A stretch of 35,202 nt of DNA from a virus. Location of the stretch: the IMG/VR virus record IMGVR_UViG_3300041402_000312, positions 1 through 35,202 of that record, one strand, 5' to 3'. The translations under genes were made by a program, and so were the position numbers. Below, piece after piece: positions 1-35,202 of the stretch; positions within the stretch are counted from its first letter, which is position 1; each line of letters begins with the position of its first letter. The notes under the pieces were generated by a model. That model did no database searches. It had not been told where the DNA came from and saw only the letters and a program-made list of their open reading frames with translations.

Positions 1-3000
1 GCCCTCACGAACGACGAGTGGGGCTTGAACGTCGGCGCGGGGAACGTCAACGTCATCGCCCTCCGAGCGATCGCGGCCACGCTCAAGACCGAGGGGAACG
101 GCTTCGCCTGGGTCTGGGATCGCCAGCTCAACGTCCTCGAGGTCATCCGCATGATCGAGGAGCAAGTCGACGGCGTCCTCTTCGCGGATCCGGTCTCGAA
201 TAACTACGACTTCAAGCTCATCCGCTTCGACTACACCCCAGGGACGCTTCCGCTCCTGGACGAGACGAACGTGACGAACGTCTCGCGCTTCCAGCGGCCG
301 GCCTGGGCGGAGACCTCGAACCACGTGACGGTCGAGTTCACCGACCGGCGCAAGAACTACACCCAGTCGTTCGCCCTGGCTCAAGACATGGCGAACGTCG
401 AGATCGTCCAGGCCGTCAACGCGGCGGCGATCAAGCTCCCCGGCGTCAAGGATCCGACCCTCGCGAATACGCTCGTCTGGCGTGAGCTCCGCCAGCTCTC
501 CTTCCCTGGCGCGACCGGCCAGCTCACGGCCGACCGCTCACAATGGGACCTCACGCCTGGCGATGTTCGGGAGCTCACCTGGGACCGGCTCGGCCTCACG
601 CGCCTCCCGATCCGGATCGTCAAGGTGAACCGCGGCGAGATCCTCAACAACAAGATCAAGATCGACTGGACCCAGGACATCTTCTCGATCAACGCCGGGA
701 CCTTCTCGGATCCAATAGACACCGGCTGGATCCCGGTCCCGTCGGTCGCCCAGCCCTCGCTCCGGGAGCGTCTCTGGGAGGTCCCCTTCCAGCTCTCGCT
801 CGACAACGAGCGACACCTGGCCGTTATATGCTCACGCGATGGCGGGCTCCACACGAGCTTCGACGTGATGGCCGACCGAAGCGGCGGGACGGCCTTCGCG
901 TTCGAGGGAACCGAGGCCGACTTCACGCCGACCGGCCTCCTCGCCGGCGCGGTCTTCCGAGATCTCGACGGGCCGCCTCACTACCTCCAGGACATTGAGA
1001 TCGACGGCTTGAACGACGTCACCGTCACCCAGCTCAACGACGCCGGCTCGACCACGGTCGACCCGAACAACCCGGCGAACATCTTCATCGTCGACGAGGA
1101 GCTCTTCTTCTACGAGAGCGCGACCGATCTCGGCGGCGGCCTCATCCGCCTGGTCAACTGTCACCGCGGGACCTTCGACACGATCCCAGCCGATCACGCG
1201 GACGACGCGGTCGTCTGGCTCATCGGCTTCGGCCTGGGTCTCATGCAACGGCTCGGTCCGCTCCCGAACACGGTCACGACGCCGAACGTGAAGATCCTCC
1301 CGACGACGATCCGCGACCAGCTCGACATCGCCTCGGCCGCGGCGCTCGGACCCTTCGCGGTCGGCCAGCGAGTCCTCTCACCGATCCCGCCAGGCGATCC
1401 GTTCATCAACCTCGACCGCTTCGTCGATGAGGACTGGATCCGCCAGGTCGGGACGCTGGACTTCACCTGGAACACCCGCAACAAGACGACCCAGGACTTC
1501 GACACGAAACAAGACGACCCGGATCTCAATCAGCCCGGCGACGTCGGCGCTCGGATCATCATCCGCCGCGTCGACAACTCGGTCGCGGTTCTCGACTTCG
1601 ACAACATCTTCTCGGATCAATTCATCACGACCGACTTCCTCCCTCAGTCGAGCCCAGGGATCCCCGACGAGCTCGACTTCACGGTCGAGATCTCGAACAA
1701 GACGACCGCCGGCAACGAGAGCCAGATCAACACGTCGGTCCCGTTCGAGGTCTTCGGCTTCGGCCTGGACTTCGGCGGCGACTTCGGCGGCGATGCCGCG
1801 ATCGGCGACGCCGGGATCGTCTTGTCCCAGGGCGCCCCGCCGTTCACGCCAGAACCGATCCCAGGCTCCGGCGTCGATCGGGTCTGGACGATCGACTTCC
1901 TCGGCTCGATCGAGACCGGCGAGAGCCGGCGGCTTCTCTTCGACATCACCGACACGCTCAACACCCAGACGCTCGGCGGCGTGAGCATTTTCCTCGATGC
2001 CGCCGGCGAGCCGACGCTCGAGGACTGGGCCGAGGCGACGCGGGAGTTCCTCGACACGATGTTCCTCTTCCCGCCCGAGCCGATGCCCTTCACGGTCACG
2101 CGCGAAGGGACTCAGGTCATCGTCACGACGCGCTTCGGCGATCTCAACCTCCGACAACAACCCGCGCTTCCGATCTTCACGCCGCTCAACGTATTCCCGC
2201 GGACCTACGTCCTCCAGGCGGCGGCCCCGCCGGCGACGCCAGTCCAGCAAATTATTTATGTGGACTGGTTCGGCCCGAGCGGGATCAGTATCACCGAGGA
2301 CGTGCTCTCGCCGACGAACGACCCGGCCTTCGCCGTGAGCTCACCCCTCCGGCAGAATATAACGAGCATTGGAGTCACGTCCTTGACCTTCGAGGCCCAG
2401 CAAGAACTCAGCCCCGAAGGCGGGAACGAGATCTTCGGCGTCCGCGCGACCGCCCCTCGAACCGATTCACGGACCCAGGATCTCCAGGAGTTCTACGACA
2501 AGTTCCGGAACTCGTCGATCGCTCAGTTCTTCACGTCGATCGAAGGCCCGCTCGTGCTTCGCGGCGGTCTGGATCGGCCGATGGCGCGCGGCGCGATCGT
2601 CTTGACGACGAAGCCGAACTTCCGCGCCCGGACCCTGCTATTCGGGACGAGCTGGGAGTATACGGCCGGCGGTCCCGCGGCCGACTTCAACGGTCCCGTC
2701 GAGTCGGGCTTCAAGCTCCTCCCGAAGGAAGGCTCGCCAGCCATCGCCGGCTCGACGACCGGGCTCGTCCAGGTCCTCAACGTCGGCGTCTTCAATATCA
2801 ACCAGGCGACGCCAGACGACGGGACGCTCTTCTTGTCCTACACGCTCGACGGGACCGTCTTCTCGGAGGCGATTCTACCGAACCCCGCGCCTCCGAGCGC
2901 CGTGAACTACGCGATCGCCTTCTCCGCCCTCATGGACGCGATCGACGCCGACCCACGCTTCGAGGTCGTCAATCGCCTCGAGGATATATCCTCGACCTCG

Positions 3001-3102
3001 TTCGCCGCTCAGATCGTCGCCGTCACCCCGAACTCGCCCTTCGAGCACTTCGCCGACGTCGGGAAAGGGCTCCGGATTGAGTTCCGAGACTTATCGCCAT
3101 AG
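1..3102 (+). CDS. Phage tail hub/tip protein, 5' end outside window
   Basis: The frame is already open at base 1 (first codons read A-L-T-N-D-E-W-G), so the true start lies upstream; 1033 residues are visible. Around residues 195-235 there is a stretch with LPIRIVKVNRGEI followed by KIKIDWTQDIF. This matches the pattern of the Phage-tail_3 group of tail hub proteins (long baseplate/tip proteins that cap the tail tube and carry fibres). The rest is beta-rich with no Cys-based motifs. It is followed after 11 nt by a fibre-type gene, which fits a tail-tip position. Specific function within the tip is inferred, not shown. Confidence 0.72.
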   Translation, partial: ALTNDEWGLNVGAGNVNVIALRAIAATLKTEGNGFAWVWDRQLNVLEVIRMIEEQVDGVLFADPVSNNYDFKLIRFDYTPGTLPLLDETNVTNVSRFQRPAWAETSNHVTVEFTDRRKNYTQSFALAQDMANVEIVQAVNAAAIKLPGVKDPTLANTLVWRELRQLSFPGATGQLTADRSQWDLTPGDVRELTWDRLGLTRLPIRIVKVNRGEILNNKIKIDWTQDIFSINAGTFSDPIDTGWIPVPSVAQPSLRERLWEVPFQLSLDNERHLAVICSRDGGLHTSFDVMADRSGGTAFAFEGTEADFTPTGLLAGAVFRDLDGPPHYLQDIEIDGLNDVTVTQLNDAGSTTVDPNNPANIFIVDEELFFYESATDLGGGLIRLVNCHRGTFDTIPADHADDAVVWLIGFGLGLMQRLGPLPNTVTTPNVKILPTTIRDQLDIASAAALGPFAVGQRVLSPIPPGDPFINLDRFVDEDWIRQVGTLDFTWNTRNKTTQDFDTKQDDPDLNQPGDVGARIIIRRVDNSVAVLDFDNIFSDQFITTDFLPQSSPGIPDELDFTVEISNKTTAGNESQINTSVPFEVFGFGLDFGGDFGGDAAIGDAGIVLSQGAPPFTPEPIPGSGVDRVWTIDFLGSIETGESRRLLFDITDTLNTQTLGGVSIFLDAAGEPTLEDWAEATREFLDTMFLFPPEPMPFTVTREGTQVIVTTRFGDLNLRQQPALPIFTPLNVFPRTYVLQAAAPPATPVQQIIYVDWFGPSGISITEDVLSPTNDPAFAVSSPLRQNITSIGVTSLTFEAQQELSPEGGNEIFGVRATAPRTDSRTQDLQEFYDKFRNSSIAQFFTSIEGPLVLRGGLDRPMARGAIVLTTKPNFRARTLLFGTSWEYTAGGPAADFNGPVESGFKLLPKEGSPAIAGSTTGLVQVLNVGVFNINQATPDDGTLFLSYTLDGTVFSEAILPNPAPPSAVNYAIAFSALMDAIDADPRFEVVNRLEDISSTSFAAQIVAVTPNSPFEHFADVGKGLRIEFRDLSP

Positions 3103-3113
3103 GATAACCAGCC

Positions 3114-4154
3114 ATGCCTCAAACAGCCCTCCCGAATATCGGTGTGAACTACGAGTTCACGCTCGGCTCGAACGCCTGGAAGAACGGCTTCGACTCCTCG
3201 ATGGTCATCCTCGACTCCCAGGTCCAGGCCTACGTCATCGACCAGCGGACCGCGGAGCCCGTCGGCCCAGCGGTCGGCGACACCTACCTCCTCGGGCCCG
3301 GCACACCGGCCGGGACGAACTGGGCCCCGGACACCCTGGGCGTCGCCGGCTCGATCGCGGTCTTCACGAACGTCCCAGGCCAGACCGACGGCTCGCCCTG
3401 GTTCTACATCGCGCCGCGGAACGGCTTCCAGATCTTCGACCGGACGCTCTTCCGGTCTTCGGTCTTCCTCTCGGGCGTCTGGCTCCCAGGCGGCCAGCTC
3501 CGCCGGCCCGAGAAGCTCGAGACCGGCGCGACCTACACGGCCGAGCTCGAAGATGCCGGCCGACTCCTCACGCTCGACAACGTCGCCACGCCGACCGAGC
3601 TCACGATCCCGACCTTCGCGTCGGTCGCGTTCCCGCTCGGGATCTTCCTCGAGGTCGCCTACCTGGGGACCGGCTTCCTGGACGTCGCCGGCGCGACCGG
3701 CGTCGACATCGAGTTCGCCGGCTATGACGAGAGCGCGGCCCCGAATGGCGCGACGCCGACCTTCGAGTCGAACGAGGGCTTCCGCCTGTACCACTTAACG
3801 AACGATCGCTGGATCCTCTTCCCGAACGCTCGCCAGCCGACGATCCAGTTCGAGACCGGCGTGAGCTTCGAGCCGAGCATGAGGAACCGGGACGGGACGG
3901 TCCTCATCGACAACGGCGCCCACACGACGAACATCCCAGACGAGGCGACGATCCCCTTCCCGATCGGGACGACGCTCGAGCTCGTGAACCAGAACGCCGC
4001 GGCGATCACGATCACCGACGACGCGGCCGTCTCCTGGGCGAGCGGATCCCAGGACCTCACGGTCGCCGGCATAGCGGCGAACGCCTCCGCCAAAATCAGG
4101 AAAGTCGCGAGTGACTCGTGGTTCGTCCTTCTCAACCAGACCCTCCCGACTTAG
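3114..4154 (+). CDS. Tail fibre-type protein with DUF2793-like N-terminus
   Basis: 346 aa, starting at an ATG 12 nt after the tail hub stop. Residues about 15-125 (WKNGFDSSMVILDSQVQAYV, then GDTYLLGPG, and a GSPWFYIAPRNGF block) follow the layout of DUF2793, a domain of phage and prophage tail appendages. Residues about 140-235 and 245-345 are two copies of one beta module: an aliphatic strand, a TIPTFASVAFPLG / TIPFPIGTTLEL strand and a closing DRWIL / DSWFVL strand. The module resembles repeats seen in phage side-fibre proteins. A role as an adsorption-apparatus component is inferred from position and architecture. Confidence 0.6.
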   Translation: MPQTALPNIGVNYEFTLGSNAWKNGFDSSMVILDSQVQAYVIDQRTAEPVGPAVGDTYLLGPGTPAGTNWAPDTLGVAGSIAVFTNVPGQTDGSPWFYIAPRNGFQIFDRTLFRSSVFLSGVWLPGGQLRRPEKLETGATYTAELEDAGRLLTLDNVATPTELTIPTFASVAFPLGIFLEVAYLGTGFLDVAGATGVDIEFAGYDESAAPNGATPTFESNEGFRLYHLTNDRWILFPNARQPTIQFETGVSFEPSMRNRDGTVLIDNGAHTTNIPDEATIPFPIGTTLELVNQNAAAITITDDAAVSWASGSQDLTVAGIAANASAKIRKVASDSWFVLLNQTLPT

Positions 4155-4163
4155 GAGATCATC

Positions 4164-4748
4164 ATGTCCCAGAACTTACAGCTCCAGAAGACCGTCAACA
4201 TCCACGCGCGGCGGATCCGACATCGACGTCGGCTTCTCACGACCGACCCGCGCTTCCGCTCACGTCACGCCGGCATGGACAACTTCCTCACCCGCGAGGC
4301 GACCAGGGCGAACGCGAGCCCGCTCCGCCTGGTCGGCGAGGCGATCGCCGCGGCCGGGACCGGCTACTTCGTGAACGACCAGTTCTCGATCACCGGCGGA
4401 TCCTTCACGGTCCCCGCGGTCGGCATGGTCTCGGAGGTCGGCGGATCCGGAGACGTGACCGGCGCGAAGCTCGTCGAGCGCGGGACCTATACGGTCGTCA
4501 CGCCGCCAGCATCGCCGACGACGGTGATCCGCCAGAAGAACGGGGCCCCGACACCTGGGACCGGCTTGACGATCAACGACGGGATCACGGTCGCGGTCGC
4601 TGGCGTGACCGCGGAGGAGCTCCTGGCGGGACTTCGGTCTCGGCTCAACCTGGCCGGCACGATCCCGACGCGGAAGGCCGCGCGAGATTATCGGAACCGC
4701 GAGAACTCGTCCGACACCTACGAGGACGCCGGCGTCCCGATCAGTTAG
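4164..4748 (+). CDS. Virion-associated protein sharing a module with the 26255 gene
   Basis: 194 aa with a clear Shine-Dalgarno (TTAGGAG) before ATG. The N-terminus is very basic (RRIRHRRR near residue 12). Residues about 65-125 hold a Gly-rich beta module (GTGYFVNDQFSITGGSF, later GTYTVVTP) that recurs in the protein at 26255-26944. The C-terminus (about 145-194) is charged and helical. Function is not recognised; position behind two tail genes and the shared module suggest a structural protein. Its TAG stop overlaps the TAA of the convergent gene at 4745-5503. Confidence 0.55.
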   Translation: MSQNLQLQKTVNIHARRIRHRRRLLTTDPRFRSRHAGMDNFLTREATRANASPLRLVGEAIAAAGTGYFVNDQFSITGGSFTVPAVGMVSEVGGSGDVTGAKLVERGTYTVVTPPASPTTVIRQKNGAPTPGTGLTINDGITVAVAGVTAEELLAGLRSRLNLAGTIPTRKAARDYRNRENSSDTYEDAGVPIS

Positions 4749-5503
4749 TCCTCCCAGTCGCGGAGGAGCGAGACGTCCCGCTTGAGGAGGGCCTGGCGCA
4801 TATCGACCGGCGCCGGCGCTCTCCCGGCCTGGCGGATCGCCCGACATAGCCAGGCGAGATCCTTCGGGCCGAAGCCCGAGAGGCCGACGACTACGTGGCC
4901 GAACGTGACCTGGGCGTGGATCGGAAGATCCTGATCGTGGACCCAGGAGACGAACTTCCGCGCGTCGCCGTGTTGCATGGCCGAGCTCGCCAGGTTCTCG
5001 GGAACCGGATCCGGCTCCGGCCTGGGATCTCCGAAGGTCTTCTTCGGCGGAACCTGGCCGAGGTCCTCGGGCGAGTTCGACTTCGGCTCGTCATCGAGCT
5101 CGTCGACGATCACCCTGGTCACGCTCTCGCCGGCATAGTCCGGGAGGAGATATATCTGGCTCTCCTGGTTCGTCCTGGCGTGACGTCTGGATCCGCGGAC
5201 AACGATCCGGCCCGACTTCTCGAGCTGGGAGAAGACGGTCGACTGGGAGACCCGCATGATCTCGGGCCGAAGGTCCTCGAACTCGATCCCCGTGACGCCG
5301 TGGTCGCGGGCTTTCGAGAGCTCCTCGAGGATCGCCTCGGCGATCGTCACGGGCCGGCCGGCGAGGTTCGCGTTCCTGGCCGACGTGTGACTGGTCTCGG
5401 GATCCCCTCGCCTGGCGCGGGCCTCGATGTCGAAGAGATCGTCCTGGCCGTCGCCGTCGTCGCCGTCGTCGCCGTTCTCAGAAGGGAGGGACATCATCGT
5501 CAC
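4745..5503 (-). CDS. Winged-helix domain protein, early region, function unknown
   Basis: 252 aa. The first 25 residues are Asp/Gly rich. Residues about 32-110 read RRGDPETSHTSARNA, then a helix-rich block ending in VSQSTVFSQLEKSGRIVVRG. That is the usual form of a phage winged-helix domain (DPETSH motif, recognition helix, wing). The C-terminal 100 residues are unrecognised. The start chosen is GTG at 5503 because a GGGAGG Shine-Dalgarno lies 6 nt upstream; ATGs 6 and 9 nt further in are alternatives. It overlaps the upstream zinc-finger gene by 26 nt. A replication or transcription role is possible but unproven. Confidence 0.62.
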   Translation of the reverse strand: MTMMSLPSENGDDGDDGDGQDDLFDIEARARRGDPETSHTSARNANLAGRPVTIAEAILEELSKARDHGVTGIEFEDLRPEIMRVSQSTVFSQLEKSGRIVVRGSRRHARTNQESQIYLLPDYAGESVTRVIVDELDDEPKSNSPEDLGQVPPKKTFGDPRPEPDPVPENLASSAMQHGDARKFVSWVHDQDLPIHAQVTFGHVVVGLSGFGPKDLAWLCRAIRQAGRAPAPVDMRQALLKRDVSLLRDWED

Positions 5504-5774
5504 CGTCGCCCTCCCTCAGTCGTTCCGGCTCCCTGGCGGGCGCTGGCGCCGCCCTGACGCGGTTCCCGGCCGTTCGCCCGGATCGGTAACAGTCCGGGCA
5601 AGTCTTCATCCAGTTCGCGCCCTGGAAGGGCTTGTCGCAAGCCTCACACGTCTGATCGAGCTTGCATCGGTGACGGTTCTCGGTCCCTGGCTCGACTGGG
5701 ATCCAGCGACCGTTCGAGCCCTGGATGAACGAGATCAGGGCGTCACAGTCTCGACACTCGGATGTCCTCGGCAT
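5478..5774 (-). CDS. Small zinc-finger protein
   Basis: 98 aa with a strong Shine-Dalgarno (AGAGGAGG) 6 nt before ATG. It has several Cys pairs: CRDC (residues 7-10), an H-x-C pair near 35, CEAC near 43, and CPDCY near 58. This fits one or two small zinc ribbons of a kind common in phage early genes (the W-K-T-C-x-x-C-Y ending). The tail is basic and Pro/Ala rich, then acidic (GDGDDD). First gene of a two-gene unit; its 3' end overlaps the winged-helix gene, suggesting coupled translation. Nucleic-acid binding is inferred. Confidence 0.6.
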   Translation of the reverse strand: MPRTSECRDCDALISFIQGSNGRWIPVEPGTENRHRCKLDQTCEACDKPFQGANWMKTCPDCYRSGRTAGNRVRAAPAPAREPERLREGDGDDDVPPF

Positions 5775-6104
5775 GATGTTCCTCCTCTTCTACTGGTTGA
5801 AGTTTATCGTCTTTTTGTTCATGGCCTGGGAGCGAGAGGGAGGGCAGCCCGAGAACTCCCGACCAGGTCGAGATCTCGGACACCCTCACCATGACCCGGT
5901 CGGTCGATGGTCGGGCCGCCGGCGTTCTTGCGCTCGCTCTCCGACGTTCGCCTTGCTTGTGTCTCCGCGCTTCCCCGAGTAGACGGTCACGGCCAGGCGC
6001 TCGCGTTAACCGCTCACCTGGGCGAGGGTCGAAGACTTGCGGAAGGGAGGGGCGTCGTGAGAAGATTCGCGGGCCCGGTCGTCTTCCTGCAAAGTTCGCG
6101 ACCG
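5775..6104. other. 330-nt gap without a convincing gene
   Basis: This stretch lies between the terminator of the unit ending at 6168 and the start of the zinc-finger gene at 5774, so it should hold the promoter for the 5774-to-4745 unit. I see no good -35/-10 pair and no copy of the operator found at the other early promoters. An AT-rich patch at 5797-5822 is the only compositional change. Short frames here lack Shine-Dalgarno sequences and recognisable products. Confidence 0.4.
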
Positions 6105-6140
6105 AAAAAAGGCCCCGCCGGATGTTCATCTGGCGGGGCC
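6105..6140 (-). terminator. Rho-independent terminator of the 8113-to-6168 unit
   Basis: On the - strand a 9-bp perfect GC stem (GGCCCCGCC / GGCGGGGCC, 6140-6132 and 6119-6111), extendable inward by a G-T and three more pairs, is followed at once by six Ts (6110-6105). It sits 28 nt past the stop of the last gene of the unit, facing the right way. Confidence 0.88.
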
Positions 6141-6167
6141 GTTCTTTATACGCCGACACTCGGCGGG

Positions 6168-6398
6168 CTACAAGCTCGACGGCTCGAACGTCTTCTCGAG
6201 GCGCCAGCCCTGGCATCGGAGCGCGTAGTGATGCTCGGCGACGAACACGCTTGTCCGATCCTTGCGCGACCAGAACTTCCAGAACCGCGGCGCGCGATCG
6301 CGGAGAAGGCGCTCGTCGACGCGGCTCCAGACGTCGACCTGGTCCTGGTCGGCGTGACACGTCATCCGCGCCAGGGTTATAGCTCGGGTCTTCTTCAT
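6168..6398 (-). CDS. Small basic protein of unknown function
   Basis: 76 aa, rich in Arg, Trp and His (FWKFWSRKDR near residues 39-48, then AEHHYALRC). No family recognised. Its ATG overlaps the stop of the preceding gene in an ATGA junction, and it is the last gene before a strong terminator, which supports it as a real coding frame. Confidence 0.55.
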   Translation of the reverse strand: MKKTRAITLARMTCHADQDQVDVWSRVDERLLRDRAPRFWKFWSRKDRTSVFVAEHHYALRCQGWRLEKTFEPSSL

Positions 6399-6604
6399 GT
6401 CGTTCCTCCTTCGCGGATCACCCGCGCGGCGTGGACCAGGGCCTTGAACGGCGACGGCCGCCTCGTTCCCTCGATCCGATTAAGGTGCACCCAGACGCCG
6501 GCCCAATAGCCGAACATCATGAACTTGTAACGGGCGAGCGACTCGATCGCCTTGTCGGCGGCCTCGTCGATCTCGTGGTTGAGTCTCCGGTCTTCGGTCT
6601 TCAT
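6395..6604 (-). CDS. Small conserved-type phage protein (YKF-MFGYWA motif)
   Basis: 69 aa. The centre reads LARYKFMMFGYWAGVWVHLN and is followed by PSPFKALVHAAR. I know this pattern (helical start, YKF.MFGYWA..WVHLN, PFK..V..AR) from small uncharacterised phage proteins. Both ends are ATGA-type overlaps with neighbouring genes, so translation is probably coupled. The aromatic-rich core could be a buried helix or a membrane contact; function unknown. Confidence 0.65.
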   Translation of the reverse strand: MKTEDRRLNHEIDEAADKAIESLARYKFMMFGYWAGVWVHLNRIEGTRRPSPFKALVHAARVIREGGTT

Positions 6605-6837
6605 TGTCCTCCTCCTCGTTCACGTTTTTCGATGTCGATCACCGACACGACCGGCGCGCCTGGCCGATACTGGTCGCGGATCTTGATGTAGGCGTCGCCG
6701 ATCTCGCCGGCGTCTTGCATCCAGGCGACGGTCGCGCGGCCGGCCTTCTGGGCTCCGGCCAGGGTATCGCCGAAGACTTGCTCGACGATCTTCTGGCTCG
6801 GGCCGCGGGCGCGGATGATGACGCGGAAGCGGATCAT
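6601..6837 (-). CDS. Small protein of unknown function
   Basis: 78 aa starting MIRFRVIIRA. The ATG at 6837 shares one base with the TGA of the upstream PP-loop gene (TGATG); a GTG one codon earlier is an alternative start. The pattern is a beta strand, a long amphipathic helix (about 13-45), then strands. No family recognised. It belongs to the five-gene - strand unit running from 8113 to 6168. Confidence 0.55.
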   Translation of the reverse strand: MIRFRVIIRARGPSQKIVEQVFGDTLAGAQKAGRATVAWMQDAGEIGDAYIKIRDQYRPGAPVVSVIDIEKRERGGGQ

Positions 6838-7817
6838 CACGCACACGTCCGAAGGTCGGCCGCGTTCCCGCCGTCGGCGACCTGGAGCTCGTCGGCCCGG
6901 CGAAGAAGCTCTTCGCGGTTCCCGATGAAGTTCCCGTCGGCGTCGACGATATGGTTGAGCCGCGCGAAGTGGTTCCAGGCGAAGCTCCGATTCAGGCCGA
7001 CGGTGATCGACGTGGTCGGCCATTGGTCGGCCGGCTTGTTCACGAAGTCCTCCCAGTCCTTGCCGTAGGTGCACTCGTCCGAACCCCAGCGGCTATGTCT
7101 TCCAGTCATGGCGCGATGTTCGATCTCGAGCGCCTTGAGGAAGAGATCCGGATGAGTTCCGGCCAGCCAGTAGAGCTCCCACACCTGGGAGGCCGGGCAA
7201 AAGAAGCAAGCCGATTTAATCGGAACCTCCAGGCCTTCGGCGACGATCGTCGCGATGCAATCTCCGCGAGTCATCCCGAGGTCCTGGAGCGGGTACGAGT
7301 ACAGGAAGAACTCGTCCTCGCGCTTCACGTTCTTCGAGCGGCGGAGGTCGGCCGGGCCGGCATCGTAGCCGAGGAGCTTCACGATCTTCTTCCCCTGGTC
7401 GAGCGCCTCCTGATAGACCGGATGGCGGGCGTAGGTGTACGGGCCCTTGCTCTTCCCCTTGAGGAAGTAGTCCTGGGGGTCGGCCTTCCACTTAATCGAG
7501 CATGACTTCTTCCCGAACGCCAGGCTCGGGAGCGTCTCGTTCTTGTAGTTGTTGCCGACCAGGGTCTTGTAGCCGGTCTCGGCCTTCGGGATCTTCTTCA
7601 CCCAGGTCACGAGCGGGAAGCCCTGGGCCTTGAGCCAGACGTCGATCTTCCGGACGGTCTCATAGGTCTCGGGCTTCTCGGCGCCGACGTCGGCGAACGT
7701 GATCGCGTCGGGGACGATGCCGGCGTCGCGGAGCTTGATGAGCATCGCGGTCGAGTCGACGCCGCCGCCATAGCAGACGACGACGCCGTGGTGATTTTTC
7801 GGGAGGCGGATCTTCAT
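6837..7817 (-). CDS. PP-loop ATPase, PAPS-reductase family
   Basis: 326 aa. A PP-loop, GGGVDST, lies at residues 17-23 after a first beta strand, as in N-type ATP pyrophosphatases of the PAPS reductase family, which adenylate or transfer sulfur to substrates. Further signatures are C106 (KKSCSIKWK) and the pair C204/C207 (ACFFCPASQ), likely metal or Fe-S ligands. The C-terminal Cys motif of true assimilatory PAPS reductases is not seen, so a role in nucleoside or DNA modification is as likely as sulfur assimilation. It overlaps both neighbours by 1-4 nt. A second, divergent family member lies at 8777-9589. Confidence 0.75.
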   Translation of the reverse strand: MKIRLPKNHHGVVVCYGGGVDSTAMLIKLRDAGIVPDAITFADVGAEKPETYETVRKIDVWLKAQGFPLVTWVKKIPKAETGYKTLVGNNYKNETLPSLAFGKKSCSIKWKADPQDYFLKGKSKGPYTYARHPVYQEALDQGKKIVKLLGYDAGPADLRRSKNVKREDEFFLYSYPLQDLGMTRGDCIATIVAEGLEVPIKSACFFCPASQVWELYWLAGTHPDLFLKALEIEHRAMTGRHSRWGSDECTYGKDWEDFVNKPADQWPTTSITVGLNRSFAWNHFARLNHIVDADGNFIGNREELLRRADELQVADGGNAADLRTCA

Positions 7818-8113
7818 GATGTGAAGGTCTCGCCAGTGATGAGATCGACAACGGTCTCGCCAGGTCCGAAGGCCGCGCGGAGCTCGTAGGCCCGCTCGGC
7901 TTTTTCGTCTTCGGTCATCGGGTTCGCCAGGCGATGAGCGCGGATCGAGCGGATCAGGTTCGTGGTCTCGATCTCGCGGGCTTCGACATGGCTCGCCAGG
8001 ACGTCGCCGCTCAAGCCGTGATTCTCTTCAAGGTAGTCGGCGAAGGGGATCTGGTTGTTCGACTCGAAGCGGATGATGCCATTGAGGTCGGTGTAAGTGG
8101 GGAAGGTCGTCAT
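7814..8113 (-). CDS. Hypothetical protein, first gene of the PP-loop unit
   Basis: 99 aa, acidic and mostly helical after a short strand-rich start (MTTFPTYTDL). No family recognised. The start chosen is the ATG at 8113 because AAGGAG lies 7 nt upstream; an in-frame ATG at 8134 coincides with the predicted transcription start and would give 7 extra residues. The stop overlaps the PP-loop gene ATG (ATGA). It stands directly behind the operator-bearing promoter at 8134. Confidence 0.6.
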   Translation of the reverse strand: MTTFPTYTDLNGIIRFESNNQIPFADYLEENHGLSGDVLASHVEAREIETTNLIRSIRAHRLANPMTEDEKAERAYELRAAFGPGETVVDLITGETFTS

Positions 8114-8133
8114 GTTGTGGCTCCTTGAGTTCA

Positions 8134-8183
8134 TGGTTCCAGTGTAGCGAGTCCCGCTACATCCGTCGGTGACGTGGTTCACA
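8134..8183 (-). promoter_or_regulatory. Early promoter with operator and CRP-type site (leftward)
   Basis: Reading leftward: TGTGA-N6-TCAC (8183-8169), operator TGTAGC-N7-GCTACA (8161-8143, perfect 6-bp arms), and -10 hexamer TACACT (8146-8141) overlapping the second arm. There is no TTGACA-like -35. The predicted start is 8134, which puts the centre of the TGTGA/TCAC element at -41.5, the class II CRP geometry. The leader to ATG 8113 is 21 nt and holds AAGGAG. The same module, nearly base for base, stands at 13523-13565 on the other strand. Confidence 0.72.
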
Positions 8184-8209
8184 CTTTTGGGAACTGGTTG
8201 AGACGGCCT

Positions 8210-8230
8210 GGGGCCCCAGGACGGGGCCCC
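8210..8230 (-). other. GC-rich hairpin after the 9589-to-8239 unit
   Basis: Two copies of GGGGCCCC separated by 5 nt, each self-complementary, can form an 8-bp stem or the alternative CCTGGGGCCCCAGG palindrome. It lies 9 nt past the stop at 8239 and before the next promoter. There is no T tract on the - strand, so it is at best a weak terminator or an RNA 3'-end stabiliser. Confidence 0.45.
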
Positions 8231-8238
8231 GCTTTATG

Positions 8239-8484
8239 TCACACGCCGGCCAGGAGCCGCCGCGCTTCCTTCGTCGAGCCGTTCCGCCTGGCGGATCCGC
8301 GGAACTTCGAGGCGGCCTTCGCCAGGGAGCCGGCCATCGGATCCGCGCGGAGGTCGTCCTTCGCCACGTGGCGGACCACGACCTTCGGCGTCTGGATCAC
8401 GAGCGACACCTGGGCCCGGCCCTCGAAGGCGATCGCGGCGCGGAAGCACCCGTCGACCCAGGCGGAGACGAACGTCGCCTTCAT
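8239..8484 (-). CDS. Small hypothetical protein
   Basis: 81 aa: an N-terminal half with alternating hydrophobic strands (TFVSAWVDG, QVSLVIQT, VVVRHV) and a basic, Ser/Arg-rich C-terminus. No family recognised. The ATG overlaps the stop of the upstream gene (ATGA). Third and last gene of the unit beginning with the PP-loop protein at 9589. Confidence 0.5.
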   Translation of the reverse strand: MKATFVSAWVDGCFRAAIAFEGRAQVSLVIQTPKVVVRHVAKDDLRADPMAGSLAKAASKFRGSARRNGSTKEARRLLAGV

Positions 8485-8765
8485 GACTTCACCGGCGAGC
8501 GGAGGATCCGCTCCAGGTTCTTGCGGATGTAGTCGGCGACCCTGGCGTGGCCTTCATCGGTCGAGTCGCGAAGATGCGACCAGTCCCAGCCGACCGTCGT
8601 CCGGAGCTCCCCGCCCGACATCCGGCCGAAGCCGTCGGCGAGCGTGTAGGCGTTCCAGGCGATGTCCGCCGGCGCCTGGTCATGGAGCGGGCCGTCCCAG
8701 TGTAAGACCTGGACGATGAGGTCCCAGTTCGTGAGGTTCGAGTAAAATTTGACGGTGTTCTTCAT
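8481..8765 (-). CDS. Small hypothetical protein
   Basis: 94 aa with a very strong Shine-Dalgarno (AGAGGAGG) 5 nt before ATG. It is Trp-rich (NWDLIVQVLHWDG, GWDWSHLRD) and ends in an amphipathic helix (VADYIRKNLERIL). No family recognised. It lies 11 nt behind the PP-loop gene and overlaps the next gene by 4 nt. Confidence 0.58.
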   Translation of the reverse strand: MKNTVKFYSNLTNWDLIVQVLHWDGPLHDQAPADIAWNAYTLADGFGRMSGGELRTTVGWDWSHLRDSTDEGHARVADYIRKNLERILRSPVKS

Positions 8766-8776
8766 GATGTCCTCCT

Positions 8777-9589
8777 CTACTTTTGGATCGAATTGATTCG
8801 AGCGGCCAGGGTCTCGCCGGAGAACATCGTGGTCCGAACATCGGCCTCGAGGTCGGCGAGCTTCTGGAGTAATTCAGGGCGGGCTTCGGCGCCGCGAGCC
8901 AGGTCGCCGCGACTTCCGAAGATGCAAAACACACACGAGAGGCGGTCGTTCCCGGCGTCGTATGCCGGATGACGTTCTTGACCCTTCGCTTCGATCTCGT
9001 TCCAGACCTGGGCGATTGTCCAGTCGGCGATCGGCCAATAGTCGAACGCCTGGCGCTTCGAGTTCGTGTTCTTCGTGTTGACGTTCAAGGTCCCGCGGTC
9101 GGCGATTTTCTTCGCGCGGACCGGGCTCTCCTCGGCGCGGATCCCGACACAATTCACGACGATCGCGTGGTCGCCCTGGGCCCGGATCACTTTCCAGATC
9201 GGGCCCGTCTTGAGGTCGGATGTACAGAAGCGAGCGGCCGAGCTCGGGAACGCCGGCGCGTCGGTCTTGCCCTTCGAGTCCAGTGAAGCGCGACGAGCGC
9301 GGACGGCTGAGAAGAAGTCCTTCTTCGATCCGTCGGCGTGGATCGCCTGGGCGACGAGGAGTTCCTTGTCGTCGATGTTCGAGCGGATGAAGCCCTTGAC
9401 GTTCTCGTGCTCGATGTCGCCGAGGTCGGCGTGAACGACGTGTAACTGGTCGGCCGGGACGAGCGTCGAGAGGATCGCGAACATCGCCTGGGAGTCCTTG
9501 CCTCCAGAATGACCGACGAAGAACTGGGCGCCCTTCTCGATGAGGTCCTGGATCTGGGTGAGGTTCGTGACTTGATTCGTGGTGTCCAT
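8777..9589 (-). CDS. PP-loop ATPase, PAPS-reductase family, second copy
   Basis: 270 aa. The PP-loop HSGGKDS is at residues 27-33 after a short strand. GIRAEES at about 149-155 and YWPIADWT at 184-191 are the usual family blocks (ribose/sulfate pocket and P-x-x-D-W-T strand). C122 (FCTSDLK) and C219/C222 (CVFC) form the same Cys layout as in the protein at 6837-7817, although the two are otherwise very different. It lacks the active-site Cys motif of assimilatory PAPS reductase. The start is ATG 9589, the only in-frame Met near the promoter. No Shine-Dalgarno is present; the message is probably leaderless. Confidence 0.75.
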   Translation of the reverse strand: MDTTNQVTNLTQIQDLIEKGAQFFVGHSGGKDSQAMFAILSTLVPADQLHVVHADLGDIEHENVKGFIRSNIDDKELLVAQAIHADGSKKDFFSAVRARRASLDSKGKTDAPAFPSSAARFCTSDLKTGPIWKVIRAQGDHAIVVNCVGIRAEESPVRAKKIADRGTLNVNTKNTNSKRQAFDYWPIADWTIAQVWNEIEAKGQERHPAYDAGNDRLSCVFCIFGSRGDLARGAEARPELLQKLADLEADVRTTMFSGETLAARINSIQK

Positions 9590-9596
9590 GTATTGA

Positions 9597-9638
9597 AGTG
9601 TAGCAAGCGCCGCTACAGAAAACCAGACCCGTGTCACA
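9597..9638 (-). promoter_or_regulatory. Early promoter with operator, probably leaderless (leftward)
   Basis: Leftward: TGTGA-N6-TC (9638-9626, one good CRP-type half-site and a degenerate partner), operator TGTAGC-N7-GCTACA (9617-9599, perfect arms), and extended -10 TGCTACACT whose hexamer is 9602-9597. The predicted start is 9590, one base before the ATG. It is divergent from the promoter at 9723-9743, with 183 nt between the two start codons. Confidence 0.65.
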
Positions 9639-9722
9639 GTTTTGGCAACCCGGCCCAGTGTTTACGCGGCTTTCGTCGATCGTGGTGAGTTATGTCAAAC
9701 GGCGAGCCGTTCCTGGTCTCGT

Positions 9723-9743
9723 CGTTGCGGCTCGTGCTACACT
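9723..9743 (+). promoter_or_regulatory. Early promoter with operator before the Cro-like gene (rightward)
   Basis: Extended -10 TGCTACACT with hexamer 9738-9743; the predicted start is 9750, giving a 23-nt leader with a GAGG Shine-Dalgarno. The operator is degenerate here: CGTTGC-N7-GCTACA (9723-9741), two mismatches in the upstream arm, same spacing and same overlap with the -10 as at the other sites. No CRP-type element and no clear -35. Confidence 0.6.
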
Positions 9744-9772
9744 CTCGAGGCCCTTCGCTTGAGGATCGTCAC

Positions 9773-9997
9773 ATGAAACAAGTCACCCTTCGCCAGGCCC
9801 GAGTCGACTCCGGCCTCACGGCCGAGGCGATCGCGGACCGCGCCGGGATCCACCGGACCACGCTCCACCGGATCGAGTCCGGGCTCATGCTTCCGAAGCG
9901 TGAGATCGCTCGCCGGCTCTTCGCCGTCTACAACGGCCGCGTCCCGCTCGGCTCGATCTACGATCCGGAGTTCGCCGGCGAAGTGAGGACGCCATGA
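9773..9997 (+). CDS. Cro/C1-type (XRE) helix-turn-helix regulator
   Basis: 74 aa. Residues 5-55 are a standard XRE fold: LRQARVDSGLTAEAIADRAG is helices 1-2 and the turn, IHRTTLHRIESG the recognition helix, followed by LPKREIARRLFAVY. There is no C-terminal dimerisation or cleavage domain, so it resembles Cro more than a CI repressor. It heads the rightward early unit and lies 30 nt behind an operator that overlaps its own promoter, so autoregulation and control of the four other operator copies is the simplest reading (inference). The stop overlaps the next start (ATGA). Confidence 0.8.
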   Translation: MKQVTLRQARVDSGLTAEAIADRAGIHRTTLHRIESGLMLPKREIARRLFAVYNGRVPLGSIYDPEFAGEVRTP

Positions 9998-10200
9998 TCT
10001 CGGCCTCGGACGTGCCGGCGTGTCCGGCTTGCGGATGTCGTGATGTTCATCCGATCAGTCGCGTCGGGAGCGGGACCTTCTACGCTTGCCGACAATGCGG
10101 GCGCGACGTGACCGACGCCTGGGTCGACGTCCAGCCGGCGCCGCCGCCGGCGCCCGTGATCGGTCCGCCGGATCCGGAGCCGACCGGGAGCTCGACATGA
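9994..10200 (+). CDS. Small zinc-ribbon protein
   Basis: 68 aa. CPACGC at residues 10-15 and CRQCG at about 32-36 form a two-knuckle zinc ribbon; the remainder is a Pro-rich tail (PAPPPAP). It overlaps the genes on both sides by 4 nt (ATGA). Probable nucleic-acid or protein contact module; no precise function. Confidence 0.6.
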   Translation: MISASDVPACPACGCRDVHPISRVGSGTFYACRQCGRDVTDAWVDVQPAPPPAPVIGPPDPEPTGSST

Positions 10201-10490
10201 AGGCGCCGACGATCGTCTGGATCGACGAACGGATCGCGGCCGGCCTTCCCCAGGACAAGGACGGCGAGCTCGCCGAGCGCGGCGTGAACCAGATCCGCTA
10301 CGTCGCCCAGGACCGTGTCAACGAGCTCGTCAACGCGGCCCGAGGACCTGGCGAGCTCATCATCCAGATCCAGACCGTCGGCGAGATCCTCTTCGGTCTC
10401 ACGAACCAGGGCCGGCTCTTCGCCTGGGGATCGGTCGAGGGCGAGACGCCCGGCTGGGCGCTCATGGCCGAGAACGAGCTCGAGCCGTGA
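10197..10490 (+). CDS. Small hypothetical protein
   Basis: 97 aa starting MKAPTIVWIDERI at the ATG overlapping the zinc-ribbon stop. The second half resembles a short beta-propeller-like blade (IQTVGEILFGLTNQGRLFAW, then GWALM), a pattern seen in small phage and bacterial proteins of unknown role. The TGA stop overlaps a GTG start (GTGA). Confidence 0.55.
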   Translation: MKAPTIVWIDERIAAGLPQDKDGELAERGVNQIRYVAQDRVNELVNAARGPGELIIQIQTVGEILFGLTNQGRLFAWGSVEGETPGWALMAENELEP

Positions 10491-10798
10491 GGGCCTGGAA
10501 GGGAGCGCGCAACGACACCGAGAAGGTCTTCCTCTACTTCCACGCCCACACCGACACGTTCTTCACCGAGGACCACGTCGCCGCCCAGGTCAAGATCGGG
10601 CGCCGGCGATGCCGGCGGATCGTCGCCTGGCTGGCGGCCGAGGCGAAGGTCGAGACGGTCGAGACCGTGAGCGCCTTTCGCTGGGGCCGGCCGAAGAAGA
10701 TGTTCAGGGCGATCCGCTCGAACGAGGACAACCTCCGCCAGCTCGAGGTCTTCCGCGACGCGCTCGCCTCCGCCGGCCTGGGAGACCCTTACTCGTGA
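10487..10798 (+). CDS. Small winged-helix-like protein
   Basis: 103 aa with a GTG start inside a GTGA junction. Residues about 8-75 suit a winged helix: a helix with EKVFLYFHAH, then TEDHVAAQVKIGRRRCRRIV as helix-turn-recognition helix, then a wing with VETVSAFRWGRPKKM. Basic overall. DNA binding is inferred from this pattern; target unknown. It could be an early regulator alongside the Cro-like protein. Confidence 0.58.
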   Translation: MRAWKGARNDTEKVFLYFHAHTDTFFTEDHVAAQVKIGRRRCRRIVAWLAAEAKVETVETVSAFRWGRPKKMFRAIRSNEDNLRQLEVFRDALASAGLGDPYS

Positions 10799-11007
10799 CG
10801 GGCCGCTGGCGATGCCACGCTTGCGGGGCCCGCTTCGAGACGCCGTCCTTCTCCGAGGGCCCGAAGGTCGTCGACCAGGAGACCCTCCAGGTCATCCGCT
10901 TCACCCAGGCGCTCGACTTGTGTCCGGAGTGTCTCTCGCCCGATCTGGCCGGGCCCGCGAACCCCGACCCGTTCACCCCGATCCAGGTCCGCCGCTCTCG
11001 ACCGTAG
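10795..11007 (+). CDS. Small zinc-ribbon protein
   Basis: 70 aa from a GTG at 10795 in another GTGA junction. CHAC (residues 7-10) and CPEC (43-46) give two Cys pairs 32 residues apart, as in a zinc ribbon with a long insert. The 3' end runs up to the promoter at 10998-11026, so this is the last gene of the early unit begun at 9773. Confidence 0.55.
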   Translation: MTGRWRCHACGARFETPSFSEGPKVVDQETLQVIRFTQALDLCPECLSPDLAGPANPDPFTPIQVRRSRP

Positions 11008-11026
11008 TCGCGAGACGCGCTACACT
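10998..11026 (+). promoter_or_regulatory. Promoter with operator before the recombination genes
   Basis: TCGACC (10998-11003, 4 of 6 to TTGACA), 17 nt, TACACT (11021-11026). Predicted start 11033, 22-nt leader with GGGAG. A degenerate operator, AGTCGC-N7-GCTACA (11006-11024), fills the spacer and overlaps the -10 exactly as at the other early promoters. Confidence 0.6.
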
Positions 11027-11054
11027 GGCCGCCTCACTTTGCAGGGAGAAAACC

Positions 11055-12083
11055 ATGAACGACAAGACCGAACCGTCGGCCGTTCCGGCCGTCATCAACA
11101 ACCTCATCGAGCCATCGGTTCCCCAGGTCCGCTCCGCGTTCGACCTGGCGCCGCAACAATTCAAGGCCGGCCTCGACCGCCGGAAGAAGAACCGCGACGC
11201 CCTCATGACCTGGATCCGCGAGAGCCTGGTCGAGGGGACCGACTGGGGCCGGATCCACGTCGTCAAGCGCGACGTGTGCGACGCCGGGAAGTGGTGCTCG
11301 AACGCTTACCACTTCTCGAAGCCGTCCTTGTGGAAAGCCGGCGCGGAGAAGATCGCCGGCATGATGGGCCTCCGCCCGACCTGGCCGAACCTGGACGAAG
11401 AGATCGACCGGATCCGGGAAGGCGCGAAGATCATCATCTTGAAGGCCCAGCTCCTCGACCTGGGCGGCTCGACCGTCTCCGAGGGCATCGGCGCCCGTGG
11501 CCTGGACCAGGACAACAACGACGTCAACAAGTCGCTCAAGATGGCGAAGAAGAGCTCGCTCATCGACGCCGTCCTCAACGCCGGCGGACTCTCGGAGGTC
11601 TTCACCCAGGACGTCGAGGACATGAAGCCGGAGGACTTCGGCGACGGCGGCGCGGACCCATACCAGAAGGGCGAGGACCGGATCGACTCGGCCATGCCGG
11701 CGCATAGCGGGAAGCCGCTCTCGTCTCATTGTCCGATCGGGAAGGAGTGGCGGAACGTCCCCTGGGAGGAAGTCGACGAGGGCTTCCTCTCCTGGATCCT
11801 GGAGAAGATCGACGACAAGCCCGAGCTCGTCGCCAGGGCCCGGAAGGAACTCGAGAGCCGCTCGGTCGAGACCCAGGGCGCGAAGGATCGGCGCCTGGAT
11901 GCTAAGATCGCGGAGCCGAAGAAGAAGCTCTCGGAGTACGCCCGCGACCTTACCGAGGCGACCACGTTCGACCAGCTCATCATCATCAAGGAAGACATCC
12001 CGGCCGAGCTCGAGCCGTCGCTCCGGACTTTCATCGCAACACGAGAAGCCGAACTCGGCCCAGATTCATCAATCGGCGCGTGA
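11055..12083 (+). CDS. Recombination-associated phage protein with ExoX-like C-terminal domain
   Basis: 342 aa. Residues 35-110 carry the pattern of a widespread phage family near recombination genes: DALMTWIRESLVEGTDWGRI, a Cys-containing insert, then SLWKAGAEKIAGMMGL (the L-x-K-x-GAEK signature). Residues about 157-195 continue with VNKSLKMAKKSSLIDAVL and FTQDVEDM, also typical. Residues about 225-268 (CPIGKEWRNVPWEEVDEGFL, then SWILEK) match the small ExoX-like C-terminal domain (G-K-x-W-x-x-x-P...YL-W-I). It may act in single-strand annealing or as a nuclease partner; no catalytic domain is visible. Strong Shine-Dalgarno GCAGGGAG. Confidence 0.6.
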   Translation: MNDKTEPSAVPAVINNLIEPSVPQVRSAFDLAPQQFKAGLDRRKKNRDALMTWIRESLVEGTDWGRIHVVKRDVCDAGKWCSNAYHFSKPSLWKAGAEKIAGMMGLRPTWPNLDEEIDRIREGAKIIILKAQLLDLGGSTVSEGIGARGLDQDNNDVNKSLKMAKKSSLIDAVLNAGGLSEVFTQDVEDMKPEDFGDGGADPYQKGEDRIDSAMPAHSGKPLSSHCPIGKEWRNVPWEEVDEGFLSWILEKIDDKPELVARARKELESRSVETQGAKDRRLDAKIAEPKKKLSEYARDLTEATTFDQLIIIKEDIPAELEPSLRTFIATREAELGPDSSIGA

Positions 12084-12100
12084 GGCGCCAGGAGGACATC

Positions 12101-12817
12101 GTGGAATTATCAACTCAGAAGAACCTCGCGATCGCGGAGCTCACCCCGATCGTCACCGACATCGCGGCCTTCGCCGGCACGATCGAGGGGATCGACGTCA
12201 CCGACGAAGAGACCCAGGGGCAAGTCGGCGACCTGGTCAAAATGATGCAACACCGCCGGCGCAAGATCGAGGACAAGCGCGAGAGCCTGGTCAAGCCGCT
12301 CAACGCCGTGGTCCGCGAGATCAACGCGCTCTTCAAGCCGCCCCGCGATCAGATCGACAAGATCGTCGCGATGGCGAAGAAGAAGATGACGCGCTTCGCC
12401 CAGGCCCAGGTCGCGATCGCGAACGAGGCGAAGCGCCAGGAACGCGAGAAGGCCGAGGCCGAACGCCGTGAGGCCCAGGAGCTCGCCGACGCGCTCCGGA
12501 AGAAGGCCGGCCAGGATGCCGTCCAGGTCGCCCAGGTCGTCCAGGAGGAAGCCGAGAAGAAGGTCGAGGTCGCGGCGAAGCCGGCGAAGGTCGCCGCCAC
12601 ACGCGGCCAGGAGTCGACGGTGATCGTGACGAAGACCTGGAAGGCCGAGGTCGTCGATCTCCTCGAGCTCGCCAGGGCGATCGCCGACGGCCGGGCCCCG
12701 ATCACAATGATCGAGCCGAACATGAGGGCGCTCCAGGACTTCGCGCGCGAGCTCAAGGACGAGGGAACGGTGAACGGCGTCCGGATATATCTCGACGTCT
12801 CGACGAGCGTCCGATGA
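12101..12817 (+). CDS. Coiled-coil protein, DUF1351-like, partner of the 11055 gene
   Basis: 238 aa from the GTG at 12101, chosen for AGGAGG 5 nt upstream; a GTG at 12080 overlapping the previous stop would add 7 residues. Residues 15-165 are almost entirely helical and charged (KIEDKRESLVKPLNAVVREI, then Glu/Arg/Ala repeats), a long coiled coil. The C-terminal 70 residues form a compact alpha/beta part (TVIVTKTWKAEVVDLLEL...). This plan, next to a recombination protein, resembles DUF1351-type phage proteins. Biochemical role unknown. Confidence 0.55.
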   Translation: MELSTQKNLAIAELTPIVTDIAAFAGTIEGIDVTDEETQGQVGDLVKMMQHRRRKIEDKRESLVKPLNAVVREINALFKPPRDQIDKIVAMAKKKMTRFAQAQVAIANEAKRQEREKAEAERREAQELADALRKKAGQDAVQVAQVVQEEAEKKVEVAAKPAKVAATRGQESTVIVTKTWKAEVVDLLELARAIADGRAPITMIEPNMRALQDFARELKDEGTVNGVRIYLDVSTSVR

Positions 12818-13146
12818 AGACGGTCATCGAGACCGACCTCGGCGCCTCGCGTGTCCGCGCGAACTACACGCTCCAGGTCGACGAGCCGGCGAAGCTCATC
12901 CGGATCGTCGACCAGGACCTCGGGGAAATGTCGGTGACGAACGACCTCGAGGCGGTCTTGTGCGACGTCGCTCGCCAGATCGACGACACGCTCGACAACT
13001 ACATCATCACCTACCGCGACTCGACCGGGATCTGGGACCGGATCGTCGTGACGCCTCACGACGTTCTCGCTCACACCTTCGACGTCGAGGTCCTCCCAGG
13101 CCCCGAGCAACCCTTCGAGCGCCGGGATCCGATGGCGACCTCGTGA
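12814..13146 (+). CDS. Small hypothetical protein
   Basis: 110 aa starting in an ATGA overlap with the coiled-coil gene. The pattern is strand-rich in the first half (VRANYTLQV, LIRIVDQDLG) with a helix in the middle (AVLCDVARQIDDTLDNYIIT). No family recognised. Third gene of the unit starting at 11055. Confidence 0.52.
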   Translation: MKTVIETDLGASRVRANYTLQVDEPAKLIRIVDQDLGEMSVTNDLEAVLCDVARQIDDTLDNYIITYRDSTGIWDRIVVTPHDVLAHTFDVEVLPGPEQPFERRDPMATS

Positions 13147-13373
13147 CCGGCTGGATCCTCTTCGCCGCCCTGGCCGGCTTCTTCCTCGGCGCCTGGGCCG
13201 GCGTTCGCGCCGGCCGGATCCAGATGATCGCCCAGATGAAGGCGTCGATCCCCCAGATGTCGGCCGAGTTCCTCAAAAGCATCAAGCCCGGCGACGTCAC
13301 GATCCAGCTCGTCGACGTCAACGGCGACATCATCGCCGAGGGCTCGACGAAGAAGCCCTCGGGCCTTCACTGA
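13143..13373 (+). CDS. Small single-span membrane protein
   Basis: 76 aa from a GTG in a GTGA overlap. Residues 4-22 (WILFAALAGFFLGAWAGV) are one transmembrane helix with small residues; the rest is a soluble tail ending in a short beta hairpin (VTIQLVDVNGDIIAEG). Last gene before the terminator at 13431. Function unknown. Confidence 0.55.
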   Translation: MTGWILFAALAGFFLGAWAGVRAGRIQMIAQMKASIPQMSAEFLKSIKPGDVTIQLVDVNGDIIAEGSTKKPSGLH

Positions 13374-13430
13374 CTTCGACGTCTCGGTGTCCTCCTGGAC
13401 GTCGGGGCGCGGCGACATCATCCGCCGCGT

Positions 13431-13465
13431 GAGGCCTCGCCCGTGAGGGGCGGGGCCTCTTTTCT
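13431..13465 (+). terminator. Rho-independent terminator of the 11055-to-13373 unit
   Basis: Stem GAGGCCTCGCCC / GGGCGGGGCCTC (13431-13442 and 13448-13459; 12 pairs with one T-G), loop GTGAG, then TTTTCTT. It lies 58 nt past the last stop. The loop sequence is shared with several leader hairpins further on. Confidence 0.87.
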
Positions 13466-13522
13466 TACATAAGCCCGAGAACCGGCTGGAGGCCCCGGAT
13501 TTCCTCACTTGTTGCTCTAAAC

Positions 13523-13565
13523 TGTGAACCACGTCACGGACGACTGTAGCCGTAACCGATACAAT
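13523..13565 (+). promoter_or_regulatory. Promoter with operator and CRP-type site (rightward)
   Basis: TGTGA-N6-TCAC (13523-13537), operator TGTAGC-N7-GATACA (13545-13563, one mismatch), -10 TACAAT (13560-13565, 5 of 6 to consensus) and no -35. The predicted start is 13572, which centres the TGTGA/TCAC element at -41.5. The leader to ATG 13591 is 19 nt and holds AAGGAG. It is nearly identical to the leftward promoter at 8134-8183, including flanking AACCACGTCAC and GACG bases. Confidence 0.75.
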
Positions 13566-13590
13566 GGTTATAGTAATTAAGGAGACCCAC

Positions 13591-13803
13591 ATGACGAACG
13601 ACAACACCTTCATCAACGACCACGGCTTCGACCGCGTGGACCTCGACGGCAAGACCTACAAGGTCTCGAAGCATCAGATGAGAGAAGACACCGAGGCCTT
13701 CTTCCTGGTCTGGCTCTACGGCCGAAGCTCCGAGGCGATCTACAAAAGCCACAAGGGCGCGCTCGCCGCCATCAAGCGAGGCCGGATCAAATACGACCGA
13801 TAG
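13591..13803 (+). CDS. Small protein transcribed alone, function unknown
   Basis: 70 aa, charged and mostly helical (YKVSKHQMREDTEAFFLVW, then SHKGALAAIKRGRIKYD). AAGGAG lies 6 nt before ATG 13591; an ATG at 13564 lies inside the promoter and is rejected. It has its own operator/CRP-type promoter and its own terminator, so it is a monocistronic, tightly controlled gene. No family recognised; size and control suit an early host-takeover or regulatory peptide (inference). Confidence 0.68.
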   Translation: MTNDNTFINDHGFDRVDLDGKTYKVSKHQMREDTEAFFLVWLYGRSSEAIYKSHKGALAAIKRGRIKYDR

Positions 13804-13817
13804 ACCCCGCACCCCAG

Positions 13818-13843
13818 GCCCCGCTCCGGCGGGGCTTTTTTTT
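13818..13843 (+). terminator. Rho-independent terminator of the 13591 gene
   Basis: Perfect 7-bp stem GCCCCGC / GCGGGGC (13818-13824 and 13829-13835), TCCG loop, then eight Ts (13836-13843), 15 nt past the stop. The last two Ts also form the start of the next promoter's -35. Confidence 0.92.
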
Positions 13844-13893
13844 GCCTGGCGGATCCGGTCGCGGTAGACTCCCGACGGGACGCCGTGAGGGCG
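13842..13893 (+). promoter_or_regulatory. Late promoter with 5'-proximal GTGAG hairpin
   Basis: TTGCCT (13842-13847), 17 nt, TAGACT (13865-13870); each box matches 4 of 6. Predicted start 13877. A hairpin CGCC-GTGAG-GGCG (13881-13893) begins 4 nt into the transcript. It drives the endolysin and lysis genes. No operator copy is present, consistent with a different temporal class from the early promoters. Confidence 0.55.
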
Positions 13894-13950
13894 CTCGACA
13901 TCGTAGCCGGCGGACCGCGGAAGAGGCCGACCGGAAACCAGGGGCCCCTC

Positions 13951-14430
13951 ATGGCGGACCAGCATCACTACGGAACGAGCTCGAACGCGAAGCTCGACAC
14001 GTGCCACGACGAGCTCGTCGTGGTCATGGGCGAAGCCCTCAAGATGACCCCGCCGTCGATCGACATCACGATCGTCCACGGCTTCCGCGACAAGGCGACC
14101 CAGAACGGGATCGACCCGCGCTTCACGACAAAACGCTGGCCGGCCTCGTATCACAACGCGACCGACGACGCCGGCGATCCGCTCTCCGACGCGATCGACT
14201 TCGCGCCCTACATCACGCTCCGCTCCGGGAAGAAGGGGATCCCCTGGACCGACGTCAAGCTCTTCTCGTTCGTCGCCGGCATCATCCAGGCGGCGGCCCA
14301 CGAGCTCGGGATCGAGATCACCTGGGGCGGCGACTTCGACCGGGACGGCTCGACCGAAGACCAGACCCTCGCGGATGTCGGCCACATCCAGCGAAGCAAC
14401 GCGAAGCCCAGGCCGCCGGCGGAGGACTGA
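13951..14430 (+). CDS. Endolysin, M15-type peptidoglycan peptidase
   Basis: 159 aa. Zinc peptidase features are in order: SYHN with H68, SDAIDFAPY with D83, and DVGHIQ with D142 and H145. This is the H...D...(D/E)xxH arrangement of the M15 VanY/L-Ala-D-Glu peptidase endolysins. WGGDFD before the last motif also fits. It cuts peptide bonds in peptidoglycan at the end of infection. No signal peptide, so release depends on a holin. The start is ATG 13951; an upstream in-frame GTG lies in the leader hairpin loop. First gene of the lysis cassette. Confidence 0.85.
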   Translation: MADQHHYGTSSNAKLDTCHDELVVVMGEALKMTPPSIDITIVHGFRDKATQNGIDPRFTTKRWPASYHNATDDAGDPLSDAIDFAPYITLRSGKKGIPWTDVKLFSFVAGIIQAAAHELGIEITWGGDFDRDGSTEDQTLADVGHIQRSNAKPRPPAED

Positions 14431-14431
14431 C

Positions 14432-14815
14432 ATGACGAACACGCGAAGCAAGGCCCAGAACTACACGATCATCGGCGTGATCGCGACCTTCCTCATGGGA
14501 GGCGGCGGCTCGATGCTCGTCTGGGGAGCGGATCAACGCTATGCCCAGAAGGCCGACATCGAGGCCCTCGCCGACATCGTCGAGGAGAACTCGGAAGCCC
14601 AGCTCGCGACCGTGTCTTCGGTCGACGTCCTCCTCATCCAGGTCCTCGACATCCGGATCGAGGAGCTCGAGCTTGAGATCCGCGAGCTCGAGAACGAGGA
14701 CGAACTGACGACCAGGGAGGAGGCGCTCCTGGCGGACCTCCGGAGGGAGCTCTCGGACCTACGGACCGAGCGGAACTTGACGCTCTCGAGGATCCTCGCC
14801 AGGCGAACCCAGTGA
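14432..14815 (+). CDS. Lysis-cassette membrane protein with coiled coil
   Basis: 127 aa with GGAGG before ATG, one base after the endolysin stop. Residues about 13-32 are a transmembrane helix (IIGVIATFLMGGGGSMLVWG). Residues 45-120 are strongly helical and Glu/Leu/Arg rich (IRIEELELEIRELENEDEL...), a long coiled coil. The shape is that of an i-spanin, but a better i-spanin/o-spanin pair follows at 15192-15909. A holin-type or antiholin role is the alternative. Not resolved. Confidence 0.55.
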   Translation: MTNTRSKAQNYTIIGVIATFLMGGGGSMLVWGADQRYAQKADIEALADIVEENSEAQLATVSSVDVLLIQVLDIRIEELELEIRELENEDELTTREEALLADLRRELSDLRTERNLTLSRILARRTQ

Positions 14816-14903
14816 GGGGATGAGACGACCGCCGCCGTCGATCAGTTCGACGTGACCACACACGAGGCGCGCGTGAGACACGCCCACGATTGAGAGTAAG
14901 CTC

Positions 14904-15188
14904 ATGACCGAATTGTCGCCCGACTTCTGGATCCGCTTCGCGGATCGTCTCGATGCCTTGCGGATAATCCCGCGCGCGCTTGTCATTTTCTACTACCTCT
15001 TCTTCGCGAACTTCTCGTTCTATCTGGCGACCTGGTTCATGAACTACGACTTCACAACGATCGACAACCAGGCGGTCGCGCTGGCTATCGCCGGCTTTCC
15101 GGTCGGGATCTTAGGGGTTATGACGGGCGTCCTGGGGACGCTTACGAACAACTACTTCCGGACCGGAAGGGGATCGAATGGCGGGTGA
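14904..15188 (+). CDS. Holin-like membrane protein
   Basis: 94 aa. Two hydrophobic spans: about 25-46 (ALVIFYYLFFANFSFYLATW) and about 58-82 (VALAIAGFPVGILGVMTGVLG), joined by FMNYDFTTIDNQ and ending in TNNYFRTG. This RIIPRALVIFYY...TGVLGTLTNNY pattern is that of small holin-type proteins in Gram-negative phages. Membrane permeabilisation for the endolysin is inferred from topology and cassette position. A GCGTG-AGA-CACGC hairpin (14871-14883) precedes the start. Confidence 0.68.
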   Translation: MTELSPDFWIRFADRLDALRIIPRALVIFYYLFFANFSFYLATWFMNYDFTTIDNQAVALAIAGFPVGILGVMTGVLGTLTNNYFRTGRGSNGG

Positions 15189-15191
15189 GAC

Positions 15192-15572
15192 ATGAACATC
15201 CAGGCGCTCCTCGTGGTCCTGGTTCTCGGCGGAGGGATGATCGCCGCCGGCGCTTTGCTTGTCAACGGCCAGATCGACATGAGGGTCGCCGCCGAGATCG
15301 CCGCAACGGCCGAGCGGACCCGCGCCGATCTGGCCGAGCATGAACGAGATCGTCTCGAGGAGTCGATCGAAGAAGAACGTGAACGCCAGGAGGAGCTCAC
15401 CGAGAGACTCCAGGCCGCCCGAGACCGTGAAGTCGAAGCGACCGAGGTCCTCGAAGATCGCGAACGTCTGACTCGCCTCACCCAGGCGAAGCCCGGCCTG
15501 ATAGAACGCCAGGCACGAAGGGCGACGACGCGCGTCTGGAACGAGATCGAGCTCGAGTCCCGTGAACCTTAA
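15192..15572 (+). CDS. i-spanin (Rz-like)
   Basis: 126 aa. Residues about 5-25 are an N-terminal transmembrane anchor (LLVVLVLGGGMIAAGALLV), followed by a periplasmic coiled coil from about 30 to 100 (RADLAEHERDRLEESIEEER and on). Inner-membrane spanin subunits have this plan and act with an outer-membrane lipoprotein to fuse the two membranes. The next gene overlaps its 3' end by 11 nt in another frame, as Rz/Rz1 pairs often do. Confidence 0.75.
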   Translation: MNIQALLVVLVLGGGMIAAGALLVNGQIDMRVAAEIAATAERTRADLAEHERDRLEESIEEERERQEELTERLQAARDREVEATEVLEDRERLTRLTQAKPGLIERQARRATTRVWNEIELESREP

Positions 15573-15909
15573 CGAGGCGACGCTTCTGGTCCTCCTGGGA
15601 GTTCTTCCTGGCTGTTCGCTCTTCGGCTCGAAGCCGCCCGACATCACGATCCAGGAACGAGCGACGCCCGTCGTGTGTGACACGACACCCAGGCCCGACT
15701 CGCTCAACCTCAAGGACACGCCGCCGACCCTGGTCATGGACTCGAAGGAGACCTGGGGCTTCTGGTTCTCGCCGGACCTCTACGGGGCCCTGGCGGAGAA
15801 CCTCCAGGCGATGAGGACCTGGATGACTCAGTCCCGCGCGATCCGCGCGAAGCTCGTGAAGTGTATCGTCGACCACAACACGAAGGTCGCCGAGGATCCG
15901 CCGGAGTAG
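15562..15909 (+). CDS. o-spanin lipoprotein (Rz1-like)
   Basis: 115 aa from a GTG at 15562. A short hydrophobic leader ends in the lipobox LPGC, with C18 as the expected lipidated residue. The mature part is Pro-rich at first (PPDITIQ, TTPRPDS), then helical, with two further Cys that could form disulfides. Pairing with the i-spanin upstream indicates a two-membrane envelope. The leader lacks N-terminal basic residues, a small oddity. Confidence 0.72.
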   Translation: MNLNEATLLVLLGVLPGCSLFGSKPPDITIQERATPVVCDTTPRPDSLNLKDTPPTLVMDSKETWGFWFSPDLYGALAENLQAMRTWMTQSRAIRAKLVKCIVDHNTKVAEDPPE

Positions 15910-15926
15910 CGCGCCGTCCCCGGCGA

Positions 15927-15935
15927 TGCTACGCT
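15927..15935 (+). promoter_or_regulatory. Possible weak extended -10 promoter
   Basis: TGCTACGCT resembles the TGCTACACT extended -10 of the early promoters. Its predicted start is 15942, the A of the next ATG, so the message would be leaderless. A poor operator match (CGTCCC-N7-GCTACG, 15915-15933) surrounds it. No -35. Low confidence. Confidence 0.25.
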
Positions 15936-15941
15936 CCCCGG

Positions 15942-16127
15942 ATGTTCACCTGGCCGACGATCCTCCTCACGATCATGGCCGTCCTCCTGGGCGTCGGGAC
16001 ATCCCTCGCCCTGGCTCGGCTCTTCAAGAATAAGATCAAGAACCGCCAGATCATCACCGGCGAGCTCGAGAAGCTCCGCCGCGCCGAACTCCAGGAGGGC
16101 CTCGACGATGCCAGTCGTCGTCCGTAA
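15942..16127 (+). CDS. Small membrane protein
   Basis: 61 aa: a transmembrane helix at residues about 5-27 (PTILLTIMAVLLGVGTSLAL), then a basic, charged helix (FKNKIKNRQIITGELEKLRR). No Shine-Dalgarno is visible. It overlaps the next gene by 20 nt. Function unknown; follows the spanin pair. Confidence 0.5.
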   Translation: MFTWPTILLTIMAVLLGVGTSLALARLFKNKIKNRQIITGELEKLRRAELQEGLDDASRRP

Positions 16128-16287
16128 GCGCGGGACGAAGTTCCGAGTCGTCGAGTCGGGATCCGGCAAGGTCGCGAAGAACGCCGGCGGGACCGCGGCC
16201 GACGGCGGCGGACACTCGAGCGAGGCCGGAGCCGAACGCCAGGCCCGCGCCATCAATCGCTCGCTCTCACGAGCCGGCAAGATATAG
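16108..16287 (+). CDS. Small basic phage protein (AERQARAIN motif)
   Basis: 59 aa: MPVVVRKRGTKFRVVESGSG, then a Gly/Ala/Ser linker and AGAERQARAINRSLSRAG. Small phage proteins with a short beta hairpin followed by an A-x-R-Q-x-R-A-I helix are common and uncharacterised. An Gly-Glu-rich Shine-Dalgarno region (AGGAGG) lies 12 nt before ATG. Overlaps the preceding gene by 20 nt. Confidence 0.55.
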   Translation: MPVVVRKRGTKFRVVESGSGKVAKNAGGTAADGGGHSSEAGAERQARAINRSLSRAGKI

Positions 16288-16299
16288 GAGACCGTCATC

Positions 16300-16623
16300 A
16301 TGAACGACCGCAAGCCCAGGACCGAAGAACAGAAGGCGCGCCGGAAGGAGCTCGACCAGTCACGCCGCGCGGACAAGATCGCCCAGGCCGGCGCCCAGCC
16401 CGAGGCCGAGAAGCCTCCCGTCCCGCCGCTCCGCGTTCAACGCATGGGCCGGAACTTCCGGATCGTCTACGAAGAGACCCGCAACCTGGCGCGCTACAAC
16501 TCCGGCGAGGCGGTCGACGACGGCGGCTTCACCGAGGAGATCGCGGCGCGTGTGCACATGGCGAAGGTCCTCGGCGAACAAGGCCCGACCGCCGACCCCG
16601 AAGCCGAGAACCTCGGCGCATGA
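16300..16623 (+). CDS. Hypothetical charged protein
   Basis: 107 aa with TAGGAG 8 nt before ATG. The first 40 residues are Lys/Arg/Glu rich and disordered-looking; residues 45-70 form strands (LRVQRMGRNFRIVYEE). No family recognised. The stop overlaps the next ATG (ATGA). Confidence 0.52.
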   Translation: MNDRKPRTEEQKARRKELDQSRRADKIAQAGAQPEAEKPPVPPLRVQRMGRNFRIVYEETRNLARYNSGEAVDDGGFTEEIAARVHMAKVLGEQGPTADPEAENLGA

Positions 16624-17213
16624 AACAACCAGACGACCCAGGCCCTCCGGATCCGCCGGCCCAGGAGAAGACGCGCCCCTGGATCCGAGCCTGGATGATC
16701 GTCGTCGTCGTGGTCATGGCGATCGTCGCCTGGACCGCCGCCGGCGCCCAGGATCCGCCCGTCCCGCTCGAGGAGCCATGTCCGGCCGGGAATTGTGTCG
16801 TCTACAATCAGGCCTTCCTCTTCGCCTTCACCGGCGACGAGCGGACGATCCGCTGGAGCCTGGTCCAGTCCGACGTCGACTCGATGGCGCTCTTCACCGA
16901 GCTCCAGGTCTTCGAGTTCCCGCCGAAGGGCGTCGCCTTTCCCGTCATGAAGGCCGAGCTCCCCGAGGCCGATCGCTCGTTCGGCTGGACACCGAACCGG
17001 GCCGGGACCTACTTCATCGAGGCCCGCGCGTGTCGAACCGATGGCGACCTGGGGAGCGAACCAGAAGCCGAACAACATCCGAGCCGCGGGCTCATCTTGT
17101 GCTCGATCATCGCGTCGAGCCCAGATCCGACATACACCGACCCGCTCGTGTATCCTCGCGGCTTCGTGATGCTCATCAAGCTCGCCCCGGCGACCGGCGG
17201 CGGGATCGAATAG
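16620..17213 (+). CDS. Membrane-anchored or exported beta-rich protein
   Basis: 197 aa. A Pro-rich cytoplasmic start, then a hydrophobic span at about 22-43 (IRAWMIVVVVVMAIVAWTAA) ending in AGA-Q, which could be a signal-peptidase site or a stay-in anchor. The outer part is beta-rich with four Cys (PCPAGNC, ACRT, LCS), which suggests disulfides outside the cytoplasm. No family recognised. A phage protein facing the periplasm is inferred; superinfection exclusion is one possibility only. Confidence 0.5.
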   Translation: MKQPDDPGPPDPPAQEKTRPWIRAWMIVVVVVMAIVAWTAAGAQDPPVPLEEPCPAGNCVVYNQAFLFAFTGDERTIRWSLVQSDVDSMALFTELQVFEFPPKGVAFPVMKAELPEADRSFGWTPNRAGTYFIEARACRTDGDLGSEPEAEQHPSRGLILCSIIASSPDPTYTDPLVYPRGFVMLIKLAPATGGGIE

Positions 17214-17222
17214 GAGAACATC

Positions 17223-17543
17223 ATGTCGAGAATTAAGTCGAAGAAGCTCACCGTGAACCCGGACCCCGCGGCCGACTCCTGGGACTGGTATCAACGAGAC
17301 GCCGCGGCCGACGTCGATGTCTGGCTGGCGTCGATCGACGCGGGCTCGGTCGACCCGTTCGGGAAGAGCCTGGAGCCGGAGATCGAGATCCCCGAGATCG
17401 AGGGGACGTTCGACTTCGCGGTCGTCCAGGTCGACGAAGCCGGCAACATGAGCGACCCGGCAACCTTCCCCGCCTGGGTCGGCGTATCTTTAGATCTCAG
17501 CCCTCCCCAGGCGGCGACCGGAGGGCAGCTCGTCGACGTGTGA
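17223..17543 (+). CDS. Small Ig/FN3-like beta protein
   Basis: 106 aa with TAGGAG 8 nt before ATG. Residues about 55-95 (FDFAVVQVDEAGNMSDPATF, then a VSLDLSPPQAATG linker) have the V-D-E-x-G-N-x-S-D-P pattern of FN3 or Ig-like modules. Such small beta modules often bind or decorate virions. Function otherwise unknown. Confidence 0.48.
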   Translation: MSRIKSKKLTVNPDPAADSWDWYQRDAAADVDVWLASIDAGSVDPFGKSLEPEIEIPEIEGTFDFAVVQVDEAGNMSDPATFPAWVGVSLDLSPPQAATGGQLVDV

Positions 17544-17602
17544 CCTATGCCGCGCTGGCGATCACCCTGGTCGCCGTCGTCTTATTTGTTTTTCAACGGT
17601 AG
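17540..17602 (+). CDS. Tiny membrane peptide, 20 aa
   Basis: GTG start inside a GTGTGA junction with the previous stop. The peptide is MTYAALAITLVAVVLFVFQR, one complete transmembrane helix with a C-terminal Arg. Its stop is directly followed by the Shine-Dalgarno of the next tiny gene. The hydrophobic pattern and junction support it, but at this size chance is not excluded. Confidence 0.4.
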   Translation: MTYAALAITLVAVVLFVFQR

Positions 17603-17611
17603 GAGAAGCCC

Positions 17612-17746
17612 ATGTTATTCGGACTCAGCCTCACGACCCTCGTGATCGGCGTCGCCGTCGGTCTCGTCCTGGTTCAACTCTATCCGCCGAGCGCGCGGAT
17701 CGGCGTCTGGATCATCAATAAGGTGAAGGAGCTCACCGGGAAGTAA
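17612..17746 (+). CDS. Tiny membrane protein, 44 aa
   Basis: TAGGAG 7 nt before ATG. Residues 2-23 (LFGLSLTTLVIGVAVGLVLV) are a transmembrane helix, followed by YPPSARIGVW and a short basic helix (VKELTGK). The TAA stop shares its last base with the next ATG. Second of three consecutive tiny membrane proteins. Confidence 0.52.
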   Translation: MLFGLSLTTLVIGVAVGLVLVQLYPPSARIGVWIINKVKELTGK

Positions 17747-17859
17747 TGACACCGAAGAAGCTCGCGATCATCATCGGCGTCGCGCTCCTGATCTGGATCG
17801 GGATCATCTTCGCCGGCTCGATCGCGGGCTTCATCTTCGGGCCCGGCTTCGATCCATGA
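17746..17859 (+). CDS. Tiny membrane protein, 37 aa
   Basis: Starts in a TAATG junction. MTPKK gives a positive N-terminus, then a 27-residue hydrophobic stretch (LAIIIGVALLIWIGIIFAG...) and a short FGPGFDP tail. The stop overlaps the next ATG (ATGA). Too short for a family call; could be a holin accessory, membrane toxin or exclusion peptide. Confidence 0.52.
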   Translation: MTPKKLAIIIGVALLIWIGIIFAGSIAGFIFGPGFDP

Positions 17860-18116
17860 GCATCAAGGACGACTCAGAACTTCAACACGCCCTCGCCCAT
17901 ATCTGGAACGCGATCGACCACGTGGCGAAAGGCGAGAAGGCCGCCGCCCTCTACGAGCTCGACTCGGTCGAGGGCCTGATCTTTTTCAACAACGAGGCCG
18001 AGCGCCTCGAGCACCTGGAGCGATTGAACTATGGCGAAGAGAAGGAACCCATGCCGGGATCGGCGACCGAAGCGGCCCACGAAGAAGCCAGCGAGGCGGG
18101 GAAGTCGGCGACATAA
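17856..18116 (+). CDS. Small helical acidic protein
   Basis: 86 aa. Residues 5-58 are amphipathic helices (ELQHALAHIWNAIDHVAKGE, later EAERLEHLERL); the C-terminus is Glu/Ala rich and disordered-looking. No family recognised. It joins the tiny membrane genes to the RusA gene in one overlapping run. Confidence 0.52.
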   Translation: MSIKDDSELQHALAHIWNAIDHVAKGEKAAALYELDSVEGLIFFNNEAERLEHLERLNYGEEKEPMPGSATEAAHEEASEAGKSAT

Positions 18117-18572
18117 TTGAGCGACCGGATCCAGGTCCTCGACGTCACGCCGACGCCGGCGCCCAGACAATCGCGGCGCGATAAGTTCAAGCCGTCGAAG
18201 GCGGTCCTCAACTATCGCGCCTTCCGCGACCAGGTCGCCTATCAGATCCAGGAGCTCCCCGAGGACTTCTTCCACGCCGTCTTCCTGATCCCGGTCTGGC
18301 CGTCCTGGTCGGAGAAGAAGAAGCGCGAACACGTCGGTCATCCGCACCTGGGGAAGCCCGACAAGGACAACCTCGAGAAGGCCCTGGTCGATGCCGTCTA
18401 TCGGGACCGCGACGACTCTCACGTCTGGAACTCGGCCTCGACGAAGATCTGGTCGTTCTATGGCGCGATCATCATCGCCGACGACTACCTGGACATCCTG
18501 GAGCTCCCGCTCGACATCGCCGCGCTCGTCCGCGGCTCCTGGGACGTGTACGATCGGACCCGCATCGTGTGA
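18117..18572 (+). CDS. RusA-type Holliday junction resolvase
   Basis: 151 aa from a TTG immediately after the preceding TAA. Key residues: KPDKDN at 80-85, D93 (ALVDAV), D99-D100 (RDRDDSHVW) and K110 (TKIW). This is the D-x-D-N...D...DD-x-x-V...K layout of the RusA family, which resolves branched DNA. Its place just before the terminase fits removal of branches ahead of packaging. A TTG start is unusual but no better start is present. Confidence 0.8.
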   Translation: MSDRIQVLDVTPTPAPRQSRRDKFKPSKAVLNYRAFRDQVAYQIQELPEDFFHAVFLIPVWPSWSEKKKREHVGHPHLGKPDKDNLEKALVDAVYRDRDDSHVWNSASTKIWSFYGAIIIADDYLDILELPLDIAALVRGSWDVYDRTRIV

Positions 18573-18590
18573 GACGAACAGGAGGCCGTG

Positions 18591-19115
18591 ATGGCCGAGA
18601 CCGACAACCAGACGCCCCCAGGACATGATCCCGCGCGCGAGCGCGCGAAGCCCGGACACCGTTCGCTCCTCCCCGAGAACCTGGTCGACTTCCTCCGGAC
18701 CCTCCGCCACACCGGGAACGTCTCGCTCTCCGCCAGGCGGATCGGCTGGAGCCGCTCGACCGTCTACGCCTTCGCCCAGAAGAACGCCAGCTTCCGCGAG
18801 TCGATGAGGGAGGCCATGACCGAAGGCCGTGAGCTCCTGGTCGGCGAGGGCTGGAAGCGCGCGACGACCTGGAGCGAATACACCGACACGAAGAACAACC
18901 TCCACATCAAGCCGCCCTCGGACCGGATCCTCTCGATCCTGATCGCCGGATATTTCCAGGAGTTCAAACCAGGCCGCGGCGACGAAGCCCTGGGCGATCT
19001 CCTCATCCCGGAGACGGCGGACCTCACGCTCCTCGAGGATCACGAGCTCGCGGATCTCGAGCGGATCCTCGTGAAGGCCGGCGTCGATGAGCTCGCGAGC
19101 CCTCGCCAGGATTAG
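18591..19115 (+). CDS. Terminase small subunit
   Basis: 174 aa. AGGAGG lies 5 nt before ATG 18591; a GTG one codon earlier is less likely. Residues about 25-60 hold a helix-turn-helix (FLRTLRHTGNVSLSARRIGW, then SRSTVYAFAQKNASF) as in small terminases that recognise the packaging site. It overlaps the large subunit gene by 29 nt. The call rests on the HTH and the neighbour. Confidence 0.77.
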   Translation: MAETDNQTPPGHDPARERAKPGHRSLLPENLVDFLRTLRHTGNVSLSARRIGWSRSTVYAFAQKNASFRESMREAMTEGRELLVGEGWKRATTWSEYTDTKNNLHIKPPSDRILSILIAGYFQEFKPGRGDEALGDLLIPETADLTLLEDHELADLERILVKAGVDELASPRQD

Positions 19116-20541
19116 ATCCGAACGGGCCCGCCGAGGCCTCGGGCTTCACGACTTCATCGTCCAGGCGTGGCCGTGGGTCGATCCGGTCCAGGGCGTCTTC
19201 GGCCGCTACACGCGGACCTTGTGCTGGATCCTCGAGCAAGTCCTCGCCGGCCGGATCCGCCGGCTCATCATCAACGTCCCGCCCGGCCACATGAAGAGCC
19301 TCACCGTGTCGGTCTTCTGGCCGGCCTGGGCCTGGCTCGTCCGGCCCGAGGTCCGCTTCGCCTTCACGTCCTACCGTGGCGACCTGGCGCTTCGCGACGC
19401 CGACCGCTCTCGAGATCTCATCCGCTCGCCGTTCTATCAGGACCTTCTCCTGGGCCGGCCTGGCGGCTGGGCCCTCCTCCGGACCGGCCAGGACACGAAG
19501 AGCCGCTTCGCGAACACCCAGGGCGGCTACAGGTTCTCGAGCGCGGTCGCCGGCATCATGGGAGAAGGCGGCGACATCGTGGTCTTCGACGATCCTCACA
19601 ACATCGAGCAAGCCGAGAGCGACTCGGTCCGCGATGAGATCGTCCGGAAGATCCGCCTCGCGCTCCCGACCAGGGTCCGCTCGAAGACCGGCGCCGTCGT
19701 CATCATCATGCAACGGCTACACCCGCTCGATCTCACCGGCGTCTTCCTGGATGAGGAGGGCGAGCTCTGGACCCACTTGTGTCTCCCCGCCAGGTTCGAC
19801 ACCGATCACCCTCACCCGTGTCTCTTCGACTGGCGCAAGACCGAAGGCGAGCTCCTCTTCCCCGAGCTCTTCCCCGAGAACCGGATCCTCGAGCTCGAGA
19901 CCGGCCTCACCGCATACGGGACCGCCGGCCAGCTCCAGCAACGACCGCACCCGCGCGAGGGCTCGATGTTCAAGCGCGACGACTTCCGGATGATCGACGC
20001 GAGCGAGGTCCCGAAGGGCGGGACCGTGGTCCGCGGCTGGGACCTGGCGGCGACCGATGCCCAGGCCGTCAACGCGAAGCGCGCCTCCTGGACCGTCGGC
20101 TTGCGTTTACGTTATGTAAAGCGGAACATCTATATCGAGGACGTGGTTCGTCTTCGCGGCTCGCCATTTAAGGTCCGGACAACAATGAGAACGACCGGCG
20201 ACCAGGACGGGAAGGGCGTGATAATCGACTTTCCGCAGGACCCCGGCCAGGCGGGCAAGGCCCAGGCGGAGGACATCATCGCCGACTTTCCCCGCCATCG
20301 GATCTTCTACTCGCCCGAGAGCGGCGACAAGGAAGTCCGAGCCGAAGCTCCGGCGTCACAAGTCGAAGGCGGTCGAGTGTATCTCGTCCGCGGAGCCTGG
20401 AACGGCGTGTTCTTGGATGAGGCCCAGGCCTTCCCCGGCTCGACGTTCAAGGACCAGATCGACGCCTTCTCTCGAGCCTATCATCGAGCCGTGAGACAAC
20501 CAGGTCGACCTAAATCTGGCGCTATCAGAGGAGCCTCATAG
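19087..20541 (+). CDS. Terminase large subunit (packaging ATPase-nuclease)
   Basis: 484 aa. Walker A PPGHMKS at 65-71 (after LIINV), Walker B IVVFDDPHN at about 164-172, and IIMQRLHPLD as the coupling region. The C-terminal RNase H-like nuclease shows RGWDLAATDA with D319 as first acidic ligand, IDFPQDPGQAGK with D381, and DQIDAFSRAYHR with D456/D459 as the last. It drives DNA into the prohead and cuts the concatemer. Length is normal for the family. Confidence 0.93.
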   Translation: MSSRALARIRSERARRGLGLHDFIVQAWPWVDPVQGVFGRYTRTLCWILEQVLAGRIRRLIINVPPGHMKSLTVSVFWPAWAWLVRPEVRFAFTSYRGDLALRDADRSRDLIRSPFYQDLLLGRPGGWALLRTGQDTKSRFANTQGGYRFSSAVAGIMGEGGDIVVFDDPHNIEQAESDSVRDEIVRKIRLALPTRVRSKTGAVVIIMQRLHPLDLTGVFLDEEGELWTHLCLPARFDTDHPHPCLFDWRKTEGELLFPELFPENRILELETGLTAYGTAGQLQQRPHPREGSMFKRDDFRMIDASEVPKGGTVVRGWDLAATDAQAVNAKRASWTVGLRLRYVKRNIYIEDVVRLRGSPFKVRTTMRTTGDQDGKGVIIDFPQDPGQAGKAQAEDIIADFPRHRIFYSPESGDKEVRAEAPASQVEGGRVYLVRGAWNGVFLDEAQAFPGSTFKDQIDAFSRAYHRAVRQPGRPKSGAIRGAS

Positions 20542-20542
20542 C

Positions 20543-22258
20543 ATGGCCTTAATACTCGCGAACCCGACCGCACCCCTCCAGCCTGGGATCACCACGACGC
20601 CCGAGTCATCCGGATCCGGCGGCTCGAACGTCTCCGACCCTCACCCCGACTTCCAGGCCAGGCGGCCCGACTGGGTCGTCATGTTCGACACGAACGAAGG
20701 CCAGCGCCACATCAAAAGCAAGACGAACCAATACCTCCCGGAGACCTCCGGGATGAGGGCCTTGAGCTCGAAGCCGAACGCGCTCGACGGCGAAGGCCTG
20801 GAGCTCTACACCGCGTATATCGTCCGGGCCTTCTTCCCGGATCTCGTGAAGGAGACCGTCCGGGCCCTCACCGGGATCCTCGACCGCGAGCCGGCGAACA
20901 TCGAGCTCCCCGAGGCGCTCGAGGACATGAGGGAGCTCGCCACGCCGAAGGGCGAGTCGCTCAACGATCTCCTGGTCCAGATCCACCTCAACCAGCTCCT
21001 CTACGGACGCCTGGGCCTCCTCCTGGACGTGGATCCAGACCGGGACCTCCCGCTCATCGTCCGCTATCCGGCGCCCCAGGTCCTCAACTGGGACGACCTC
21101 ACGATCACGAACGACATCAAGCAACAAGACGACAACAAGCGGAGCCAGGCGGTCCGCCGGCTTCTCATGACGGTCCTCGACGAGACGCGCTACGAGCGCG
21201 ACACCGGGAACCGTTTCACGTGGAACCTGGTCCCGCGCTTCCGCTCGCTCACCCTGGGCGACGCGGACTCGAACGTCTACACGACCCAGGTCGAACGCGA
21301 CGGCGCGCTCCAGGAAGCGATCACGCCGATGATCCGCGGGAAGACCCTCGAGGAGATCCCCTTCGTCTTCATCAACACGACCGACCTCGCGACCCAGCCG
21401 GCCGACGTCCCGCTCATCAACCTGGCGAACCTGGCGCTCGCCATATACCGCGGCGAAGCCGATCATCGGAGCGCGCTCTTCATGGCCGGCCAGGACACGC
21501 TCGTCATCACCGGCTACGACCTCGCCTCGGCCGACCCCGACGCGAATCCGAGCGCGGACGACAAGCCGATCATCGGCTCCGGCGCCTACCTCAACCTCCC
21601 GGACCCGGAGGCCGACGCGAAGTTCATCGGGCCCGACTCCCAGGCGCTCCCCGAACAACGGACCAGTCTCGAGGACGACTACAAGCGCGCCGGCGAGGAG
21701 GGGATCAAGCTCCTCTCGAGCGGCGCCGGCGCCGAGGCCGCCGAGACGCTCCGGATCCGAGTCGCCGCCAGGACCGCCACGCTCCAGACGATCGCCATGA
21801 CCTCGGCGACCGGGCTCGAGACCGCCCTCCGCCAGGCCGCGATCTGGGTCGGCGCGGATCCCGAGGAGGTCAAGGTCGAGCCGAACCTGGACTTCATCAC
21901 CGAAACCCAGGACCCCGCCGATCTCATCGCCTTCGCCACGGCGAAGAAGTCGAAGGTCCCGCTCTCCTGGAAGTCGATCCACAACTGGCTCCGCCAGAAG
22001 GACTTCACCGAGCTCACCTTCGAGGAGGAGCTCGAGGCGATCGAGGAGGAGGCCAACATGGACGCCTTTGACACCGGCGGCGATGCCTTCATCGACGGCG
22101 AAGAAGGCGCGCCTCCGGGCGGACCTCCGGGCGACATCAACAACCCGGCAATGATCGCAGCTCGCCAGGCGGCGATCGACGCGGCCGGCGGCGGCGAGCC
22201 AGCCCGCGGGGATGAACCCGGCCCAGGAGGACCGCCCCAGGGCGACGAGGAAGAGTAG
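20543..22258 (+). CDS. Portal protein (DUF4055 type)
   Basis: 571 aa with GAGGAG before ATG, 1 nt after terL. Residues about 150-190 (LLYGRLGLLLDVDPDRD, then YPAPQVLNWD) and 265-310 (EEIPFVFINTTD, LANLALAIYRGEADH, ALFMAGQDTLVITGYD) follow DUF4055, a portal-type family. The C-terminus is acidic then Gly/Pro rich. The portal forms the dodecameric DNA gate and binds terminase; order terS-terL-portal supports it. Confidence 0.83.
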   Translation: MALILANPTAPLQPGITTTPESSGSGGSNVSDPHPDFQARRPDWVVMFDTNEGQRHIKSKTNQYLPETSGMRALSSKPNALDGEGLELYTAYIVRAFFPDLVKETVRALTGILDREPANIELPEALEDMRELATPKGESLNDLLVQIHLNQLLYGRLGLLLDVDPDRDLPLIVRYPAPQVLNWDDLTITNDIKQQDDNKRSQAVRRLLMTVLDETRYERDTGNRFTWNLVPRFRSLTLGDADSNVYTTQVERDGALQEAITPMIRGKTLEEIPFVFINTTDLATQPADVPLINLANLALAIYRGEADHRSALFMAGQDTLVITGYDLASADPDANPSADDKPIIGSGAYLNLPDPEADAKFIGPDSQALPEQRTSLEDDYKRAGEEGIKLLSSGAGAEAAETLRIRVAARTATLQTIAMTSATGLETALRQAAIWVGADPEEVKVEPNLDFITETQDPADLIAFATAKKSKVPLSWKSIHNWLRQKDFTELTFEEELEAIEEEANMDAFDTGGDAFIDGEEGAPPGGPPGDINNPAMIAARQAAIDAAGGGEPARGDEPGPGGPPQGDEEE

Positions 22259-22261
22259 GCC

Positions 22262-23425
22262 GTGGCTCATACCTCGAACGACGCGATCCAGGACCAGCTC
22301 ATCGCTCACCAGATCCAGCTCCTCCGCTTCGGTGAGGGGATGTCGTCCAGGATCCGCCGGCTCCTGGCGCGAGCCGAGCCCGAGCTCCGGACCGCGATCC
22401 GGAAGCGCCTCGAGCGGATCGCCTCTCTCGGCTGGGATCCTGGGCCGGCCACGACAAAGCGGATGATAAAGACGGCCGCGCTCATCGCCCGGATCAATCG
22501 CTCGACCTTCGCCGAGATCAACGACCTGGTCCGGAAGGAACTCGTCGGCCTGGCCGCCGGCGAGACGCTCTTCATCCAGGGCCTCCTCTCCGATTCGCTC
22601 CCGGTCCTCTTCGAGGCCGTCCTCCCCTCGACCCGCGAGCTCCGCGGGATCGTCATGGCTCGGCCCTTCCAGAACCGGATCCTCCGCGACTGGCTCCGGA
22701 CCTACGAGGTCGGCGATCGCCGGCGCATGATGGACCAGATCCGCCAGGGTCTCGTCTTCAACGAGAGCCCGACCCAGATCGGCCGGCGCATCTTCGGGAC
22801 TGGCGCCCTGGGCGGCGCGGACGGGACGCGCGAGATCACCCGGCGCGGAGCTCAGACGCTCGCCGCCACGGCCGTCTCGGCGATCTCGAACGCGACCCGC
22901 CAGGCCCTCTACAAGCGGAACGCCCGCGTCATATCGCGCGAGGTCTACGTGGCGACCCTGGACTCGAGGACCACGCCGATCTGCCAGTCGCTCGACGGCG
23001 ATGTCTTCAAGGTCGGCGAGGGACCGATCCCGCCCTTGCACCTGAATTGTCGGTCGATCCGCGCCCCGGTCGTCGACGGGCGCAAGCTCGGGAAGCGCCC
23101 CTTCGTCGCCACGACGCCGAAACAACTCCGCGGTCTTCGCGGCCCGGCCAGGGCGCGCGCCGTCGATAAGCTCGTCGGCCGCGTTCCCGCCGAGACGACA
23201 TACCAGGAGTTCCTCCGAGCTCGCCCGGCGAGCTTCCAGAACGAGGTCCTCGGCCCGACTCGTGGCCGGCTCTTCCGCGCCGGCGAGATCGACCTCAAGG
23301 GCTTCGTCGACAACTCCGGGCAACGCCTCACGCTTCGCCAGCTCTACGACCAGGATCCGGGACGCTTCTCTCGGGCGAACCTTCCCGCGCCGCCTGGCGC
23401 CGACGCCTCGATCCCGGCCCTGTAG
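22262..23425 (+). CDS. Minor head / head morphogenesis protein (Mu F-like)
   Basis: 387 aa from a GTG at 22262. An N-terminal helical half is followed by the family signature: YVATLDSRTTPICQSLDG at about 229-246 and PIPPLHLNCRS at about 255-265 (the D-x-R-T-x-x-x-C...H-x-x-C-R-S motif of Mu F / SPP1 gp7 proteins). These are packaged in small number with the portal. The C-terminal 120 residues repeat a second domain ending in DQDPGRFSRAN. Confidence 0.8.
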   Translation: MAHTSNDAIQDQLIAHQIQLLRFGEGMSSRIRRLLARAEPELRTAIRKRLERIASLGWDPGPATTKRMIKTAALIARINRSTFAEINDLVRKELVGLAAGETLFIQGLLSDSLPVLFEAVLPSTRELRGIVMARPFQNRILRDWLRTYEVGDRRRMMDQIRQGLVFNESPTQIGRRIFGTGALGGADGTREITRRGAQTLAATAVSAISNATRQALYKRNARVISREVYVATLDSRTTPICQSLDGDVFKVGEGPIPPLHLNCRSIRAPVVDGRKLGKRPFVATTPKQLRGLRGPARARAVDKLVGRVPAETTYQEFLRARPASFQNEVLGPTRGRLFRAGEIDLKGFVDNSGQRLTLRQLYDQDPGRFSRANLPAPPGADASIPAL

Positions 23426-23483
23426 ACTTTACATAACGCCGGGCATATGATCGGCGTCGAGCCGATGCTCTCGTGAGAGGAGC
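23423..23483 (+). promoter_or_regulatory. Late promoter and leader hairpin before the scaffold gene
   Basis: TAGACT (23423-23428, 4 of 6), 17 nt, TATGAT (23446-23451, 5 of 6); predicted start 23458. A hairpin GCTCTC-GTGA-GA(g)GAGC (23467-23483, one bulged G) starts 9 nt into the transcript and contains AGGAG, so the ribosome site may be partly masked. The ATG is at 23493. Confidence 0.55.
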
Positions 23484-23492
23484 CAGACCCCG

Positions 23493-24332
23493 ATGACACT
23501 CGAAGCCGTTCTATCAGACGCCACGAAGATCCCCGAAGGACTCAAGGATCACTACGTCGAGACCGACGGCGTCTTCGTCCTGGACGTCCCAGGCATGAAG
23601 ACCCAGCAAGACTTCGACAACTACGCGACCGCTTTGAAGAAGCGGTTCACCGATGCCGGCGCCGACTTCGCGAGGAAGAACGACGCCGGTCTCACGCGCG
23701 ACGATGTCGCCGAGCTCATCGAGGCCGGTCTCAAAAAGCTCGCCCCAGGCGTGAAGCCTGACGGCAAGCCGAACGGGAAAGGCGACGACCAGATCTCGGG
23801 AGACGTCTCCGCGCGTCTTCATGACCTGGAGCGGAACGTCGCCAGCCTCACGTCCGACAACAAAAAGCTCAAAACAGAACGAGACGACGCCCTGGGGAAG
23901 AGCCGCGACACAACGATAAGAAACAAGCTCACCCAGGCCGCCAACTCCGCCGGCGCGACGCCGGAGGGAGTCGGGAACCTCGTCTCGCTCATCGAGCCGG
24001 ACTTCGAGATCGCCCAGGACGGGAGCGTCGTGACGAAGCTCGAAGCCGGGCCCGGCGTGAGTCCGAACCAGAAGCCCGACGACTACTTCGCCGCGATCGC
24101 TCGCGACAAGTCGTTCCGGATGTTTTGGCCGGCCTCGAAGGGCGCGGGAGCCGACGGTGACGGGCCGGGAGGGCCTGGAGCCGGCGGGGAGCTGGGCAAG
24201 GATAACCCCTGGTCGAAGGCCGGCTGGAACCTCACGAACCAGGGCAAGCTCTACACGGCAAACAAGATCGAAGCCGAGCGGCTCATGAAGGCCGTCGGCG
24301 TAGAACTGGGCGCGGTCGTTCCAGTAAGGTAG
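23493..24332 (+). CDS. Scaffolding protein
   Basis: 279 aa. Residues about 35-80 and 105-150 are helical (LHDLERNVASLTSDNKKLKT is a coiled coil); the middle is charged; the end (NPWSKAGWNLTNQGKLYTAN, then KIEAERLMKAVG) is the usual C-terminal capsid-binding segment of phage scaffolds. It lies directly upstream of the major capsid gene, the normal position. Scaffolds direct shell assembly and leave before or during packaging. Confidence 0.75.
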   Translation: MTLEAVLSDATKIPEGLKDHYVETDGVFVLDVPGMKTQQDFDNYATALKKRFTDAGADFARKNDAGLTRDDVAELIEAGLKKLAPGVKPDGKPNGKGDDQISGDVSARLHDLERNVASLTSDNKKLKTERDDALGKSRDTTIRNKLTQAANSAGATPEGVGNLVSLIEPDFEIAQDGSVVTKLEAGPGVSPNQKPDDYFAAIARDKSFRMFWPASKGAGADGDGPGGPGAGGELGKDNPWSKAGWNLTNQGKLYTANKIEAERLMKAVGVELGAVVPVR

Positions 24333-24381
24333 ACTCGCTCACGTAAACAACCCGCCAGGCCGTGAGGGCTCGGCTTATTTT
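24330..24381 (+). promoter_or_regulatory. Leader element before the major capsid gene
   Basis: TAGACT (24330-24335) could serve as a -10 (predicted start 24342), although no good -35 is seen. It is followed by the hairpin GCC-a-GGCC / GGCT-c-GGC with loop GTGAG (24354-24374) and then TTATTTT. The hairpin plus T-rich run may partly terminate read-through from the scaffold gene, or protect the 5' end of capsid mRNA. Confidence 0.45.
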
Positions 24382-24399
24382 GGAAATTAGGAGACCCTC

Positions 24400-25461
24400 A
24401 TGGCCGAAGTACGAGTCGCCGATGTAGTAGTTCCGGCAATTTTCGCCCCTTACGTCCGAACCCTCACAGAACAGAAGACCGCCCTCGTCGACTCCGGCGT
24501 CGTAGTACGCGACCCGGCCCTGGACGGCTTCCTGGCGGGCGGCGGGACAACTTTCAACGCGCCCTCGTGGCGAGACAACGACGACGACTCGAACGTCCTC
24601 GACGACCGAGTCTCGAGCGACAACCCGGCGACGATCGCAACGCCGGCGAAGATCCAGTCGAACCAGGAGATCGCGACCCGATTGTCGCGGAACCAGTCCT
24701 GGAAGACGATGGACCTGGCCGCGGCCCTGGCCGGCGATGATCCCGCGAACTCAATCGCCTCGAACGTGGCGGCCTACTGGCGGAGACGTCTCCAGGCCGT
24801 GTTCGTCTCGACCTGGACCGGCATCTTCGCCGACAACGCCCAGGTCGCCCCGAACGACGACCCGCGCGCCGGCATCACGAACAACGCCGCCCAGGACGAC
24901 CTCACGGTCGACATATCGGGCGCGTTCACCCCAGGCGTCACCGACTTCTCGGCCGAGGCCTTCATCGACGCGATCACGACCGCCGGCGATAGCCAGGGCG
25001 ACTTCGTGGCCGTCATGATGCACTCGATCGTCTTCTCGAAGGCCCAGAAGAACAACCTGATCGACTTCATCCCCGACTCCTCGAACGCGCTCGCCCAGGA
25101 CGTCCCGACGTTCCTCGGCCGGCGTGTGATCGTGGACGACACGATGCCGAACGCCGCGGGCGTCTTCGACACCTGGATCTTCGGCGCGATGGCCTCACGC
25201 TGGGGCGTCGGCAATCCGAAGGTCCCGGCCGAAGTCGAGCGCGAGCCCTCCCAGGGCAACGGCGGCGGCGGCGAGGAGCTCTTCTCGCGGATCGAATGGT
25301 CCATGCATCCGGTCGGCTATAACTTCCTGGCCGGATCCGTAGCGAACCCGGACGGCGGACCGACGAACGTCGAGATCGCCGACGGCGTGAACAACTGGGC
25401 CCGCACCTTCCCCGAGCGGAAGCAAATCAAGGCCGCGCGGCTTGTGACAACCGAGTTCTAA
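24400..25461 (+). CDS. Major capsid protein
   Basis: 353 aa with TTAGGAG 7 nt before ATG. Residues about 40-115 (DGFLAGGGTTFNAPSWRD, PAKIQSNQEIATRLSR, WKTMDLAAALAGDDP) and about 200-260 (DFVAVMMHSIVFSKAQKNN, then a GRRVIVDDTMP loop) match HK97-fold capsid proteins of siphoviruses that use a separate scaffold. The sequence ends in AARLVTTEF, a normal capsid end. Neighbouring scaffold and portal support the call. Confidence 0.85.
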   Translation: MAEVRVADVVVPAIFAPYVRTLTEQKTALVDSGVVVRDPALDGFLAGGGTTFNAPSWRDNDDDSNVLDDRVSSDNPATIATPAKIQSNQEIATRLSRNQSWKTMDLAAALAGDDPANSIASNVAAYWRRRLQAVFVSTWTGIFADNAQVAPNDDPRAGITNNAAQDDLTVDISGAFTPGVTDFSAEAFIDAITTAGDSQGDFVAVMMHSIVFSKAQKNNLIDFIPDSSNALAQDVPTFLGRRVIVDDTMPNAAGVFDTWIFGAMASRWGVGNPKVPAEVEREPSQGNGGGGEELFSRIEWSMHPVGYNFLAGSVANPDGGPTNVEIADGVNNWARTFPERKQIKAARLVTTEF

Positions 25462-25475
25462 GTCATCACCGTGTC

Positions 25476-25507
25476 GGAGGCCGGCCGTGAGGGCCGGCTC
25501 CCCTTTC
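25476..25507 (+). other. Intergenic hairpin after the capsid gene (GTGAG loop)
   Basis: GGA-g-GCCGGCC / GGCCGGC-TCC (25476-25486 and 25492-25501; ten pairs, one bulged G) with loop GTGAG, followed by CCCTTT. It sits 14 nt past the capsid stop and 27 nt before the next ATG. It is a plausible weak terminator or mRNA end stabiliser and shares its loop and downstream GGCTCC..CTTTCAACC bases with the tail tube leader. Confidence 0.5.
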
Positions 25508-25528
25508 AACCCGTAGGAGTCCCGACTC

Positions 25529-26251
25529 ATGCAAGACGACGACAAGACCGAAGGCCAGGACCCGACCGAGGCCACACCGACGACCGAGGAGCTCGCCGAA
25601 GAGCTCGCGGCCATCGAGGAGACGCCGGCGCCCGAGACCGTTCCGGATCCGCCCACGGCCGACCCCGAACCAGAACCCGAGCCGGCGGCGCCGCCGTCCG
25701 AATCTCCAGCGGCGGATCCCAAGCCGGAAGCCGAGCCGCCAGCTAAGACGATCGCGCCGCCGGTAAAGGCCGCCCAGGAGGAGAAGAAGACCGCCGACAA
25801 GACCAGGCGGAAGAAGGCGATCGCCGACGCTCCCAGGCCTCCGGATCCGAGCGAAGAAGACCAGAAGATCCAGGCCGAGAAGGAAGAGCTCCGCGGCAAG
25901 ATGGCGGACGTCCAGGCCGAGCTCGAGGAGACCCTGGCGGCGGCGGAACTATGCCGCGATGAGCTTCGACGCTTGTCCTTGTTGCTCAATCCTCACCTGG
26001 CCGCCTCCGATCATCACGTCACCGCGGTCCGCGGCTATGTCTTGAGCCAGAAGGAGATCCGCCGAACCAGGGCGAGCTCACCCGAACGGATCAAGGCGAT
26101 CCTCAAGGCCGCCGGCAAGTCACCGATCGACGCGGCGTTCGCCACGCAACGGGCCCGCGGCATGAAGCGACCGACCAGGACGCCGATCACCGCGGCGAAG
26201 CCCGACGGCGACGCGGCTCCAGGAGCGGCGTCCTCCAATGCAGCGGAGTAG
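25529..26251 (+). CDS. Hypothetical virion-region protein, acidic and Pro-rich
   Basis: 240 aa with TAGGAG 9 nt before ATG. Residues 1-75 are Glu/Pro/Ala rich and disordered. Residues about 110-150 form a coiled coil (AEKEELRGKMADVQAELEET). The end is basic. No family recognised. Position after the capsid suggests a head accessory or a DNA-end or terminus protein, but this is only context. Confidence 0.5.
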   Translation: MQDDDKTEGQDPTEATPTTEELAEELAAIEETPAPETVPDPPTADPEPEPEPAAPPSESPAADPKPEAEPPAKTIAPPVKAAQEEKKTADKTRRKKAIADAPRPPDPSEEDQKIQAEKEELRGKMADVQAELEETLAAAELCRDELRRLSLLLNPHLAASDHHVTAVRGYVLSQKEIRRTRASSPERIKAILKAAGKSPIDAAFATQRARGMKRPTRTPITAAKPDGDAAPGAASSNAAE

Positions 26252-26254
26252 ATC

Positions 26255-26944
26255 ATGGCAACGCCGACGGGGCCCCGCGCCGCAAGCGCGCGGAACTGGT
26301 TCGCCCGTGAGAGGCGCCGAACAAAACAGGACCAGAAGGACTTCGACATCGCGGGCTTCGAGCCCGGACCCTTCCGGATCATCGACCTCGCCGTCAATGT
26401 CGGCGGCGGCGGCTATAGCGTCGGGGACGAGTTCCTCATCACCGGCGGAACCTTCTCGATCCAGGGCCGCGGCTATGTCGTCTCGGAAATTGCGGGCGCC
26501 GTCACCGTGGTCGCGATCCAGATCGCGGGAGCCTACACGGTCTCGCCTGGCGCTGGCGCGGCTACCGTCGCCCAGACCGGCGGAGGGAACGATCTCCTCA
26601 CGATCGACGTCACGCTCTCCGCTCCCTTCGACTTCGGAGCGGTCGCGGCTGGCGGATCCTCGGCGAACGTGCTCACGCTTCCCGCCTCGGCGGAGATCGC
26701 CCTCGAGATCAACGCGGCGACCCTGGCCGGCGATCTCGGTGTCCTCGACGTCACCCAGTCGATCGACTATGTCTCGGCCGAGGCCGGGATCTCAGGCGGT
26801 CGCGTGAACATCCGCCACGTCTTCCGCGAAGCTCACGCGATCCGGATCACCCGCGCGATCGGAGCGCCGGCTGGGACGGTGATCGTCTACTTCCGCGGAC
26901 CGAAGTCTCAGCTCATCCAGATCGGGACGGCGACGTTCACATGA
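26255..26944 (+). CDS. Virion-associated protein sharing a module with the 4164 gene
   Basis: 229 aa. The N-terminus is basic (NWFARERRRTKQDQK). Residues about 48-105 hold the Gly-rich beta module GGGYSVGDEFLITGGTFSIQ followed by GAYTVSPG, clearly related to the module at 4164-4748. The remainder is beta-rich and ends in strands typical of decoration or tail-surface proteins. Its presence twice, once near the capsid and once near the tail tip, suggests a virion structural unit. Confidence 0.53.
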   Translation: MATPTGPRAASARNWFARERRRTKQDQKDFDIAGFEPGPFRIIDLAVNVGGGGYSVGDEFLITGGTFSIQGRGYVVSEIAGAVTVVAIQIAGAYTVSPGAGAATVAQTGGGNDLLTIDVTLSAPFDFGAVAAGGSSANVLTLPASAEIALEINAATLAGDLGVLDVTQSIDYVSAEAGISGGRVNIRHVFREAHAIRITRAIGAPAGTVIVYFRGPKSQLIQIGTATFT

Positions 26945-26989
26945 TCGGGATCCCATGCAATAATCACCCAGGCCGAAGCCGTGAGGGCT
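26936..26989 (+). promoter_or_regulatory. Strong late promoter candidate with leader hairpin
   Basis: TTCACA (26936-26941, 5 of 6), 17 nt, then AATAAT (26959-26964, 5 of 6) with the extended TGc just before. Predicted start 26971. The hairpin AGCC-GTGAG-GGCT (26977-26989) starts 6 nt into the message. CAGGAG precedes ATG 27018. Best sigma70-like promoter in the window. Confidence 0.65.
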
Positions 26990-27017
26990 CCACCATGCCA
27001 ACAACCAGGAGCTCATA

Positions 27018-27461
27018 ATGTCAGCCCAGGACTTCTTCGAGGACGACAACCTCGAGCACTTGTTCATCAATCTCGCCCTCCCGAACCTCGGCGACGCCGC
27101 CGGACTCCAGCCTTCGGCCGGAGCCGGGAGCTTCTTCACGAGCCTCATGACCGCGCTCCCCGCGGAGTCGGTCTCAGACCAGACCACGAACGAGGCGACC
27201 TATACACCCTACGCCCGGATCGGCGTCGCCAGGTCGGCGGCCGGCTGGACCGTCGCGGCCGGCGTGGTCGACAACGACTCGCCGATCACTTACGCCCAGG
27301 CGTCGGCCGGATCCGACACGCTCACCCACTTCGGGCTCGGCTTCGCCGTGAGCGGCGCCGGCTTCCTCGACATGGTTGGCGCCCTGGCCGCCTCGCTGGC
27401 CGTGAGCGTCGGCATCACGCCCGAGTTCGCCAGCGGAGACCTCGACGTCTCCTTCGACTAA
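27018..27461 (+). CDS. Virion structural protein, putative decoration/fibre type
   Basis: 147 aa. Residues about 48-90 (SVSDQTTNEATYTPYARIGV, then RSAAGWTVAAG) and 95-147 (a TLTHFGLGFAVSGAGFLDMV block, then VGITPEFASGDLDVSF) follow a pattern I know from small beta-barrel phage structural proteins of unknown job (T-N-E-x-x-Y-x-x-YAR-x-x-V-x-RS). It has its own strong promoter, which suits a protein made in many copies. Confidence 0.58.
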   Translation: MSAQDFFEDDNLEHLFINLALPNLGDAAGLQPSAGAGSFFTSLMTALPAESVSDQTTNEATYTPYARIGVARSAAGWTVAAGVVDNDSPITYAQASAGSDTLTHFGLGFAVSGAGFLDMVGALAASLAVSVGITPEFASGDLDVSFD

Positions 27462-27487
27462 CCGGAAATAATTCAAGGATCTACATC

Positions 27488-27841
27488 ATGCAACTCGCCA
27501 CATTTTTGAAGAACGTCCGACGCCAGGCCCGGCTCGAGCTCCGCCTGGGCCGCCTCGAGCTTGTCACGGCACGAGCGGAAGACGCGAAGGACACCGACCT
27601 GGTCGCAAAATACGACAAGGAAGGGAAGCGCCGCCTCGCGGAGATACACTACCTCGAGACCCGGAACGAAGCCGACCTCGAAGATAACCCGGACTGGAAA
27701 GCTCACCATGACGGGATCCGCGAAGCCGTCCTCGCTGGCGCTCGCGGCTCGAAGAAGGCGAAGGCCATCATGGGCGCGGTCCTCAAAAGCGGAGCCGCTC
27801 CAGCCCAGGCCGCGGCGGAAGCCGAAGTCGCGACCGAGTAG
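27488..27841 (+). CDS. Hypothetical helical basic protein
   Basis: 117 aa, ATG 27488 after AAGGATC. Almost all helix with many Arg/Glu/Ala (RRQARLELRLGRLELVTARA). No family recognised. In position it could be a tail assembly chaperone-like or head accessory protein, but motifs for these are absent. Confidence 0.5.
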   Translation: MQLATFLKNVRRQARLELRLGRLELVTARAEDAKDTDLVAKYDKEGKRRLAEIHYLETRNEADLEDNPDWKAHHDGIREAVLAGARGSKKAKAIMGAVLKSGAAPAQAAAEAEVATE

Positions 27842-27842
27842 C

Positions 27843-28310
27843 GTGAGCGAGCTCTTCGAGCGGACCGGCGTCTCAGTCGATGCCGATGACGACATCGTCG
27901 TCCTCCGCGTCGGCAAGATGAGGGCGCGGATGTCCTACACGCTGGCCTTCCAGATCGCCCAGCGGATGAGACTCCACGGCGGCGTCGCCGCCAGGATCGC
28001 CGGCGCGACTCCGAAGGAACGGTTCGCGCTCAAGCGGAAGGCGGACGAGGCGAACCTCCGGCCGATCGGCAACGCCGAAGCCCGAGACAATGGCAAGCCC
28101 TGGGACGTCTGGCATGAGGGGCCGCTCGTTTACATCCGATTGAAGACCGTGATCGCGCGCTGGGAGGCGCCGGCCGCGCTCACGATCGCCGGCTGGATCC
28201 GGGCCGGCGGACGCCAGGCTAAACGCTGGGCCGGCGACACGTCGAAGACTCACCGCTTCGCCGGCATCTTGACCGACGCGGCCGAGAACGATCGGCTCGG
28301 CATAAGGTGA
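27843..28310 (+). CDS. Hypothetical protein of the head-to-tail region
   Basis: 155 aa from a GTG two bases after the preceding stop. Residues 12-40 form strands and a helix (DDIVVLRVGKMRARMSYTLA), later WDVWHEGPLVYIRLKTVIAR. No family recognised. Spaced 1-5 nt from both neighbours, so part of the same unit. Confidence 0.5.
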   Translation: MSELFERTGVSVDADDDIVVLRVGKMRARMSYTLAFQIAQRMRLHGGVAARIAGATPKERFALKRKADEANLRPIGNAEARDNGKPWDVWHEGPLVYIRLKTVIARWEAPAALTIAGWIRAGGRQAKRWAGDTSKTHRFAGILTDAAENDRLGIR

Positions 28311-28314
28311 AACA

Positions 28315-28767
28315 ATGGCCGACGAAGTCCGGACAACTCTCAAGGATTACAACCGCGACCTCCTGATCGAACAGCTCGTCGCCGCGCCGCTCCCGTTCGA
28401 GTCGCTCTTCCTCGCCGGCTTCGTCCGCCTGGGGAAGTTCCGCGGAACGCCAGCGCCAGGCCCGAGAGTCGTCGCCGAGGACAAGGTCGCGAACACCCAG
28501 GACATCGCCCAGCCTGGCGAGATCCGCTTCGTCTTCACGACCGCCCTCACCGTAGGAGAAGCCGCGGCCCTCGACACGCTCCTCGCGAATCATGTCTCGA
28601 CCGATCACACCGCCAGCCAGGACCGGCTCAACCAGGACCAGACCGACCTCGACGCGCTCGAGGCGAACTTCCCGAACTGGGACACCTTCACGAACACCCA
28701 GCGCCAGAACTTCCTCAAGACACTCTCCCGCGTGGTGATCCGCGAGGCCCGGAAGTCGGCGTTCTAA
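28315..28767 (+). CDS. Hypothetical protein of the head-to-tail region
   Basis: 150 aa. A short strand-rich part (LFLAGFVRLGKFRG) precedes acidic helices (TDLDALEANFPNWDTFTNTQ) and a basic helical end. No family recognised. It lies just before the long repeat protein. Confidence 0.5.
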   Translation: MADEVRTTLKDYNRDLLIEQLVAAPLPFESLFLAGFVRLGKFRGTPAPGPRVVAEDKVANTQDIAQPGEIRFVFTTALTVGEAAALDTLLANHVSTDHTASQDRLNQDQTDLDALEANFPNWDTFTNTQRQNFLKTLSRVVIREARKSAF

Positions 28768-28782
28768 GCCGCGGGCCTCCTC

Positions 28783-31734
28783 GTGGCGAACCTCCTCACC
28801 GATCTCAGTCTCACGACCTCGCACACCTTGACGGGGTCCTGGGCGGACATCGCCGGCATGAGCGACACGGTCGACATCGCCGGGCCGGACTCGGTCGTCC
28901 TTCTCATGATGTCGTTGAATCCTGTATTCCCGAGCGGCGACGCCTCGGCCGACTATCGCTTCACCGAAGGCGGGAGCCGTGTCGGTCCCGCCATCACAAG
29001 CTACTCCGACGGGACGGACGAAGGCGACGGGCGGACCCTGATCCACGCGCTCACCGGACTCTCGGCCGGGAGTCACACCTTCGCGGTCCAGGGCGAGAAC
29101 CGATCAGGGGCGGCGACGGCGATCGACACCGCATACGTCCGGACCTTCCAGATCATCGAGTTCGCCAGCGGCGCGGAGATCCTGGTCGACCTCGAGACGA
29201 TGGTGGCGAACTCCGCGCCGGGCAGCTTCGCGAACATGGTGGACCTCTCGGCGAACGCAACGCCGACGGCCGGCTCGATCTTGCTCTTCATCCACGGCTC
29301 CCAATGCGAAGACAATAGCTCCGACCAGGTCGCCGAGCATCGGTTCGCGATCGACGGGGCTCGAGACGGGCCGCGCTCGGCTCAGACGATCGACAACATC
29401 GACGAATTGACGGGCGTGACGATGGCCTGGGCCGAGACTGGCGTCTCCGCGGCGTCCCATGCGTTCTCGATCCAGTGGATCGCCCTCACCGGCTCGCCCG
29501 TCATGGACACCTTCAAGCCGCGGACCTTCCAGGTCGTCGAGATCACGGCCGACGCGGATCTCCTGGTCGACTTGTCCTCGCTCACGAACAACACGTCGCC
29601 GGGAAGTTATGCCGATATGCCAGGGATGAGCGGGACGCCTTCGATCGACTCGGTCAACTCGATCGCGCTCACGCTCGGCATGGTCACGCCGAAGGGAGGA
29701 ACTGACACGACCTGGGACAATCGCCTCGCCATCGGCGGGATCCAGGAAGGGGCCGAGATGACCGTCTACGCGGACGACCTGGAAACCCTTGAGGACCGCG
29801 CGAACAATGCCGCCATGATCCGGGCCGTCACCGGCGAGAGCGGAGCGACGACCTTCGCGCTCCAGTGGCAAACACGAGGCGCGGCCGGCGAGACATCGAC
29901 CAGGCGCGAGCGGACCTTCCAGGTCATCGACATCGTCGGAGGGAACGATCCGATCGCCGGCTCGATCCCCTTGACGCTCACGCCGACCGCCGACCTCAAC
30001 GGGATCGGCGAGCTCGCCGGCTCGGCGGATCTCGATCTCACGCCAGCGGCAACGATTCAAGCCCAGGGCGAGCTCGCCGGATCCGCGGATCTGGTTCTCG
30101 ACGCCGCGGGGACCGCCCAGGCGAAGGCCGAGCTCGCCGGCTCTTCCGATCTCACGCTCACGCCGGCGGCCACGATCCAGGGCAAGGCCCAGCTCGCCGG
30201 CTCTTCCGATCTCACGCTCACCCCGGCCGCGACGATCCAGGCCCAGGGCGAGCTCGCCGGCTCCTCGGACCTCGAGCTCACGCCGGCGGCCACGATCCAG
30301 GCGAAGGGCGAGCTCGGCGGATCGGCGGATCTGGTTCTCGACCTGGCGGCCGACCTCGCCGGGAAGGCCGCGCTCGCCGGCTCTTCCGATCTCGCGCTCG
30401 ACGCGGCGGCGGATCTCCGGGCGACCGGAGCTCTCACCGGCTCCTCGGCGCTCTCGCTTCTTCCAGCGGCCACGATCCGGGCGACCGGAGCCCTCGCCGG
30501 ATCCGCGAACCTGGTCCTCACGCCGCTCGCGACCCTCCAGGCGACCGGAGCCATCGCCGGGACGATCGGCCTCATCATCACGCCGGCCGCGACAATTCGC
30601 GCGACTGGCGAGCTCATAGGCGACCTGGCGCTCGTCTTGACGCCGACGGGGAACCTCCAGGCGGTCGGCGGGAACCTGGCCGGCGTCATCCCGCTCGTCT
30701 TGACGGCGACCGGAACGCTCTCGGCCCTGGGCGCCCTGGCTGGCGCCGCCTCGATCACGATCACGCCTTCGGGAACGCTCCAGGCGACCGGAGGCCTCCT
30801 GGGGAGCCTGGCCTTGACGATCACCCTCGCCGGCGACCTGGTCGCCCTGGGCGAGCTCCTGGGCGGCCTGGACCTGGTTCTCGCGCCTTCGGGAAGTCTC
30901 GGGGCCCAGGGCGAGCTCATCGGCTCGATCGACATGGCGCTCCTCCCCGCGGCGACCCTCACGGCCCTCGGCCAGCTCATCGGATCCTCGGCCCTGGTCA
31001 TCACCCCGACCGGCGCCCTCGAGGCCGTAGGAGGCCTCGCTGGGACGATCCCGCTCCAGCTCATCCCCTCGGGAAGCCTCGAAGGGCTCGGCGCCCTGGC
31101 GGGCTCCCTGGCGCTCGTCATAAGCCCGACGGGCGACCTCCGAGCGATAGGACCGCTCGCCGGCACGATCGCGCTCGCCTTGACCGCGGCGGCCGATCTC
31201 AACGCGACCGGCCGGCTCTCCGGCGGCTTAACGATGACGATCACCCCGACCGGGACGATCGTCGCCGAAGGCGTTCTCGCTGGATCCGCGGCCCTGGTCT
31301 TGACCGCGACCGGGCGCCTGGTCTCACCTGGCGACCTCGCCGGCACGATCGACCTCCTCATCGACCCGAGCGGAACGATCGCGGGGATCAGTGGCATCGC
31401 CGGCACGATCCCGCTCACGCTCACCCCGACCGGGACCGCGGTCGGCCTGGGTCAACTCGCCGGATCCGCCCAGCTCACCCTCCTCCCGAGCGGCGCGCTC
31501 CGCGGAGTCGGCGACCTGGCTGGTCTCATCAATCTCGCCCTCACGCTCGACGGGATCATCTTCGACCAGGGCGCGGTCCGGATCCCCAACTCGATCCAGA
31601 CCTTGATAAACTTCCTCGAGAACACCCGCCAGGATCTCGAGGCCGGACAACTTAACAGCCTCCAGGATCTCGACATCGGGCGGCTCAATAGCCTCCAGGA
31701 TCTCATCGCCGGGCGGCTCAACTCGACCCAGTAG
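28783..31734 (+). CDS. Giant repeat protein, putative virion fibre or decoration
   Basis: 983 aa from a GTG with no Shine-Dalgarno, which is odd for this genome. Residues 4-127, 133-254 and 260-384 are three copies of one beta-sandwich-like module, each ending in R-T-F-Q-(I/V)-(I/V)-(E/D). Residues 391-931 are 27 tandem units of 20 residues (consensus L-A-G-S-x-x-L-x-L-T-P-x-x-T-I-x-A-x-G-x), probably a beta solenoid. The last 50 residues carry an 11-residue repeat (GRLNSLQDL). Position between capsid and connector genes suggests a head- or neck-attached fibre; function unproven. Confidence 0.6.
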   Translation: MANLLTDLSLTTSHTLTGSWADIAGMSDTVDIAGPDSVVLLMMSLNPVFPSGDASADYRFTEGGSRVGPAITSYSDGTDEGDGRTLIHALTGLSAGSHTFAVQGENRSGAATAIDTAYVRTFQIIEFASGAEILVDLETMVANSAPGSFANMVDLSANATPTAGSILLFIHGSQCEDNSSDQVAEHRFAIDGARDGPRSAQTIDNIDELTGVTMAWAETGVSAASHAFSIQWIALTGSPVMDTFKPRTFQVVEITADADLLVDLSSLTNNTSPGSYADMPGMSGTPSIDSVNSIALTLGMVTPKGGTDTTWDNRLAIGGIQEGAEMTVYADDLETLEDRANNAAMIRAVTGESGATTFALQWQTRGAAGETSTRRERTFQVIDIVGGNDPIAGSIPLTLTPTADLNGIGELAGSADLDLTPAATIQAQGELAGSADLVLDAAGTAQAKAELAGSSDLTLTPAATIQGKAQLAGSSDLTLTPAATIQAQGELAGSSDLELTPAATIQAKGELGGSADLVLDLAADLAGKAALAGSSDLALDAAADLRATGALTGSSALSLLPAATIRATGALAGSANLVLTPLATLQATGAIAGTIGLIITPAATIRATGELIGDLALVLTPTGNLQAVGGNLAGVIPLVLTATGTLSALGALAGAASITITPSGTLQATGGLLGSLALTITLAGDLVALGELLGGLDLVLAPSGSLGAQGELIGSIDMALLPAATLTALGQLIGSSALVITPTGALEAVGGLAGTIPLQLIPSGSLEGLGALAGSLALVISPTGDLRAIGPLAGTIALALTAAADLNATGRLSGGLTMTITPTGTIVAEGVLAGSAALVLTATGRLVSPGDLAGTIDLLIDPSGTIAGISGIAGTIPLTLTPTGTAVGLGQLAGSAQLTLLPSGALRGVGDLAGLINLALTLDGIIFDQGAVRIPNSIQTLINFLENTRQDLEAGQLNSLQDLDIGRLNSLQDLIAGRLNSTQ
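29953..31575 (+). repeat. 27 tandem 60-bp coding repeats
   Basis: Twenty-six 60-bp units and one 63-bp unit keep the reading frame and encode 20- or 21-residue repeats. The first eight units (to about 30432) are the closest to each other at DNA level; later units diverge strongly while keeping L-x-G and T-P positions. This is consistent with recent amplification at the 5' end. Confidence 0.85.
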
Positions 31735-31743
31735 GAGACGACA

Positions 31744-32121
31744 ATGGCCTCATGTGATACCGATCTCGCTGGCGTGTGCATCGCCCGCAAGCGCGGCGAC
31801 ACCGCGCCCGACAAGATCTTCGTCAAGGATCCGGACGACCCGACGCTTCCGCTCGACATCACGAGCTTCTCGTTCAAGCTCACGGTCAACACCGAACAGG
31901 ATCCGGATCCAGGTCCGCCGATCGGGACCGAGCTCGTGACGATCAACGGGACGATCATCGACGCGCCCGGCGGCGAGGTCGAGTTCCCCTGGTCCGCCGG
32001 CGATGCCGACCAGGTTCCCGACGACTACTTCTACGACATCCAGCAAACCGACGCGGCCGGGAAGATATTAACGATCGCGAAAAACGAGTATAAGTTCCAG
32101 CAAGACATCACGAAGACGTAG
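31744..32121 (+). CDS. Small beta-sandwich protein, BppU-N-like
   Basis: 125 aa. The layout (ARKRGDTAPDKIFVKDPDD, LDITSFSFKLTVNTEQDP, then a DYFYDIQQTDAAGKI strand and FQQDIT end) resembles the N-terminal domain of BppU-type baseplate proteins and similar phage Ig-like modules. It follows the repeat protein by 9 nt and may anchor it to the virion (inference). Confidence 0.55.
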   Translation: MASCDTDLAGVCIARKRGDTAPDKIFVKDPDDPTLPLDITSFSFKLTVNTEQDPDPGPPIGTELVTINGTIIDAPGGEVEFPWSAGDADQVPDDYFYDIQQTDAAGKILTIAKNEYKFQQDITKT

Positions 32122-32130
32122 GAGCGCGAC

Positions 32131-32667
32131 ATGGCGATCACCCTCACGAAGGAAGACGGGACCGGCCTGGTCGACGCGAACGTCTACGCCGACCTGGCCG
32201 ACGCGGATCAGTACCTCGAGAACACCGACCGGAAGACGGCCTGGCGGACCAGCTCCTCGAAGGAGCGGAGCGCGGCCCTCATCCAGGGCGCCGACTATCT
32301 GGATCAGACCTATCGGAACCGCTACGTCGGCGAGAAGTTCTCCTCGACCCAGCGGCTCGAGTGGCCGCGGAACGATGTCTTCGACGAGCTCGGCCTCCTG
32401 GTCCCGGCCGACGAGATCCCGGAGGAGGTCGGCAACGCCTCGATCGAGTACGCCTTCGAGGCGGCCCAGGCCGTCCTCGCGCCGACGCCGGCGATCGACG
32501 AGACGGGCCGGGAGGTCACGAGCACACGCGACAAGGTCGACGTCCTCGAGACCGCCAGGACCTACCGCGACATATCGACGAAGCGGTTCAAGGCCTTCCC
32601 GCGCGCCGAGCTCGTGATCCGCCGATGGCTCCGCCGCTCGACGCGGGCCCTCACGGCGAGGATCTGA
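32131..32667 (+). CDS. Head-tail connector (DnaT-like adaptor family)
   Basis: 178 aa. Residues about 15-90 (NVYADLADADQYLENT, then ERSAALIQGADYLDQTYRNR, then a QRLEWPRNDVFDE segment) match the adaptor-type family annotated as DnaT-like in phages, whose members attach below the portal. Helical bundle plan and position before two further connector genes support this. A true DNA-binding role is not implied. Confidence 0.7.
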   Translation: MAITLTKEDGTGLVDANVYADLADADQYLENTDRKTAWRTSSSKERSAALIQGADYLDQTYRNRYVGEKFSSTQRLEWPRNDVFDELGLLVPADEIPEEVGNASIEYAFEAAQAVLAPTPAIDETGREVTSTRDKVDVLETARTYRDISTKRFKAFPRAELVIRRWLRRSTRALTARI

Positions 32668-32671
32668 TCTC

Positions 32672-33043
32672 ATGGCGCTCCAGGACACCGCGCTCGCCCT
32701 GATCCGCAAGTTCGGCGAGGACCGCCTGGTCGAGCTCCGGATCGCTTCGACCGCGCCGGCGGATCCGGCGAAGCCCTGGGAGGTCGATCCGACCGATCCA
32801 GGGACGGTTCTCACGGGCCTCCCGGCCGTCGTGGTCCCGATCAAGCGATCGCTCGCGAACGCGAACTCGGTCCAGCAAGGCGACGAGACGGTCCTCATCG
32901 CCGCGCTCTCGCTCGGGAACGTCGTCCCGACCGTGGCCGACAAGATCTTCGACGAGGGGACCGAGAAGAACATCATCGACCTCGATCGGATCCGCCCCGG
33001 CAAGACCGACTTCCTCTACAAGCTCCAGGTCCGGGCCCCGTAA
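32672..33043 (+). CDS. Head closure / connector protein
   Basis: 123 aa. Start MALQDTALALIRKFGED, then strands (AVVVPIKRSL, TVLIAALSLG) and RPGKTDFLYKLQVRAP at the end: the plan of small head-completion proteins of the HK97 gp7 / SPP1 gp16 kind. Overlaps the next gene by 1 nt (TAATG). Confidence 0.63.
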   Translation: MALQDTALALIRKFGEDRLVELRIASTAPADPAKPWEVDPTDPGTVLTGLPAVVVPIKRSLANANSVQQGDETVLIAALSLGNVVPTVADKIFDEGTEKNIIDLDRIRPGKTDFLYKLQVRAP

Positions 33044-33507
33044 TGGCGACGAAGAAGTTCGACCCGCGCGAGATCTCGATCGCCCTCGAGGCGGCCGTTC
33101 TCGATGACTTCGGCAAGACCGCCTTCGCGATCTTGCGGAACCTGATCTTCGCCTCGCCCGTCGGCAACCCGGACGCCTGGAAGTCGACCGACTTCGGACG
33201 CTTATCGGCGCCGGCCGGCTATGTCGGCGGGCACTTCCGGCGGAACTGGCTCGTCTCGATCGGCGGCTTCAACGAGAGCCAGGTCGAGGGAACCGACGCC
33301 GCCGGCGCGACCACGCTCGCCGCGGGCTTCGCTCAGATCAAGCGACATCAAGCCGGCAAGCTCGGCCCGAACCTGGTCATCCAGAATAACGTCCCTTATG
33401 CGAACCGACTCGCCCAGGGACACTCGGCACAAGCGGAGGCCGGCTGGGTCGATGAAGAAGTCGACAACGGCCTCAACGTCCCAGGCGGGACGGAGGAACT
33501 TAAATAA
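33043..33507 (+). CDS. HK97 gp10-like tail connector
   Basis: 154 aa. Basic helical start, then SPVGNPDAWKS, YVGGHFRRNWLVSIGG, and NNVPYANRLAQGHSAQAEAG. The G-H/L-R-R-N-W and N-x-x-P-Y-A...L-x-x-G motifs are those of gp10-like proteins, which join the neck to the tail. TAATG overlaps on both sides. Confidence 0.75.
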   Translation: MATKKFDPREISIALEAAVLDDFGKTAFAILRNLIFASPVGNPDAWKSTDFGRLSAPAGYVGGHFRRNWLVSIGGFNESQVEGTDAAGATTLAAGFAQIKRHQAGKLGPNLVIQNNVPYANRLAQGHSAQAEAGWVDEEVDNGLNVPGGTEELK

Positions 33508-33941
33508 TGGGCGCCTCGACACGAACGCCGGCACAATTCCGGGACCTGGTTCGCTCCGCCTTCGGCGCTCACTGGACCGCCGCCGGCGAAGACCTGGCGA
33601 TCGTCGCCTGGGATAACGTCTCTTTTAATCCGCGGAACTCGGAAGCCTATGTATTCGCTTCACTTGCACACGCGACGGGGACGCTTGCATCCCTCGGCGC
33701 AGGGTCTACAATCCAGACCCGAAGGATCGCGATTTTCGCCGGCCAGATCTTCGTCCGACACAACACCGGCCAGGCGAGAGCGGACACCCTGGCGGAGATC
33801 ATCCTCGACTTCCTTGAGTCGATGAAGCTCACCGGGATCCGCGTCCGCGATCCGGGCGTGACCGAAGCCGGAAGGGTCCAGCAATGGTTCCAGGTCAACG
33901 TCAACGCCCAGCTCGAATATGACAGCTTTAGGTCCGTGTGA
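33507..33941 (+). CDS. Tail terminator protein
   Basis: 144 aa. Starts with a helix (TPAQFRDLVRSAFGAHW), then strands (AYVFASLAHATG, TRRIAIFAGQIFVRHNTG), a helix (ADTLAEIILDFLES) and a closing strand (WFQVNVNAQLEYD). This alpha/beta plan, between the gp10-like connector and the tail tube gene, is that of gpU-type tail terminators, which cap the finished tail. Confidence 0.68.
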   Translation: MGASTRTPAQFRDLVRSAFGAHWTAAGEDLAIVAWDNVSFNPRNSEAYVFASLAHATGTLASLGAGSTIQTRRIAIFAGQIFVRHNTGQARADTLAEIILDFLESMKLTGIRVRDPGVTEAGRVQQWFQVNVNAQLEYDSFRSV

Positions 33942-33949
33942 GACGGGCT
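33931..33949 (+). other. Leader hairpin before the tail tube gene (GTGAG loop)
   Basis: GGTCCGT / ACGGGCT (33931-33937 and 33943-33949; seven pairs, two G-T) with loop GTGAG, overlapping the TGA stop of the terminator gene. The following CTCCGCTTCAACC and AGGAGACCCTC bases closely repeat parts of the leaders at 25487-25529 and 24385-24400. Confidence 0.5.
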
Positions 33950-33971
33950 CCGCTTCAACCAGGAGACCCTC

Positions 33972-35202
33972 ATGTCAGACACGAACCGAGTCGGGCTTCG
34001 CTTTTTCAGAAGCTCCCAGCGGACCGCGCCGATCCCGGCCGGGCCTTTTAATCTCGACCAGCTCCGCTTCACCGGGACGCCGAACCTGGCGTTCGTTCCG
34101 ACGACGATCGTGTCCGAGGAGATCCGGCCAGACCGCCAGATCTCCGACCTGATCCTGGTCGGCGCCGAAGCCGGCGGCGACACCGGGATCGAGCTCTCCT
34201 TCCGCGCCTTCGATCAACTCATAACGGGCGCGATGTTCAACCTCTTCACCGAGACGGTCCGCAAGCTCGGGACCGGCGAGATCACCGCGTTCGGCGCCGG
34301 GACGATCGACGTCGATGTCGGCGGCGACTTCATCATCGGCCAGGTCGTCCGACTCTCGGATCTTCTCACCGGCGACGTCGGCGACGGGATCTTCGAGATC
34401 ACCGGGATCGCCGTGAACGTGCTCACCGTCAACCCGCTCGCGGGAACCGCGACGACCGCGGTCCTCGGGACCGAGACGGCCGACGCGGACACGCTTCTCG
34501 AGGTCACGGGCTTCGCGGCCCAGGGGACCGGCGACATCAGTGTCGTCGTGGGCGGCGGCGACGCCGTCTTCTCCTTCCCCGCCGGCGCGCTTGATGACGC
34601 TATGGGGACCGGGATCCCGATCGCGATCGGCGCCTGGATGAAGATGGCCGACTTCGCCACGGTCGGGAATAACGTCTGGTTCCGGATCCGCGAGGTCGAC
34701 CTCACGGCCGACACCGTCACGACCGAAGCCCAGACCGGCATGGCGACCGACGCCGCCGGGACCGAGAACGTCATCGCCTTCTACGGCGCGCGCGTCGAGA
34801 ACGGCGCCCAGGCGATCTCCGCTCACCAGTTCGCGGTCGAGCGACGCTTCGAGGATCACTCGCCGATCACCCGCGAGCTCTTCCTCGGGATGGCCTTGAA
34901 CAACTTCAACATCACGCTCGCGCCCCAGGCGATCGAGGTCGGCTCGCTCACCTGGTTCGGCTTCAACTCGGCCGTCTCGAACAACTCGCCGACCTATCCG
35001 GAGCTCTACGCGAACATACCCCTCGACGTGGCCGCGCCCCAGTTCGACGTCTACAACACGTCGAGCGACATCGGCCGGCTCGGCCGAGGCGTGGATCCGA
35101 TCGACGCCGCCGGCGTGAACTTCGTCCTCGAGGCGACGATCGAGATCAACAACAACCTAAGACGCCAGCCGGCGGTCGGAGTATTCGGCGCGGCTGGGAT
35201 CG
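33972..35202 (+). CDS. Major tail tube protein, 3' end outside window
   Basis: 410 residues visible, frame still open at the last base. AGGAG lies 6 nt before ATG. The start (PIPAGPFNLDQLRFTGTPNL, then TTIVSEEIRPDRQISDLIL, GIELSFRAFDQLI) follows the tail tube proteins of lambda-type siphoviruses (S-x-E-I-R-x-D-R-x-x-x-D-L). A repeat of a similar pattern, RRFEDHSPITRELFLGMALN, near residues 292-312 suggests two tube domains or an added domain. The tube forms the DNA conduit of the tail. Confidence 0.78.
   Translation, partial: MSDTNRVGLRFFRSSQRTAPIPAGPFNLDQLRFTGTPNLAFVPTTIVSEEIRPDRQISDLILVGAEAGGDTGIELSFRAFDQLITGAMFNLFTETVRKLGTGEITAFGAGTIDVDVGGDFIIGQVVRLSDLLTGDVGDGIFEITGIAVNVLTVNPLAGTATTAVLGTETADADTLLEVTGFAAQGTGDISVVVGGGDAVFSFPAGALDDAMGTGIPIAIGAWMKMADFATVGNNVWFRIREVDLTADTVTTEAQTGMATDAAGTENVIAFYGARVENGAQAISAHQFAVERRFEDHSPITRELFLGMALNNFNITLAPQAIEVGSLTWFGFNSAVSNNSPTYPELYANIPLDVAAPQFDVYNTSSDIGRLGRGVDPIDAAGVNFVLEATIEINNNLRRQPAVGVFGAAGI

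Follow-up and report, generated by a model that had tools for sequence, protein, structure and literature searches.

Several described systems resemble parts of the early region analysed here. In coliphage T1 the phage regulator Pir autoregulates and also represses the recE promoter, while host cAMP-CRP acts on the same promoters (PMC6737242). The early region described here resembles that of T1 in combining a putatively autoregulating phage regulator with host cAMP-CRP on phage promoters (CRP being predicted here), but the likeness drawn is one of layout, Pir also activates hol and dam, and CRP represses the T1 promoters whereas the box found here lies at a class II activation position. T1 was the only close case found in the literature on CRP-controlled phage early promoters, with CRP as repressor. 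The lambdoid and 434-type Cro/CI switches likewise have a small XRE-fold protein, promoter-overlapping dyads and divergent promoters beside the regulator gene, but we found here no CI, tandem operator triplets, integrase or Cro model, and a single operator at each of five promoters. The stoperators of mycobacteriophages L5 and D29 (~24 sites genome-wide, with the 13-bp asymmetric consensus GGTGG(c/a)TGTCAAG) are similar in that one phage repressor serves many dispersed intergenic sites (PMC5712189), but L5-type sites are short, asymmetric and mostly off-promoter, whereas the five sites here are palindromic and all on promoter -10 boxes. The restriction-modification controller (C) proteins, such as C.Csp231I and C.BclI, which are the closest structural matches, are also short XRE autoregulators that bind dyads beside their own gene, although we noticed no restriction-modification genes in the present case and the dyads serve a dispersed early regulon. 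Finally, the arrangement recalls lac-type dual control in a class II CRP variant, with an upstream activator box and a repressor dyad on the promoter core; unlike lac, the repressor would be the phage's own, no inducer is known, and the box is centred at about -41 and not at -61.5.

The window, by which we mean the whole 35,202-nt stretch of DNA analysed, contains the following early-region features:

8143..8161, minus strand: putative operator TGTAGC-N7-GCTACA, perfect arms; -10 box TACACT at 8146-8141, unit 8113-4745
9599..9617, minus strand: putative operator TGTAGC-N7-GCTACA, perfect arms, at the divergent left promoter; -10 box TACACT at 9602-9597, unit 9589-8239
9723..9741, plus strand: putative operator CGTTGC-N7-GCTACA, in the promoter of the XRE gene itself; -10 box TACACT at 9738-9743, unit 9773-11007
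9773..9997, plus strand: XRE (HTH_31/HTH_3, Pfam) protein of 74 aa, proposed early repressor
11006..11024, plus strand: putative operator AGTCGC-N7-GCTACA; -10 box TACACT at 11021-11026, unit 11055-13373
13431..13459, plus strand: intrinsic terminator-like hairpin, end of the unit preceding the 13545 promoter
13545..13563, plus strand: putative operator TGTAGC-N7-GATACA; -10 box TACAAT at 13560-13565, single-gene unit 13591-13803
13816..13837, plus strand: intrinsic terminator-like hairpin past gene 13591-13803

The first-pass annotation had reported five TGTAGC-type dyads of fixed N7 spacing, each with one arm overlapping a TACACT or TACAAT -10 box, heading early units on both strands and absent from late promoters, and all of this was borne out: coordinates and sequences were confirmed for all five, an arm runs on into the -10 box at each (the -10 assignments being consensus matches only), two dyads read on the minus strand and three on the plus strand, and the late region of the window has none. 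Compared with 200 runs of an order-2 Markov model of the window, TGTAGC-N7-GCTACA is strongly over-represented, with three sites at up to one mismatch (0.01 expected) and five at up to two (mean 0.185 expected, maximum 2), while at up to three mismatches there are 11 sites (3.25 expected), five of the six extras being genic. All five dyads, and thus every site with up to two mismatches, are intergenic in a window that is 95% coding and only 5% intergenic. The 11006 promoter also has a -35-like TCGACC (10998-11003) at 17 bp spacing.

We extended this to 11 distinct related viral contigs (window included). A profile built on the 12080 protein recruited L057, L066 and L067, whereas the 11055 protein, used as a single query sequence, gave no relatives, and the core of the window had no megablast match among cultured phages. 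Relatives of the capsid and terminase infect Pseudomonas, Xanthomonas, Rhizobium and others, and are too distant for host assignment. Two genes bear on the choice and conservation of orthologous operators:

8777..9589, minus strand: early-left gene served by the divergent promoter, PAPS-reductase-like
11055..12083, plus strand: early gene (PHROG 10048) that opens the second rightward unit, used as anchor for picking orthologous operators

Wherever the stretch is present, each of three orthologous promoters (divergent left, XRE and 11055-gene) has one dyad, whose right arm always overlaps the -10 box, and a dyad precedes the 11055 homologue in 11/11 contigs. The 9599..9617 operator is kept in relatives, and the divergent left promoter and its dyad are retained even where the downstream gene is swapped, the PAPS-reductase-like gene having other genes in its place in most relatives. 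The left arm is weak at the XRE promoter of most relatives, and is degenerate at the XRE promoter of some (GTTCTC) and at the 11055 promoter of one (CATCCC), both assigned by register. It is clear that the dyads occupy predicted early promoters throughout this family of uncultured bacterial viruses. Relatives share an ATCAA...TT element, resembling an IHF site, in the stretch that separates their divergent promoters; the window lacks it. We dropped the idea of a DNA loop joining 9599 and 9723, as the spacing varies among relatives.

The first-pass picture of the early regulon, with the XRE protein as its repressor, is supported but incomplete, as it missed a TGTGA-type box located 21-22 bp upstream of three of the five dyads (8143, 9599 and 13545):

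8168..8183, minus strand: CRP-like box TGTGAACCACGTCACC, centred near -41.5, with the operator start 22 bp downstream
9623..9638, minus strand: weaker CRP-like box TGTGACACGGGTCTGG (7/10), offset 21, with strong boxes at the same place in relatives
13523..13538, plus strand: CRP-like box TGTGAACCACGTCACG, centred near -41.5 at offset 22

These left-type promoters lack a -35 consensus; its place is taken by a TGTGA-N6-TCAC box with its centre near -41, counted from starts predicted from the -10 boxes. In 10 contigs every 9/10 box match but one, a genic match in G009, has a dyad 21 or 22 bp downstream, and a box scoring at least 7 is present at the dyad offset in 10/14 left-type promoters (0.003 expected per site) vs 0/20 XRE and 11055 promoters. 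The box is a perfect TGTGA-N6-TCACA in L057 and L067, shifted to offset 34 at one promoter of L067, weak in L066 and absent from G009. When the whole of IMG/VR was scanned for the composite element, the hits were this phage family and four GC-poor contigs (L049, L051, L054 and L055), which we rejected as chance, unrelated coding-region matches; the first three have one such match in common, and L055 lacks a related protein. Boxes of the TGTGA-N6-TCACA type, at offset 21 or 22 in most left-type promoters and with no -35 consensus, agree with class II CRP sites, which overlap the -35 (PMC12360894). The box thus resembles the site of a host nutrient-sensing activator (CRP). Since a search of G000-G009 gave no cNMP-binding protein, any CRP acting on it would come from the host, and the predicted activator is probably a host protein.

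Another phage protein could in principle occupy this box:

10487..10798, plus strand: winged-helix-like protein of 103 aa, the second conserved candidate for DNA binding and a rival binder

With the XRE protein still acting on the dyads, the left-type promoters would then be delayed-early and not dependent on host CRP. The 10487 protein is present in all relatives, where a near-invariant putative recognition helix (GRRRxRRIV) accompanies an invariant box, and this helix is altered in G009, the contig lacking the box. The box nevertheless fits the CRP consensus with exact spacing, up to the perfect matches above, and the protein has no confident family match, its fold giving weak MarR-like matches (E 0.29) in a class of proteins that are mostly repressors, which leaves this reading unlikely.

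The XRE protein itself scores above the curated cut-offs for Pfam HTH_31 (E=3.4e-11, 43.7 bits, cut-off 27) and HTH_3 (E=1.9e-9, 37.9 bits, cut-off 23), and its AlphaFold model (mean pLDDT 79) has an XRE-type helical fold with recognition helix 28-35. The top Foldseek matches are XRE regulators (E 0.012 and weaker, prob 1.00), including C.BclI, the C.Csp231I-operator complex, SinR, lambda repressor and 434 Cro. Sequence searches gave only weak matches in cultured phages and no useful relative in bacterial genomes. Its Pfam and PHROG matches are to general HTH and transcriptional regulator families with no Cro family model among them, and no CI partner was seen; 'Cro-like', as it had been called, is thus apt for its proposed function only and not for its family. 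The alternative that it is a CI-type lysogeny repressor of a temperate phage, and not a lytic early shut-off protein, draws on the layout of a temperate switch (an autoregulated XRE gene beside a divergent promoter), on dispersed single operators, which are known from immunity repressors including the L5 one (PMC5712189), and on T1, which was long called lytic and is able to form lysogens (PMC6737242). We consider this doubtful, since the protein, at just 74 aa, lacks a C-terminal domain for dimerisation or cleavage, and no tyrosine integrase, serine recombinase, resolvase or second HTH_3 protein (a CI) was found in the records searched, which may be incomplete.

That the XRE protein is the dyad-binding regulator is supported by its being the sole HTH_3 protein in each of the 13 module-bearing records, by its gene adjoining a dyad in every relative, and by covariation. 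Position 5 of the half-site is G in 22/24 half-sites where helix residue 29 is T, G or A, and in 0/38 where it is P, although the 11 contigs give few independent points because the split between P29 and non-P29 may represent one or two evolutionary events. The G007 operator TGTCCC-N7-GGTACA is of the P29 type. Over these contigs operator and XRE distances correlate (Mantel r = 0.71), also given genome distance (partial r 0.58, p 0.0014), and the same is true for the recognition helix taken separately (partial r 0.61, p 0.0006). Dyad sequence therefore tracks the predicted XRE recognition helix beyond genome distance. It is improbable that another protein, either 10487 or a host repressor, binds the dyads with XRE merely co-occurring: 10487 is present in every relative in one operon with XRE, but given XRE it adds a partial r of only 0.10 to operator distance and its helix is identical in window-type and P29-type phages despite their differing operators, and a host protein would not covary with the helix of a phage protein. 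It is very improbable that the dyads are a promoter class signature, recognised by a special sigma factor or a MerR-type activator, as although their centre near -18 is where MerR sites are centred, no MerR or sigma factor was present among the window proteins scanned, 11055-type promoters often have GAC at the -35 place with a normal 17-bp spacing, and the -10 box stays constant across phage groups whose arms differ.

The sequence itself shows the dyads, where they lie, that relatives keep them and that they covary with the helix; binding, repression, activator identity and timing are inferred. The dyads of all early promoters are very probably bound by one small phage protein, and the earlier proposal that a single repressor, the XRE protein at 9773, controls itself and the early units is upheld; its role as regulator of the early regulon through putative binding is strongly supported, with predicted binding and repression of the operators being supported by the covariation. 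An XRE dimer would bind the NGTNNC-N7-GNTACA dyads filling -27 to -9 and block RNA polymerase, shutting off the two early-left units along with those on the early-right side and the XRE gene itself, consistent with dispersed sites at its own and other early promoters which are kept in relatives. Its own promoter may be shut last because its left arm is weak, and the weak arm at this promoter in most relatives fits the suggested graded affinity of the sites. At the left-type promoters 8143, 9599 and 13545, a host CRP/Vfr/Clp-type protein in class II position would activate transcription, and the phage repressor would override it, as at lac. We consider it likely that the XRE protein is an autorepressing early shut-off protein and that the left-type promoters are switched on by such an activator. 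The wider reading, of apparently virulent tailed phages with early-left genes on host cAMP-CRP (or Vfr/Clp) class II sites under a helix-coevolving autorepressor, is put forward tentatively, as a serious possibility.

With these results an uncultured phage family gains a defined early regulon and a named regulator, and also a natural series of regulator-operator pairs, with several helices and matching half-sites, for the evolution of XRE specificity. If the box is a host CRP site, early phage expression would be tied to host carbon state, and with early-left genes wired to CRP in this way these phages would have an early programme that responds to the metabolic state of the host.

All five dispersed sites of the TGTAGC-N7-GCTACA type claimed in the first-pass annotation (8143, 9599, 9723, 11006 and 13545) were found as described, and the observation is confirmed. 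In a scan of the window they are the only matches with two or fewer mismatches, where 0.185 would be expected, and all (5/5) are intergenic although intergenic DNA makes up 5% of the genome, while a limit of three mismatches adds six further matches, five of them within genes. Every dyad runs on into TACACT or TACAAT, and therefore spans about -27 to -9 if this hexamer is the -10 box. The window is an entire IMG/VR virus record (35,202 bases, 66% GC; about 94% coding with a purpose-written codon-usage gene caller), with lysis, terminase, head and tail genes beyond the early genes:

4745-9589, minus strand: leftward early genes
9590-9772: divergent region, starting point of both early arms
9773-13803, plus strand: rightward early genes
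13431-13459: terminator-like hairpin
13591-13803, plus strand: one small gene, the unit headed by the 13545 promoter
13816-13837: terminator-like hairpin
28783-31734: large late gene, its translation with many degenerate AGSADLxLTPAATIxAxGEL-like repeats

Relatives were gathered by searches with the XRE protein (encoded at 9773) and a profile search with the 12080 protein. Eleven distinct contigs, the window counted, share the early module in full or in large part (XRE, zinc ribbon and genes 10197, 10487, 10795, 11055 and 12080, named by start coordinate); G006, G008 and L058 were left out as near-duplicates across this region. Three orthologous promoters carry one dyad each in the distinct contigs, i.e. 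the divergent left promoter, the XRE promoter and that ahead of the 11055 gene, with G002, truncated upstream of XRE, contributing only the last. The divergent promoter is retained despite changes in the gene beneath it, which is PAPS-reductase-like in the window and G004 and different elsewhere. Two such proteins (PHROG 424) are encoded in the early-left region (6837-7817 and 8777-9589), and G004 has close homologues of both beneath the same promoter type. Between the divergent promoters lies AGTTATGTCAAA (9688-9699), conserved among relatives as RTTATG(TC); an ATCAAGG...TT stretch in this place upstream of XRE, conserved in L015, L016, L017 and L019 and not present in the window, resembles an IHF site.

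Each of the 13/13 records with an HTH_3 match has a single such protein, the XRE protein. The sole record without a match is a fragment ending short of the XRE gene, L052 (IMGVR_UViG_3300037246_000734), which comes from the window's own metagenome, is 99.97% identical over window 1-9667, and adds 4.4 kb leftwards with genes that have homologues in relatives.

Recognition-helix residues of the XRE protein (positions 27, 28, 29, 32, 33)
Window, G001: HRTHR
G002-G005, G007, L066: TRPYR
L057: KKPYR
G009: DRGYR
L067: DRAYR

Half-site position 5 is G in 22/24 half-sites of the group without proline at residue 29 versus 0/38 in the proline group, counts which reflect few independent changes and include some left arms placed by register rather than motif search. 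Operator distance tracks XRE distance (Mantel 0.71), also with genome distance removed (0.58, p 0.0014; recognition helix alone 0.61, p 0.0006), and the 10487 protein contributes 0.10 after XRE is accounted for. Simple shared ancestry is argued against by L066, the most distant genome by other early proteins, yet with a proline helix and proline-type operators. This covariation supports the earlier reading of the XRE protein as predicted dyad binder and repressor of the early regulon, itself included.

That interpretation is extended by a second element, TGTGA-N6-TCAC, which precedes the dyad by 21 or 22 bp at left-type promoters (8143, 9599, 13545 and counterparts). In ten contigs the 9/10 matches all have this position, bar one genic match in G009; at offsets 21/22, 10/14 left-type promoters score at least 7 (chance 0.003 each) and 12/14 at least 6 (0.026 each), and no box was found at these offsets at the XRE and 11055 promoters. 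Given the assigned -10, the box centres on -41.5 or -40.5. CRP occupies this position at class II promoters, overlapping the -35 (PMC12360894). Left-type promoters have slight or absent -35 consensus; many 11055-type promoters have GAC at that place with a 17-bp spacer. L067 has a perfect TGTGA-N6-TCACA (4948-4963) 34 bp upstream of its left operator, about one helical turn farther out, and a TGTGA half-box at offset 21 of a second left-type promoter. The box is constant while dyad arms vary from one phage group to another, a pattern that points to another protein at the box. The probable second control layer is a host activator: a search of G000-G009 for cNMP-binding domains gave none, so any CRP-type activator would have to come from the host. 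The less likely rival is the phage's own winged-helix-like 10487 protein, with a helix near-invariant among relatives and altered in G009, where the box is absent.

The 13545 promoter is similar to that at 8143 from TGTGA box through dyad, as if copied. The gene at 13591-13803, for which no homologue was found in the relatives compared, has its own operator-bearing promoter and lies between the two terminator-like hairpins, and 13460-13840 appears to be a moron-like insert within the same regulon.

The records searched, which may be incomplete, gave no tyrosine integrase, serine recombinase or second HTH_3 repressor, and the simplest reading is that the XRE protein would be an early shut-off protein of a virulent phage; coliphage T1 illustrates that 'lytic' labels can prove wrong (PMC6737242). 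An autorepressing phage regulator with several operators is a kind of circuit already known; the one here is a variant with covariation of operator and recognition helix and a probable host activator layer.

Follow-up and report, generated by a model that had tools for sequence, protein, structure and literature searches.

CRP-type dyads in place of a -35 element, with superimposed candidate phage operators, at promoters of a lineage of metagenomic phages

The window, that is, the whole 35,202-base stretch of viral DNA analysed, contains two promoters (P1 and P2) in which a TGTGA-N6-TCAC dyad lies upstream of a -10 hexamer that is overlapped by another dyad, and the question raised by this locus is which proteins read the two elements. 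Escherichia coli CRP binds TGTGA-N6-TCACA, and an earlier note on this DNA had proposed that the promoters are turned on by a host CRP/FNR-family activator and turned off by a phage repressor. The features of the promoters and of the units behind them are collected in Table 1.

Table 1 Promoter elements, genes and terminators of the P1, P2 and P3 units and of the HTH gene
Feature	Position in window	Strand	Basis
P1 CRP-type dyad TGTGA-N6-TCAC, centre near -41.5	13523..13537	+	sequence and family alignment
P1 candidate operator TGTAGCCGTAACCGATACA, overlapping the -10	13545..13563	+	
P1 -10 hexamer TACAAT, without a -35	13560..13565	+	
Intrinsic terminator upstream of the P1 unit	13431..13459	+	
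70-aa gene, single-gene unit behind P1	13591..13803	+	
Intrinsic terminator closing the P1 unit	13816..13837	+	
P2 CRP-type dyad TGTGA-N6-TCAC	8169..8183	-	
P2 candidate operator TGTAGCGGGACTCGCTACA	8143..8161	-	
P2 -10 hexamer TACACT, without a -35	8141..8146	-	
99-aa gene, first in the P2 unit	7814..8113	-	
326-aa PP-loop protein (PAPS-reductase-like, phrog_424), second in the P2 unit	6837..7817	-	
P3 CRP-type element TGTGACACGGGTCTG, one good arm, right arm degraded	9624..9638	-	
P3 candidate operator TGTAGCGGCGCTTGCTACA	9599..9617	-	
P3 -10 hexamer TACACT, without a -35	9597..9602	-	
PP-loop gene (PAPS reductase domain PF01507) behind P3, predicted near-leaderless start at 9589	8777..9589	-	
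Candidate operator CGTTGCGGCTCGTGCTACA at the HTH gene's own promoter (-10 TACACT, 9738-9743)	9723..9741	+	
74-aa HTH protein of Xre type, putative repressor of P1-P3 and of its own gene	9773..9997	+	

The dyads of P1 and P2 are both TGTGAACCACGTCAC and are the sole exact matches to TGTGA-N6-TCAC in the window, against 0.06 expected per window in simulated sequence matched for dinucleotide composition; they stand on the strands and at the positions given in the earlier note, with the first T of the dyad 37 nt from the -10 in both. With the base after TCAC, the right arms of P1 and P2 are TCACG and TCACC, not the full TCACA. A dyad with a -10 at 36 or 37 nt was found in none of 300 simulations having the window's dinucleotide make-up. 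The absence of a -35 from both promoters, also claimed in the note, was confirmed, the best hexamer at spacers of 15 to 19 matching TTGACA at 3/6 positions, which is ordinary for random sequence here. The dyad across the -10 is likewise real, with 16/19 self-complementary positions in the P2 operator, a level reached by 0.03% of the 19-mers of the window, and 14/19 in the P1 operator, reached by 0.4%. An alignment of the two promoter copies spans about 81 nt at 74% (window 13519-13597 compared with the near-identical contig L003), and they agree in all six bases of the spacer and in lying 37 nt from the -10; because these spacer bases are not contacted, P1 and P2 look duplicated, as the note had held, with one probably copied from the other, and the pair alone is therefore weak evidence.

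Both promoters of the earlier note are thus present, but a third, P3, at 9638 on the minus strand, had been missed. P3 has a dyad-to--10 spacing of 36 nt and stands back to back with the 74-aa HTH gene. The statement that the dyad is centred at exactly -41.5 suits the 37 nt of P1 and P2 with the start site assumed, whereas 36 nt, the commoner spacing, found at P3 and in most relatives, fits about -40.5 on the same assumption. A start codon lies 6-7 nt past the -10 at window 9587-9602, at about 3008-3022 in L016 and at about 9552-9566 in L035, and P3-type transcripts are therefore predicted to have little or no leader. A rightward -10-like hexamer (TAAAAT, TAGAAT, CAAGAT or TGGGAT) also occurs, about 36 nt to the opposite side of the dyad and followed by a conserved ATCAAGG, in window 9640-9700, in L035 9587-9625 and in the equivalent intergenic region of L037, L038, L039 and L041, and in intergenic regions of this type a pair of divergent promoters may share one dyad; in window 9640-9700 both the arm and the rightward hexamer are degraded. 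An RTTATGtc element is kept between the divergent promoters at window 9688-9696 and at the equivalent place in L035-L041.

Relatives were available from metagenomes only (L016/L038, L035, L036, L037, L039/L040, L041/L042, L054/L076, L067/L068, L075, L077 and L078) and are divergent, syntenic phages with a core protein about 55-84% identical. Their accessory genes differ, and the same promoter design recurs across them all the same, so that the composite module, for which the note had suggested a search of other phages, does extend beyond the window. In 12 phage stretches totalling 220 kb, TGTGA preceded TA[CT]N[ACT]T by 36 or 37 nt in 12 of the 30 pairs counted over 100 distances, the other distances averaging 0.18; the binomial P (3e-13) serves as a guide only, since at least one pair (L075) is probably chance and some of the promoters are orthologous. 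With a looser -10, L039/L040 (GACAAT) and L077 (GACACT) fit as well. Exact TGTGA-N6-TCAC occurred 12 times in the same 220 kb when counted by strand, two L067 sites and one L078 site being full palindromes that are each counted twice, and spacers N4, N5, N7, N8 and N9 and scrambled controls gave 0-1; ten of these 12 fall in promoters, and one exact L067 dyad is not at a promoter of this type.

The consensus of nine promoters is wwCTGTGAC-N4-gTCACg, with informative arms, a variable centre and A/T flanks within a 66% GC genome. None of the nine contained a convincing -35 when scanned, the best match being 4/6 once and the others 1-3. A perfect TGTGA-N6-TCACA is present in L067 (TTATGTGATCCCCGTCACATTG) at 36 nt and in L078 (TGTGAACTCCGTCACA) at the HTH gene, the latter 49 nt from the -10 and accompanied by a -35-like hexamer, TTGCTA. 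The promoter-proximal arm is often TCACG or degraded. Several points run against the proposed model: most copies fit -40.5, the L078 dyad at the HTH gene has the longer spacing just given, the left arm alone is retained at P3, at both L016 promoters and in L077, and the CRP-type site is absent from L075 and L076. Two positions have the right spacing and are otherwise a misfit, 6947 in L075, which looks like chance, and 6342 in L016, which is doubtful. A collection-wide scan for the full composite returned the phage family and low-GC (33-37%) contigs, the latter apparently unrelated and taken as chance. L005, a phage of another kind (57% GC), has a homologue of the 99-aa protein of the P2 unit with 44% identity, and within L005 9868-9931 a perfect TGTGACACGCTTCACA precedes by about 62 bp the start predicted for this homologue from TTGACT-N17-CATAAT; this single case, noted post hoc, hints at a site near the class I position.

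The operator across the -10 behaves differently from the upstream dyad. The recognition helix RTT of the HTH protein (window and L035) pairs with TGTAGC or TGTATC in the operator, RPT or KPT with [TC]GTCCC or [TC]GTCTC, RAT with TGTCGC and RGT with [TC]GTGGC, and the HTH gene's own operators match the leftward operators better when paired by phage than when shuffled (permutation p = 0.013). The TGTGA arm is constant across phages whose -10 operator and recognition helix differ, and since the operator tracks the helix while TGTGA does not change, two factors are indicated. On the simplest reading the phage HTH protein would recognise the -10 operator, and an outside factor common to the phages would recognise the upstream dyad. 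The note's claim of a phage repressor acting at these promoters thereby gains a candidate, whose gene adjoins P3 and whose recognition helix varies with the operator, and matching operators at its own promoter and at P1-P3 suggest a Cro/CI-like module. A lysogeny switch is not indicated, because a tyrosine integrase (PF00589) was found in 0/12 phage records, some of which may be fragments.

The upstream dyad is CRP-type by its strict N6 spacing; LexA-type and other known dyads were rejected on misfitting arms or spacing. The CRP/FNR DNA-binding domain HTH_Crp_2 was detected in 0/12 phage records, which may be incomplete, against 14/14 control genomes, and the activator of the dyad is probably supplied by the host. 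At -41.5, CRP sites of class II overlap the -35 and in many cases take its place (PMC6301791), and activation by a host CRP/FNR-family protein is inferred from the correspondence of a CRP-type site near -41.5, replacing the -35, to this arrangement. We put a probability of about two in three on host CRP/FNR-family activation of class II type combined with phage HTH repression at -10-only promoters. Such a promoter would be defined by a -10 lacking a -35 partner, by a phage operator across that -10 and by a CRP-type dyad at about -40.5 or -41.5; the host protein on the dyad would recruit RNA polymerase in the class II manner, substituting for the -35 contact, and the 74-aa HTH protein would bind the 19-bp operator across the -10s of P1-P3 and across its own -10, closing the promoters. 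Accessory cassettes (the 70-aa protein and the two PP-loop units) would then be expressed only with the host activator active and the repressor low, that is, they are probably switched on via host physiology and off via the phage. The stronger form, a lineage-wide AND-NOT gate in which obligate host CRP/FNR activation replaces the -35 and phage HTH repression acts at a diverging operator while the host-factor site stays fixed, is evenly balanced between true and false. The earlier note's pairing of a host activator with a phage operator is thus partly upheld, by recurrence, strict N6, the missing -35, the perfect L067 and L078 dyads and the lack of a CRP/FNR domain in the phage records searched.

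Among the alternatives, an unlikely one is that a different host factor, or an unrecognised phage protein, recognises TGTGA-N6-TCAC and works from it as a class II activator. Some genes conserved in the phage family have no assigned function, and several copies retain the TGTGA arm alone; yet the strict N6 and the full TGTGA-N6-TCACA of L067 and L078 are those of a textbook CRP site, the 12 phage records yielded no CRP/FNR domain of their own, and the motif is constant while the phage HTH protein diverges. Slightly less likely again is that a host CRP/FNR-family protein on the dyad mainly represses, the promoters opening when it is inactive, as at pir of phage T1. Host cAMP-CRP does repress the pir, dam and recE promoters of T1 (Laganenka 2019, PMC6737242), and the effects of CRP at -40.5 in E. 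coli are mixed, comprising activation, no effect and, at some promoters, repression (PMC6301791). Here, however, nine promoters are without a -35 and would be expected to be weak absent an activator, and the dyad holds an activator's distance to the -10.

It is very improbable that the 74-aa HTH protein occupies both dyads, as an activator upstream and as a repressor at the -10, like C proteins or lambda CII/CI-type switches. The C proteins of restriction-modification systems, small and of Xre type, use one operator for activation and the adjacent one for repression, and the two dyads are about 22-23 bp apart, but the sequences of the dyads differ, only the -10 operator tracks the recognition helix while the upstream dyad is constant, and the operator at the HTH gene's own promoter is unaccompanied by a dyad at 36/37 nt. 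Two CRP-like matches arising by chance in a duplicated promoter would draw on the likeness of P1 and P2, which are not independent; with the fixed-spacing recurrence at P3 and in several divergent phages, and spacing and N-length controls near zero, this is scarcely credible, and chance is refuted for the sequence pattern, function being a prediction from it. Host CRP/FNR-family activation with phage HTH repression accordingly remains the preferred reading.

The 70-aa gene, which has a promoter and a terminator to itself, occupies a variable slot adjoining the lysis genes, and in relatives this slot is vacant or taken by a different gene. A search of the viral collection gave no relative for the 70-aa protein, and P1 could therefore not be traced in orthologues. 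The anatomy of the P1 cassette is like that of a moron, an accessory cassette, and the early expression assumed in the note is not established for a moron-like unit placed beside lysis genes. The leftward accessory region contains two PP-loop (PAPS-reductase-like) genes, 6837-7817 and 8777-9589, each in a unit behind such a promoter. Elsewhere, in the late region, 60-base repeats (20-residue units) occur within a 983-aa ORF at window 29954-31500.

Searches of phage records with portal, terminase, tail, HTH and core proteins, and of sampled sets of about 400 genomes with capsid, HTH and core proteins, gave only distant matches or none. The portal is about 40% identical to that of Queuovirinae (Nipunavirus, Pseudomonas phage PaMx25), in which the terminase-portal-head order is alike; this structural kinship does not extend to the HTH gene and the core gene at 12080-12817, which had no match in 50,697 phage records. 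The promoters resemble E. coli class II promoters of the galP1 type (PMC6301791) in having TGTGA-N6-TCAC(A) at a predicted centre of about -41.5, overlapping and replacing the -35, and a recognisable -10, and differ from them in that the proximal arm is often TCACG or degraded, many sites fit -40.5, a phage operator encloses the -10 and the activator is inferred. As in T1 (PMC6737242), a host metabolic regulator and a phage regulator would jointly control phage promoters, but CRP represses in T1, whereas the geometry here predicts activation, and no relationship to T1 was seen in the searches made. CtrA sites occur in phages of Alphaproteobacteria, with binding and regulation shown by experiment (Mascolo 2022, PMC9437464); host master-regulator sites, putative ones here, are concentrated in promoter regions across phages in both cases, while the regulator differs and the evidence in the present case is from sequence.

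Host regulators at phage promoters are thus already known, CRP in T1 (PMC6737242) and CtrA (PMC9437464). What appears new is a CRP-type promoter without a -35 that recurs throughout a phage lineage and is overlaid by a diverging phage operator, a design not found in a literature search of incomplete coverage. The located literature has host CRP repressing phage promoters, in T1, and the comparative sequence evidence points here to a conserved activator-dependent design, for which little or no transcription from these promoters is predicted in hosts without the activator. The constancy of the host-factor site against the divergence of the phage operator provides a simple comparative test that separates host from phage inputs, and an activator-dependent design would couple the accessory genes of these phages to host physiology.
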